From Ligustrum vulgare (taxonomy: Eukaryota; Streptophyta; Magnoliopsida; Lamiales; Oleaceae): a DNA stretch of 64,000 bases. The translations under genes were made by a program, and so were the position numbers. Under the pieces are notes generated by a model. It saw nothing but the letters and a program-made list of their open reading frames with translations, did not search any database and was not told the DNA's origin. Shown in pieces: positions 1 through 64,000 of this stretch. The stretch spans positions 51,722,596-51,786,595 of the forward strand of contig OY743177.1 of the NCBI GenBank assembly GCA_963555705.1. The letters run 5' to 3'. Positions within the stretch are counted from its first letter, which is position 1; each line of letters opens with the position of its first letter.

Positions 1-276
1 ACAACTTTTGATATTATAATTGAGAGGCTATTTTGCTTTCACAACCTTTATTCTTTATTGAATAAAATCCGAACTTGACAGTTTTCTTGTTTGTTCAAAT
101 CTCGATGAGAATTAATATTGTTTGTGATCAAGAGGTCAATATATCCTTGTGATTGTATTGGTTGCTTGATTCAATTAATTTTAATTGGATCCATAAATCG
201 TGGTTCTTTGGCGTTCTTGGGTCGATTCCAATAATTTGTGAGTTGCGTAGCTACAATTGCTACGTGGTTTGCATCA
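1..276 (+). repeat. 5' LTR of element A (partial)
   Basis: Matches 5820-6095 almost base for base and ends in ...GCATCA directly before the primer site. The missing left part corresponds to 5652-5819 of the right LTR. Confidence 0.93.
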
Positions 277-278
277 TC

Positions 279-290
279 TGGTATCAGAGC
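279..290 (+). other. Primer binding site of element A (initiator tRNA-Met)
   Basis: TGGTATCAGAGC lies two bases after the LTR end. It is the standard complement of the plant initiator tRNA-Met 3' end and primes minus-strand DNA synthesis. Confidence 0.93.
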
Positions 291-810
291 TTAGGCTCCA
301 AAAATCAAGGTTATATCTTCCAGTTTTGAGTCTTTAATCCAGAAAAGTGTCACAAAAAAATTCAAAAGTCGTTATTTCCTTCGTTTGTTATCCGAATTAA
401 ATTTCGTTTGTTTCGTTTTTCTCGTAGTTGAATTTTCGAGAAATTAAAAAAAAAAAAAAAAAGACGAAAATTCCCAGTCCAGTAAAAATAAATGTTATTT
501 GATTACGAGAATTATTTTTCTTGAATCAATCTTAGTTTCCATAAAAGTGTCAAGTCCCCTATAGAGTCAAATTACATTCGTTCAAGGTCTTCTTTGAGTT
601 TTCCAACAAGTTGATAACTTCTCACTCGCGTTCAGTTTAAGTCATTCAAGTTTAAACTTGTCTGAGTTCGGATTCGTTCTTTGAAGCAATTGGGGGTGAA
701 AACCATTGAGTGGAAAAAGGCTAGAGAGGTGAGATCAATAGAGGGAAAAAGCCAAAATTGAGTGATACACGAGCGAAATACACGTGAGGCAAATATTACT
801 TAGTTTTAGG
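291..810 (+). other. Untranslated leader of element A
   Basis: No ORF. It is the 5' leader between primer site and gag start, with an A-rich run near 446-463. RNA packaging signals are expected here in this class of element but none can be recognised by eye. Confidence 0.7.
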
Positions 811-1533
811 ATGTCTGAACAATCTTCTACTACGAAAAACAACGATCGAGCCAACATTACGGAAGAGATGGTACAACGGTTTGAGCGGTTGTTCGGGGAT
901 GTGATAGGTAGGTTAGAAAGACTTGAGCAACCTCGGGAAGTGCCTAATGCCCGTAGGCAAGGTGGGCAAGGTCGTAGAGTAGAAAGGGTCGATGAGAATG
1001 AAGAAGATAGTGATTTTGACGATGGGACAATTGTGGATAGAAGGGTTAGACATGGAAGAAGGGATAGAGATCTTGGTGGCGATAGAATGGATGGTAGTAT
1101 GAGCAACATCAAAATGACAATTCCGTCATTCAAGGGTAGGAGTGATCCGGAAGCATACCTAGAATGGGAAAAGAAGATGGAATTAATTTTCAATTGCTAC
1201 ACTTATTCGGAAGAGAAAAAGGTTAAGGTAGCTGTACTTGAATTCTCCGATTACGCTATTACTTGGTGGGATCAATTGGTGACTTCTAGGAGGAGTAATC
1301 GCGAGAGGCCCGTTAGTACTTGGGATGAATTAAAAGCTATTATGAGAAATAGGTTCGTTCCTAGTCATTACCATCGGGAGCTTCATCAAAAATTACAAAG
1401 TCTATACCAAGGATCAAAGAGTGTGGAGGATTATCATAAGGAGATGGAGATGTTGATGATTAGAGCTAATGTAGAAGAGGATAGGGAGGCTACAATGGCT
1501 CGGTTTTTGAATGGGTTGAATAGGTATATTTAA
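811..1533 (+). pseudogene. Element A gag, N-terminal part (capsid-like)
   Basis: The start is the ATG at 811. The product opens with an acidic/basic, coiled-coil-like segment. The retrotransposon gag core follows: a stretch with SFKGRSDPEAYLEWEKKME, then TWWDQL and VEDYHKEMEMLM, which is typical of Ty3/gypsy gag. It stops at TAA 1531-1533. The conserved continuation (VVELQHYLEMEDM) resumes immediately downstream in another frame, so a small indel has split gag. The intact protein would assemble the virus-like particle. The break makes this copy non-functional unless frameshifted. Confidence 0.85.
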
Positions 1534-1538
1534 TTAAT

Positions 1539-2657
1539 GTGGTTGAACTACAACATTATTTGGAGATGGAGGATATGTTGCACATGGCTATAAAGGTGGA
1601 GAAGCAAATAAAGAAAAAGGGAACAGCAAGGTATCAATCTGGTTCTAATTCTTCTTGGAAGCCGAAGTGGGAAAGTAAAGTAGATGGGGCTGTTTCTAAA
1701 GGGAAGTTTGAAGCACCAAAAGGGAAGTTTGAGGCACCAAAAGGGAAGGAGGAACAAGCTAATAAATTCGTGCCTAAAGGGGAGCCTCAACCATCTAGGA
1801 GTAGAGACATTCAATGCTTCAAATGTTTGGGGAGAGGACATGTGGCATCTCAATGTCCTTATAGGCGAGTGATACTTGTGCGAAAGGATGGAGCCATGGA
1901 GAATGATAGTGAGGAAGAGGATTATAGCGATATGCCAGCGTTGGAGGAAGTCTGTGATGATGAGGATGTGTTATCCGGGGAGCATGGCGAGTTATTGTTG
2001 GCAAGGCGAGCTCTTAGTGCTCAAGTCAACACGGATGATTTGGAACAACAACGGGAGAACATATTTCATACACGATGTTGCATTAATAACAAGGTATGTA
2101 GTATGATTATTGATGGTGGTAGTTGCACTAACGTCGCTAGTACCATACTTGTTGAAAAGTTAGGATTACCTTTGTTAAAACATCCTAAACCTTATAGGCT
2201 TCAATGGTTAAATGATAGTGGAGAAATTAAGGTGAATAGGAGGGTGTTGGTGAGTTTTTCTATTGGTAGCTATGTGGATGATGTTATGTGTGATGTGGTT
2301 CCTATGCATGCCGGGCACATTTTGTTGGGTAGACCTTGGAAATATGATAGGAAGGTAACGCATGATGGGTATAAAAATAGGTATAGCTTTACCAAAGGGG
2401 GGAAAACCATTACACTTGCACCATTGACACCGTCACAAGTGTATGAAGATCAAATAAAATTGAAAAATGATGAAGAAAAAAGAGTGAGGGAAAATGAGAG
2501 AAAGAGAGTTGAGGCCACGACCTCAGAAAAAGGAGAGGAAAAGAGAGTTGGAGCCACGACTCCAGAAAAAGGAGAGGCGAGAGAAAAAGGAGTGTTGGGG
2601 TACATACCTCAGAAAAAGGAGAGGGAGCAAAGAGTACCAGAAAAGAAAGAAAAATGA
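1539..2657 (+). pseudogene. Element A gag C-terminus (zinc knuckle) and protease
   Basis: This continues gag in a shifted frame. A CCHC zinc knuckle (CFKCLGRGHVASQC) near residues 93-106 would bind the element RNA. A retropepsin domain follows with active-site context MIIDGGSCTNVAS. Here D-G-G replaces the usual D-T/S-G, a variant I associate with some plant chromoviruses. The C-terminal 70 residues are Lys/Glu-rich with repeated units around 2495-2600 ([22 protein letters not shown]). The first codon shown is GTG, inside the broken gag, so there is no genuine start. The frame ends at TGA 2655-2657, overlapping the start of the RT frame. Confidence 0.85.
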
Positions 2658-5644
2658 GTTTCTACGCAAAAAGGAGTGAAATCAAAAAGGCATTTATGAA
2701 AAAACGACCCATGGTCCTTTTATTGTACAAGGAGTCATTCCTTGCATTTGATGAAACTAATAAATCCCTCCCTAGTTTGGCTATTTTTCTCTTGCAGGAA
2801 TTTGACGATGTATTTCCGGAAGATATACCTAGTGGGTTGCCACCCATTCGAGGTATTGAACACCAAATTGATTTTATACCTGGAGCAGTCATTCCAAATT
2901 GTCCAGCTTATAGGATTAATCCCGAGGAGATGAAGGAGCTTCAAAAGCAAGTGGAGGACTTAATGAGTAAGGGGTACATAAGGGAAAGCATGAGTCCATG
3001 TGCCGTACCCGTGTTACTTGTGTCGAAGAAGGACGGGACGTGGAGAATGTGTGTTGATTGTAGAGCCATCAACAACATAACGGTAAAGTATCGTCATCCT
3101 ATTCCTAGGTTAGATGATATGTTGGATGAATTGCATGGTTCTAGCATATTTAGTAAAATAGACCTTAAGAGTGGTTATCATCAAATTCGAATGAAAGAAG
3201 GAGATGAGTGGAAAACTGCTTTTAAAACTAAGTATGGACTGTATGAATGGTTAGTAATGCCTTTTGGACTTACTAATGCACCGAGCACATTTATGCGTTT
3301 AATGAATCATGTTTTACGTGCATTTATAGGTAAATTCGTTGTAGTTTACTTCGATGATATCTTGATATATAGTAAAACTTTGAATGAACATGTGGAGCAT
3401 GTTAGGTGTGTGCTTGTGGTTTTAAGACAAGAGCAACTTTTTGCTAATTTTAAAAAGTGTGATTTTTGCATGGAAAAAGTTGTGTTTCTTGGCTATGTGG
3501 TTAGTGCTAAAGGGATAGAAGTAGATGAGGAGAAAATCAAAGCTATTAAAGAATGGCCAACACCTAAAAGCATAACTGAGGTTAGAAGTTTTCATGGCTT
3601 GGCTAGTTTTTATAGGCGCTTTGTTAAAGATTTTAGCACAATTGCCGCACCACTCATAGAAATTGTCAAAAAAAGTGTAGGATTTAAATAGGGTGTAGAA
3701 CAGGAGCATGCATTTGATACTATCAAAAATATGTTATGTAAAGCACCGATTTTATCACTTCCTAACTTGGACAAGGCTTTTGAGATTGAATGTGATGCCT
3801 CAGGGCTAGGCATTGGAGCTGTTTTAATGCAGGATCAAAGGTCAATCGCCTATTTTAGTGAAAAACTAAAAGGGGCTGCACTTAATTACCCCACATACGA
3901 CAAGGAGTTATACTCACTTGTGCGCGCTTTGGAGACATGGCAACATTACTTGTAGCCACGGGAGTTCGTGATACACACTGATCATGAGTCCTTGAAGCAT
4001 TTGAGGGGACAAGCTAAGCTGAGTAAGAGACATGCAAGGTGGGTAGAGTTCATCGAAACATTTCCCTATGTCATCCGGTACAAACAAGGTAAGGAAAATG
4101 TGGTGGCAGATGCATTGTCTCGAAGGTATATTCTTTTAACTTCTTTGCATTCTAAATTGCTTGGGTTTGAATACGTTAAGGACATGTATGTTAGTGATCC
4201 AGACTTTTCTAGTATTTATGATTCATGTGGTAAAGGGGCTGTGGATAAATTCTTTAAACATGATGATTATTTATTCCGAGAAAATAAATTGTGTGTCCCT
4301 AGGTGTTCAATGAGGGAGTTACTTGTGAGAGAGGCCCATAGTGGAGGTCTAATGGGTCATTTTGGAATTAAAAAGACCATCGAAATCCTAAGTGAACATT
4401 TCTATTGGCCTAAGATGAAAATTGATGTGGTTCGGGTTTGTAGTAGATGCATTACTTGCAAGAAGGCAAAATCTAGGATTAAACCTCATGGGTTATATAT
4501 GCCTTTACCCATCCCTAGCGAACCTTGGGTCGATATCTCTATGGATTTTGTTTTGGGACTACCTAGGACTAAGAAGGGAAGAGATTCAATTTTTGTGGTA
4601 GTAGATCGTTTTAGTAAAATGACACATTTCATACCATGCCACAAAACTGATGATGCTACTAGCATAGCTGAAATTTTCTTTCGGGAAGTCGTACGCTTAC
4701 ATGGGGTTCCTAAAAGTATAGTCTCGGATAGGGATGTTAAATTCCTTAGTCATTTTTGGAGAGTCTTGTGGAACAAACTAGGAACAAAACTACTTTTTTC
4801 TACAACTTGTCACCCACAGACCGATGGACAGACCGAGGTAGTAAATAGGACAATGATTCAATTGTTGCACACGATAATTAATAAAAATCTGAAAAATTGG
4901 GAAGAGTGCTTACCATTTATTGAATTTGCATATAATAGGGCTATACATTCTACTACTTCTTGTTCACCATTTGAAATTGTTTATGGTTTTAATCCGTTAA
5001 CACCATTGGATTTAATTCCTTTACCTGTGAATGAACGTAGTAGTTTAGATGGAAAGAAAAAGGCTGAGATGGTTAAAGCACTCCACGACAAGGTGAGGTT
5101 GGCGATTGAAAAGAAAAATGAACATTATGCATCGCAGGCTAACAAAGGAAGAAAATGCGTCATATTTGAACCCGGTGATTGGGTTTGGGTACATTTGAGA
5201 AAGGAACGGTTTCCAGAACAACGCAAGTCAAAGTTACAACCGCGAGGAGATGGTCCTTTCCAAGTGATTGAAATGATCATGATCAACAACAATGCCTATA
5301 AATTAGATCTTCCTGGTGAGTATAATGTTTCGGCTTCATTTAATGTTTCTGATCTATCTCCGTTTGATGCAGGTTCAGATTCGAGGTCGAATCCTTTTGA
5401 AGAGGGAGGGGATGATGTGATCCAGACCACAGATACAAGCCCGCACAAAGATCCGTTGAAGATCGAAGGAGGACCGATGATTCGATTGCAAACAAAGAGG
5501 GCCAAGGAAGCAATGGACAAGTTAGTTCAAGAAACAATGGCCAAAACAATGTTCGTGTCATCAAAGGAAGTAATTTCCATGTTGGAAGCTAGTCGAGACG
5601 ACGAGTGGATCAACCTCATTCAAGTCGTCGAAGAAAATTGTTAA
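2654..5644 (+). pseudogene. Element A pol: reverse transcriptase, RNase H, integrase
   Basis: One continuous reading frame with two internal TAG codons (3689-3691 and 3953-3955), each where a Trp is expected ([27 protein letters not shown]). RT lies at about 2800-3560 and contains the catalytic [11 protein letters not shown] motif. RNase H follows, with [18 protein letters not shown] and the [11 protein letters not shown] block. Integrase has the H-H-C-C zinc module ([13 protein letters not shown] ... [11 protein letters not shown]) and the D,D,E core ([37 protein letters not shown]). The C-terminus ends with a [12 protein letters not shown] module and a basic tail. No chromodomain is obvious. 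Domains are intact apart from the two nonsense codons. Confidence 0.9.
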
Positions 5645-5651
5645 AATTCAA

Positions 5652-6095
5652 TGTTACGGCCGCAACAAGTATTTCCTCACGGCCGTAAAAACGTATACGC
5701 GTAATTTTAGGGTTTTAATTATTTCCTTAATTTTTTGGTAGTTATTTCCTTGTTTAATTAGAAGTCTTAACCTAGTTTTTGACCCTATTTATAGGGGTGT
5801 AATTTTCATTATTCAATACACAACTTTTGATATTATAATTGAGAGGCTATTTTGCTTTCACAACCTTTATTCTTTATTGAATAAAATCCGAACTTGCGAG
5901 TTTTCTTGTTTGTTCAAATCTCGGTGAGAATTAATATTGTTTGTGATCAAGAGGTCAATATATCCTTGTGATTGTATTGGTTGCTTGATTCAATTAATTT
6001 TAATTGGATCCATAAATCGTGGTTCTTTGGCGTTCTTGGGTCGATTCCAATAATTTGTGGGTTGCGTAGCTACAATTGCTACGTGGTTTGCATCA
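5652..6095 (+). repeat. 3' LTR of element A
   Basis: 444 bases, beginning TGTTACGGCC and ending GCATCA. The last 276 bases match the left LTR in the window. The left edge is inferred from the TG dinucleotide just after the pol stop, because the matching left-LTR start is outside the window. The first bases contain an inverted pair around ACGGCCG. The flank after the LTR is CTAAT, the candidate 5-base target duplication, whose partner is outside the window. Confidence 0.85.
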
Positions 6096-7297
6096 CTAAT
6101 TCACTAATTTAAATTGAAATTCCTCTCTCGAGTTTAAATCAATTCTACCTAAATAAGTCAACCATGTATCTCTACAGCGGGTCTGAATATTCCTTATACT
6201 GATGCAATAAACATGAGAATTCACACACGACCGCAATAATAACAGGAGTATATCTCTATCTCTTGTTCAATTACCGGATTTATTACCTAGATCTATGTTA
6301 TTAACTCACCTCTCGGATTATGAAAATAACACATTAAATCACGAAAGAGTGACCAGTTCATTCACGCATTAAATTCAATAATAAACCAACACATGCATTA
6401 AAGCGTTAAAATAAGGAATATGGAATTAAAATAATTAACTAGGTTATATCGTTCATCCCAACATAGAATTTAGTTACACATCTTGATTAAAGAACAAAAA
6501 CAAGAACATAAAACGTTCATTGAAAATAACAAAGAAGAATGGAAAGATTGCACCAATTATCAATTCTTCAAGTATCTTCAATTCGCGCCCCTCTGCGATG
6601 CTTGAATCTCCAAGAATTTGAATTGAAATCTCTGTTGTGGCTCGTTCTATGGAGAGGCAAAGGTCCTATTTTCGTGCCTCATGAGTTGTATTTATAGGTT
6701 TTGGAAAAACCTAGGTCAAAAAGCCCAAATCCTGTTAAAAATCGCAAGAAAAATCTGATCTACGGCCCAGTCGGATAAGCACGTGATCGCGCAGGCGTAT
6801 GGCCGGCGATCGCTTGGAAGACCCTTTTACTCTCGAGTGCTGAATTTGAGGTAATTCGCGATCGCTTAGTAGGATTTCAGCGATCGCGTGACATGTAATT
6901 TCCATCTTTTCTCGACTATATAAGTTAGTCCCCGACCTTTAATTGCAGCCTTAGTCCTCCACTTTCAATTATTACGATTTAGTCCCCAAACTTTATATTC
7001 TTCTCGAATTGATCAAATAAGCTATTAAATCCTTTGATTAGGTCCTCCAACTCCTGATTTAGTCACTTTAGCACCAAGCATGTTTCCCGGTTGTTGTCAC
7101 AAACTCCTCACTTGTCCAATTAAGCTCCAATTAGCAATCCAATTATGCGTTTTTCCCATTGATTTCATCATTCTTCATCTTTTGGGATATTTTCTAAAAA
7201 GTAAACGATAAAGAAAAATTAAATAGAAAATATTCCAAAACGACAATAATTAAATCTAATTTAGACATACAAATAAGTGTATAAAACACACTTATCA
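6096..7297 (-). repeat. 3' LTR of element B, cut by element A
   Basis: The + strand end is ...AAACACACTTATCA at 7297, i.e. TGATAAGTG on the - strand. Its left portion (matching 11724-12046) lies beyond element A and outside the window. The first about 310 bases match the 5' LTR at 12047-12349 nearly identically. The LTR is therefore about 1.5 kb when whole. Confidence 0.85.
6770..6895. repeat. Cluster of GCGATCGC palindromes in element B LTR
   Basis: Several GCGATCGC or near-matches occur within about 120 bases of otherwise AT-rich DNA (around 6786, 6807, 6859 and 6882). A similar cluster lies in the internal region at about 9885-10000. The neighbouring text is partly alike, which suggests an old duplication between LTR and body. 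Function unknown. Confidence 0.6.
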
Positions 7298-7827
7298 AAT
7301 ACCCCTAGAACTATTGTTCGTCCTCGAACAATGTAAACTAAACTAATAAAAATCAAAGAAATAAAAGAGAAATTATTTTTGTTGTGTCAACATGTTTACC
7401 ATATACCTCCATAGTCCAAACCAATTCACGCTCTAAGAAATAACTATGAACAACAATGCAAAATAATTTCTAGTTATATCATGCCAGAGTTTCACGTGTG
7501 TGTGTGAATAGTCAACGTTAAACGCATACTCATGCAAAAGATATACTCAATACTGTGTGGCTCATTATGTATAATCCAGCCCGAATCCCATGTGGTCAAT
7601 CTATAATTTCTAATGAAATTCCTTTCAACGCTCATGGATGATCACCACTTTCTGCTTTTCTCTCACATCCCGAGTTTTTATCTATGTGGTTTCTAAAAAT
7701 ATTCTTTGCTTTTTCCACACAAGGTAGTCAGAATCAGAAATATGCGTGCATAACAAATTAAAAGACAGCAGTCCCCAATTCTACAACCTCAACCACTACA
7801 GCTCAGTCAACAAAACTTATACCATGC

Positions 7828-7829
<2 letters not shown>

Positions 7830-7891
<62 letters not shown>
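7830..7891. repeat. (TA)n microsatellite
   Basis: About 31 uninterrupted TA units within element B. Confidence 0.97.
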
Positions 7892-7894
<3 letters not shown>

Positions 7895-7967
7895 CTTTTA
7901 ATGGACGACTTTTTCTTTTAATTGTCCCTGTCTTTTACCATCTTTGTGAAGAACTTTTCATACTGGC

Positions 7968-8250
7968 TTTCTATATGACCCCTGTAGCGGGCTTTCAGAT
8001 CGAAAACTCCCAAACCAGTTGGCTTTAGGGTACCAGGTTCAAAGAACCTCTCAGACGTACTTGCCCGAGTCATAAAGGCTTAAACAGAAAAGTTAAAGAT
8101 GTTATAATGTCTTATGTGTAAGTCCACTCTCCGTACTTGCTTTCTAATTGACCCCTGTAGCGAGCTTTAGGTCGATGACTCCCAAGCCAGTTGGCTTTAG
8201 GGCACCAGGTTTGAAGGACCCCTCGAACTTACTTACTCGAGTCAAAAAGG
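7968..8250. repeat. Two-copy diverged direct repeat in element B
   Basis: Copies at about 7968-8082 and 8141-8250 share GACCCCTGTAGCG, CCAGTTGGCTTTAGGG and CGAGTCA blocks in the same order. They differ at many bases, so this is an old tandem duplication. A 104-codon frame across the second copy on the + strand has no recognisable product and is not called as a gene. Confidence 0.7.
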
Positions 8251-10392
8251 TATTTGAAGAGCAGCATAAGACCTTCAGCATTTTTCTGTTTTTATGCTGG
8301 AAATGGTTTATACTAGTTGACCAAACTGTAGTGACTCAAGTGCAAAACCAAGAACTACAGGCTTCCAACCCATCAATGCACACAAATTCCAACCATTCTA
8401 CCCCCAACTTGCCTTTGAGCATGATTGGTTCTAATTTAGGGATGGGATGTCTAATGATCTAAGTTCAGGGATTTTCAAGTCATTCCTAAGTTCAAATTGC
8501 ATAAAACTTTGCCCCACATGTATTAAACAAAATCCCTTACACAAGCAATTATCTAACGCTGGCTATGTGCGCAATGAATATGAATCTAGCAAAACATAAC
8601 TAGTTCAAAATAAGTTCATACTTTCATGTTGTCTAATTTTCAAGCCTAAGCACAAATTGATTCATACTATATCCTAGGCAATAAACATGTCAACAAAGTT
8701 TTCAATTTTTTTTATTTATTTATTTTTTGATATATTTTTTTTTAAAATCCCAACAGAAATAGAATGAGAATATTCGATGAGTATGAAAGCAATTGATATG
8801 AATGAAATTCTCCACCCCCAAACTAGAAAGAAACATTGTCTTCAATGTTTGTCAAAAAGATCTAAAAAATGTAATACAAGACAAAGAAGAGAGAACGAGA
8901 ACTTCCTAGGTGAAATCTAGATGCTTTGTTGCCTTGATGCTTCCATTTGAAATGATGTTGGATGAATATTACCCTATTCTTGCTCTGCCCAACTTGATTG
9001 GTGTTTACCTTGCAATTAAGAGATAAGTAACATTAGAAGTCATAAATCCAATAAGAAAAAAAATGGAAGTTCAGTACCACACCCCCAAACTAAAGTTAAA
9101 GCAAAATTTTGAATTTTCAAAATTGGTCGACCACACACATTCAAGCCTTGACATCACCTAGAAAAATATAAATTTTTCCGAGCCATCTTTTGATACGTTA
9201 AAGTTCACAGCATGATCGACAATATATTAAAAATTCAGCTCATTTGAAGATCAATAGGGTCATGAAACAATGTGGAGAAGTAGGTAACGTGAGACAGTTT
9301 CTGGGTGCAATGGCCTGCAGTGGCCTTGCAATGGGGCTGCCTTGATGCAATGTTGGTTTTCATGATTTTCATGCAATGTAGTGAACTAATTCATGAACTA
9401 AACACACATACTCAATGATAACCATGTCATGAAGATAAATGCTCGGAAGAATCTCTCAAATTTGAACAAGCATCTCATTGTACCATTTTATCAAACACTT
9501 AATGTGCATTACAAAAATTAAAAGATATGCATAGGTTTGGAGGCATGAATGAACCCAAAAATTTTGTCCATTAAACCACAAATCACATTCTCCAACATCT
9601 AACCTAAACCCATTCTTCACCATTCACATTTTCAAAATCCAAGAACTTAAAGAAAATTTCAAACTTTTGAGTAAATATTGATTTAAGTGAAGAATTTCAT
9701 ACCTTTGATTGATTTTGAAGTGAAAGAAGCGATGAATTTGATGCAAATAAGTGTTGATGGCATACCCAAATAAATGAAAATCATGTTTGGAGTGATTTGG
9801 GGAGAGAAAACAAGTTTGTAATGTTTGAGATTGAAAAAATCAAGTAAAAGTCTTTAAACTGCCCGAACTGGTCCTAGTTCAACCACACGATCGCGTGGTA
9901 GGAATTCCAGCGATCGTGTGGTCAAAACCTGTAGAACATTTTAATTAAAAACTCATTCTCTTGATCGTGCAGGAGTTGTACTGAGCGATCGCTCGGTTGT
10001 CCGCCAGCTTTGAAATTTTTTCCATTTTTGAGCTTCTACCTCGTTTTTAACCCCCTAATCACATCATGATGTATGCAATGATTTTCCAAACATTAACTTC
10101 ATGATCTAAACTAGTGTGTTTAATGTGTGGGATGACAATTAAAAGCTTAGTTTAACAAAAATATGCAAAATTAAAAATATACCTAAATATGCGAAAATAG
10201 TGCAACAAGCAATAGAGTTTTAACATGTAAACATGTAAAACCCTCAAACAGGTTACCTATCATGCATTTATCTAAAATTCAGCAAATAAATAAATAAATT
10301 ATGAAAGCATAATAAATAAAAGGGTAGAAATTGGGTTTCCTCCCAATAAGCGCTCCGTTTTAAATCTAAAACCCGACTTTTTACCTGATTTT

Positions 10393-11524
10393 TCAAGGGA
10401 CTTTAAAGAGAGCTTTTGATGACCGTCTTTGTTTGTGACGGTCAAATTTGCTCCACGGTGCATTTAAGCTCAAAAATTGTACCTTGCCCATGTCATAAGT
10501 GTTAACATTTTCACTCGATTCAACTTTCAAAATGTAGACTTCAATTATTTCTTCATCACCAATGATGAAATCAATTCTTGCCCAATCATTGAATTTGGAG
10601 GATTGCATTGCAATTTCAGCACCCTTAAGTGTCTGCTTTTCTATGATCAACTCCTCTTTCTTCATTTGTTCTTCCTCTTTGATTGAAGTCTCCTCGAGCT
10701 CGATGTCTTGATTCTGCATTGTTGACAATTGGACAAAGATTTCTTCATGGCAGCTATTTTCTTCTGGTTGATCCACTCTTTCAAGTTCTTCTTCTTTTTC
10801 TTCAACTGTTTCAACCAATTTTTCTGGCTCCTCTGATCTTTGCACCTGAATTTCTGGTAATGGCAATGGCTGCGTCTTCGTCATGCTTACTGTCCACTGC
10901 TCCATCAACTTCTTAATTTCAGCTTGTTGTTTTTGCAATTCCTGATTTATCAAATCTTCATTGTCAAAATCTTCAGTTTCAGCTTGAACTGCATGTATTG
11001 GTGGACTCCTCTGGTGGTCTTTCTGTTCTGCTAATTGCCAACTGCTCCATCTGATCTCTCATTTCATTCAATTCAGCCCGTTGATCTTGGAGTAGCTGTT
11101 GTAGCAAATCTTCGTTGGATATACATTCTTTGACCTGTTGTTTCCCAATTTGCTGATAGTGAAAATATGTCTGCAGTTCTTGAAAAATTTCTTGTTGATC
11201 TTCTAGCAACTGTAATAATAAATCTCTGTTGTGATCACTTTGCTGTTGTTGTTTCTGTTGGAAAAATTGCAGGCTATGGATACTCTGATTATTTGACCCC
11301 GAGAAATTTGGCTGCTCGTTCCAGTAAGGATTATAAGCTTGAAAATATGAACTCCTCTGTTGCATGTGACTATTTTCCCAATAATTATCCTGATCAATCT
11401 CTGGCTGAGCCTGATGTGCGAAAGGACAATCTTGGATGGCATGATTTTCACAGCAGAAGTCACAAATCTGATAAGTTTGAACTGCAACTTGATCATGGAG
11501 CCATTGATAAAGGTTCGCTGCCAT
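10393..11524 (-). pseudogene. Element B gag remnant (Athila/Tat-like), frameshifted
   Basis: Two adjoining frames on the - strand. The first (11524 to 10979) contains a zinc-knuckle-like CDFCCENHAIQDC (C-x2-C-x3-H-x4-C). It continues with Gln-rich coiled-coil stretches, including LLLQLLEDQQE and LLQQLLQDQRAELNEMRDQ. It ends at a TGA near 10980. The sense of the sequence continues in another frame (EDFDNEDLINQELQKQQAEIKKLM) to 10393, with Glu-rich blocks. One indel near 10985 therefore splits the gag C-terminal part. Gag of this group forms particles and binds RNA through the knuckle. The N-terminal capsid part is missing from this copy. No protease follows. Confidence 0.7.
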
Positions 11525-11696
11525 CTTGCTGTGTTGCCTCCAACTATCTCAATATTCATTCAATACCTGAGAAGAAGACAATTCACAAATATTTTCTAAA
11601 AAAAAACTCAAAAAATAATAATAAAAAAAAAAATTTTAAAAATACAAATACAAATTCAAACTAGAGCAAGAACTAATTGGTATCGATATTAATTAA

Positions 11697-11717
11697 CAAT
11701 CCCCGGCAACGGCGCCA
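11697..11717 (-). other. Primer binding site of element B (tRNA-Asp)
   Basis: The - strand reads TGGCGCCGTTGCCGGGGAT, complementary to the 3' end of plant tRNA-Asp(GUC). It lies six bases inside the LTR border, the usual arrangement in Athila/Tat elements. Confidence 0.88.
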
Positions 11718-11723
11718 AAAACT

Positions 11724-12349
11724 TGTTCACCAATATCTCGCGATGCAAGATATCCCCACAAGTGTACGGGTCGTGAGAAGTAATAAAGTGGACCTAAGAG
11801 TCCGGATTATCGTCCCACGGAGACTGCTATTAATTATCGAAATATGTTAGTTCTATACCTTATTTGAAGGGACGAAATAATTTGAGATTTTAAACTAAAA
11901 CTAAGACAATACTTAAAGAATTAAAATTGCGAAATTTGTTTTTTTTTTAAAAACGATTGTAAAGTAGTTGTGATTCACGATTTCACCTAGCCAATTAAAT
12001 CAATTCCAATTCCAGTTTTATTTCCTAAATATGCATTCGGTCGAATTCACTAATTTAAATTGAAATTCCTCTCTCGAGTTTAAATCAATTCTACCTAAAT
12101 AAGTCAACCATGTATCTCCACAGCGGGTCTGAATATTCCTTATCTAGATGCAATAAACATGAGAATTCACACACGACCACAATAATAACAGGAGTATATC
12201 TCTATCTCTCGTTCAATTACCGGATTTATTACCTAGATCTATGTTATTAACTCACCTCTCGGATTATGAAAATAACACATTAAATCACGAAAGAGTGACC
12301 AGTTCATTCACGCATTAAACACAATAATAAACCAACACATGCATTAAAG
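11724..12349 (-). repeat. 5' LTR of element B, cut by element C
   Basis: The + strand begins TGTTCACCAATATC at 11724 (ACA end on the - strand). From 12047 it matches the 3' LTR at 6098 onward. At 12350 element C begins. The rest of this LTR (the equivalent of 6405-7297) is absent beyond C, so it was deleted. TAAAG at 12345-12349 is the expected left target duplication of C. Confidence 0.85.
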
Positions 12350-12654
12350 TGTAACGCCCCGAGTTCCGAAGAACCCGGGTCGCCACTTCATCTCTTTAAA
12401 ACAAACCCTTTAACGAAAAATATTGTGAAAATATACTGAATTTTAAAACATCACATTCATTTGGAAAATTTGCGATGGTAGCCCAAATTTAAATACATAT
12501 ACTTGAAAACATTTCATAAAATTCCAAATCTCAACAATTTAACTTAACAAAGTTCAATAAACTAGACTTTCAAAATAACTTAAAATAAATGTTGCCAAAT
12601 TGCCCATCATTCGCCTCCGCCTCCAAACTCTGCAAATGTTGTTAAAAACGGAGT

Positions 12655-12676
12655 GAGTATTTCAAAAGAAATACTC
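12655..12676. other. Perfect hairpin in LTR of element C
   Basis: GAGTATTTC-AAAA-GAAATACTC, a 9-bp stem. The same stem with a different loop occurs in the LTRs of array E (26254-26277 and its two copies). Confidence 0.85.
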
Positions 12677-13427
12677 AGTAGACTCATCGCCAATAATTAA
12701 TTTACAAGATAATTGAACAAGTAATTATGCAAATATTATAGTGACATTCTCTTCTTAGTCATAAGCATCATGAAATGAGTGCAATATGAACATACTCTTG
12801 TCTTATCTTATGCAAATAAAGCATATAAGTTATGACTTGCATAACATAAAATTTCTCTTCTTATCTGATAAGAGATTCTCTTTTCTTGTCTTATGCAATT
12901 AAGCATATAAATCACATAAATCCACATAACACATGCAATTATAATATAAATAAATTAGTGGGGGCGAGTCTACCTTAATTTATCTCGTAAAAAGATGGAG
13001 CGGGAAACAGCCTCAAACTCTCAATCGTCCACACGTTTCGTCTAGCCAAAATGTGAAATAAAGCTTTGAATTAGTAATTGGAAATTTTAAGATTTTAAAA
13101 TGATAAAATAAAATTTAGGGACTCAATTGGAATTTTATTAAAACTGAAATTTAAAGTTTAGGGACTGAAATACACTTTTTTTGAAATTTATGGGGCTGAT
13201 TAGAAACATTTTAAATCTACAGGGGCTGAAATAAAGTATTTAAAACCCAGAGACTGAAATAACTAAATTTAAAAAAAAAAAGGTTGAGATATGAGACTTT
13301 AAACTGGAGGGTCTGAATTAAAATATTTTACAAAAATCGGGGACCAAAATAGAAGATCGTGAAAAGATGGGGCTTAAGGATTAATTTTCCAATAGTAAAT
13401 TTTAAAGCAAAATTCTTACTCTCTCTC

Positions 13428-13434
13428 TTTCTCT

Positions 13435-13468
<34 letters not shown>
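13428..13468. repeat. (GA)n microsatellite
   Basis: An uninterrupted GA run preceded by a CT-rich run, which forms an inverted TCTCTC/GAGAGA pair. Confidence 0.9.
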
Positions 13469-13469
<1 letters not shown>

Positions 13470-14499
13470 GACGGTGTGCGACGGGCGAAGGCGCCCCTTC
13501 TCCAACTTCAGCCCGTCGGTGGAGAGGCGGTATCAGCGCCACCGTCGCTAGGTGGCGCCAGCGTGGGGTGGAGAGGTTTTTGGGTTGTGATTGGGTGCGA
13601 GAAAGGAAGCTCGAAATGGGACTTGATACGGTGATTTCCAGCTTAACTCCTGCAACGAAGGCTGACGGTCCAAGGTAGGTGTTTGGGTTAAGTCTTATTC
13701 TTGGTTTTGGGTTTTTATTTAGGTGAATTTGGGTTGATGTCGGTATATGCAGAATGGTGGTTGGGGTTGATTGTGGTGGTGCTGCAGGTGGCGGTTTGGA
13801 GTTGGGGAAGGTTGGGAGTGATGGGCTTGATAGCTCGGTCGGCTATGGAGGTTTGTGGGTTGCTTGAGGCTGATATGGTATTTAGGTTTGTGAGGTTTCA
13901 AATATTGGAAGTGGTAATGCTTGCGGTGGTGGTGCTCGAACGTAAAGGTGGTGATGAAAGGGTAGCAAAAACGGTGGATGTGGTGGTGATGTTGGTCGTG
14001 AGGTGCTGATGGTGATTGTTGTTGGTGTAATCTGAATCTCAAAGTGCAAGCAAGTGGGAGAAGAGTTACCCAGAGCTGCTACGTTCCTTGGCTGCGTGAG
14101 CTGAGCTGTGAGGGAGAGAATGGAGTGATCTGAACAGTAATGTGTTAGGGCACAAGTTTCTAGGTTGGTAAGTGGGCCAGCTTGGGCCACAGAATTTATA
14201 GTTGGACTGAAAATATTCAAAATTGGATTACATAATTTTTGACCCAAAATAACCAAATATTGGACTTAATAAATTGGACTCAAAATTATTACATATTTGG
14301 ATTTTAAAATAATAAGGAATTCGATACTTTAAACTATTTGAGAATTGGGCTCGATTTGGAATAGGTTAAATTTTATTTTTACAATGGCTAGACGAACACG
14401 CTTCACATTTAAAAGTAAAATTTCGGGGTTAAATCCTAGCGACACGTTTTTCGAGAAAAACGATTTTACATTATTTAAAACTTCTCGGTCGCTACAACC

Positions 14500-16497
14500 T
14501 TACCCCTTTAAAATAATTTCGTCCTCGAAATTTAAACTTATTTGTTCTAGAATGTCTGGATACTTAGCTAGAATCTCATCCTCTCTTTCCCATGTAGCCT
14601 CGTCGCTACCATGTCTACACCACTGGACTTTGACTAGTGAAATTTCTTTGTTTCTCAAGAGATGGACTTTTCTGTCAATGATGCACATAGGTGCCTCTTC
14701 ATATGACAGATTCTTCTGAATCGAAATCGACTGAAAGTTCACTACGTGGCTAGGATCGTGAACGTACTTCCTCAATAAAGAGATGTGAAAAACATTATGT
14801 ACAGCCGAGAGCTCGGGTGGCAACGCCAAACGATAAGCTACATTACCCACTTTCTCTAATACTTCAAATGGCCCGATAAAACGAGGCCTTAATTTCCCTC
14901 TCTTGCCGAAACGGATAGTACCCTTCATAGGAGCTACTTTCAAGAACACTTTCTCTCCAATCTCAAACTCTAAGTTTTTTCTCCTTTGATCGGCATAACT
15001 TTTCTGTCTATCTTGGGCAGCTTTAATCCGCAATTTGATCTTCTCGATAGCCTCAACTGTCCTCTCAATCAATTCTGGACCCAATAACTTCCTCTCTCCA
15101 ACTTCATCCCAATAGACTGGATATCGACATCTTCGCCCATACAGTGCTTCGTATGGTGCCATACCAATGGTTGCCTGAAAGCTATTGTTGTGAGCAAACT
15201 CCACTAATGGCAAGTGAGTCTCCCAACTGCCTCTTAGATCTAACACACAGGCTCTAAGCATATCTTCTAATATCTGAATAGTGCGTTCCGATTGCCCGTC
15301 TGTCTGAGGATGGTAAGCGGTACTAAAATTTAACTTAGTACCCATAGCAGTCTGTAAGCTCTTCCAAAATCTCGAGGTGAATCTCAGATCCCTATCTGAA
15401 ACAATTGACGTTGGGACACCATGGAGTCGAACAACCTCCCTAACATAAATCTGGGCCAACGAATCAACACCAAGAGTCATTCGAACTGGAAGAAAGTGAG
15501 CTGACTTTGTGAGTCGGTCCACAACAACCCAAATAGCGTCATGTCCTTTTGCTGACCTCGGTAATCCTGTCACAAAATCCATGGAAATTTTCTCCCATTT
15601 CCATTCTGGTATGTCTAAAGGGTTCAACAACCCTGAAGGTCTCTGATGTTCAGCCTTGACCTTCTGACAGGTCATGCATCGAGAGACAAACTTTGCAATA
15701 CATCCTTTCATGTTCCTCCACCAAAAAGTATTACGCAAGTCGCGGTACATCTTTGTCCCTCCTGGATGAGCTGCGTATGGTGCTGAGTGAGCTTCCACCA
15801 TGATTTCATTTCTGATTTGATCATCTTTCGGTACACAGAGACGACCCCTGAACATAAGTGCGTGATCCGGGGAAATCTCAAAACCTAGTCTCTTACCCGT
15901 CCCAACTTCGGTTCTGATCTTCTCTAAAAATTTATCCTCGGCTTGAGCCGTCACAATTCTACCTCTTAAATCTGGTTTGACAGTCAGGTTTGCCAATCTA
16001 CTAGAACTTCGGATCGATGGGGCTAGCACCTCAATCTTTAGGTTGTGAAAATCCCGTAGTAACTGATCCTGCACTGTTCCCAAAGCTGCTAACTGTCCAG
16101 CATCTTTTCTACTCAAAGCATCTGCAACTTTATTTGCTTTACCCGGGTGGTAAAGAATGGTGCAGTCATAATCTTTCATCAACTCTAACCATCGACGCTG
16201 CTTCATGTTCAGCTCCTTCTGGGTAAAGAAATACTTGAGGGTCTTGTGATCGGTGTAAATCTCGCATTTACTCCCATACAAATAATGTCGCCAAATCTTG
16301 AGTGAGTGCACCACAGCTGCCAGCTCTAAATCATGTGTCGGATAGTTCTTCTCGTATGGCTTCAACTGTCTCGAAGCATAGGCGATTACTTTACCTTTCT
16401 GCATTAACACACATCCTAAGTCGTGTTTTGAGGCATCACTGTAAATCACAAAACCATCAGGTCCATCGGGTACTGTCAAAATTGGCGCTGTAACCAA
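14500..16497 (-). pseudogene. Element C pol, 3' part: RNase H, integrase, chromodomain-like tail
   Basis: 665 codons open on the - strand. RNase H is at the start ([29 protein letters not shown]). Integrase zinc module: H-x-H region followed by CMTCQKVK. Catalytic core: [31 protein letters not shown] and [16 protein letters not shown], with D, D and E present. The C-terminal part has [19 protein letters not shown] and [11 protein letters not shown]. It ends in [28 protein letters not shown]...EATWEREDE, the chromodomain-like tail of Del/Tekay chromoviruses, which is thought to direct integration to heterochromatin. This domain block is undamaged. It is joined to RT upstream through a TAG codon near 16538. 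Confidence 0.92.
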
Positions 16498-16530
16498 TCT
16501 ATTCTTTAGTTCTTGAAAACTTTGCTCACA

Positions 16531-17939
16531 CTATTCGGTCCACTGAAATTTAACACCCTTCCGGGTCAACTGAGTCAGGGGACCCGATATCTTGGAAAAT
16601 CCCTCGAAGAATCGACGATAATACCCGGCTAAACCCAGAAAACTTCTCACATCACCTGCATTTGCTGGAGTAGTCCAATTAGTCACTGTCTCGACCTTCG
16701 AAGGATCGACTTTGATGCCATTGACTATAACAATATGACCTAGAAAACCAATCTTCTCAAGCCAAAACTCGCATTTCTTGAATTTAGCATACAACTTTTC
16801 TGCTCTCAGCGTCTCCAGTACAATCCTCAAATGATCTCCATGTTGCACAGAATCCCTTGAGTAGACCAAAATGTCATCGATGAAAAAATGACAAATTGAT
16901 CCAAATATTGATGAAAAACTCGGTTCATCAAGTCCATAAATACTGCGGGTGAGTTCGTGAGACTGAATGGCATCACTGTGAATTCATAATGTCCGTACCG
17001 AGTTCTGAACGCCGTCTTAGGTATATCAGTGGACTTGATCTTCAACTGGTGGTAACCGGACCTTAAATCCATCTTTGAGAATACAGCAGCTCCCTTCAAT
17101 TGATCAAACAAATCTTCGATCCTGGGCAAGGGATACTTATTCTTTATCGTCAACTTGTTAAGTTCTCGGTAATCAATGCACATCCTCATGCTACCATCCT
17201 TCTTCTTCACAAATAGGACAGGTGCTCCCCATGGAGATACACTCGGCCTAATAAAACCCTTCTCTAGCAATTTTTCCAGTTGAACCTTCAATTCTTGCAA
17301 TTCCTTTGGTGTCATGCGATACGGGGCTTTCAAAATAGGTGCAGCTCCCGGCACTAAGTCAATGACAAACTCCACTTGCCTATCAGGCGGGGTGCTTGGT
17401 AGATCATCCAGAATTACATCCTTGAAATTACAAACAACTAGTACTGACTCCAATGTGATTTCCCCAGAAGGCTTGCCTTCAAGGTTAACCAGATAACCTT
17501 GACAACTTCCTTTAGCAAGTAACCTTTCGGCTTGTAAAGCCGATATAAGGCGAGGAAGTACCTTAACCTTCGACCCATAAAATCTGAATACCTCATCCCC
17601 ATTCTTCAGAAACACAACTTCTTTCTCGTGGCACATGATTGTGGCGCGGTTAGAACCCAGCCAATCCATACCTAGGATAATGTCGAAGTCCTTCATCGGA
17701 ATAATATTTAGATCTGCTTCAAGCACTGTCCCATCGAAATCTATTTGTACAGACTTGACTATCCTATCCGTGTCAATAATTCCTCCTGACGGTAAGCTTA
17801 CCTCAAGAACACTACCCATGGTTTCTCCCATCAAATTTAGTCTAATTAGGCATGCACAAGATATGAATGAATGCGTAGCACCCGAATCTATTAAGACATA
17901 TACGGGAATACCATAGACAGACAGAATGCTTGTTATCAT
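16531..17939 (-). pseudogene. Element C protease and reverse transcriptase, frameshifted in the catalytic motif
   Basis: Frame 17939-16827 begins at the protease ([14 protein letters not shown] active site, then DIILGMDWL). It continues into RT ([66 protein letters not shown]). At about 16890 one base seems to be missing from a T-run (ATTTTTTCATCGATGAC), so the FIDDILVYS motif is read across two frames. RT resumes in frame 16869-16531 ([22 protein letters not shown]) and ends at an in-frame TAG. The frameshift in the polymerase motif disables the enzyme. Confidence 0.9.
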
Positions 17940-18101
17940 GTTAATTTCATCAATTTAAGCAATGCATATCATACAAAATTAAGCATGGTAGATGCATGAG
18001 TATCAAAATAACTGTATACCTGCAATCACGTCAGAGTCCTCGATGGTGTCCATGGCAAACACTCTGGCCTTTCCCTTTTTGTTCTGGTCTATGTTCTTCT
18101 T

Positions 18102-18637
18102 CTAGTCGAAACCCTGAGCAGGTGTAGCACGCCAATCCTGTGCAAAGTGGCCAGGTTGTCCACACCGGTAACAGACTCTTTTGCCAAAGAGACATTCTCC
18201 TTTATTTATCCGCTGACATTTGGGACACGGTGGGATGTAAGCAGTTATAGAACCTCTGGTAGGTCCTGTATTCGGTCTCTTGTTGGCTATCTGATTTCTG
18301 TTCTGATCATATGTTGAACCATGCCATTTTCTTTTGTCCTGATGCCTTTGATTGTTCTGATTGCCTTGGATGTCAAACTTCCCACCAGCATAAGCCACAG
18401 CCTGAGCTTTCTTCACGACCTCTCGGTAAGTGGGCAACTTGTGTGAGCTAACAATCTGCCTGATATCTGAACGCAGGCCTCTCTCGAATCAGCGTGCTTT
18501 CTTAACTTCAGTCTCCACCAGGTGTGGAGCATATCGACATCGTTCCTCAAACTTTCTCTCATAATCAGTGATGTCCATCTTACCTTGGACCAAACGTAGA
18601 AACTCTGTCTCCTTGTGATTGCGAAAAGCTTGGGGAA
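18102..18637 (-). pseudogene. Element C gag, C-terminal half
   Basis: Read leftward: FFPQAFRNHKETEFLRLVQG and MDITDYERKFEERCRYAPHL (gag core), then an in-frame TGA near 18490 where Trp is expected (KKAR*FERGL). The frame continues with RSDIRQIVSS to a CCHC-like knuckle (CYRCGQPGHFAQDW; the last Cys has become Trp). The protein starts abruptly at the 18637 junction, so the N-terminal half is deleted. Between this frame and the protease (17940-18101) the sequence leaves the frame. A CAG|GTATAC boundary there could be a small intron or simple decay. Confidence 0.82.
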
Positions 18638-20048
18638 AAAACTTGTTTTAGACTATTGTGCTAAAAAGATGGACCAAGTCCAATACAACTCTTGAATACG
18701 TATTAGTAATAAACATACAGTCTCTAGCATTTGGGTTTTATACCTTTCATTTCTACCGTTAGTACTTTAGTTTTTATTCGTGATTTTGTCCAAAATAGAC
18801 ATAAAATTTGTTGAAAAACAACAATGTTTAAATTCGAATAATGAAATTATATTTACGAAATTGCTTCCAAATACACCAGTCCCATCAATGGGAAAAAGGG
18901 AAAAGAAAAAAACTATCATCATCCTTGAAATTGAACAACCAATGCAAAATTCTTTGAAATCACATAATTTAATATGATAAAATAGAATATTATTTTAATA
19001 AACCTATGTTTTTTAATGCGATATTAAAATTTATAAATCAACTTATAAACAACATTATTTTTCTAACTACTTTGTAACTACACAATTCTCTTTCTCTCTC
19101 TCTTTTCAATTTTTAATCACATTTCACCTCAAAAATATAAGTAAATCAATTTATAATTGATACAATATTAAAGAACTGAGCTTAAGAAATATTTAAGAAG
19201 CACAATAGTCTACAGAACATTAACGGAGATTGGACATACATGAGTATCGAGAATTAACAATTCATAGACTAGCACTCTGAATTTTAGGCACGATTCTTGC
19301 AATTATTCTTGAACTAGTGTTAAATAGAGGTACCATCTTGCTCCCTTGAGAATAGTGTCTTTCACTCCAAACTCCATCAAAAAGTCAAATTACGTATTTC
19401 TCCTTGGAGCGGGAAGCATGACAGAGGGCCTTACAGGTCCCCTCACTGTAGAGGGTGGGTGGGTTACAGTCAGGGGCAAAAGCCCCGGGTAATTCCCCTG
19501 TACAAGGAGAATTACCATTCTTGTCAAATATTTGATTAAATTAACACTCACGTCCCCCATTGACAACAATCAAAAGAAAAATAAATTGATTTTGCATATA
19601 GATATCTGGGTGAAATGTAGATAATGTACTTTAGTATAGATTCTAGGTTACGCATAATTGATTGGCAAATAGAGAACCACGACAAAAAAAAAAAAAAAAA
19701 ATCATTAATAATTCAGCATAGTGAAAATATAAACTACTAACAAATCCTTAGAGTTCCTATTCCTTCCCAAAAAAAAGAAAAAATCCTTATTCCTTATTCT
19801 ATTTTAACTTTACCAAAACATGCTTAATAGGAAAATAATTAGAATAAATAGAAACAAAAAGTGCTTACAAACAGAGTAGCAAATTTTTGGATCACATTGA
19901 TTGATTTTAGTGCGAAATACACTGCTTAGGCAATTAATCACATATTTACAACATACACTAAATTATTACAGTATAATGTATATATAATAATAAAAAAGTA
20001 ATAACGAAAACTTAAAGTGGTTGAGCTCAAGTACTTACCAACAATATA
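18638..20048. other. Gene-poor intergenic DNA downstream of the resistance gene
   Basis: AT-rich, with no recognised gene. It contains one member of the dispersed 130-base repeat (about 19028-19160). A G/C-richer block lies at 19370-19515 and includes TACAGGTCCCCTCACTGTAGA, whose reverse complement recurs near 44262-44283. A poly-A run lies at 19683-19700. The junction with element C at 18637 is abrupt. Confidence 0.6.
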
Positions 20049-21128
20049 TCAGGTTCTAAGATTATCTATGTATATATTTGGAATATGTGAAATCTTTGAC
20101 CACTCAGAATCAGGGCCTCTTTCTTCCTTCCTGCACCTCTCCTTCAACAATGGACAGTCATCAATACGTAAATCTCTGAGCTTGGTGAGGCATTGGATCG
20201 CTTCTTTAGAGGGCATATGCCTAAGCCTTTTTAACTCACGTAGACTTAAATATGAAAGAGATGACAGACCCCCAAACGACTTTGGCAATGCTTCAATTCC
20301 AAAACCATTTAATTGTAAGGATCGGAGCAAAGTGAGATGTTGAAGCTGATATGGCAATGCGTCCCAATGTGCCAAACCATATAAATATAATTCCTGGAGA
20401 TATTGTAACTGTTGGATGCCGTCGAGAGTAGCTTGGAATGAACTGAAATCAACTGAATCTGAGAATTCACCAATTGTCAAATATCTTAAGTTGCAGAGAT
20501 GGCCAATACCCTTAGGAGAAGTCCTCAATTCAGGACAATTGTATATAACTAAGGATGAGATACAAGGCAATTTCCCCAAATCTATCGGAAACGAAACAAG
20601 TTTTTTCCAATCATACACCTTCAGATGGTCTAGAGAGCTATTGGACTCGAGCATTTCACTTGGTAGGCTGACCAGCTCATTGCAACCACAAATCTTCAAC
20701 GTTCGAAGGGAAGATAGGCCTTTTTGTCCTCTTGGATATGAAATCGATTTCAGATTTTCACAATCAGATATACATAATGTCTCAAGAGACTGGAGGTTGT
20801 GTAGATCATTGGGTAATTCTCTCAATTCATTGCAATTATCAATTTCCAATTGTCGAAGAGGATTCCCGGATCCCCATGAGTGGGGGATAACATGAGTTAA
20901 GTTTGGACAGCTCCTTAAATTCAAAGATGAAACATTCTGATTGTTGCAAAGTAGCTCATCTGGAATGCAAGTGAGTGTTGATATATACATAATTGAGAGA
21001 TTTACCAAAGAAGTTAGACTGGTACTACATATGATCTTTTTCAATGGTAAATCACTATCCATATTCTCAATTGTCAAACTTTTGAGGCACGGGAAATGAC
21101 TTGGAGTATTCTTCAATTGGTTGCAATT

Positions 21129-21131
21129 TCA
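21129..21131 (-). other. In-frame stop codon inside the LRR domain of the resistance gene
   Basis: The - strand reads ...CLEYLYI TGA NCNQLKNTP..., and the frame continues unbroken for 360 codons. A single base change from TGG (Trp) or CGA (Arg) would explain it. It removes about the last third of the LRR. Confidence 0.9.
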
Positions 21132-23508
21132 TATATATAAATACTCAAGGCAAGGAAATACCTGCACTCTGCTTGTTTGTGCTTCTGCCACTGGAATAAC
21201 TTCTGCTTCTGCTTCTGCCCAGTCTGTTAGATTGGGCATGTCATCTAGAATGAGTGTTTCAAGTGCTGGGAATAGAGTAGTCTCTCGGGTACTGTCACCG
21301 TAGAATGAAAGACCTATGGATCTTACGTTAGTCAAGCTGCATAATTCAAGACGTTTGAGGAGAGGCAGGTGGCCAAACATTGGGATATCTTCACATTTTT
21401 TGCAACTTCTGAACTTGATCTCGATCAAATTATTAAGATTTAACCAAAGGCTAGTCCATAATGGGAAATTTGTACCTCGGAATCCTGCAATTGTTATACT
21501 TTTCAAATTTAGGTGAGGTTGCAGGCCTTCTAGGACACTTTCGTCATTGATATTGCTTTCCTGGACATTCCCAACATTGGCTTTGACATGCTCATCATTA
21601 GTTTTCCAGATAAACTCTAACTTAAATATCTTTGGCTTTCCAATCAAATCTGCTTTCTTAGCTTCTTGGCAGCTATTCACTAGTTGAAGATTGCGTATCC
21701 CCAATTCACCTCCAAGATTCTTCAAGTATCCCAACTCTTCGATTCTGCAGCCTTCCTTATCACCCACATTAAAAAATGGTAATGTTTGAAGACAAGATAA
21801 CCTTCTCATATTACGTGGCATCGAGAAATCTTCATCGTATGTATGAAAATAGAGATGCCTCAAATTAGTCAAGCAGTGCAGCGTTTCTGGAAGCTGATGA
21901 AGGGAGAAGCAGAAATAAATCCTTAAAGTTTGCAAATTATAGAGCTTGCAAATTGAATCAGGCAAAGTTTTAATTCTATGATTGTTGGACGTATCAAGAT
22001 ATCTCAAATGTATCAACTTTCCAATTGCAGAAGGGAGAATTTCAATGTCCGTGTACCATAACTTTAGAGTGTGCAGGTGCTTGAACCATGGCAAAATTTT
22101 GTCAGGCAAGCTGCGGTCCAAAAATAATGAGCGAAGATAACTTGCTTTCTCTTTTGTCATCGCGTGTAATTGCTCTCCCGTTACAAGGTATCCGTATCTA
22201 ACTTTAGGAATGTCATCAGTAGAGCGATCCTCAGCATTAAAGCTTTCTGAATTTGAAACTTCAAATGCAAGATCATGCACAAGATCATGCATCTTGCAAT
22301 ATTCGATATTGCCATAATAATCCTTTTCTGCCTCTTGCAGGAAGGAATTTTGCAACAGAATGTTAAAAAATGTATTGCCTATACTCTCCATATTGTTTTC
22401 TCGATCATCAGGAAGAAATCCTTCCGCCATCCAAAGTTGAATTAATTTTTCTCTCTCTAATATTGAATCCTTGGCAAATATGGAACAGTAGGCAAAACAT
22501 TTTTGAAGTAACGGAGAAGATAACCGATCAAAGCTTATCTTTAAGACTTGCTTTATACTGTTCTGATTTGCTTCAAGATTTGAAAGCCCCTTCTCTAGAA
22601 CTGAAACCCAATCATTTACTTCCTTTCCTTGCAAAGTTCCGCCTACCGTTTTTGCTGCTAACGGTAGACCTTTACATTTGCGAGCAATCTGCTTTCCAAC
22701 GTTCTCAAATTGTTCAGATACTTGTTCATCTCCAAAGGTCCTTGCTTTTATTATAGACCAGCATTCATCATCTGTTAGCAATTTCAAGCTGTATGGATCT
22801 CTGTAAGTTTTCACAATTGATGCCACAGTTTGAAGACGTGTAGTCACCATGATGACATTTCCTTTATTGGGGTTAGCTCCCACCATAGTATTTCTGAAAT
22901 CATCCCAGGCTCCTCTATTTTCATTCCACAAATCATCAAGAACAAGTAAGTATCTTTTGCCTCCCAATTTCTCTCGAAGCTTATCCACAACAGCTTGCCT
23001 GCTGGCTCCTTGAGAAATTTCTCCTGATAAGGACTCCAGAATCCTTTTAAAAAGCATCAGCACATCAAAATTTTCAGAAACGCATACCCAAATCCTAAGG
23101 GGGAAATGTCTCTTTGTTTGCTGGTGATTGAAGATCGACCGAGTTAAGGTTGTCTTGCCAAGCCCTCCCATTCCAACTATGGGAAGGACTGAAAGAACCT
23201 CATTGACGTCAGGTGTAGTTATCTGCTGCACAAGTTCTGATTCCTCATTTTGTCTCCCAACGACGATTGGATCCACAGTTATGCTATCAGTTTCCATGAC
23301 TGGTGGCACAATGAGAGCATAATTCCCAACACTCTGGAGGCGAAGGTCAAGAGCGCGTTTATTAATCTCTTGGAACTTGACATTGATCTCCTCGATTCTA
23401 TGAGCCATTTTCCATCGGAATGCCAACTTTAGATTCATCCGGTTCCGGTTCTCCGCCACACGACGCATATTTTCATAGTTAATTTCATCCAAGACGTTAT
23501 CAGCATCA

Positions 23509-23513
23509 TAAGC
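23509..23513. other. Target site duplication TAAGC (left) of copia element D
   Basis: TAAGC directly precedes the LTR start TGTTGGG and is repeated at 42262-42266 directly after the LTR end CCCAACA. The resistance-gene frame is restored across it ([13 protein letters not shown]). Confidence 0.96.
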
Positions 23514-24157
23514 TGTTGGGTATTTGACCCAAATTAATCAAGTGCCTAGTGAAACATAATAAGTGTCTAGTTGAAACAAAGGATGGTGGAGCTAATTATG
23601 GTATTTGAATGATAATTAGCCTTGACTAATTATGATGTCTTTGAATGATAATTAGTTTTGACTAATTATGATGTCTTTGAATGATGATTAGTTTGACTAA
23701 TCATCATGTTTTGGTGTTAAGAGAATTTCATGTAGATTTCTCTCTATAAATAGAGAAGGAATTCAAGGAATAAATACACCACCACAAACATATTAGAGAG
23801 TGCTAATTAGTGTCATATTGTGATCAAAGAGAGAAAATTGTGAGCCTAGCATATTGTGAAGTTTCTTGTAACTCTTTGTAGTGTAAGTCAAAGGGTAGAA
23901 ATTATATGTGGTAAAGCTCGTTTGTTGTATTTTCTTTGTGGTCTGTGGGATTGGGTTGGTGAGTGAAAGTCTATATATTTGTAACAATTTAATATATAGT
24001 GAAAAGCTTTGGCGAGGGTCCGTGGACGTAGGCATTTTGCTGAACCACGTAAATTTCTGTGTTCGTATTTATTTTCTTGTTTGCTTATTTTATTTTGAAC
24101 ATCGAAAGATCCTGTGGAAAAATTAAAGTGGGAATTGACGTGTCGAAATTCCCAACA
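23514..24157 (+). repeat. 5' LTR of copia element D
   Basis: 644 bases, TGTTGGG...CCCAACA. It carries a tract of about three 36-base units (23600-23705) with the inverted pair ATAATTAG/CTAATTAT in each, then a TATA box (CTATAAATAG at 23744-23753). The sequence TTGGCGAGGGTCCGTGG at 24011-24027 is the empty version of the site where array E sits in the other LTR. Confidence 0.95.
23744..23753 (+). promoter_or_regulatory. TATA box in 5' LTR of copia element D
   Basis: CTATAAATAG, the best promoter match in the LTR, just downstream of the hairpin-repeat tract. Transcription would start about 30 bases further on. The same box is at 25616-25625 in the 3' LTR. Confidence 0.7.
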
Positions 24158-24159
24158 AG

Positions 24160-24171
24160 TGGTATCAGAGC
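24160..24171 (+). other. Primer binding site of element D (initiator tRNA-Met)
   Basis: TGGTATCAGAGC, two bases after the LTR end. Confidence 0.93.
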
Positions 24172-24207
24172 TACAGGTGGTTCAAATAATTTGAAGCAAA
24201 AGAAAAT

Positions 24208-24993
24208 ATGTCTGTCAAGTACGATGTGGAGAAATTTGACGGGAGAATCAATTTTGGCTTGTGGCAAGTACAAGTCAAGGATGTCTTGATTCAGGCGGGT
24301 CTGCACAAAGCTTTGAAGGGAAAACCAACTGAGAGTTCTGACAAAGAAAAAGATATTGAATCCAGGAAGACTGATGAAGATGGGGAAGATTTGGATTTGA
24401 AAGCTGCTAGTACAATACGACTTTGTTTGGCCAAGAATGTTCTTGCAAATATTCATGGGATATCTGCTGCTAAGGAACTTTGGGAAAAACTGGAAGAGTT
24501 GTATCAGACGAAAAACTTGTCAAATCGCTTGTATCTGAAGGAACAGTTTCATTCGTTGAGAATGAGCGCAAGTACAAAAATCTCCGACCATCTTAGTGTT
24601 CTTAATAGGATTGTTTCTGAACTGGAATCTATTGGAGTCAAAGTTGAAGATGAGGATAAAGCGTTGAGGCTCATCTGGTCTCTTCCATCCACGTTTGAGC
24701 ACATCAAACCGATTTTGATGTACGGGAAGGAAACGGTGGACTTTGCAGAAGTTACAAGTAAGTTGATCTCTGAAGAGCGGCGATTAGGTGGAGACGATAA
24801 TTCATCTAATAATAATTTGCTTGTTACTGAAAAGTGGAAGAGAGGGAATTCCATGAAGAAGAAGGTGACATGTTGGAACTGTGGTCAATCCGGGCACGTG
24901 AGAAGAAATTGTCCAAAAGGTGGAGCGGACTCGGCGAACTGCTCGAAGGACAATGCGACTCTCCTGGTGGAGGGTGGTGATGATGTACTCTGA
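24208..24993 (+). CDS. Copia gag polyprotein (UBN2-type) of element D
   Basis: Intact 261-codon frame with an ATG 36 bases after the primer site. It opens with YDVEKFDGRINFGLWQVQVKD, the usual start of plant copia gag, and has an ELWEKLEELYQTKNLSNRLYLKEQF block around residues 90-113. The capsid-like gag domain extends to about residue 190. A CCHC zinc knuckle (CWNCGQSGHVRRNC) near 222-235 binds RNA. In a complete element protease would follow directly; here the frame stops at TGA 24991-24993 and nothing of protease, integrase or RT is recognisable downstream. The gag may still form particles, which would make this a gag-only, partly autonomous derivative. The open frame agrees with the young LTRs. 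Confidence 0.93.
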   Translation: MSVKYDVEKFDGRINFGLWQVQVKDVLIQAGLHKALKGKPTESSDKEKDIESRKTDEDGEDLDLKAASTIRLCLAKNVLANIHGISAAKELWEKLEELYQTKNLSNRLYLKEQFHSLRMSASTKISDHLSVLNRIVSELESIGVKVEDEDKALRLIWSLPSTFEHIKPILMYGKETVDFAEVTSKLISEERRLGGDDNSSNNNLLVTEKWKRGNSMKKKVTCWNCGQSGHVRRNCPKGGADSANCSKDNATLLVEGGDDVL

Positions 24994-25349
24994 GTAAGAT
25001 GGAACATCCTCATGGCATGATGCCAGTTGCCATGATAGAGGATGTGTTCTTACTGGCACGGGTACTGTGTTCGCATACAGCATTGGTTTGGTTTAGATGC
25101 AAGGTATGTGGTTTACTTTATGTCGATGGCTGATGAACTTCCAAGGAGAACCAAACATGGGAGTTGCACCATAAATTTCAGCAATTTTGTTTCGACATGG
25201 GCCGATGAAATTCTCGGAGTTCGTTGATAATTCTGAGTGATTATACTCATATGGTGGAGTATGGGACTGTCAAAGTGGAAAAATGCTTGCCTGTTACCCA
25301 ATATTTGAATTTGGTTTTGGCTTGGACGAATTTGTGTCAAGGTGGAGAT
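24994..25349 (+). other. Remnant between gag and 3' LTR of element D
   Basis: About 350 bases without a usable frame. It represents the collapsed pol region. The purine tract AAGGTGGAGAT (25339-25349) immediately precedes the 3' LTR and would prime plus-strand synthesis. Confidence 0.75.
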
Positions 25350-25890
25350 TGTTGGGTATTTGACCCAAATTAATCAAGTGCCTAGTGAAACATAATGAGT
25401 GTCTAGTTGAAACAAAGGATGGTGGAGTTAATTATGGTATTTGAATGATAATTAGCCTTGACTAATTATGATGTCTTTGAATGATAATTAGTTTTGACTA
25501 ATTATGATGTCTTTGAATGATAATTAGTTTTGACTAATTATGATGTCTTTGAATGATGATTAGTTTGACTAATCATCATGTTTTGGTGTTAAGAGAATTT
25601 CATGTAGATTTCTCTCTATAAATAGAGAAGGAATTCAAGGAATAAATACACCACCACAAACATATTAGAGAGTGCTAATTAGTGTCACATTGTGATCAAA
25701 GAGAGAAAATTGTGAGCCTAGCATATTGTGAAGTTTCTTGTAACTCTTTGTAGTGTAAGTCAAAGGGTAGAAATTATATGTGGTAAAGCTCGTTTGTTGT
25801 ATTTTCTTTGTGGTCTGTGGGATTGGGTTGGTGAGTGAAAGTCTATATATTTCTAACAATTTAATATATAGTGAAAAGCTTTGGCGAGGG
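25350..25890 (+). repeat. 3' LTR of element D, left portion
   Basis: Matches 23514-24020 of the 5' LTR but has one additional 36-base unit in the hairpin-repeat tract (about 25438-25577). It ends at GAGGG (25886-25890), the left target duplication of array E. Added to 42123-42261 it gives 680 bases, exactly 36 more than the 5' LTR. Confidence 0.95.
25886..25890. other. Target site duplication GAGGG (left) of array E
   Basis: GAGGG precedes LTR1 and recurs at 42118-42122 directly after LTR3. The undisturbed site is in the 5' LTR of element D at 24016-24020. Confidence 0.96.
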
Positions 25891-26253
25891 TGTAGCGCCC
25901 CGAGTTCCGTATACCCGATTCACTACGTCATTTTCTGTCTAAATTTTTCGAATAATATTTTTGCGGAAGAAGTAATTGAAATTCATTTTTGGCAACATTA
26001 AATAAACTGTAATGGCCGCTAAAATTGAAAACATTTATGAAACCATTTGAAATAGTAAATCGAACCATTAATATTGTAAAGAAATTGCCAATATCATAAT
26101 TTCTCAAATAAATGAACTTCTCTAAATTATTCGATTGTTTGGAAAATATGAAAATCATTAACGTCAAACTTTCAACCGTTCAACGATTATTGCCACCATC
26201 ATTCATCGCTCGCCACCGTCTCCGAAATCTGCAAAACTGTTAAAAAGTAGGGT

Positions 26254-26277
26254 GAGTATTTCATGGGGGAAATACTC
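26254..26277. other. Hairpin conserved between LTRs of array E and element C
   Basis: GAGTATTTC ... GAAATACTC with a 6-base loop. The flanks are alike in element C (12655), whose loop is AAAA. Repeated at 32783 and 39312. Confidence 0.8.
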
Positions 26278-26582
26278 AGTAGACTCATCGCAAATTAATT
26301 TAATTTATAAGATGATTAAACACATAAATCCCGGCTCTTTATAAAACGGGCATTGATAGAGCTTCTTTATAAAACTGCTCTTGATAAAACTCATATTGTG
26401 CATTACAGCACGGGACATATTTTACAAATCATAGGCTCTTTGAAAATAGCTCTTTGAAAACAGCTCTTTGAAAACCATATACTTATAAAAACATTTTAAT
26501 TATGTCAAGCATAATTTCTTTTGAAAGCATAACATAAGATATGATTGAAATCTTCATAAACATAAATAGACACAAGAACTGT

Positions 26583-27073
26583 ACCGAACTTAGGTGGCAA
26601 GAATTCTTATGCAGTAAAATCATAATAACAGTAAGTTTTCATCATAACATAGGATAAAATCGAAATCCTCATAAACATAAGAATTTTACCGAACTTAGGT
26701 GGTAAGAATTCTTATGTAGTAAAATCATAATAACAGTAAGTTTTCATCATAACATAGGATAAAATCGAAATCCTCATAAACATAAGAATTTTACCGAACT
26801 TAGGTGGCAAGAATTCTTATGTAGTAAGTCATAATAACAGTAAGATCATAATAACAGTAAGTATACCAAAACATAATTCATGAAATTCATAGGGATCATT
26901 TCCATCATAACATAAGATAGGATCGAAATCCTCATAAACATACGCGACAGGAATTTTACCGAACTTAGGTGGTAAATCCTCATAAACATATGGAAAGACA
27001 GGAATTTTACCGAACTTAGGTGGTAAATCCTCATAAACTTATGGAGACACAGAATTCTACCGAACTTAGGTGG
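26583..27073. repeat. Hairpin minisatellite in LTR1 (ACCGAACTTAGGTGG units)
   Basis: The 15-base core starts at 26583, 26689, 26793, 26958, 27009 and 27059. It is embedded in longer units with AAGAATT...AATTCTT or TTTACC...GGTAAA arms that can fold. Spacing varies between about 50 and 165 bases. The same array is in LTR2 and LTR3. Confidence 0.88.
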
Positions 27074-29789
27074 TAAGAATTCTTATGTGCATAGCAATGA
27101 TCCAAAACATATAAAACATTATCGTAAAAACATAGGGTATACTTACTTTTCATAAAAACATAAGGTATATTTACCTTTCATAAAAACATACTTGTTTTTC
27201 TTAAAAATTGACTTTCACAAGTCACATGACATTTATATGAAATCATAATTTAAATCAATTAATAAGTGCGAGTCTACATCAAATCCGACGAGTGCAAAGT
27301 TGAGCGGGAATGACTTCAATTTCTTTAAATTCTCCGTACGCTTCGTCTTAGCCAATAAGTCACTTTAGTATATCGAATATATAGTTCAAAATGATAAATT
27401 ATAATTTGAGGACTAAAATTGATGTTTTGAAAGTTGAGGGACTAAAATGAATACTTTTGAAAGTTGAAGGACTAAAATGATTACTTTGAAAGTTGAGTCG
27501 GAAACTCAAAACAATAGGGTTGAAATAATAGATTTTGAAAATGAAAGGGCTGAAATGATTGTGTTTTGAAGCAGTAGGGTCCGATTTGAAACTTTTTAAA
27601 AGCTTGGGGACTGAAATGATTATTTTTCAAACTTGGGGGCTAATATGCAAATTTCAAAAATCAACCTTTTAATATCAGATTTTAACCCTCTCTCACAACT
27701 CGTTATCAGATCGAAGGAGGGACGCAGCGACTGCCTCGCCAAAATCCGACCTTTAGCCGGTGATTCGCCGGCGAACTCAACGGCGCAGGCTGCGGTGAGT
27801 GGCAGACAAAGCAGGGTTCAGATTTTAGGGCTTGGGTTTGAGAAACAAGGGCGAAAACGAAGCAAAAGTCGAAGCTGGAGATCGCGGTTTCCGGCGATGT
27901 AACCGACGATCGAGGTAGGTAGGTATTTTGGGTATTCTATTTCTTGGGTTTTGATTTGGGGTTCGATTGATGGGGGTTCGAGGTTGGTGCGAGATTGGGT
28001 GTGAGAAAAAAAACTGAGATGAAGTCGCGATTTGGAAGTGATATTTCTGGTTCAGTTGGTGAGCTTGGGATTGGGTGTTGGCTGATCAGTATGGAATGGT
28101 GATAAATGGACAGTGGTGATTGAGGTGGTGATGAGACAGTGGAGTAGGTGGCCGGTGATGCTGGTTGCGGTCATTATGTTGGTGATGAAGGTTTGTGTTC
28201 TTAGTTGAGGCGGTGTTGGGTTGTAGTGGCTCACGGTGGTTGATGGTTTGGAAATTGATTTGGGCAGTAGAGGCGTAAGTGGTGACTGTGGTGATGATGG
28301 AAGTTCATGGCTGAAGATTGAGTAATGGCAGTGATGGAATTGTGGTGTAACTGATTGGTACTGATGATGGTTGGTTGGGTAGATCAGTGGTTGCAGTGAT
28401 GAAACAGTTATGGCTTGCTGTAGGTTGATCTATGTGTGGTAAATGGTGGCTGCTGATGGTTTCTGATCGAGGAGGTGATGGCAGAGTGATGGACGGTGAG
28501 GCAGTGTGGGTGGACTGTGGTTGCACTCGTCTGGGATGGAGATGGAGCTTGGTGCAGGTGATGAAGATGTATGCTTATATATATTGTATTGTGGAATCTA
28601 AGTACATGGAAGTGTGAGTTGTGCCATGAGTATTGAAATGAAGATGGGGTAGATGATGATAATGATGAAGATGCTTTGCTTTGGTGTTTGTATAATGAGA
28701 TGGAATATGAAATAGATGTAAAATTTATATATATAATGATGATGTTTTTGTATAAGGAATTGTATTAAAACTGATATATTTTGGACTGAAAATAAATTTG
28801 AATAAGGAAAATTGAAATATTTTAATAAATTTGGAATTCAAAATAATTTTGAAAATAATACTTTGAATAAACAATTAAAATAACATAATTTTAGAAATTC
28901 GGACATTTAATTTAAAATCGAACAAATTCGATATTTCTTGACTTGGCTAGACGAATCCGTCGCGGCGTTAACTTCAAAACAATGAGTGAAATAGTAGCGA
29001 CACGATTTTCTAAATATTAAAATAATTATAAAATTGCGTAAAAATTCTGGATCGCTATAATCTTACCTCCTTAAAATAATTTCGTCCTCGAAATTAAACT
29101 TACTTAATCTTATAATTTCTGAATACTAAATCAGAATCTCTTCTTCTTATCATCGAATATTCTCAAAATAATCAAAACAATTCCCAATCGTATGTAAAAA
29201 TTTCATCATATCTTGTAGTATTCATGTAACTTGTCACTTATCATCGTATCATGTGACCTCAAATATTCGTATATATCTCTAAAATTTCAACAAATCTTTA
29301 CTGACATATCGTATCATAATAATTTTTTCCTTTCTTATCATCGAAAATTCCAAAAATAATCAAAGAATTACCTGAATATCTTCTCTACGTAATATACCCA
29401 AACATATCAACATAATATCATCAACTTATCTTTCCAATATTTGTAACCCAAAATTCAGTAAACAAATATCTCCTAAAACTAAGATTCTATACTTAAATGT
29501 CACCACATTTCTTGCAAAGTATTTCTTTCACTTGTATATACGTATGAATTCTGATTCAATACGGTACTCATTTTACTTTCCACGTATCATCACATTATAC
29601 TATGATTATCATTATTTTAACAAAATATCAGTACCCATAATCCAAGAAAATATTCCAAATCTCCAATCAAATCTCCTTTATCGATAAAATTTAATAGCGC
29701 ATTACTTTGTCTCCTCTTTTCCATTAAAATAATCCTGCTCTTTCTTGCTGGACACAACATCACGCGGATTCACTCAGATCCTTAACGCT

Positions 29790-29798
29790 TTTAAATAG
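29790..29798 (+). promoter_or_regulatory. TATA-like box upstream of the cysteine-rich ORF (copy 1)
   Basis: TTTTAAATAG-type box 33 bases before the ATG at 29831. The same TTTAAATAG core precedes the LOG ORF. Copy 2 is at 36319-36327. Promoter function is inferred. Confidence 0.4.
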
Positions 29799-29830
29799 TT
29801 CATGCTGGGAAGAGGTTGAATCATCAAACA

Positions 29831-30382
29831 ATGGATATCATCCTTACAAACATTCGCAAGTATTATTCCAATCTTCCTATGAATGATCTGAAAAAGATCT
29901 ATAGAATAAGGCTCGAAAGATTGAGGTTGCTGATGGCTCATGATCTTCCAGAAGATGTTCGTTGGTTGATAGAAGCAAAGGTTCGACTATCTGGTGAATT
30001 ACCATCAACATTTCCAAAGCACATGCCTGGTTTAGGCAAAAGCACGTTTGCAAAGAAACGAAGAGCAAAAAGACTGGGTGGTTGCTACAAATGTGCTCGT
30101 TGGAACTGTAATACTCGTTGCAAATCAGTAGGATATTCTTCTACTAATCGGGATGATAAAATCGAATTCATAAAGGGTGGACTGAGTAAGGAGTCTTTGG
30201 ATGATATTCGACTGACTCTTGAGACGCACCCAAGTGGTTATGTACAACGTGAACTTCTCTCCTTATACGCTCAGTTTAACGAGGACAAAAATCGTTATAG
30301 TCTCCAAAATATAATAGCAAAAGATCCTGTTTGCCAGTCTGTTTTACAAAATGAGGCTTCTGGCAGTTCAGCAATGTTATAA
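29831..30382 (+). CDS. Cysteine-rich basic protein, carlavirus nucleic-acid-binding-protein-like (copy 1)
   Basis: The first ATG is at 29831; an upstream in-frame TTG is not a likely start. 183 residues. Residues 1-60 are helical and charged. A very basic patch at 69-81 (GKSTFAKKRRAKR) leads into a four-cysteine cluster C85-x2-C88-x4-C93-x3-C97. A DDKIEFIKGG block and a helical acidic/polar C-terminus follow. The Ser/Ala/Arg-rich patch directly before Cys-x2-Cys, with a hydrophobic FI-x2-G block after the cluster, is the pattern of the Carla_C4 nucleic-acid-binding proteins of carlaviruses and relatives. Those proteins bind RNA or DNA and act in the nucleus. The match is by pattern only, so viral ancestry is a hypothesis; a plant zinc-finger origin is the alternative. 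It is antisense to the retroelement and 300 bases upstream of the LOG ORF on the same strand. Confidence 0.7.
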   Translation: MDIILTNIRKYYSNLPMNDLKKIYRIRLERLRLLMAHDLPEDVRWLIEAKVRLSGELPSTFPKHMPGLGKSTFAKKRRAKRLGGCYKCARWNCNTRCKSVGYSSTNRDDKIEFIKGGLSKESLDDIRLTLETHPSGYVQRELLSLYAQFNEDKNRYSLQNIIAKDPVCQSVLQNEASGSSAML

Positions 30383-30599
30383 GGTAAATCTTTTAAAATA
30401 TTTTGCTGCTTTCTTTCACGCGTTTTGAAAATAAAATATATTTTCCTTTTCTCGAGTTTTGATAAAGCTGGAAATAAAATATTAAATCGCCGAAAGGTGA
30501 CAGCCTCTATACGATAAAAATATTCAAAAGTGGGCTGATTTTGTCAAAAGTAAATCTTTACTTTTTCAGAATCAATCAAAAACAGTAAATTTTTCCGGC

Positions 30600-30608
30600 T
30601 TTAAATAG
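30600..30608 (+). promoter_or_regulatory. TATA-like box upstream of the LOG ORF (copy 1)
   Basis: TTTAAATAG inside GGCTTTAAATAGCC (30597-30610), 75 bases before the LOG ATG. It shares its core with the box before the cysteine-rich ORF. Copy 2 is at 37129-37137. Confidence 0.45.
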
Positions 30609-30682
30609 CCAAACATATTTCATAGTTCAGGCATCCCAAAATCACATTTTCTTCGTAAGTTTTCTCTTCTATACTATCAAAG

Positions 30683-31336
30683 ATGGAAGCACCAAAACTT
30701 CGACAGATCAAAACTATTTGTGTATTTTGTGGATCAAAAGTAGGGAAAGGCTTCGGTTATCTAGAAGCGGCTGTAGATCTTGGAAAGAAACTGGGGGAAA
30801 AAGGTATCACTCTTGTGTATGGGGGTGGTAGCAGTGGTCTAATGGGTTGTGTTTCCCAATCTGCTCTTGCAGAGAAATCAAAAGTAATCGGTGTTATACC
30901 TGTCCCTTTGGTAGATGTTGCAGGCAAAACACGAGGGCATGAAGTTCAAACTTTATCCATCCATGAACGCATAACTTGTATGCTATATGGTTCTGATGCC
31001 TTTATAGCCCTGCCCGGAGGTTTTGGTACCTTAGAAGAAATTTTTAACATTACCTCGTGGGCTCAACTAGATCTCCATACTAAACCTATTGGGCTTCTGA
31101 ATGTTAACAATTTCTTTGATGGTTTGTTAACCTTTCTTGATTATGCTGTGGAACAGGGATTCATCTCTCCATTTTCCAGAAGGCTTCTTATTTCTGCTCC
31201 TACTATTGATGAACTACTGGATAAGCTGCAGTCATATATCTCAATACAAGATCCAGCAGGAGTTAAGATAGATTGGTCGCAAGGAAGGGGAATCAAGCGA
31301 AAATGGAGTCCGGTTAATGTAAACTTAACTCTGTGA
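30683..31336 (+). CDS. LOG: LOG: cytokinin riboside 5'-monophosphate phosphoribohydrolase (copy 1), intronless retroelement cargo
   Basis: 217 residues, the normal length of plant LOG proteins, from ATG 30683. LOG enzymes release active cytokinin bases from their riboside monophosphates in one step, usually in cytosol and nucleus. Signature blocks are present: ICVFCGSKVGKG near the N-terminus (12-23), VYGGGSSGLMGCVSQSA (45-61) and PGGFGTLEE (111-119, the PGGxGTxxE motif with E119). Also present are SWAQLDLHTKPIGLLNVN and a VEQGFISPFSRR segment. R96 in HER corresponds to the catalytic Arg, but the next residue is Ile where classical LOGs have Lys. The tail is basic (KRKW) and ends VNVNLTL. Plant LOG genes normally have several introns; this frame has none, as expected after capture through RNA. 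Open and identical in both array copies. Confidence 0.93.
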   Translation: MEAPKLRQIKTICVFCGSKVGKGFGYLEAAVDLGKKLGEKGITLVYGGGSSGLMGCVSQSALAEKSKVIGVIPVPLVDVAGKTRGHEVQTLSIHERITCMLYGSDAFIALPGGFGTLEEIFNITSWAQLDLHTKPIGLLNVNNFFDGLLTFLDYAVEQGFISPFSRRLLISAPTIDELLDKLQSYISIQDPAGVKIDWSQGRGIKRKWSPVNVNLTL

Positions 31337-31346
31337 ATCTTAGAAT

Positions 31347-31565
31347 AGGTGGGGGTAGAGTACGGAGTATTCTCACTCTCGAGACACCCCTCCATTTACT
31401 AGGATTTCCTTAATGTTTAAATCTTGTGTGTACTTCAAAGATTCCAGGTGGTAGATTACGGAGTATTCTTACTCTCGAAACACACCTCTTTGAAGGTTTT
31501 CTCTATTTCCTCAAAAGATCAGAGGTGGTAGGATACGGCTACTCCGGAAACACATCTCTCATTCT
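31347..31565 (+). repeat. Three hairpin-like repeats downstream of LOG (copy 1)
   Basis: Units begin AGGTGG(G)GGTAGA/AGGTGGTAG at 31347, 31446 and 31523. They share TACGGAGTATTCT..ACTCTCGA-ACAC in the first two and a shortened TACGGCTACTCCGGAAACAC in the third. GAGTA/TACTC pairs can form a short stem in unit 2. They lie in the presumed 3' untranslated region. Copy 2 begins at 37876. Confidence 0.7.
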
Positions 31566-31657
31566 GAGGATCTTTCCATGTTTTTCTCTTATGCTTTCGT
31601 GTGTTTCATGTATTTCCTTTCCAGTGTGACTCTTGTGTGTTCTCCTTATGAGAAAAT

Positions 31658-31663
31658 AATAAA
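31658..31663 (+). terminator. Possible polyadenylation signal for LOG (copy 1)
   Basis: AATAAA about 320 bases after the LOG stop, following the repeats. It is the only canonical signal near the ORF. Copy 2 is at 38187-38192. Confidence 0.4.
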
Positions 31664-32404
31664 ATCTCTGCTATCATCTACTAAATCTCGTTTGTGATGT
31701 AAATGATCTTGCATGTCTAACCTTAATTCCTTTAGTGGATGCTTATCATATTATGCTCTTAATTCCAAATGATAAAATTCTGGATAGAGTCTCCCTTGTA
31801 ATTTGGACTTATCCAAACCATAAGCATACTTCATAATTCACAATAATAAATAACTCCACATTTGATCACGACGATCTAAAAATATTGAAAACGATTCCAA
31901 CACTTCAATATCATCAAAATATCCCATAATTCAATTCATAATTCCTCAATATAGAAATTTCAAATCATATTTTTCAATATCACAATATTACTTCCTTCCA
32001 TACCTTAATTGGCTCAAAAGTTACTCATACTTATAAATATATGCCATAAATCATATTGTTCCCATTATGCTCAACACTCGTTTTCTTTCTTAAAAAATTT
32101 CTCATAATCATACATTAAAGCATATAAGTTATGACAAAGCATAACAACATCATTATTTTCGAAGAAATACATTCTTATTTCTCATAAATCATAAGTATCC
32201 GAAATACTCTTCATTCTTTCTCATAAATCAATAAAATGAGTATTCGAAATACTGAAATAACTTTAAATATTATAAACTTCTTTACCTCGGAGTTGGTGGA
32301 ACGAATGATGGCAGTGGCAATCTTCATCAATAAAAATCTTATAATGGAAAATATTTCTTAAAATTCTTTTTGAAAATTTTACCAGTCTACAGAAACGCAG
32401 ACTA

Positions 32405-32416
32405 GCTCTGATACCA
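32405..32416 (-). other. Primer binding site of array E, body 1 (initiator tRNA-Met)
   Basis: GCTCTGATACCA on the + strand is TGGTATCAGAGC on the - strand, three bases from the LTR2 border. It fixes the element's orientation as -. Copy 2 is at 38934-38945. Confidence 0.92.
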
Positions 32417-32419
32417 ACT

Positions 32420-35400
32420 TGTAGCGCCCCGAGTTCCGTATACCCGATTCACTACGTCATTTTCTGTCTAAATTTTTCGAATAATATTTTTGCGGAAGAA
32501 GTAATTGAAATTCATTTTTGGCAACATTAAATAAACTGTAATGGCCGCTAAAATTGAAAACATTTATGAAACCATTTGAAATAGTAAATCGAACCATTAA
32601 TATTGTAAAGAAATTGCCAATATCATAATTTCTCAAATAAATGAACTTCTCTAAATTATTCGATTGTTTGGAAAATATGAAAATCATTAACGTCAAACTT
32701 TCAACCGTTCAACGATTATTGCCACCATCATTCATCGCTCGCCACCGTCTCCGAAATCTGCAAAACTGTTAAAAAGTAGGGTGAGTATTTCATGGGGGAA
32801 ATACTCAGTAGACTCATCGCAAATTAATTTAATTTATAAGATGATTAAACACATAAATCCCGGCTCTTTATAAAACGGGCATTGATAGAGCTTCTTTATA
32901 AAACTGCTCTTGATAAAACTCATATTGTGCATTACAGCACGGGACATATTTTACAAATCATAGGCTCTTTGAAAATAGCTCTTTGAAAACAGCTCTTTGA
33001 AAACCATATACTTATAAAAACATTTTAATTATGTCAAGCATAATTTCTTTTGAAAGCATAACATAAGATATGATTGAAATCTTCATAAACATAAATAGAC
33101 ACAAGAACTGTACCGAACTTAGGTGGCAAGAATTCTTATGCAGTAAAATCATAATAACAGTAAGTTTTCATCATAACATAGGATAAAATCGAAATCCTCA
33201 TAAACATAAGAATTTTACCGAACTTAGGTGGTAAGAATTCTTATGTAGTAAAATCATAATAACAGTAAGTTTTCATCATAACATAGGATAAAATCGAAAT
33301 CCTCATAAACATAAGAATTTTACCGAACTTAGGTGGCAAGAATTCTTATGTAGTAAGTCATAATAACAGTAAGATCATAATAACAGTAAGTATACCAAAA
33401 CATAATTCATGAAATTCATAGGGATCATTTCCATCATAACATAAGATAGGATCGAAATCCTCATAAACATACGCGACAGGAATTTTACCGAACTTAGGTG
33501 GTAAATCCTCATAAACATATGGAAAGACAGGAATTTTACCGAACTTAGGTGGTAAATCCTCATAAACTTATGGAGACACAGAATTCTACCGAACTTAGGT
33601 GGTAAGAATTCTTATGTGCATAGCAATGATCCAAAACATATAAAACATTATCGTAAAAACATAGGGTATACTTACTTTTCATAAAAACATAAGGTATATT
33701 TACCTTTCATAAAAACATACTTGTTTTTCTTAAAAATTGACTTTCACAAGTCACATGACATTTATATGAAATCATAATTTAAATCAATTAATAAGTGCGA
33801 GTCTACATCAAATCCGACGAGTGCAAAGTTGAGCGGGAATGACTTCAATTTCTTTAAATTCTCCGTACGCTTCGTCTTAGCCAATAAGTCACTTTAGTAT
33901 ATCGAATATATAGTTCAAAATGATAAATTATAATTTGAGGACTAAAATTGATGTTTTGAAAGTTGAGGGACTAAAATGAATACTTTTGAAAGTTGAAGGA
34001 CTAAAATGATTACTTTGAAAGTTGAGTCGGAAACTCAAAACAATAGGGTTGAAATAATAGATTTTGAAAATGAAAGGGCTGAAATGATTGTGTTTTGAAG
34101 CAGTAGGGTCCGATTTGAAACTTTTTAAAAGCTTGGGGACTGAAATGATTATTTTTCAAACTTGGGGGCTAATATGCAAATTTCAAAAATCAACCTTTTA
34201 ATATCAGATTTTAACCCTCTCTCACAACTCGTTATCAGATCGAAGGAGGGACGCAGCGACTGCCTCGCCAAAATCCGACCTTTAGCCGGTGATTCGCCGG
34301 CGAACTCAACGGCGCAGGCTGCGGTGAGTGGCAGACAAAGCAGGGTTCAGATTTTAGGGCTTGGGTTTGAGAAACAAGGGCGAAAACGAAGCAAAAGTCG
34401 AAGCTGGAGATCGCGGTTTCCGGCGATGTAACCGACGATCGAGGTAGGTAGGTATTTTGGGTATTCTATTTCTTGGGTTTTGATTTGGGGTTCGATTGAT
34501 GGGGGTTCGAGGTTGGTGCGAGATTGGGTGTGAGAAAAAAAACTGAGATGAAGTCGCGATTTGGAAGTGATATTTCTGGTTCAGTTGGTGAGCTTGGGAT
34601 TGGGTGTTGGCTGATCAGTATGGAATGGTGATAAATGGACAGTGGTGATTGAGGTGGTGATGAGACAGTGGAGTAGGTGGCCGGTGATGCTGGTTGCGGT
34701 CATTATGTTGGTGATGAAGGTTTGGGTTCTTAGTTGAGGCGGTGTTGGGTTGTAGTGGCTCACGGTGGTTGATGGTTTGGAAATTGATTTGGGCAGTAGA
34801 GGCGTAAGTGGTGACTGTGGTGATGATGGAAGTTCATGGCTGAAGATTGAGTAATGGCAGTGATGGAATTGTGGTGTAACTGATTGGTACTGATGATGGT
34901 TGGTTGGGTAGATCAGTGGTTGCAGTGATGAAACAGTTATGGCTTGCTGTAGGTTGATCTATGTGTGGTAAATGGTGGCTGCTGATGGTTTCTGATCGAG
35001 GAGGTGATGGCAGAGTGATGGACGGTGAGGCAGTGTGGGTGGACTGTGGTTGCACTCGTCTGGGATGGAGATGGAGCTTGGTGCAGGTGATGAAGATGTA
35101 TGCTTATATATATTGTATTGTGGAATCTAAGTACATGGAAGTGTGAGTTGTGCCATGAGTATTGAAATGAAGATGGGGTAGATGATGATAATGATGAAGA
35201 TGCTTTGCTTTGGTGTTTGTATAATGAGATGGAATATGAAATAGATGTAAAATTTATATATATAATGATGATGTTTTTGTATAAGGAATTGTATTAAAAC
35301 TGATATATTTTGGACTGAAAATAAATTTGAATAAGGAAAATTGAAATATTTTAATAAATTTGGAATTCAAAATAATTTTGAAAATAATACTTTGAATAAA

Positions 35401-35588
35401 CAATTAAAATAACATAATTTTAGAAATTCGGACATTTAATTTAAAATCGAACAAATTCGATATTTCTTGACTTGGCTAGACGAATCCGTCGCGGCGTTAA
35501 CTTCAAAACAATGAGTGAAATAGTAGCGACACGATTTTCTAAATATTAAAATAATTATAAAATTGCGTAAAAATTCTGGATCGCTATA
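32420..35588 (-). repeat. LTR2 of array E (middle LTR)
   Basis: 3,169 bases, same as LTR1 apart from G at 34725. It is shared by both units, serving as 5' LTR of unit 1 and 3' LTR of unit 2. It contains the same hairpin (32783), minisatellite (33112-33602), GC-rich and G/T-skewed segments. Confidence 0.93.
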
Positions 35589-36359
35589 ATCTTACCTCCT
35601 TAAAATAATTTCGTCCTCGAAATTAAACTTACTTAATCTTATAATTTCTGAATACTAAATCAGAATCTCTTCTTCTTATCATCGAATATTCTCAAAATAA
35701 TCAAAACAATTCCCAATCGTATGTAAAAATTTCATCATATCTTGTAGTATTCATGTAACTTGTCACTTATCATCGTATCATGTGACCTCAAATATTCGTA
35801 TATATCTCTAAAATTTCAACAAATCTTTACTGACATATCGTATCATAATAATTTTTTCCTTTCTTATCATCGAAAATTCCAAAAATAATCAAAGAATTAC
35901 CTGAATATCTTCTCTACGTAATATACCCAAACATATCAACATAATATCATCAACTTATCTTTCCAATATTTGTAACCCAAAATTCAGTAAACAAATATCT
36001 CCTAAAACTAAGATTCTATACTTAAATGTCACCACATTTCTTGCAAAGTATTTCTTTCACTTGTATATACGTATGAATTCTGATTCAATACGGTACTCAT
36101 TTTACTTTCCACGTATCATCACATTATACTATGATTATCATTATTTTAACAAAATATCAGTACCCATAATCCAAGAAAATATTCCAAATCTCCAATCAAA
36201 TCTCCTTTATCGATAAAATTTAATAGCGCATTACTTTGTCTCCTCTTTTCCATTAAAATAATCCTGCTCTTTCTTGCTGGACACAACATCACGCGGATTC
36301 ACTCAGATCCTTAACGCTTTTAAATAGTTCATGCTGGGAAGAGGTTGAATCATCAAACA

Positions 36360-36911
36360 ATGGATATCATCCTTACAAACATTCGCAAGTATTATTCCAA
36401 TCTTCCTATGAATGATCTGAAAAAGATCTATAGAATAAGGCTCGAAAGATTGAGGTTGCTGATGGCTCATGATCTTCCAGAAGATGTTCGTTGGTTGATA
36501 GAAGCAAAGGTTCGACTATCTGGTGAATTACCATCAACATTTCCAAAGCACATGCCTGGTTTAGGCAAAAGCACGTTTGCAAAGAAACGAAGAGCAAAAA
36601 GACTGGGTGGTTGCTACAAATGTGCTCGTTGGAACTGTAATACTCGTTGCAAATCAGTAGGATATTCTTCTACTAATCGGGATGATAAAATCGAATTCAT
36701 AAAGGGTGGACTGAGTAAGGAGTCTTTGGATGATATTCGACTGACTCTTGAGACGCACCCAAGTGGTTATGTACAACGTGAACTTCTCTCCTTATACGCT
36801 CAGTTTAACGAGGACAAAAATCGTTATAGTCTCCAAAATATAATAGCAAAAGATCCTGTTTGCCAGTCTGTTTTACAAAATGAGGCTTCTGGCAGTTCAG
36901 CAATGTTATAA
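36360..36911 (+). CDS. Cysteine-rich basic protein, carlavirus nucleic-acid-binding-protein-like (copy 2)
   Basis: Same 183-residue translation as 29831-30382, with ATG at 36360. The basic patch (69-81) and C-x2-C-x4-C-x3-C cluster (85-97) are intact. Identity between copies shows only that the duplication is recent; it does not demonstrate selection on the frame. Uncertainties on viral origin are as for copy 1. Confidence 0.68.
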   Translation: MDIILTNIRKYYSNLPMNDLKKIYRIRLERLRLLMAHDLPEDVRWLIEAKVRLSGELPSTFPKHMPGLGKSTFAKKRRAKRLGGCYKCARWNCNTRCKSVGYSSTNRDDKIEFIKGGLSKESLDDIRLTLETHPSGYVQRELLSLYAQFNEDKNRYSLQNIIAKDPVCQSVLQNEASGSSAML

Positions 36912-37211
36912 GGTAAATCTTTTAAAATATTTTGCTGCTTTCTTTCACGCGTTTTGAAAATAAAATATATTTTCCTTTTCTCGAGTTTTGATAAAGCTGG
37001 AAATAAAATATTAAATCGCCGAAAGGTGACAGCCTCTATACGATAAAAATATTCAAAAGTGGGCTGATTTTGTCAAAAGTAAATCTTTACTTTTTCAGAA
37101 TCAATCAAAAACAGTAAATTTTTCCGGCTTTAAATAGCCAAACATATTTCATAGTTCAGGCATCCCAAAATCACATTTTCTTCGTAAGTTTTCTCTTCTA
37201 TACTATCAAAG

Positions 37212-37865
37212 ATGGAAGCACCAAAACTTCGACAGATCAAAACTATTTGTGTATTTTGTGGATCAAAAGTAGGGAAAGGCTTCGGTTATCTAGAAGCGGC
37301 TGTAGATCTTGGAAAGAAACTGGGGGAAAAAGGTATCACTCTTGTGTATGGGGGTGGTAGCAGTGGTCTAATGGGTTGTGTTTCCCAATCTGCTCTTGCA
37401 GAGAAATCAAAAGTAATCGGTGTTATACCTGTCCCTTTGGTAGATGTTGCAGGCAAAACACGAGGGCATGAAGTTCAAACTTTATCCATCCATGAACGCA
37501 TAACTTGTATGCTATATGGTTCTGATGCCTTTATAGCCCTGCCCGGAGGTTTTGGTACCTTAGAAGAAATTTTTAACATTACCTCGTGGGCTCAACTAGA
37601 TCTCCATACTAAACCTATTGGGCTTCTGAATGTTAACAATTTCTTTGATGGTTTGTTAACCTTTCTTGATTATGCTGTGGAACAGGGATTCATCTCTCCA
37701 TTTTCCAGAAGGCTTCTTATTTCTGCTCCTACTATTGATGAACTACTGGATAAGCTGCAGTCATATATCTCAATACAAGATCCAGCAGGAGTTAAGATAG
37801 ATTGGTCGCAAGGAAGGGGAATCAAGCGAAAATGGAGTCCGGTTAATGTAAACTTAACTCTGTGA
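37212..37865 (+). CDS. LOG: LOG: cytokinin riboside 5'-monophosphate phosphoribohydrolase (copy 2)
   Basis: 217-residue translation identical to copy 1, including PGGFGTLEE, R96 and the Ile after it. If expressed, two copies would double the dose of a cytokinin-activating activity from this locus. Its promoter context is the same TTTAAATAG box (37129) and, further off, the G/T-rich LTR2. Confidence 0.92.
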   Translation: MEAPKLRQIKTICVFCGSKVGKGFGYLEAAVDLGKKLGEKGITLVYGGGSSGLMGCVSQSALAEKSKVIGVIPVPLVDVAGKTRGHEVQTLSIHERITCMLYGSDAFIALPGGFGTLEEIFNITSWAQLDLHTKPIGLLNVNNFFDGLLTFLDYAVEQGFISPFSRRLLISAPTIDELLDKLQSYISIQDPAGVKIDWSQGRGIKRKWSPVNVNLTL

Positions 37866-37875
37866 ATCTTAGAAT

Positions 37876-38094
37876 AGGTGGGGGTAGAGTACGGAGTATT
37901 CTCACTCTCGAGACACCCCTCCATTTACTAGGATTTCCTTAATGTTTAAATCTTGTGTGTACTTCAAAGATTCCAGGTGGTAGATTACGGAGTATTCTTA
38001 CTCTCGAAACACACCTCTTTGAAGGTTTTCTCTATTTCCTCAAAAGATCAGAGGTGGTAGGATACGGCTACTCCGGAAACACATCTCTCATTCT
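37876..38094 (+). repeat. Three hairpin-like repeats downstream of LOG (copy 2)
   Basis: Units start at 37876, 37975 and 38052, identical to those of copy 1. Confidence 0.7.
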
Positions 38095-38933
38095 GAGGAT
38101 CTTTCCATGTTTTTCTCTTATGCTTTCGTGTGTTTCATGTATTTCCTTTCCAGTGTGACTCTTGTGTGTTCTCCTTATGAGAAAATAATAAAATCTCTGC
38201 TATCATCTACTAAATCTCGTTTGTGATGTAAATGATCTTGCATGTCTAACCTTAATTCCTTTAGTGGATGCTTATCATATTATGCTCTTAATTCCAAATG
38301 ATAAAATTCTGGATAGAGTCTCCCTTGTAATTTGGACTTATCCAAACCATAAGCATACTTCATAATTCACAATAATAAATAACTCCACATTTGATCACGA
38401 CGATCTAAAAATATTGAAAACGATTCCAACACTTCAATATCATCAAAATATCCCATAATTCAATTCATAATTCCTCAATATAGAAATTTCAAATCATATT
38501 TTTCAATATCACAATATTACTTCCTTCCATACCTTAATTGGCTCAAAAGTTACTCATACTTATAAATATATGCCATAAATCATATTGTTCCCATTATGCT
38601 CAACACTCGTTTTCTTTCTTAAAAAATTTCTCATAATCATACATTAAAGCATATAAGTTATGACAAAGCATAACAACATCATTATTTTCGAAGAAATACA
38701 TTCTTATTTCTCATAAATCATAAGTATCCGAAATACTCTTCATTCTTTCTCATAAATCAATAAAATGAGTATTCGAAATACTGAAATAACTTTAAATATT
38801 ATAAACTTCTTTACCTCGGAGTTGGTGGAACGAATGATGGCAGTGGCAATCTTCATCAATAAAAATCTTATAATGGAAAATATTTCTTAAAATTCTTTTT
38901 GAAAATTTTACCAGTCTACAGAAACGCAGACTA

Positions 38934-38945
38934 GCTCTGATACCA
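38934..38945 (-). other. Primer binding site of array E, body 2
   Basis: TGGTATCAGAGC on the - strand next to LTR3. Confidence 0.92.
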
Positions 38946-38948
38946 ACT

Positions 38949-41900
38949 TGTAGCGCCCCGAGTTCCGTATACCCGATTCACTACGTCATTTTCTGTCTAA
39001 ATTTTTCGAATAATATTTTTGCGGAAGAAGTAATTGAAATTCATTTTTGGCAACATTAAATAAACTGTAATGGCCGCTAAAATTGAAAACATTTATGAAA
39101 CCATTTGAAATAGTAAATCGAACCATTAATATTGTAAAGAAATTGCCAATATCATAATTTCTCAAATAAATGAACTTCTCTAAATTATTCGATTGTTTGG
39201 AAAATATGAAAATCATTAACGTCAAACTTTCAACCGTTCAACGATTATTGCCACCATCATTCATCGCTCGCCACCGTCTCCGAAATCTGCAAAACTGTTA
39301 AAAAGTAGGGTGAGTATTTCATGGGGGAAATACTCAGTAGACTCATCGCAAATTAATTTAATTTATAAGATGATTAAACACATAAATCCCGGCTCTTTAT
39401 AAAACGGGCATTGATAGAGCTTCTTTATAAAACTGCTCTTGATAAAACTCATATTGTGCATTACAGCACGGGACATATTTTACAAATCATAGGCTCTTTG
39501 AAAATAGCTCTTTGAAAACAGCTCTTTGAAAACCATATACTTATAAAAACATTTTAATTATGTCAAGCATAATTTCTTTTGAAAGCATAACATAAGATAT
39601 GATTGAAATCTTCATAAACATAAATAGACACAAGAACTGTACCGAACTTAGGTGGCAAGAATTCTTATGCAGTAAAATCATAATAACAGTAAGTTTTCAT
39701 CATAACATAGGATAAAATCGAAATCCTCATAAACATAAGAATTTTACCGAACTTAGGTGGTAAGAATTCTTATGTAGTAAAATCATAATAACAGTAAGTT
39801 TTCATCATAACATAGGATAAAATCGAAATCCTCATAAACATAAGAATTTTACCGAACTTAGGTGGCAAGAATTCTTATGTAGTAAGTCATAATAACAGTA
39901 AGATCATAATAACAGTAAGTATACCAAAACATAATTCATGAAATTCATAGGGATCATTTCCATCATAACATAAGATAGGATCGAAATCCTCATAAACATA
40001 CGCGACAGGAATTTTACCGAACTTAGGTGGTAAATCCTCATAAACATATGGAAAGACAGGAATTTTACCGAACTTAGGTGGTAAATCCTCATAAACTTAT
40101 GGAGACACAGAATTCTACCGAACTTAGGTGGTAAGAATTCTTATGTGCATAGCAATGATCCAAAACATATAAAACATTATCGTAAAAACATAGGGTATAC
40201 TTACTTTTCATAAAAACATAAGGTATATTTACCTTTCATAAAAACATACTTGTTTTTCTTAAAAATTGACTTTCACAAGTCACATGACATTTATATGAAA
40301 TCATAATTTAAATCAATTAATAAGTGCGAGTCTACATCAAATCCGACGAGTGCAAAGTTGAGCGGGAATGACTTCAATTTCTTTAAATTCTCCGTACGCT
40401 TCGTCTTAGCCAATAAGTCACTTTAGTATATCGAATATATAGTTCAAAATGATAAATTATAATTTGAGGACTAAAATTGATGTTTTGAAAGTTGAGGGAC
40501 TAAAATGAATACTTTTGAAAGTTGAAGGACTAAAATGATTACTTTGAAAGTTGAGTCGGAAACTCAAAACAATAGGGTTGAAATAATAGATTTTGAAAAT
40601 GAAAGGGCTGAAATGATTGTGTTTTGAAGCAGTAGGGTCCGATTTGAAACTTTTTAAAAGCTTGGGGACTGAAATGATTATTTTTCAAACTTGGGGGCTA
40701 ATATGCAAATTTCAAAAATCAACCTTTTAATATCAGATTTTAACCCTCTCTCACAACTCGTTATCAGATCGAAGGAGGGACGCAGCGACTGCCTCGCCAA
40801 AATCCGACCTTTAGCCGGTGATTCGCCGGCGAACTCAACGGCGCAGGCTGCGGTGAGTGGCAGACAAAGCAGGGTTCAGATTTTAGGGCTTGGGTTTGAG
40901 AAACAAGGGCGAAAACGAAGCAAAAGTCGAAGCTGGAGATCGCGGTTTCCGGCGATGTAACCGACGATCGAGGTAGGTAGGTATTTTGGGTATTCTATTT
41001 CTTGGGTTTTGATTTGGGGTTCGATTGATGGGGGTTCGAGGTTGGTGCGAGATTGGGTGTGAGAAAAAAAACTGAGATGAAGTCGCGATTTGGAAGTGAT
41101 ATTTCTGGTTCAGTTGGTGAGCTTGGGATTGGGTGTTGGCTGATCAGTATGGAATGGTGATAAATGGACAGTGGTGATTGAGGTGGTGATGAGACAGTGG
41201 AGTAGGTGGCCGGTGATGCTGGTTGCGGTCATTATGTTGGTGATGAAGGTTTGGGTTCTTAGTTGAGGCGGTGTTGGGTTGTAGTGGCTCACGGTGGTTG
41301 ATGGTTTGGAAATTGATTTGGGCAGTAGAGGCGTAAGTGGTGACTGTGGTGATGATGGAAGTTCATGGCTGAAGATTGAGTAATGGCAGTGATGGAATTG
41401 TGGTGTAACTGATTGGTACTGATGATGGTTGGTTGGGTAGATCAGTGGTTGCAGTGATGAAACAGTTATGGCTTGCTGTAGGTTGATCTATGTGTGGTAA
41501 ATGGTGGCTGCTGATGGTTTCTGATCGAGGAGGTGATGGCAGAGTGATGGACGGTGAGGCAGTGTGGGTGGACTGTGGTTGCACTCGTCTGGGATGGAGA
41601 TGGAGCTTGGTGCAGGTGATGAAGATGTATGCTTATATATATTGTATTGTGGAATCTAAGTACATGGAAGTGTGAGTTGTGCCATGAGTATTGAAATGAA
41701 GATGGGGTAGATGATGATAATGATGAAGATGCTTTGCTTTGGTGTTTGTATAATGAGATGGAATATGAAATAGATGTAAAATTTATATATATAATGATGA
41801 TGTTTTTGTATAAGGAATTGTATTAAAACTGATATATTTTGGACTGAAAATAAATTTGAATAAGGAAAATTGAAATATTTTAATAAATTTGGAATTCAAA

Positions 41901-42117
41901 ATAATTTTGAAAATAATACTTTGAATAAACAATTAAAATAACATAATTTTAGAAATTCGGACATTTAATTTAAAATCGAACAAATTCGATATTTCTTGAC
42001 TTGGCTAGACGAATCCGTCGCGGCGTTAACTTCAAAACAATGAGTGAAATAGTAGCGACACGATTTTCTAAATATTAAAATAATTATAAAATTGCGTAAA
42101 AATTCTGGATCGCTATA
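38949..42117 (-). repeat. LTR3 of array E (outer 5' LTR)
   Basis: Third copy, with G at 41254 like LTR2. It ends TCGCTATA at 42117 and is followed by GAGGG, the right target duplication, and then by the rest of element D's 3' LTR. Confidence 0.93.
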
Positions 42118-42261
42118 GAGGGTCCGTGGACGTAGGCATTTTGCTGAACCACGTAAATTTCTGTGTTCGTATTTATTTCCATGTTTGCTTATTTTATTTT
42201 GAACATCGAAAGATCCTGTGGAAAAATTAAAGTGGGAATTGACGTGTCGAAATTCCCAACA
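42118..42261 (+). repeat. Target duplication GAGGG and right portion of element D 3' LTR
   Basis: GAGGG (42118-42122) duplicates 25886-25890. 42123-42261 matches 24021-24157 of the 5' LTR apart from a few bases and ends CCCAACA. Confidence 0.95.
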
Positions 42262-42476
42262 TAAGCAACATCTCGAAGGTCCTTGAGCCAATTTTTGACC
42301 GCCCCATCAACCTGACGTCTCTCAGCATCTTCCAAGACTTGGTTGATCATTTCCAGCGAGTTGCTTAACTTTGTCAACTCTTTCTTCAAACCCCACACCA
42401 GACTCAACTCTGGAGTGGCGAGTTCAAGCAACCTCTGCAGTGTAACTCGAACGGTGGCACTAATAACAGCATCCAT
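42262..42476 (-). pseudogene. CC-NBS-LRR resistance gene, N-terminal Rx-like coiled-coil part
   Basis: The start is the ATG whose complement ends at 42476 (MDAVISATVRVTLQ). The segment contains LVWGLKKELTKLSNSLEMINQVLEDAERRQ and VKNWLKDLRDVAY, the Rx_N-type coiled-coil that begins CNL receptors and mediates signalling and partner binding. The frame runs to the TAAGC target duplication at 42262-42266, then into transposon DNA. It resumes exactly in frame at 23508 ([12 protein letters not shown]). The transposon separates this exon portion from the rest by 18.7 kb, so the native promoter to the right of 42476 drives only a stub. Confidence 0.95.
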
Positions 42477-44180
42477 TCTATTGCTTTGGAATAGTGTGGC
42501 GTGGGATTGATTGATTGATTTCGGGGGGAGAGAGAGTGCAATTTGCTGGCATTAGTTGTTCGCGGATTATAAACCACGGTTCGTTATTTTAATTTATAAA
42601 TACAATTTTTAAAATAAATTTTTAACCACACACATTTTCTTTCTACAAAACAAAGGCCGACAATAATATAATTTTTTAAACCACTTTTTTAATTATGCAT
42701 ATTTTTTTTTCACTTTTCAACGATACATTTCATCTCAAAACATACGTTTGGTAACTCAATTTTTTTGATTTAAAAATTATACAATTTTTCAAATTACTTT
42801 CTTATCCCATAATTATAGCATTATTATCGAACAAAACCGACATGTGACATTGGCTTGAAAATCCATCATATTGGGGTGTCGTTGGGGCTATTCAACAGTG
42901 AGTAACCCCACACCTCTGGAGGAATTGTCAAACTCATGGTCTGCTAAGTGACAAAATATCACATGGAGGCTGGCCCTAATGTTCCACAATACTGCTTCTA
43001 GTCCACATAATATTCTGTCCAATGTTCTGGCATGCATATGCAACAATGAACTTTTTTACTTTTTTACTTTTTTATTTATTTTTATTTTTTTCGCTGCTTC
43101 TAGTCCACATAATATTCTGTCCAATGTTCTGGCATGCATATATGCATCAATGAACCTTTTTTTCCCTCTTTTCCAAGCTTCGCTTATTATGGTCGGCAAA
43201 GCTCCTTCTTTTTCTTTAGGAGTTCAATGTTGGAAAATGACTACTTGTAAAAATAAAATATACAAATAAGTCTACAAATAATAATGTGACTATTTTATTG
43301 TTGAATCTTTAAGTGATGTAATACATAATCAATAAATTTATGTCACATATCCTATTTTTAAATCTGTTTGTATGACATGAATGAGCGATAATTTAAGTCA
43401 TAACCATGTGATGTAGGTCGCACCTACGAAATTGTCAAGAAATCGACAAACACGGATTGCAATTCGAAAGAGAATGATTCTTTTATTCGAAATCAACCAA
43501 AATCCTACAATAAGACACGAAGAACTTAAATAATAACCTAATGGACCCTATAGGACTAGGCCTAACCTACAAAACAATAAAATATCGAAAATAAATAAAG
43601 AAAACGGTAGTTTTAACACAGTAAACGTCCTCAAACGGTCAAAATCTAGTACATGTCATGGCAAAGCGGTGAGTCCGGTCCAGATCGTCGAGACCTTTCT
43701 GAAAAGTACTTATGGGTCCAAAACAGATATCGTATGCAAAAGTTATGACCATTTGAAGTTGAAAACGCCCCTCAAATTATTTCTTCCGCTCCCAATCGTC
43801 CAAAAATGCTGCCGCTTGCTCCTGTATGTCATCCTCCCGTTCTCCATCACCATGTGTGCGATTGAAAAAATAATTTTGAAAAATGTGTGCAATAATTCTA
43901 GAGAGACATTTTTGGAATATTTTTAAGTGAGATTGCACCATGGCACACATTAACCGACCAACGCATGTGTGCTATGATATAATGTCACTTAAAAATATCG
44001 CAAAAAATATTTCTCTAAAATTACTGTGTGTAATTAAAAGGTAATTAAGGAAAATATGTTGTTTATTGACAAAGAGAGCAATCTCACGTATTTCCAAGTA
44101 GAAAATATTATCAATGCTAAGTAATAGTGACAAAATATCACATGGTAGCTGGGCTGCAATGTTCCACAATGGTGCTTCCA
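42477..44180. other. Upstream DNA of the resistance gene, with duplicated segments
   Basis: The presumed 5' region of the resistance gene begins at 42477. Dispersed-repeat pieces lie at about 42590-42790. A 60-base segment (GCTTCTAGTCCACATAATATTCTGTCC...) occurs at about 42992-43051 and 43096-43155. The text GTGACAAAATATCACATGG..GCTGG with TGTTCCACAAT occurs at 42949-42990 and again at 44127-44170. The stretch 43413-43850 looks like the end of a gypsy LTR or pol-LTR junction (- strand GGGAGGATGACATACAGGAGC), but the evidence is weak. No gene is supported. Confidence 0.5.
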
Positions 44181-44603
44181 GTCCACATATTTAGCCTCTG
44201 TTCGGCGACTACTTTTGATGTATTTACCGGCCTCTCACAGCAACACCCTACAGTAAAAGCAGTGCTACAGTGAGGGGCCTGTATTCAGAGGCAAATTCAG
44301 GAATTCAATCCAACACGAGCAAATTTCTTCTAGCACAAGTGGACATTACAGGATAGTAATGGGAAAAAAATTTCGAAACAAAAAATTATAAGGTAAAAAA
44401 GGAGTTTTTGACAGATCCAGCTTGAGCGTCCGACCACCCTAACCAAAGACTGGATTCGCCCCTGCCTGTACTTACAGCCCTTGTACAATCAGAATTTCCC
44501 TAATATTTTTTATTTTTTGTAATATTTGTAGTTTGCCCGTTCCCTTGCTTAGGTCAAGGGATCAAATCCCCACTCCCCTCTCTCCACGTCACTCCCCTTT
44601 GTA

Positions 44604-44662
<59 letters not shown>

Positions 44663-45716
44663 AAATATGTAGTTGAAAAATGATTTTAAAAAACGTATGC
44701 GCTTAAAAGGTGAGTTTGTAAATTGTGTGATTTATAAACGATCACCAAACACATGCTTAATCAAACACATATTTTCTCTTTATTTTTTAATTATATTTTT
44801 TAAAAATATAAGTAAACTAATTTATAATTGTCACAATCTTACAAGCCGAACCATAAGATCCAAGATATACATAGGGGACACGGATTTGATGGAAGAAATT
44901 TATTGAACATTAGAATCTATTCTTTTCATACACTGATTGTGAAATGCACAATATGTTTAGGGGACAGAGATTTGATGGAAGAAAATTATTGAACATTAGA
45001 ATCTATTCTTTTCGTAAAGGTGAGCTCTATTTTTTTTTTTAATTATTCTATCTAAATAATGAACCTAACAATCAACTTGACAAAGTGTGGAACTCACACA
45101 TCACATGTGAGAATTTTTGTCAAACTCATCAAGACTTATTGATTTTTTTCGTGAATTATTCTATTTTAACAAAAATTTTATTAACACGGTGAAATGACAA
45201 TTGTGTCGTGAGCTGAGTAGGGTTGCGGACCTAGTTGAATAGATAAATATTTCACTCATATTGTAAATCACGTCAAAGTGACCTATTTATGTCATCGTAC
45301 GTTCTACAAAAAAGGATCCATTGGGATGCATATTTTGATCTATATGACAATTAAATAAATAAATATTTCACTCATATTGATAAAATAGATAATGAAATTT
45401 AAAGCTTATGCCCAATGGTGTTCGTCTAAATGTCTTTATGCATAAACGTGTCTTTAAATTAGCATAATCTCAAATAACAAGCTTACATTAAATAAATGAA
45501 AATTTAATATTTACTTAGTCATTTTGTTTAACATGTTTTCTATACCTGAATATAGCACTGGATAGTATCCCTCCCATATTAGCATCATATAGGTATGAAA
45601 ACTAACTATTGGAGATAAAATTTTTAAATCATTATTTACTTTTCTTATGTGACAATTATTTTTTTCACAATTCATAAACTGTTAGAGATGCTCTTATGCT
45701 CATTGTATGGATGGAT

Positions 45717-45774
<58 letters not shown>

Positions 45775-46396
45775 CCATATGCTGTAGGTTTTGGGGATTT
45801 ACCTACAAAAGAATAAACATTTCGGTTCAGTAAAGATAATATTTTTGTTTAAAAATCATTTTATAAATTACACAATTTTTAAAATTATTTTTTAGTTACA
45901 TACACTTTTTTTTCTTCACTTTTTAATTATGTATTTTCTTCAAAAATATAAATAAACTAATTTATAAACAACATTTTTTTTATCAAACTGAGGCGCCGAG
46001 GTTTCCTAGTTAACAGAGGTCGTCTAACGCTCGAGTCAGAGTGTCAAACGAGGAACACACTTTCAAATAATTGTGCTTGTCTGGATGTGCTTCTTTTCCG
46101 AAATAATTCATTTTGGAGCATTGAAATGGGCTCCATTGCTATCATTTTGATTGAAAACCTTTCATCAGGTTACACGCAATTCAAAATGTGATTACTATTT
46201 GTTCCACGTTTATGTTACTTGAACAATTTAGGCAAACTTATTTAAAAACAAATTTTTTATAACACAATTTTTTAAATTATTTTTTAATCACATATATTTT
46301 CTCTCTCCACTTTTCAACCACATATTTTACTTCAAAAACATAAAAAAACACATTTTTAAACAAAAACATTTTAACAAACATAGACTTATACTATAA
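44181..46396. other. AT-rich intergenic DNA with simple and dispersed repeats
   Basis: (AAT)n/(ATT)n followed by (TA)n lies at 44606-44661. A tandem duplication of about 60 bases (GATTTGATGGAAGAAA...ATTGAACATTAGAATCTATTC) lies at about 44880-44930 and 44963-45016. A long (TA)n lies at 45722-45769. Dispersed 130-base repeats lie at about 44670-44840, 45838-45975 and 46225-46385. No protein-coding frame is convincing. Confidence 0.55.
45722..45769. repeat. (TA)n microsatellite
   Basis: About 23 uninterrupted TA units. Confidence 0.95.
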
Positions 46397-48050
46397 TCTA
46401 TATCTATATATCTATATATATATATATATAAAAGTAAGGAAGTTGTTTGGTGTGAACACATGTTATGAATAAGTGGTTTAGTGTGAACACATTTTGTAAA
46501 TAATGACATTTATTATTTTTATGGTAATAAATGGTGATTTTGAAAAACTATGCATTATTTTATTGTTGTTTAAAATATGAAATTCTTAAAATTAATTTTT
46601 TATTATCTTCTTATTTATTTTTCTCATGCGAATTTTTTATCCATTTATAGTTTTTTTTAATGATTCATGCTTGACGTGACAATATTATTAATCAACAGCA
46701 TATGGTATAATCCTCGAATAATTTTTTTTTGGAGTAATTTGGTAGTAATTGTTATAGGTTATTATTCATTTGATATTTTATTTGTCATTTTCTTTTTTTT
46801 CTTTTTTCTTTTTTGTGAAAGTGGTTTAATGTGAACACATGTTGTAAATTAATGACATTTATTATTTTTATGATAATCAATGGTGGTTTTGAAAAACTAT
46901 GCATTAATTTATTGTTGTTTAAAATATGAAATTCTTAAAATTAATTTTTTATTATCTTCTTATTTATTTTTTTCATGCGAATGTGTTTTTTATCCATTTA
47001 CAGTTTTTTTTTTTTTTTTTTATGATTCATGCTTGACGTGACAATATTATTTAATCAGCAGCATAAGGTATAATCCTCGAATAATTTTTTTTGAATAATT
47101 GGGTAGTAATTGTTAGACTATTATTCATTTGATACTTTATTTGTCATTTTTTTTTACTATTCAAATATTACAATACAATAATTTTTTATTTTTATAGTTT
47201 ACAATTTTTTTTTTTTAATTATATGGATTAAATTCCATATATATATATGATTTTCTTATATATGACTTATTATTTTTCATCTAAAAACTATGCATTCATT
47301 TATCATTATTTATACTATGAACTTCTTCAAATTATTTCTATCATGCGACATTATTTTTTATCCATTTACAATATAATGATGTACTTTTCATATCTAATTC
47401 TTATACAAATATTGCAGAGTACTTGGATTTTTGTGATCCAACAGCATAAGGTATAATTCTCGAATAATTTTTTTTAGAGTAATTTGGTAGTAATTGTTAT
47501 AGACTATTATTCATTTGATACTTTATTTGTCATTTTCTGTTTTTTTTTTTTTACTATTCAAATATTACAATACAATAATTTTTAATTTTTATAGTTTACA
47601 ATTTTTTTTTAATTATATGGATTAAATTCCATATATAAATGATTTTCCTATATATGACTTATTATTTTCCATCTAAAAATTATGCATTCGTTTATCATTA
47701 TTTAAACTATGAACTTTTTCAAATTATTTCTCTCATGCGACAGTATTTTGTATCCATTTACAATATAATGATGTACTTTTCTTATCTAATTCTTATAAGA
47801 ATGTAGCAGAGTACTTGAATTTTGGTGATCCTACATTTAATTATGAAAATTGTAGGGCTTTTTTTTGGTATGCGAAGTGTATGGACAAACAATATAATAC
47901 AAATAAGCAGAAATATTCACTCTGTTTTATTCACTCTATTTATATCATTATACATATATATGTTTGTTCTTATAAAAAATAGAAAAATATTGTATTCGTA
48001 ATTATATGAGAAGACATGATGATCGTGCAACGCACGGGTGAAAATACTAG
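46397..48050 (+). mobile_element. Non-autonomous Helitron
   Basis: The 3' end is diagnostic: hairpin CGTGC-AAC-GCACG (about 48023-48035), then GGTGAAAATACTAG, ending at 48050 before T. The 5' end TCTATATC... after A at 46396 is a plausible TC start, though a later TC at 46411 is possible. The interior holds four imperfect tandem blocks (two near 46450-46800 and 46815-47150, two near 47160-47550 and 47555-47860) and no Rep/helicase gene. Confidence 0.75.
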
Positions 48051-48514
48051 TAAGAATTTAAACTATACAAATTTCAAATCACTATACACATTTTCTCTCT
48101 TGAATATAATCACATATTTTAATTAAAAAATCCAAATAATCAATTTTAAATTCCACTCTCCAGTTTAAGCAGCCATCGAACAGTGCCTTGATCAAAAGGC
48201 TGGCAATATGCATGTGGCGCAATCTCTTTATATTACCTATCACATCAAATTTAACATCAACATCAATAATTTCGCTACCTCTTTTGTCAAATTGATTGTC
48301 AAGTTACTTGTACAACTAACATTTTCTATCCGTTCCATTGTTCCAAATGCTTGGCCTTCATTGCTAGCCAAGTATAGAATCAACTGGCTTTTAATTAGGA
48401 CTTTGTGGTAAAAGAATATGATTTATAAACATGTGTTTGGTAAACTTGTAAAAATGGTTTATGAATCATTTTATAAATCATATAATTTTTTAAACCACTT
48501 TTTAATTATACACA
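48051..48514. other. Spacer between Helitron and CACTA element
   Basis: No gene. It contains pieces of the dispersed repeat (48060-48130, 48430-48514); the second is cut by the CACTA element and continues at 51367. Confidence 0.6.
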
Positions 48515-48969
48515 CACTAGTACAAAAAGGCATAAAAAATGAGGAAAATACGCCGATTTTTCAAAAAATCGACGCATAAAATAGGACGGTGGCATTTTCG
48601 TAATTAAAATTTAGGAACAGGCGTCGGTTTCTATTTTAAATCGACGCAAGAAACGCCGGTTTCTCGCGTCGGTTTTTCCAAAAAAGCGGACGCCTATTCT
48701 TATAATTTTTTCCCGGTATTTTCATACACACTCTCGCGCCTCTTTCTCTCTTTCAGTACACTTCTCTCTATACTCTCACGCCTCTCTCTCTCTCTCACAA
48801 TTCACTCTCACAATTTCTCTCTACTCTCACGCCTCTCCCTCTCTTGTGAACGTCGCCGCCTCCACCGCCCTCACTCTTCTACCGCCGCCTCCACCGCCCG
48901 GTACACTTCTACCGCCGCCACCTCCTACATTGTAAGACCCGATTCTCATTTTTGTTTATAAGTATGTAT

Positions 48970-49028
48970 ATGTATTTGTGTATATATATTTATGTGTATA
49001 TATATGTGTCTGCGTGTATATATATATT

Positions 49029-49070
<42 letters not shown>

Positions 49071-49180
49071 GATATGTATGTATGTGTGTCTATATATATA
49101 TATGTATATATAATCTATATAGATATGTATATAATTAGCCTCTGTGTATGTGTGTGTCTATATATATATATATATATTTG
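48970..49180. repeat. TA/TG-rich microsatellite tract inside the CACTA element
   Basis: Alternating (TA)n and (TG)n runs. The long open frame through it is compositional. Confidence 0.85.
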
Positions 49181-49683
49181 TTATTATATAAATATGATAA
49201 TTACATGTTAATATGTATAAATGTGTTAATTAAATTTTAATATATATAAATTTGGGTGTTAAATTTATATTGTTGATTTTAAGTTAGTAGATAGATAAAT
49301 TTTAATATTTTAATTATTGGAGTTGAAATTATGAGATATTAAGTCATGAAATCTTAGCTTCATTTTTTAGGAATTGAGAATGGATTTCGAATTAAACTTG
49401 GAGTAGTTGATGATGTTGAAGTTTGATTTGAGTTGTATTAGATTTTTGAATATGTCGAGGATGAACATTTTGGTTTATTGTGATATGTTGATTATTCCTA
49501 TAGGTTGGTTAAGTCCAATTTTTACGGGAGGTTGTGTCAAAAGTTTTGTAAAATTTTGTAAATAAAAAATGAGAATTATAGTTTAAAGTGATTTTCACTA
49601 TTACAGAATTGATCATACTAAATAAATATTTACTCAAAACTAATAAAAAAATTTAATTATATCTTCACATATAGATCATTGAT

Positions 49684-50876
49684 ATGGATCGGGGTTGGAT
49701 GTATGGCAGACGTAATAGACATGAATATGTAAAAGGTGTTGAAGAGTTTATGAAATGTGCGGATGAAAACAAGAGAAAGAAAGGTGAAACAATGATTTTG
49801 TGTCCTTGTTACAATTGTAAGAATTTGAGAAAGTTTCGTAGTTTTGATCAAGTGAAGAGTCATTTGATTCGTCGTGGGTTTAAAGAAGGTTATACACGAT
49901 GGATATGGCATGGTGAGAGTATGCTTCCCAGGACGAGCACTGGTGACGATGTTGGTGATCAGCAGTAGAATAATTCAAGCAATATTTGTGAGAATGATTT
50001 GGAAAATGACGAGAATGATATGATAGACGATATGATGCGTGATATACAAGGGGAATACATTGAAAAACCTCATGTATTAGATAACTTGTTCAACGAGTCT
50101 GAGAAGCCTTTGTTTTCTGGTTGTAATAAATTCACTAAATTGTCTGCGGTACTAAAATTGTATAAATTGAAAGCAAGCAATAGGTGGAGTGATAAAAGTT
50201 TCACGGCATTATTAGGACTGTTAAGAGAGATGCTTCCGGAAGATACGAACTTCCTAGTTCAATTTACGAGGCAAAGAAATTGTTGTGCCCGATGGGTATG
50301 GAGATTGAGAGGATACATGCATGTCCAAATGATTGTATACTGTATCGAAATGATTACAAGGACTTGCGTCTATGTCCAAAGTGTGGGGTATCACGATATA
50401 AACAGAAGAACGTGAATGATAATTGTGGTGATAAGAAAAGCCCTCCGGCAAAGGTGTTATGGTATTTACCTGTAATACCAAGATTTAAACGTTTGTTTGC
50501 CAATGCAAATGATGCAAAGAACTTGCGGTGGCATGCCGACGGGAGAAAAGAAGATGGAAAACTAAGACACGTGGCTGATTCTCCTCAATGGAGGAATATT
50601 AATAGGTTGTTTCCCGAGTTTGGGGGCGAAGATAGAAATCTTAGGCTGAGACTATGTACAGATGGGATGAACCCACACGGTAATATGAGTAGTCGACATA
50701 GCACTTGGCCGGTTCTTTTGACTATTTACAATCTTCCTCCTTGGTTATGTATGAAGTGCAAGTATATCATGTTATCTTTGTTAATACCTTATGGAAGATC
50801 ATATTTAAATAAACGAAAGCATAGTGTTCAGCAGAATTACAAAGGCCAAAATGACACATCACCAGTACAGAAATAG
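49684..50876 (+). pseudogene. TNP2-type CACTA transposase, truncated and frameshifted
   Basis: ATG at 49684, with the transposase-associated domain first (MDRGWMYGRR..., then ILCPCYNCKNLRKFRS and HLIRRGFKEGYTRWIWHGE). An in-frame TAG at 49966-49968 is followed by the same frame up to about 50245. There a frameshift leads to the frame ending at 50876 (LCPMGMEIERIHACPNDC; DLRLCPKCGVSRYK; the first catalytic Asp in DGMNP). Family identity breaks off after MLSLLIPYG near 50790, so about two thirds of the transposase is missing. It can bind nothing and cut nothing; the element would need a helper. Confidence 0.9.
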
Positions 50877-51363
50877 GAATTCGCATCGGTTGGAAAACGG
50901 AATACGCGTCGGTTGTAGCGGTGACGCATATGACACAGACGCGTAAAGTCTCGACTTTAGGCGTCGGTTTACAACCGACGCCCAAAGTCAGCTTTGGGAG
51001 TCGGTTCTAGTTTAAACCGACGCCTAAAGTCAAAAAAAAAAAAAAAAACTTTGGGCGTCGGTTTCTGTATAAAACCGACGCCCAAAGTCGGTTTTGGGCG
51101 TCGGTTTTAATTTTAGAACCGACGCCCAAAACAGCTTTGGGCGTCGGTTTTATACAAACCGACGCACAAAGTGTTTTTTTTTTTTTTGGGACTTTAGGCG
51201 TCGGTTTAATCTTTAGAACCGACGCCCAAAGCTGACTTTGGGCGTCGGTTTACAACCGACGCCTAAAGTCGAGACTTTACGCGTCTGTGTCATATGCGTC
51301 ACCGCTACAACCGACGCGTATTCCGTTTTCCAACCGACGCGAATTCCTATTTCTGTACTGGTG
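50865..51363. repeat. 499-base foldback (inverted duplication) at the CACTA 3' end
   Basis: CACCAGTACAGAAATAGGAA at 50865 is repeated inverted at 51344-51363. The arms of about 170 bases match almost perfectly outward (GGAATACGCGTCGG..., ACGCATATGACACAGACGCG). The centre contains several GCGTCGGTTT repeats and A- and T-runs at 51032-51048 and 51174-51187. Confidence 0.9.
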
Positions 51364-53321
<1,958 letters not shown>

Positions 53322-53961
53322 TCTATACTATATATGAAAGTAGGATAGTTTGACAGAATTAATTATTAAATTCTTTATGTTTTAGTATTATAATAAAATG
53401 TGTGGTTGAGAAAAAATTTGGAGAAAGATATGTGATTAAAAAGTGGGTTAAAAATGTGCTACTTATAAATAATTTATCGAAAAAGTTATTAAACGTTGGT
53501 TAATATTGAAGAGTTAATACTTTAATTTCTTTTAAAGTTAATAATATTAGTACAATGATTAACATTTTTTAACCATACTTATTTCTGATAAATTTTTAAA
53601 GGTTACATGGTATAAGATTTTCGGTACAATTTCGTGATTTCTAACTTTACTCGATTGTCGTATCATGATAATTGCGAGATTTTCAAAATTATTATTTTGA
53701 CTGCTTATTTTTGTAAATAAAGTTTTATTCATTAAATTCAAATATTTAAATATATAAATTGACGTTTACTATTCAAAGATGTTTTTAATAATTTGAATTA
53801 GGTATTTTATTTTTTAAAGTCTAAAAATTATTGAAATAGAAAATTATTTTTTATGCATTTATATATGTGTTGATTATGTATAAACATTAAAATTTTATAA
53901 ATAATTATTAAAATTGATATTGTGGATAAAAATTTTCGTACATCGCACGGTTGATCACTAG
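53322..53961 (+). mobile_element. Short non-autonomous Helitron
   Basis: Starts TCTATACTATATATGAAAG after A and ends GCACGGTTGATCACTAG before T. A weak hairpin (CGTAC..GCACG) precedes CTAG. 640 bases, no gene. Same superfamily ends as 46397-48050. Confidence 0.65.
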
Positions 53962-55800
53962 TTTAGTTATATACTCAATATACCCTTACCCCTATTTAAT
54001 AATGACATTAAATAATTTATTACATTAATTGATTTATTATCAAGAATTACATTGTTATAATGTAATTTCATATTATTATACTATTTCATTTCATTACTTG
54101 GTATTAAATGAACTTACTATCAACATTTTACAATGTTGCAATAAAATTTTATATTATTATTCTCACGTTATTATACTTTTATTTATATAGTATTAAAAAA
54201 ATAAATAAAAACTACTATGTCTTTTAATAAATAATATACCTTCAATCCTATATATATATACCTTCAATCCAAAATGTTACAACTTCATTAATCTACGACT
54301 TTAATTATCATAAGTTACATGAAAAATATTTTACAAATTTTAATGCACATTTATATACAATATAATTACTAATACAATTATATTGCACAACATTAATATA
54401 AATTAATTTTTAAATTAATCTGTTGGTGACATTTTATATTAAATCAATACATAACAATGAGATACTCTAAATCATTACACAATATCATCAATTAATAATA
54501 TTAATAACTTAGTTCATTACATTAATTTATTACCTAATAATATACAATGTATATTATAATTTAATATTATTATAGGTAACTCCTAATTTTATGACACAAC
54601 ATGAATTTTTTAAACAAAATACGAGAATGTTGACTACCTCAATGACAAACTAGACAAACTAATAGAGTTATTTCATGTAGAAAGTGTAGAATTTGTCTAT
54701 TTCGATGAAGTAATAGATGATATAAGCTAATTTTATTAAGGGGAGATCCTAAATACATTGTTATCAAATGGTATCCCACCAAACAAGTTAATCTTGAAAA
54801 TAAATTCTCCAATGATAGTCTTAAGGAATCTTGACTCATTCAACGATCTTTGCAATGAGACATGAATAATTTATCGTGATTTCAAAATTCATATAATCCA
54901 TGCAGAAACAATCATTGGATAACATGCTTAAAATAAGTTTTTCTTTCACGTATCTTATTAATTCCAGTAAATGATGGAGTATATTAATTCAAACTCAAGA
55001 TGAACAATTTTCAATATGTCTATACTTTGCAATGAGTATAACCAGGCTTGGAAACTTATTTCTCAGGAAATTGAAAGTTTAGCCCTTATTTGGCCCCCAT
55101 TTTTTGAAAAGTAAGTTTTTAAAACAATCAATCCCCATCATCCATTTTAGTCAAGCAAATAATATTTGACTCTTCAAACAATTTTGAACCATACATTCTC
55201 CCAAAAATACTATTCCAAACCACAATTTTTCCTAAGAACTAGTGGTCAAACAGGGCCTTAATGTTTTTTATTGGCTTAATTTTCTAGGTGAAAAAGTAGA
55301 GAAATTTTCGACTTTGATTCACATTATTTTCCATAGAAATAAAGTGAAATTTTGCTATTTTAATCAAAATTCTCACACATTTGTACTTGATAAAAATAAT
55401 GTTAATTTGTGAGGGAAAAAAAAAAGTTAATTAACAACTACAAAAAGATTGATTGAGATGAAAACCAATTCCTACCAAATTGGTAGGTATCAAAATTCAA
55501 AGAAAAGCAAGAAAATACAATATTCATAGAAAACATTTTCTATGGAAAAAAAAAGTGCAATCAAACACCAAAAAGATTGAAAATGTGCCATCTTATTCTC
55601 TCGCGTGGATCTCCTTTGGAGGCTGGACAATTGGACAGTTGTGGTGTGCAAGTAGATTGAAGGAATCAACATTCTCACATCCGTTTGCAAAATAATCAAG
55701 AGGTATTATTTTTGTCACGATTTCTATCTAAACACAAAGCAGATCCTCATTTGCAAATTAAAAATATTTTATATTCCGTTAAGTAAATTTTCAACATTTA
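53962..55800. other. AT-rich intergenic DNA without recognisable features
   Basis: Only short random frames are present. I see no transposon termini, RNA gene or domain here. Confidence 0.5.
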
Positions 55801-57650
55801 GTTCATCCAAAAGTTCGTCAATTAGTGGCACGGGATACTTATCTTTAATAGTTAGATTGTTAAGCTGCTGGAACTCTACTCAGAATCTCCAACTTCCATC
55901 CTTCTTCTTGACCATACAAGAGATTGTTAGCATCTCTTGCACCATCTTTTCTATTTCACTCTTCTGACCAAAATGGCACCTATATGGCCTTATTTTAAAA
56001 GGCTGAGCTCTTGTCTTTAGAGGTATGTGGTGATCATGGGATCGAGTTGGGGGTAAGCCTTGGGGTTCATGGAATATTGATTAGAATTCTGTTAATATTC
56101 TCTGTACCTCTTCTGGAGTTTCATCTACCAACTTTTCCTCTGTCTCCGTTTGATAAAGTTGGGCCATAATACCATAAGATATCTTCCCTAGGATTTGTTT
56201 CAACTCTTTTCTGTGCATTGGTTTCAATTCATCCCATAGCTGGCTATCCTTCAATGTTACCAATTGGTCTCCATAATCAATCATGGAAATCCATTACCAC
56301 CGACCCAAACTGACCCAGCCAATCAACTCCCAACACCATATTACTTCTCCCCAATCTGAGAGTTCTGACCTTGAATTGAAATTCCCAGTCCTGCATTTTC
56401 CATATCAACGGAGTACTGATATTTCTACTTTCCAGCTGATCTCCTCCGGCCACTGTAACTGTATGGATATCTGTATTATTTCATCCTCTGAATCCTCTTT
56501 TCTTTCTACTCATATTTCTCCTCTTCTTTTATCCTCCTCCCTATCCTCTTCCTCATCCAGCAGAATAAACTGCAGCATTCTATTTCTGCATATATACCCT
56601 ACTGTGTACTTCTCGTCGCACTTGTAACACCGACCTATGGCTCATTGGGTTTGGAAGTCTTCAGGGGATATAGTTTGAAATTTTGGTGGGTTTTCTTCTA
56701 GTGGGTTTTGTTTGTAATCTCGTGGTTTAATGGGTTGGTTAGACTGAGGTTTGACTATGAAGATGGGCTCTGTTTCTTAATTTTAGACATGGCAAGTATG
56801 GTTACTTCCTGAAGAGAGGCAATCTCAAAAGCTTGGCTAAGTGTATGGGGTTTTATCATTTTAACAATGTTTTTCACTTCTAACCTAAGGCCATTGGTAA
56901 AAAGGGATATGTGATATGTTTCAGGTAAGTTAGATAGAGCCACCATATCCTATTATTTGAGGTCTTCGAATTTTTGTTGATATTTAGTCACTGTCCCATA
57001 TTGCTTGATCTTACTAAACAACTAGATTACCTCTTCTCCTCCATACTCAGCAAATCTCCCACACAATTCATCCGTGAATACTGCCCTACTAGCTTCTGGA
57101 TGGTTGGAAGTGAATCCATGAAACCACACATCAGCTTTCCCTTTCAACTGCATCTCTGCTATTCCCACTCTTAATTCGTCAAGAACCTGATTAAAGTGGA
57201 AATACTTGCTTGCCTTCCTTAGCCATTCTCTAGGTCCCACCCAATCAAAGAAGGGTAGCCCAATTTTTGGCAGTTTAGAGGTCATCTTACCTTCATTAGT
57301 GCTATTGGTGACATTGGAGTTTCTACCATGTTGCTGTAGTATTTCCGGTCCGCTAAATGTCAGAGTAATAATCTCTTCTATTCGTTTCTTCATACTATCC
57401 ACGCGTTTCCCAGATAGTTGCGCTAGCATAGACTGATAGACATCATACTTTCTATCATCTTGCGAAATTCTTTGTTGTACAGGTAGGCTTCTTCCTGTTT
57501 CGTTAGAATCGTCTTCACAAAGACACCCAAATCAACGATCTCCCTTTCCACCTTAGCCAACCTCTCCTCATTGATCTTGTTCCTTGTTCCATCAACCATT
57601 CCCATGGATTGTGCTGCTCTGATCCCAAATTTGTTATGAACAATCACACT
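55800..57650 (-). pseudogene. Element F: decayed Ty3/gypsy gag-protease-RT fragment
   Basis: Reading leftward from 57640: a degenerate initiator-Met primer site (TTTGGGATCAGAGC), then a gag start with helical Glu/Lys segments (57640-57440). The gag core at 57429-57022 contains LPKIGLPFFDWVGPREWLRKASKYFHF and KGKADVWFHGF. Gag continues at 56946-56755 (LPETYHISLFTNGLRLEV). A zinc-knuckle region CYKCDEKYTVGYIC lies near 56600-56640, the protease C-terminus (NMVLGVDWLGQFG) near 56320, and a short RT piece near 55820-55920 at the end. Frames change at least four times. The rest of pol is missing. Confidence 0.8.
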
Positions 57651-57691
57651 CAAAATGAACACAGCAAAAATAATAGAAATTCAGCTACAAG

Positions 57692-58333
57692 TGATAAGTG
57701 CATTTTATGCACTATTTATGTGTCAAAATTAGAATATTATGTTTTCGTTTGAGAATAAATACTATTTAATTTGTGTTTATTTATTTACATTTCAGAAAAT
57801 GTCCCAAAAAGATGAAGAATAAACAAATTGATGGAAATACTGCACAATTGGATAACTTTTGGAGCCAAATGAGCAACCGAGGAGTGTGTGAATTTTTGTG
57901 TTTTTTGCATCTAGATAAGGAATATTCGGACCCTCTGTAGAGATACGTAGTTGACTTATTTAGGTAGAATTGATTTAAATTCGAGAGAGGAGTTTCAATA
58001 TATATTAGTGAATTTGACCAAATGCATATTTAGGAAATAAAATTGGAATTTGAGTTAATTTAATTGCCTAGGTCAAATTGTGAATCCCAACTACTTTACA
58101 ATCGTTTTTAAAAACAAAACAATCTTGCAATTTTAATTATTTAGTTAATTTTCTTATTTTTAGATTTCAAACTCCAAAACAATCTCGTCTATTCAAATAG
58201 AGATAGAAACTAAATATTTTGATACTTAATAGTAGTTCTCATAGGAATGATAATCCGGACTCATGGTCCACTTTATTACTTTTCACTATCCGTACACTTG
58301 TGGGTATATTTTGCATCACAAAATAAAGTGAAC
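57692..58333 (+). repeat. LTR of element G (internally deleted)
   Basis: Reverse-complement similarity to 11724-12110 (GGTAGAATTGATTTAAA, GAGAGAGG, AAATGCATATTTAGGAAATAAA) and to 7080-7297 at its start. About 0.8 kb of the full LTR is missing near 57900. Confidence 0.75.
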
Positions 58334-58459
58334 AAGTTTTTAGCTCTGTTATCGAGAAATGTTTTTATATTAATATCGATATACATTAGTTCTTACTTTA
58401 CTTTGAACTTTATTTTCTTTATTTGCTTTATTTTTATTTTTGTTTAATATAATTTATGT

Positions 58460-59285
58460 TAAGAAGATCTAAGTCTTGTGAATTGCTTCATCTTGATACA
58501 GAAATTGAACGCATCTTTCGACAAAGGCGAAGACAACGGTTGAAAGCAGCTCAACAAACAGATTTAGACACAGCAAACAAGAATTCAGATCAATCAAGCA
58601 AATCAAAATAATTAGTCAACAGCTGTGTTTCAAGGGTTGCCATTTGAAGACCCGCACGTACATCTTCGTACTTTTCAAGAATTGTGTGATATGCAGTGCA
58701 TGAATGAAGTTCCGGATGATGCAGTAAAGTTGAAGCTGTTCTCATTCTCTTTGACGGATAAAGCAAAGGCATGGTTCTACTCATTACCTCTCCATACTAT
58801 CACTACATGGGAAATTATAAGCCAGAAATTTGTTGATAAATTCATCCCACCTAGCTGCATGTTAAAGCTTAGGCGTGAAATCTTATCATTCAGTCAGTAG
58901 TCAGGGGAGTCCAATTTTGAAGCTTTGGAAAGGTATGAGCTTATTAGACAATTTCCTACACATGGAATCGCTGATTGGATCTTGGTTCACACATTCTACA
59001 ATGGGTTGACAAATGAAAAAAAAAGAAGCATACCAATTTAGCAGCTGGGGGGATCAGTTATGGACACGACTTATGAAAAGGCTTCTGAAATCTTTGAGAA
59101 GATGGCTGTAAAAAGTTATCAGTGGTACTCGGATAACTCTGGACAAAGAAGTTTGACAGTCTAAGTGCGCAATCAGTTCATGCAATGCAGAAACCCTTTG
59201 TGATTTCTCCTTTGAAAATAATGCTTTGGATAACTGTCCCATGCATCAACATCAATCAAGTCTAGAGCAAGTGAACTTTGTGGGA
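58460..59285 (+). pseudogene. Element G gag remnant
   Basis: It begins with RRSKSCELLHLDTEIERIFRQRRRQR, the basic start typical of Athila gag, which stops near 58608. The core follows in another frame at 58625-58900 (FQGLPFEDPHVHLRTFQELCDMQ; FSFSLTDKAKAWFYSLP; FVDKFIPPSCMLKLRREI). A TAG stop is followed by FEALERYELIRQFPTHGIADW and a frameshift at an A-run near 59020. Together the pieces cover the gag matrix/capsid-like domain. It is inactive. Confidence 0.82.
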
Positions 59286-59479
59286 AAAAAGCAACATGGT
59301 GGTCCATATTAACAGATATACAATCTAGAATGGAAGAACTATCCAAATTTCTCGTGCTCCAACACTCAAAATGTTCAACATCCACCAAGCTTCCAACAGC
59401 AACAAAAAGCCTAAACCATAATTATGTCAACCTCTTTTTCAATCTCCAAGTACAAGTAACAGGGTTCTTTAGTAAAAGA

Positions 59480-59800
59480 GTTATGCTATCTGTACAGATG
59501 ATTTGTACAAGGAGCATGACAGATGAATGCAAGACATACATCTCTCAACTTACTTGTACAAATCATTTGTACATGTACTTTTTTCCTACATAAATTTCCT
59601 AATGATTAATAATTTGAAAACGCATATATTTTGTCAATTTACCTGTACAAATCACCTGGAATACAAATCATTTGTACATGTAGTTTTTTCCGTACATATA
59701 TTTCCTAATGATTAATAATTTGAAAACGCATGTATTTTGTCAATTTACCTGTACAAATCACCTGGTAGGTTTTTCTGTACATAAATTCCCTAATTTTGAA
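59480..59800. repeat. Tandem repeat of about 105 bases with GTACAAATCA motifs
   Basis: TTCCTAATGATTAATAATTTGAAAACGCAT...CCTGTACAAATCACCTGG occurs at about 59596-59662 and 59701-59766. TTGTACA/TGTACAA motifs recur throughout (59489, 59499, 59559, 59571, 59641, 59671, 59750). Confidence 0.8.
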
Positions 59801-59859
59801 TATCCTAATGATGTCTAATTTGAATATTTTGAATATCCTAATGATTATAATAAGCTCTG

Positions 59860-60342
59860 TTTTTTAAATATTTTTTACTTTAAAAACAAAGAATGTAATA
59901 TTTTTTATGCAAAAGATGTTGAAATGTGGAGAGAAAATATATGTGTGGTTAAAAAGTGATTTGGGAAAATATATTGTTTAAAAACATGTTTTAAATAATT
60001 TTCCAAACAACCCCTAAAGCCTCCGTTTGGTAACACTGTAGTGTTTTATAAACTAGTTTATTTATAATTTTGTGATAAAATGTGTGGTTGAAAAGTGGAG
60101 AAAGAAATGTTTGTAGTTCTCAAAAATTGTGTGGCTTATAAACTGTTTATAATGCTGCCGTTGAATAGAGACTTAGCTTGTGTTCGTTAATAGTAAAGAA
60201 ACTGTTTATAAACCAATTTATAAACTATAAAATTTCTCAAAATCATATTTTAACCACACATTTTCTTGCCCAACTTTTCAACAACACATTTTACCGTAGG
60301 AAATACAATAATATGGCAGCTCAAAGCCGCTGAATAGTCATA
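59860..60342. repeat. Three clustered members of the dispersed 130-base repeat
   Basis: Copies at about 59870-60010, 60020-60150 and 60165-60300, in both orientations. Each shows the AACCAC(A)CATTTTCT..CAACTTTTCAACCACA or the complementary GTGTGGTTGAAAAGTGGAG core with flanking TTATAAA. Confidence 0.7.
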
Positions 60343-63300
60343 TTTAAAGGTGCCAAATGGGCCGAGTCGCCCGTCGACTTGTGAAAACACGAGCTGAGGG
60401 CGGCTTGGCTCGCCATTTTGGCGAGCGAATACACGAGCCAATCACACTCATGAAACCACGAGTAAAGCATGGGCTCGGCTCGTTGCAATGAGCCTGGCGA
60501 GCTGGTAAGCTCGTCGGCTCGTAAAAAAATAATAAAAAAATAAAAAATTTTGGAATGTGACCGTTGGGGTTGGGGGGAGGGGGTTCCAATGGTCACAATT
60601 AAAGTTGTGTGGCCATTTTTCAACAGTTACACAACTTTTATTTAGTCTGTTGGGGACGGTCTAAACATTTTTTCCCTCATTTTCTACCTATAAATACTAC
60701 CTAATTCAACTTCAATTTCACACCAAAAATCTATCAACTCTTCTAGCTATGCTCTTGCTCTACAATTATAGAATTTATACTTCAATCTCTCCAATTTCCA
60801 TTACATAAGTTTACATTTCATTTCAATCTCTCAATTTTTTATTATATCTACATTTCAATTTTAGAACTCATTCTAACCATTTATACACATTTCATTTTCA
60901 ATATTTTTTTGACCTATACTACATTTCAATTCTTATAACAACTCTACAAGTTCCCTTCTATTTCAACATATGAAAGAATGGATCTCGGACAAAGATTTAT
61001 TGAAGAATTGTTCGATGTTGAACTTGTAGTTGGAAGGCATGACTCAAAACCACAATCTTAATTCAACGATAAATTTTCCGATCTCAACGACATTTCAATT
61101 CTAGAAAACATTGATGATGCAGGTAATCATCAAATCGATTTAGATGATACTGAAGAAGATGTTGATGTTCAAATATTAGAAAATAATCCTGACGTTCCTA
61201 ATGCAAGAGGGAAGCGAAAAGCTGAAAAAGACAAGAAAGCTACAAAGTATTGGGAACATTTTCAATTGATATCAGCTAGGAAAACAACTGAAAAAATACA
61301 AGAGTTCAAAATAGTGTGCAAATATTGTGCACAACACTTAGCATGGCAAAATGGTATAGGTACTACATACCTCAGTCGTCACTTTCGCAAGTGCGTGAAC
61401 ATATATGGGTTCGTTGAATCAAATCAAAGTCAATTGCAATTTGGTTTATCCGCCAGTGGTTCTAATGATGCATCTACACTTTCAACGTGGATGTATTTTG
61501 AAGAAAATTATCGAACTAGAATGGTTCAATTCGTTCTGGGGCCGGAGTTGCAACTAAACATAATGGACAACGAATACTTTGTTACTTAAATCAAACATTA
61601 TCTTCAACTCAGGATTATTGGTATTGGTAGAAAAACTCTTCGTTCTAACACTATAGAACATTTTCTTAAACCTAAGAATAAATTATTAGTCGATTTACGG
61701 AAATATGGTGGTGTTATATCTTTTACTTCCGATCTTTGGGAAGCTATTAATAAAAAAGGTTACATAGCTGCAACTGCACATTACATTGATCCCCTTTAGA
61801 TTATGCGTTATAAAAATTATTGCTTTTAAAATTATAGAATTTCCTCATAATGCAGCCAACATATTTAATGTTATACTACCAATTGTTAAACAATACGGTT
61901 GCAAAAGTAAAATGCAACCATTTACTTTCGATGTTAGATATGTTTGTCATATTTTAGATTTAATTGTTTAAGATGGAATGAAACATATTAAAGACCAAGT
62001 GGATAGAATTAGAGATGCATTAGTGTACTTATATCACTAAGTAGAAAACAATACTTTGAAGAGTTATGTTCACAATGCAGCAAAGATGCTAAGAAATTTA
62101 GCACTGACATAAGTCATAGGTGGAACTCTACATATTTGTTACTTATATCATGTGAAAATTTAAACACATAATAACCGAGTATTATAATAGTAGAACACCT
62201 AGAAATGAAAATGATTCTGCATTAATAGAAGAGGATTGTGAAATTACTTTTAAAGTCAAAAGATTTTTTGTAAGTTTTTACGATTCAACCAACATATTTT
62301 CTGGGGTATATTACCCAACTAATTTAAGAATTCTTAAACGTCTTTATATTATTTCAAGAACTTTTTATAGATATAGAGATGAATCTATTTTTGTTAATAT
62401 GATAATTTCTATAGAAATAAAATTTAGAAAATATTGAGAAGATTTACCTATGTTATTTTCTTTAACGTGTGTAATGAACCCATGTTACAATTTAAAAGGT
62501 ACAAAACTTCTTGTTTCAAAAATAAGTCTTGAGTTGATTTTGGATACCCCTATCACTTATAATAATTTAGAAAGTACGTTAGTAACTATGTATAACTCAT
62601 ATGCAGCATGATTAGGAACTAATATTAGACATGCACCATCATGTGTCACTACACTTAAAGACGATGGAGTAGAATTATTAGATTTAATGGAAAAAATTAG
62701 ATATACACAAGGAACTTCTTCATACGATATATGTCCCCTAGTTGTCATAACAAATCTGGTCCACTTGTAATACATGAAGAATTAAAAAATTATTTTAAAT
62801 AAGAATTACTTAGGAATGTAGAGCCTCTTGATTCTTTAGAATTTGATTTACTTAGATTTTGGTGAACAAACAAACGGAGATATCCAATTATTTCTGCTAT
62901 AGCAAAGATCTACTAATACCACCAGTTAGCACGACAGTTTCAGAGTCTGCTTTTATTGCTGGTAAAAGGGTCTTGTCAAAAGTAAGGAGCCGACTCAAAG
63001 AAAATATTTTGGAAGCATTGATGTTTGTGAAAGATTGACAGGACACTCATTTTCACATACAAAAATAAGTATGCCGAAATTGCATGCAGTTAGTTAAATG
63101 GTATTTAGCTTTAAATTTTAAATTTCTTTACATAAATACTATTTTGATTTCAAAACAAAAATTGTACACGTAACAAGTTATTCGTTTACAATTTTAACTC
63201 CACCTACTAAAAAATTCAATTATTGAAGTCAGTAACTGATCACAAACCCCAAAAAAAGAGGAGGTTTTAAATTTTTAAACTTTTAAATTCTAATCTAGTT

Positions 63301-63656
63301 ACTCAATTCTAATTTTTATCTTATCGAATTATAATTGGAGATTTGAACTTATAATTCATTCATTCACTACTTTTACATTACTTATTAATTTATTACACAA
63401 GTTCACAACTAATTATAAATTTTTATATAATATATCATTATATAATTAATTTATATTCAAGTATTTAACTAAAACAAAAAACGGAAAAAAAGGAAAAGCG
63501 ACGAGCCACGAGCGACGAGCCAAAGCTAAACTCAGTTCGGCCCACGAGCCACGAGCTCGTAGGCCAAGTCGAGCTTGGCCCTTGTCAAACGAGCCGACTT
63601 ATGACACGATCACATGGCTCTTCTCGTCCTTTGACGAGTCAAGTCATTGTCAGCAC
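60343..63656 (+). mobile_element. hAT DNA transposon, decayed
   Basis: TAGTCATA at 60335-60342 and 63657-63664 is a candidate 8-base target duplication; the match extends as TAGTCATAT(T/C)TAAA. Both subterminal regions are GC-rich and full of GAGCC/GGCTCG repeats (60355-60530, 63500-63640). The termini GGTGCCAAATGG and (- strand) GTGCTGACAATG are only imperfectly inverted, so the exact ends are uncertain. The interior holds a BED-finger hAT transposase remnant. Confidence 0.8.
60978..63049 (+). pseudogene. hAT transposase (BED zinc finger, hAT C-terminal dimerisation domain), many stops
   Basis: It starts at ATG 60978 (MDLGQRFIEELF). The BED-type finger follows in the open stretch 61266-61589 and just before it (KYWEHFQLIS, CKYCAQHL, TYLSRHFRKC). 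The catalytic-domain remnant YGGVISFTSDLWEAINKKGYIAATAHYID lies at about 61705-61798 and ends in a stop. Further fragments run to 62800. The C-terminal dimerisation domain is seen as TTVSESAFIAGKRVLSKVRSRLKENILEALMFVKD at about 62930-63040. At least six stops and several frame changes make it inactive. Confidence 0.85.
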
Positions 63657-64000
63657 TAGTCATATCTAAATATTGTAATGATTACGTTACAAATTAGAGA
63701 ATCTATATTTGCTAAAATATTCTTGTTTAAAAACATTTTTTATAATTTTAGAGACAAAATATATGGTTGAAAAGTGAAAATAAATATGTGATTAAAAAGT
63801 GATTTGATGAATTATATTGTTTATAAATATTTTTTAAAATATTTTACCAAACAAAAACTTATAAATGAGTAATAATTTTGAGCCTAAAACAGTGAACAAG
63901 CGGTGAATTGCCATTATTTGATGATGACAAGACAATTTTAGCCTTTGTTTGGAAAATTGAAAAAAAAAAATGTTTTTTAAAAATATAATTTTTTAAATTA
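63657..64000. other. Flank of the hAT element with a dispersed repeat
   Basis: One member of the 130-base repeat family lies at about 63715-63860. No gene is seen to the window end. Confidence 0.5.

What the first reader, a model, noticed from the sequence alone, without database searches (positions are those of the whole stretch)
29770..31670. A retroelement body carries a two-gene cargo: a cysteine-rich nucleic-acid-binding-like protein and a complete LOG enzyme
The sequence shows an LTR element with primer site, purine tract and target duplication, but with no gag or pol. It has two intact intronless ORFs of unrelated kind. LOG makes active cytokinin. Carlavirus-type cysteine-rich proteins are nucleic-acid binders that act in the nucleus. 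A mobile, LTR-flanked unit that could spread a growth-hormone activator and a putative regulator together is, as far as I know, not described. The functional link between the two ORFs is inference.
Basis: partly seen in the sequence, partly recalled or inferred. Interest (0 to 1): 0.93.

Follow-up and report, generated by a model that had tools for sequence, protein, structure and literature searches.

The report
Retrotransposon with conserved antisense gene pair
In this plant genome many gene-poor jumping elements carry, back to front, the same two genes (a plant-virus-like nucleic-acid-binding protein and an altered relative of a hormone-activating enzyme); selection has kept both readable, which suggests that the pair helps the elements to spread.

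Summary
The window holds a young tandem LTR retrotransposon (LTR-internal-LTR-internal-LTR; LTR 3169 bp, 5-bp target duplication) without gag or an intact pol. Primer site, purine tract and a residual pol tail show that it is a gypsy, probably Tekay-like, element reading on the minus strand, so the two ORFs are ANTISENSE to it. ORF1 is a significant match to carlavirus-type nucleic-acid-binding/cysteine-rich proteins; the second ORF is an intronless LOG-fold protein. In the same 1.38-Gb genome the pair is repetitive (150 scored hits per protein search, the cap, out of 7,000-9,000 loose candidates). It also lies, again antisense, in an older, copia-like LTR element (three copies read). Both ORFs are under purifying selection: 20 of 20 copies chosen by intergenic DNA are intact; against 16 diverged copies pooled dN/dS is 0.14 (LOG) and 0.21 (ORF1). 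The LOG keeps its catalytic Arg/Glu but has lost three pocket residues that the 11 plant LOGs compared keep, so cytokinin activation is doubtful. LOG-like ORFs in gypsy elements and antisense extra ORFs are known separately; the searches made listed no paper on this pairing. Transcription and function are inferred.

The parts
23514..24157 (+). 5' LTR (TGTTGGG..CCCAACA) of a copia-like element; contains the uninterrupted (empty) site of the insertion
   Evidence: self-BLAST and flank reading
25886..25890 (.). target-site duplication GAGGG, left copy (right copy 42118-42122)
25891..29059 (-). LTR 1 of the gypsy (Tekay-like) element
   Evidence: 99.97% identical to LTR 3 over 3169 bp
29060..29072 (-). 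polypurine tract AAGGAGGTAAGAT next to LTR 1 (second copy 35589-35601)
   Evidence: read from sequence
29063..29122 (-). residual C-terminal codons of a gypsy pol (19 codons and stop)
   Evidence: by eye; sister copies match the pol end at 14503-16530 by tblastn
29790..29798 (+). TATA-like TTTAAATAG upstream of ORF1, the same letters in 14 of 16 aligned copies of both element types
   Evidence: not tested for function
29831..30382 (+). ORF1, 183 aa, relative of carlavirus-type nucleic-acid-binding / cysteine-rich proteins
   Evidence: Pfam; family
30600..30608 (+). TATA-like TTTAAATAG upstream of the LOG-like ORF; same letters in the 8 young rows, degenerate in the 8 older rows
30683..31336 (+). 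LOG-like ORF, 217 aa, intronless, catalytic Arg and Glu kept, pocket residues M96, K100, E125 (CgLOG numbers) changed to I, I, N
31351..31559 (+). three imperfect ~42-nt repeats in the LOG 3' region (31351-31392, 31447-31488, about 31524-31559), recognisable in both element types
   Evidence: no supported RNA fold
31658..31663 (+). AATAAA poly(A)-like signal at the end of the module
   Evidence: read from sequence
32405..32416 (-). primer binding site TGGTATCAGAGC (second copy 38934-38945)
32420..35588 (-). LTR 2, shared by the two tandem units
36360..36911 (+). ORF1 of the second tandem unit, identical
37212..37865 (+). LOG-like ORF of the second tandem unit, identical
38949..42117 (-). LTR 3

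Best explanation
SHOWN: this is a gag-pol-less derivative of a Ty3/gypsy (probably Tekay-like) LTR retrotransposon whose internal region holds, antisense to the element, a two-gene module: a carlavirus-CRP-like protein (ORF1) and a LOG-fold protein. The same module, in the same order and again antisense, lies in an older LTR element of another (copia-like) type in the same genome. The pair is repetitive, and both proteins have been kept by purifying selection while copies kept transposing. INFERRED: the module is expressed from its own promoters on the antisense strand and acts for the element, which borrows gag-pol from an autonomous relative. The likeliest job of ORF1 is that of viral cysteine-rich proteins, RNA-silencing suppression and/or transcriptional reprogramming. 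The LOG-like protein is likely a nucleotide phosphoribohydrolase of altered specificity that pushes dividing tissue or nucleotide signalling in the element's favour. The module passed between the two carriers by template switching or nested insertion.
For: Anatomy and orientation; PBS on the LOG side of the module in 9 of 9 loci L012-L020; pol tail on the strand opposite to the ORFs in 13 of loci L001-L020, several being the same copies fetched twice and one weak (L017, E 0.007). Repetition: 150 of 150 scored ORF1 hits at 97-100% identity, 149 without a stop, from 8,804 first-look candidates; 150 scored of 7,899 for a LOG peptide, 150 of 7,081 for the NABP profile, 40 of 1,504 for the intergenic DNA. 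Linkage: ORF1 beside LOG in 16 of 16 LOG-chosen loci, two only in part; LOG beside ORF1 in 2 of 2 NABP-chosen loci, both LOGs broken. Selection: 20 of 20 intergenic-DNA-chosen copies intact for both ORFs, dN/dS 0.059 (LOG) and 0.233 (ORF1); shared LOG changes 16 synonymous to 2 nonsynonymous, P 6e-8; window against 16 diverged copies, pooled dN/dS 0.137 and 0.211 at dS 0.45-0.73; against the three copies shown to be copia-like (L030, L026, L036) LOG 0.09-0.12 and ORF1 0.19-0.23. Active-site Arg and Glu and the four clustered Cys of ORF1 kept in 33 of 33 young copies. Second carrier: L037-L039. Viral CRPs as silencing suppressors, one as a transcription factor inducing hyperplasia: PMC12172455 (passages).
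Against: No expression evidence of any kind. Three pocket residues of the LOG are lost, so cytokinin activation may be absent. ORF1 could not be modelled (mean pLDDT 40 in both jobs). No autonomous partner was identified. ORF1 selection is weaker than that of LOG in the unbiased set (shared 11 synonymous to 9 nonsynonymous, P 0.004; singletons 5 to 9, P 0.25). In the diverged set many copies are decayed: catalytic Arg is kept in only 7 of 14 LOG rows. The order of transfer between carriers is not resolved: one weakly supported branch (88/86), left open in the second tree. The label chromodomain/Tekay rests on a Pfam match below its cut-off (22.0 against 25.1 bits) and on the PBS type, recalled. 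Only three older copies were read at length.
Confidence: 0.6

Rival explanations
1. Ordinary passive gene capture: pieces of host or viral genes were transduced by an LTR element and ride along neutrally, looking intact only because the copies are young.
For: LTR pairs are only 0.1-1.2% diverged in nine loci; gene capture by plant LTR elements is common (PMC7264820, part 1 of 3 read); among the diverged copies themselves LOG pN/pS is 0.48, with stops and frameshifts.
Against: dN/dS 0.06-0.23 within the young sets and 0.14-0.21 pooled against diverged copies; both ORFs intact in 20 of 20 copies not chosen by coding sequence; same pair in two carriers.
Confidence: 0.05
2. The module is itself the mobile or formerly viral entity (for example a degenerate virus segment or satellite) that inserted into different LTR elements, which then multiplied it; the LTR element is only its vehicle.
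For: ORF1 is virus-like; what the carriers share is essentially ORF1 to the 3' repeats; TATA-like boxes; a module copy lies near a further LTR type (L010).
Against: Same antisense orientation wherever PBS or PPT could be read (10 of 10 Tekay-like copies, window included; 3 of 3 copia-like). No Flexi_CP match in the genome (its control rang nowhere, so this says little). No terminal repeats or target duplication around the module were noticed, but no dedicated search was made.
Confidence: 0.2
3. The LOG ORF is a normal cytokinin-activating LOG and the element spreads a growth-hormone activator.
For: LOG fold, PGGxGTxxE motif, catalytic Arg and Glu kept; strong purifying selection; the element clade is sister to plant LOGs (97/96).
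Against: CgLOG Met96, Lys100 and Glu125, reported as adenine/prenyl pocket residues (PMC4979012 passages), are Ile, Ile, Asn in 33 of 33 young copies, while Lys100 and Glu125 are kept in 36 of 36 bacterial and 11 of 11 plant LOGs compared; long stem branch of 0.6-0.9.
Confidence: 0.2
4. Selection acts for the host: some copies were domesticated and the rest are their retro-descendants.
For: Purifying selection alone does not say for whom.
Against: Intact ORFs at many dispersed sites and recent copies, and LOG changes shared by copies more constrained than singletons (N/S per site 0.10 against 0.61) fit selection among transposing copies; for ORF1 the same comparison goes the other way (0.29 against 0.12), 13 of those 33 copies having been chosen by ORF1. 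No non-repetitive locus was seen, though capped searches could miss one.
Confidence: 0.08

Closest known systems
LOG/YgdH-domain extra ORFs in plant Ty3/gypsy elements (Citrus, Populus; Steinbauerova 2011 as cited in PMC9289625, section read; the 2011 paper not seen, recalled as Athila-like elements similar to LOGL4)
   Same: LOG-type ORF inside a plant LTR retrotransposon.
   Different: Those were found by a screen that starts from reverse transcriptase; here no RT was found, the carriers are Tekay-like and copia-like, the ORF is antisense and paired with an NABP-like ORF. Homology of the two kinds of LOG was not testable.
Antisense additional ORFs between pol and 3' LTR (Grande, RIRE2, Retand, PvRetro13; PMC7264820, part 1 of 3 read)
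   Same: Conserved extra ORF in antisense orientation, function unknown.
   Different: That review says such ORFs lack similar gene sequences outside TEs; there they accompany gag-pol. Here two recognisable families and no gag-pol.
Carlavirus/mandarivirus cysteine-rich (NABP) proteins
   Same: Two Pfam families over their cut-offs, basic stretch followed by a Cys cluster.
   Different: 183 aa with a C-terminal third outside the viral match; encoded in a retrotransposon.
Orchid Gypsy elements with an AlkB m6A-demethylase ORF (PMC9289625, passages and one section)
   Same: Plant LTR element with an acquired enzyme ORF proposed to counter host control of the element.
   Different: Large element with gag-pol and one such extra ORF; no NABP-LOG pair.
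LARD-type non-autonomous LTR elements (recalled)
   Same: Long LTRs, no gag-pol, must use helper proteins.
   Different: The internal region here is coding and under selection.

Membership tests
LTR retrotransposon | Direct LTRs, target-site duplication, PBS, PPT | tested here: met
Tekay-type chromovirus (Ty3/gypsy) | Chromodomain at the pol end | tested here: inconclusive
   Tail of 60-75 residues like the pol end 14503-16530 in 13 of loci L001-L020, absent in 7; the two tails printed contain stops; that pol's own Chromo match is E 1.6e-4 but 22.0 bits against a cut-off of 25.1.
Tekay-type chromovirus (Ty3/gypsy) | Own gag and pol (autonomous element) | tested here: not met
   13 TE ORFs of the window found nothing in the window's internal region; gag/RT hits in L009 and L015 lie outside the element
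LOG phosphoribohydrolase | PGGxGTxxE motif and catalytic Arg/Glu | tested here: met
   window and 33 of 33 young copies keep Arg99 and Glu122; Arg99 kept in 7 of 14 rows
LOG phosphoribohydrolase | Adenine/prenyl pocket Met96, His97, Lys100, Glu125, Trp129 (CgLOG numbers, PMC4979012) | tested here: not met
   Ile, His, Ile, Asn, Trp in the window and 33 of 33 young copies; Lys100 and Glu125 in 36 of 36 bacterial and 11 of 11 plant rows
LOG phosphoribohydrolase | Release of active cytokinin from its ribotide | not testable with these tools
   needs an enzyme assay
Carlavirus-type NABP / cysteine-rich protein | Match to PF05515 and PF01623 | tested here: met
   window 1.1e-7 and 5.2e-6; PF05515 over cut-off in 4 of 4 further copies, PF01623 in 3 of 4; both over cut-off in 2 of 2 high-scoring copies
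Carlavirus-type NABP / cysteine-rich protein | Lies in a flexivirus genome or an endogenous copy of one | tested here: inconclusive
   Flexi_CP gave no match in the genome, but the control rang nowhere either
Carlavirus-type NABP / cysteine-rich protein | Nucleic-acid binding, silencing suppression | not testable with these tools
   bench assay needed
Antisense extra ORF class of plant LTR elements | Conserved ORF antisense to the element and kept across copies | tested here: met

The most novel reading that the evidence does not exclude
A portable two-gene helper cassette, maintained by selection over a synonymous divergence of about 0.5, moves between unrelated LTR retrotransposon families (copia-like and Tekay-like) that have thrown out their own gag-pol. 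It encodes a virus-type silencing suppressor or regulator plus a re-purposed LOG enzyme with a new nucleotide substrate, so that a parasite of a parasite carries an anti-host module on its antisense strand.
Probability: 0.4. Interest if true: 0.92.

Novelty: new variant of a known kind. Interest (0 to 1): 0.82.

Why it matters
Antisense ORFs of plant retrotransposons are a puzzle because most resemble no known protein. Here both ORFs have recognisable relatives with testable activities, a measurable selection signal, and two carriers, so the question why a retrotransposon keeps an antisense gene becomes directly testable. A screen that starts from reverse transcriptase, such as that of PMC9289625, would miss elements of this kind. 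If ORF1 suppresses silencing, it would be a retrotransposon counterpart of viral suppressors; if the LOG has a new substrate, it would point to a nucleotide signal worth knowing.

Tried and rejected
ORF1 and LOG found no relative in viral contigs, but those scans start from exact 8-residue words and are narrow. ORF1 has no relative among solved structures (two chains at E 0.26-0.27). Two AlphaFold jobs for ORF1 gave mean pLDDT 40, so no fold search was made. Rfam found nothing convincing in the internal region (one match, E 0.69, below its gathering score). The three 3' repeats looked like hairpins, but the consensus fold had no compensatory pair and near-zero energy. Host LOG genes did not appear with a 75-residue query, probably because exons are short; a degenerate DNA pattern found 11, and in 11 of 11 the hits are broken over several exons (L042, L044, L047 and L050 are only partly inside the stretch held). 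A bacterial origin of the element LOG was considered: by identity it is no nearer to plant LOGs (44-53%) than to a bacterial one (47%), but the larger tree puts it beside the plant LOGs (97/96; bootstrap not fully settled; one search warned that its long branches may meet falsely). Rows dropped: 3 of 16 diverged LOG copies without one long match (L021, L024, L027) and 2 of 11 host LOGs with low cover (L047, L050), 6 of 14 element rows (L022, L029, L031, L033, L034, L035) and bacterial loci thinned from 80 to 36, L002-L005 and L007 as second fetches or twins, the set-B copy with gaps or insertions (L011.2, one of 14 in each ORF). The 20 loci L051-L070 are 20 of the 40 scored hits: the window's two, further members of arrays and three on C1 were left out. 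The last block of the script (ORF1 among old copies) stopped with an error and gave no number.


Full report
WHAT IS THERE. The window (contig C10 of a 1.385-Gb assembly with 51 contigs) contains an LTR-internal-LTR-internal-LTR array: LTRs at 25891-29059, 32420-35588 and 38949-42117 (3169 bp each), internal regions 29060-32419 and 35589-38948. The units differ by one base, in LTR 1. The array is flanked by GAGGG and interrupts the 3' LTR of a copia-like element whose 5' LTR (23514-24157) keeps the site without the insertion. That element in turn lies, with its own 5-bp duplication TAAGC, between the Rx_N part and the NB-ARC/LRR part of an NLR resistance gene.

ORIENTATION. PBS TGGTATCAGAGC lies on the minus strand beside the LTR at 32420 and the purine tract AAGGAGGTAAGAT at the other end, so the element reads on the minus strand and both ORFs are antisense to it. 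In 9 of 9 loci L012-L020 the PBS is on the same side relative to the ORFs. tblastn with the window's gypsy pol end (14503-16530) finds 60-75 residues of its tail beside the purine-tract end, opposite to the ORFs, in 13 of the 20 loci L001-L020 (L003/L012, L004/L013, L005/L014 and L007/L015 are the same copies; L017 is weak, E 0.007) and not in the other 7. The two tails printed contain stops; in the window 19 codons remain (29063-29122, by eye). That reference pol has a Chromo match at E 1.6e-4 but below Pfam's cut-off, so 'Tekay-like chromovirus' is the likely, not the proven, lineage. No gag or reverse transcriptase was found in the window's internal region. The antisense module therefore stands where gag-pol should be.

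ORF1. 183 aa; PF05515 at 1.1e-7 and PF01623 at 5.2e-6, both over cut-off. PF05515 is over cut-off in 4 of 4 further copies, two of them from the diverged set; PF01623 in 3 of 4. The matched stretch alone of two copies picked from the top of the profile list gives 7.5e-11 and 4.5e-10. The match covers the basic stretch and Cys cluster; the C-terminal third has no match. Cys 85, 88, 93 and 97 are kept in 33 of 33 young copies. Viral proteins of this kind are described as silencing suppressors and, for chrysanthemum virus B p12, as a transcription factor that induces hyperplasia (PMC12172455, passages seen; the primary papers not seen).

LOG. 217 aa, intronless; PF03641 at 1.3e-33; best solved relative Arabidopsis At2g37210. 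The 11 host LOG genes found by pattern have their matches broken over several exons in 11 of 11. The element LOGs form one clade, 100/100, beside the plant LOGs (97/96 against 37 bacterial rows) on a long stem. Catalytic Arg99 and Glu122 (CgLOG numbers, PMC4979012 passages) are kept in the window and in 33 of 33 young copies; Glu121 is Lys in 2 of the 33; among the 14 element rows (the window and 13 diverged copies) Arg99 is kept in 7. Met96, Lys100 and Glu125 are Ile, Ile and Asn in the window and the 33 young copies; of the 14 rows none has Lys100 or Glu125 and 13 lack Met96. In 36 bacterial rows (thinned from 80) and 11 plant rows Lys100 and Glu125 are invariant. The paper reports that alanine at active-site residues nearly abolished activity, except S19A. 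That this ORF makes active cytokinin is therefore doubtful, although strong constraint says that it does something.

REPETITION. With the ORF1 protein the genome gave 8,804 first-look candidates, of which 150 were scored; these match at 97-100% identity, 149 without a stop. A 75-residue LOG peptide gave 7,899 candidates, 150 scored; the NABP profile 7,081, 150 scored, over cut-off; the intergenic DNA 1,504, 40 scored. The candidate counts are loose and are not copy numbers. Of the 150 ORF1 hits, 65 have a same-strand neighbour in the list within 8 kb, so tandem arrays sharing LTRs are common in this ranked list; one array shows six copies 6,855 bp apart (C14). The visible parts of LTR pairs in nine loci (L012-L020) differ by 0.1-1.2%: recent activity.

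A SECOND CARRIER. Sixteen diverged loci, the top of the LOG-peptide list (L021-L036), have ORF1 beside the LOG in 16 of 16, two only in part. Three were read at length (L037-L039, around L036, L030 and L026). They lie between direct repeats of about 200 bp (TGTTATAAAT..TTACAACA; the left one of L037 is cut by the end of the stretch) that differ by 7-12%, hence older insertions. The repeats are 6.0-6.1 kb apart in L038 and L039 and 8.7 kb in L037, which holds another ORF of 481 codons, probably an insertion. A purine tract AAGTGGGAG, AAGGGGGAG or TAGGGGGAG and a different primer side show that the ORFs are again antisense. I call this carrier copia-like from purine tract and end sequences, from memory; no pol was found to prove it, and my queries held a copia gag but no copia RT. 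Outside the module the two carriers share next to nothing (one 49-bp match in L038). At L010 a module copy lies near a third LTR type (TGTGACGACCCG..).

SELECTION. Twenty copies chosen by intergenic DNA, not by coding sequence: 20 of 20 intact for both ORFs; dN/dS 0.059 (LOG) and 0.233 (ORF1). In 13 loci chosen by ORF1, 12 of 14 LOG copies and 13 of 14 ORF1 copies are intact, dN/dS 0.163 and 0.154; an overlapping set of 16 gave 0.160 and 0.190. LOG changes shared by several of the 20 copies and the window are 16 synonymous to 2 nonsynonymous (P 6e-8), singletons 7 to 6 (P 0.03); for ORF1 shared 11 to 9 (P 0.004), singletons 5 to 9 (P 0.25) (sites treated as independent). Against 16 diverged copies pooled dN/dS is 0.137 (LOG) and 0.211 (ORF1), dS 0.45-0.73; against the three copies shown to be copia-like (L030, L026, L036) LOG 0.09, 0.12, 0.11 and ORF1 0.23, 0.19, 0.19. 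Those copies were ranked by LOG similarity, which flatters LOG but not ORF1. Among the diverged copies themselves LOG pN/pS is 0.48 with stops, the expected decay after insertion. In 16 elements non-coding parts diverge more than the ORFs (mean p-distance: ORF1 0.027, LOG 0.014, intergenic 0.050, upstream 0.135, LOG 3' region 0.150 with median 0.051).

HOW IT LIKELY WORKS (inferred). The LTR transcript, copied with a helper's gag-pol, spreads the element. On the other strand the module has TATA-like boxes (that of ORF1 unchanged in 14 of 16 aligned copies, that of LOG in the 8 young but none of the 8 older rows), a 3' region with three repeats and a poly(A)-like signal. Overlapping sense and antisense transcripts should invite silencing; a suppressor-like ORF1 would make sense of this. 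The LOG-like enzyme may act on a nucleotide signal or on cytokinin in dividing cells. None of this was tested.

KNOWN AND NEW. LOG-type extra ORFs in Citrus and Populus gypsy elements are in print (PMC9289625, section 'Screen for Non-canonical Domains' read), found in a screen that used reverse transcriptase as marker and so would miss elements like these. Antisense extra ORFs are known, of unknown origin and function (PMC7264820, part 1 of 3 read). Full-text searches around this pairing listed no paper describing it, judged from titles and abstract starts; several lists were capped (20 of 56, 20 of 82, 10 of 11 and 8 of 117 shown), and most subscription papers are not in that library. I therefore rate it a new variant of a known kind, with an open chance of more.

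LIMITS. 

Noticed in passing
window 20052-23513 and 42262-42551 (minus): An NLR resistance gene (Rx_N domain on one side, NB-ARC and LRR on the other) is split by a copia-like element with target duplication TAAGC, inside whose 3' LTR the whole tandem array sits.
   Followed up: yes
G000 C22:20793792-20813504, C14:29533598-29568172, C23:10310989-10338075: Tandem arrays of four to six units with nearly exact period; 65 of 150 scored copies have a neighbour within 8 kb. Unequal recombination or insertion of concatemers could explain it.
   Followed up: partly
L009-L011 (C9:58170000-58199999): A 15.1-kb array unit holds two module copies, one beside a different LTR type beginning TGTGACGACCCG: a possible third carrier.
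   Followed up: partly
window 31351-31559: Three imperfect 42-nt repeats follow the LOG stop codon and are recognisable in both carriers although no RNA fold is supported; purpose unknown.
   Followed up: partly
G000: About 23 chromosome-size contigs in 1.38 Gb would fit the olive family (x = 23, recalled); not tested.
   Followed up: no
window 766-5641 and 14503-18488: Remains of two gypsy-like elements with gag, RT and integrase ORFs; the second served here as reference for the pol tail.
   Followed up: partly
window 50196-50873 and 61062-61586: tnp2-type (CACTA) transposase fragment and a BED zinc-finger fragment.
   Followed up: no
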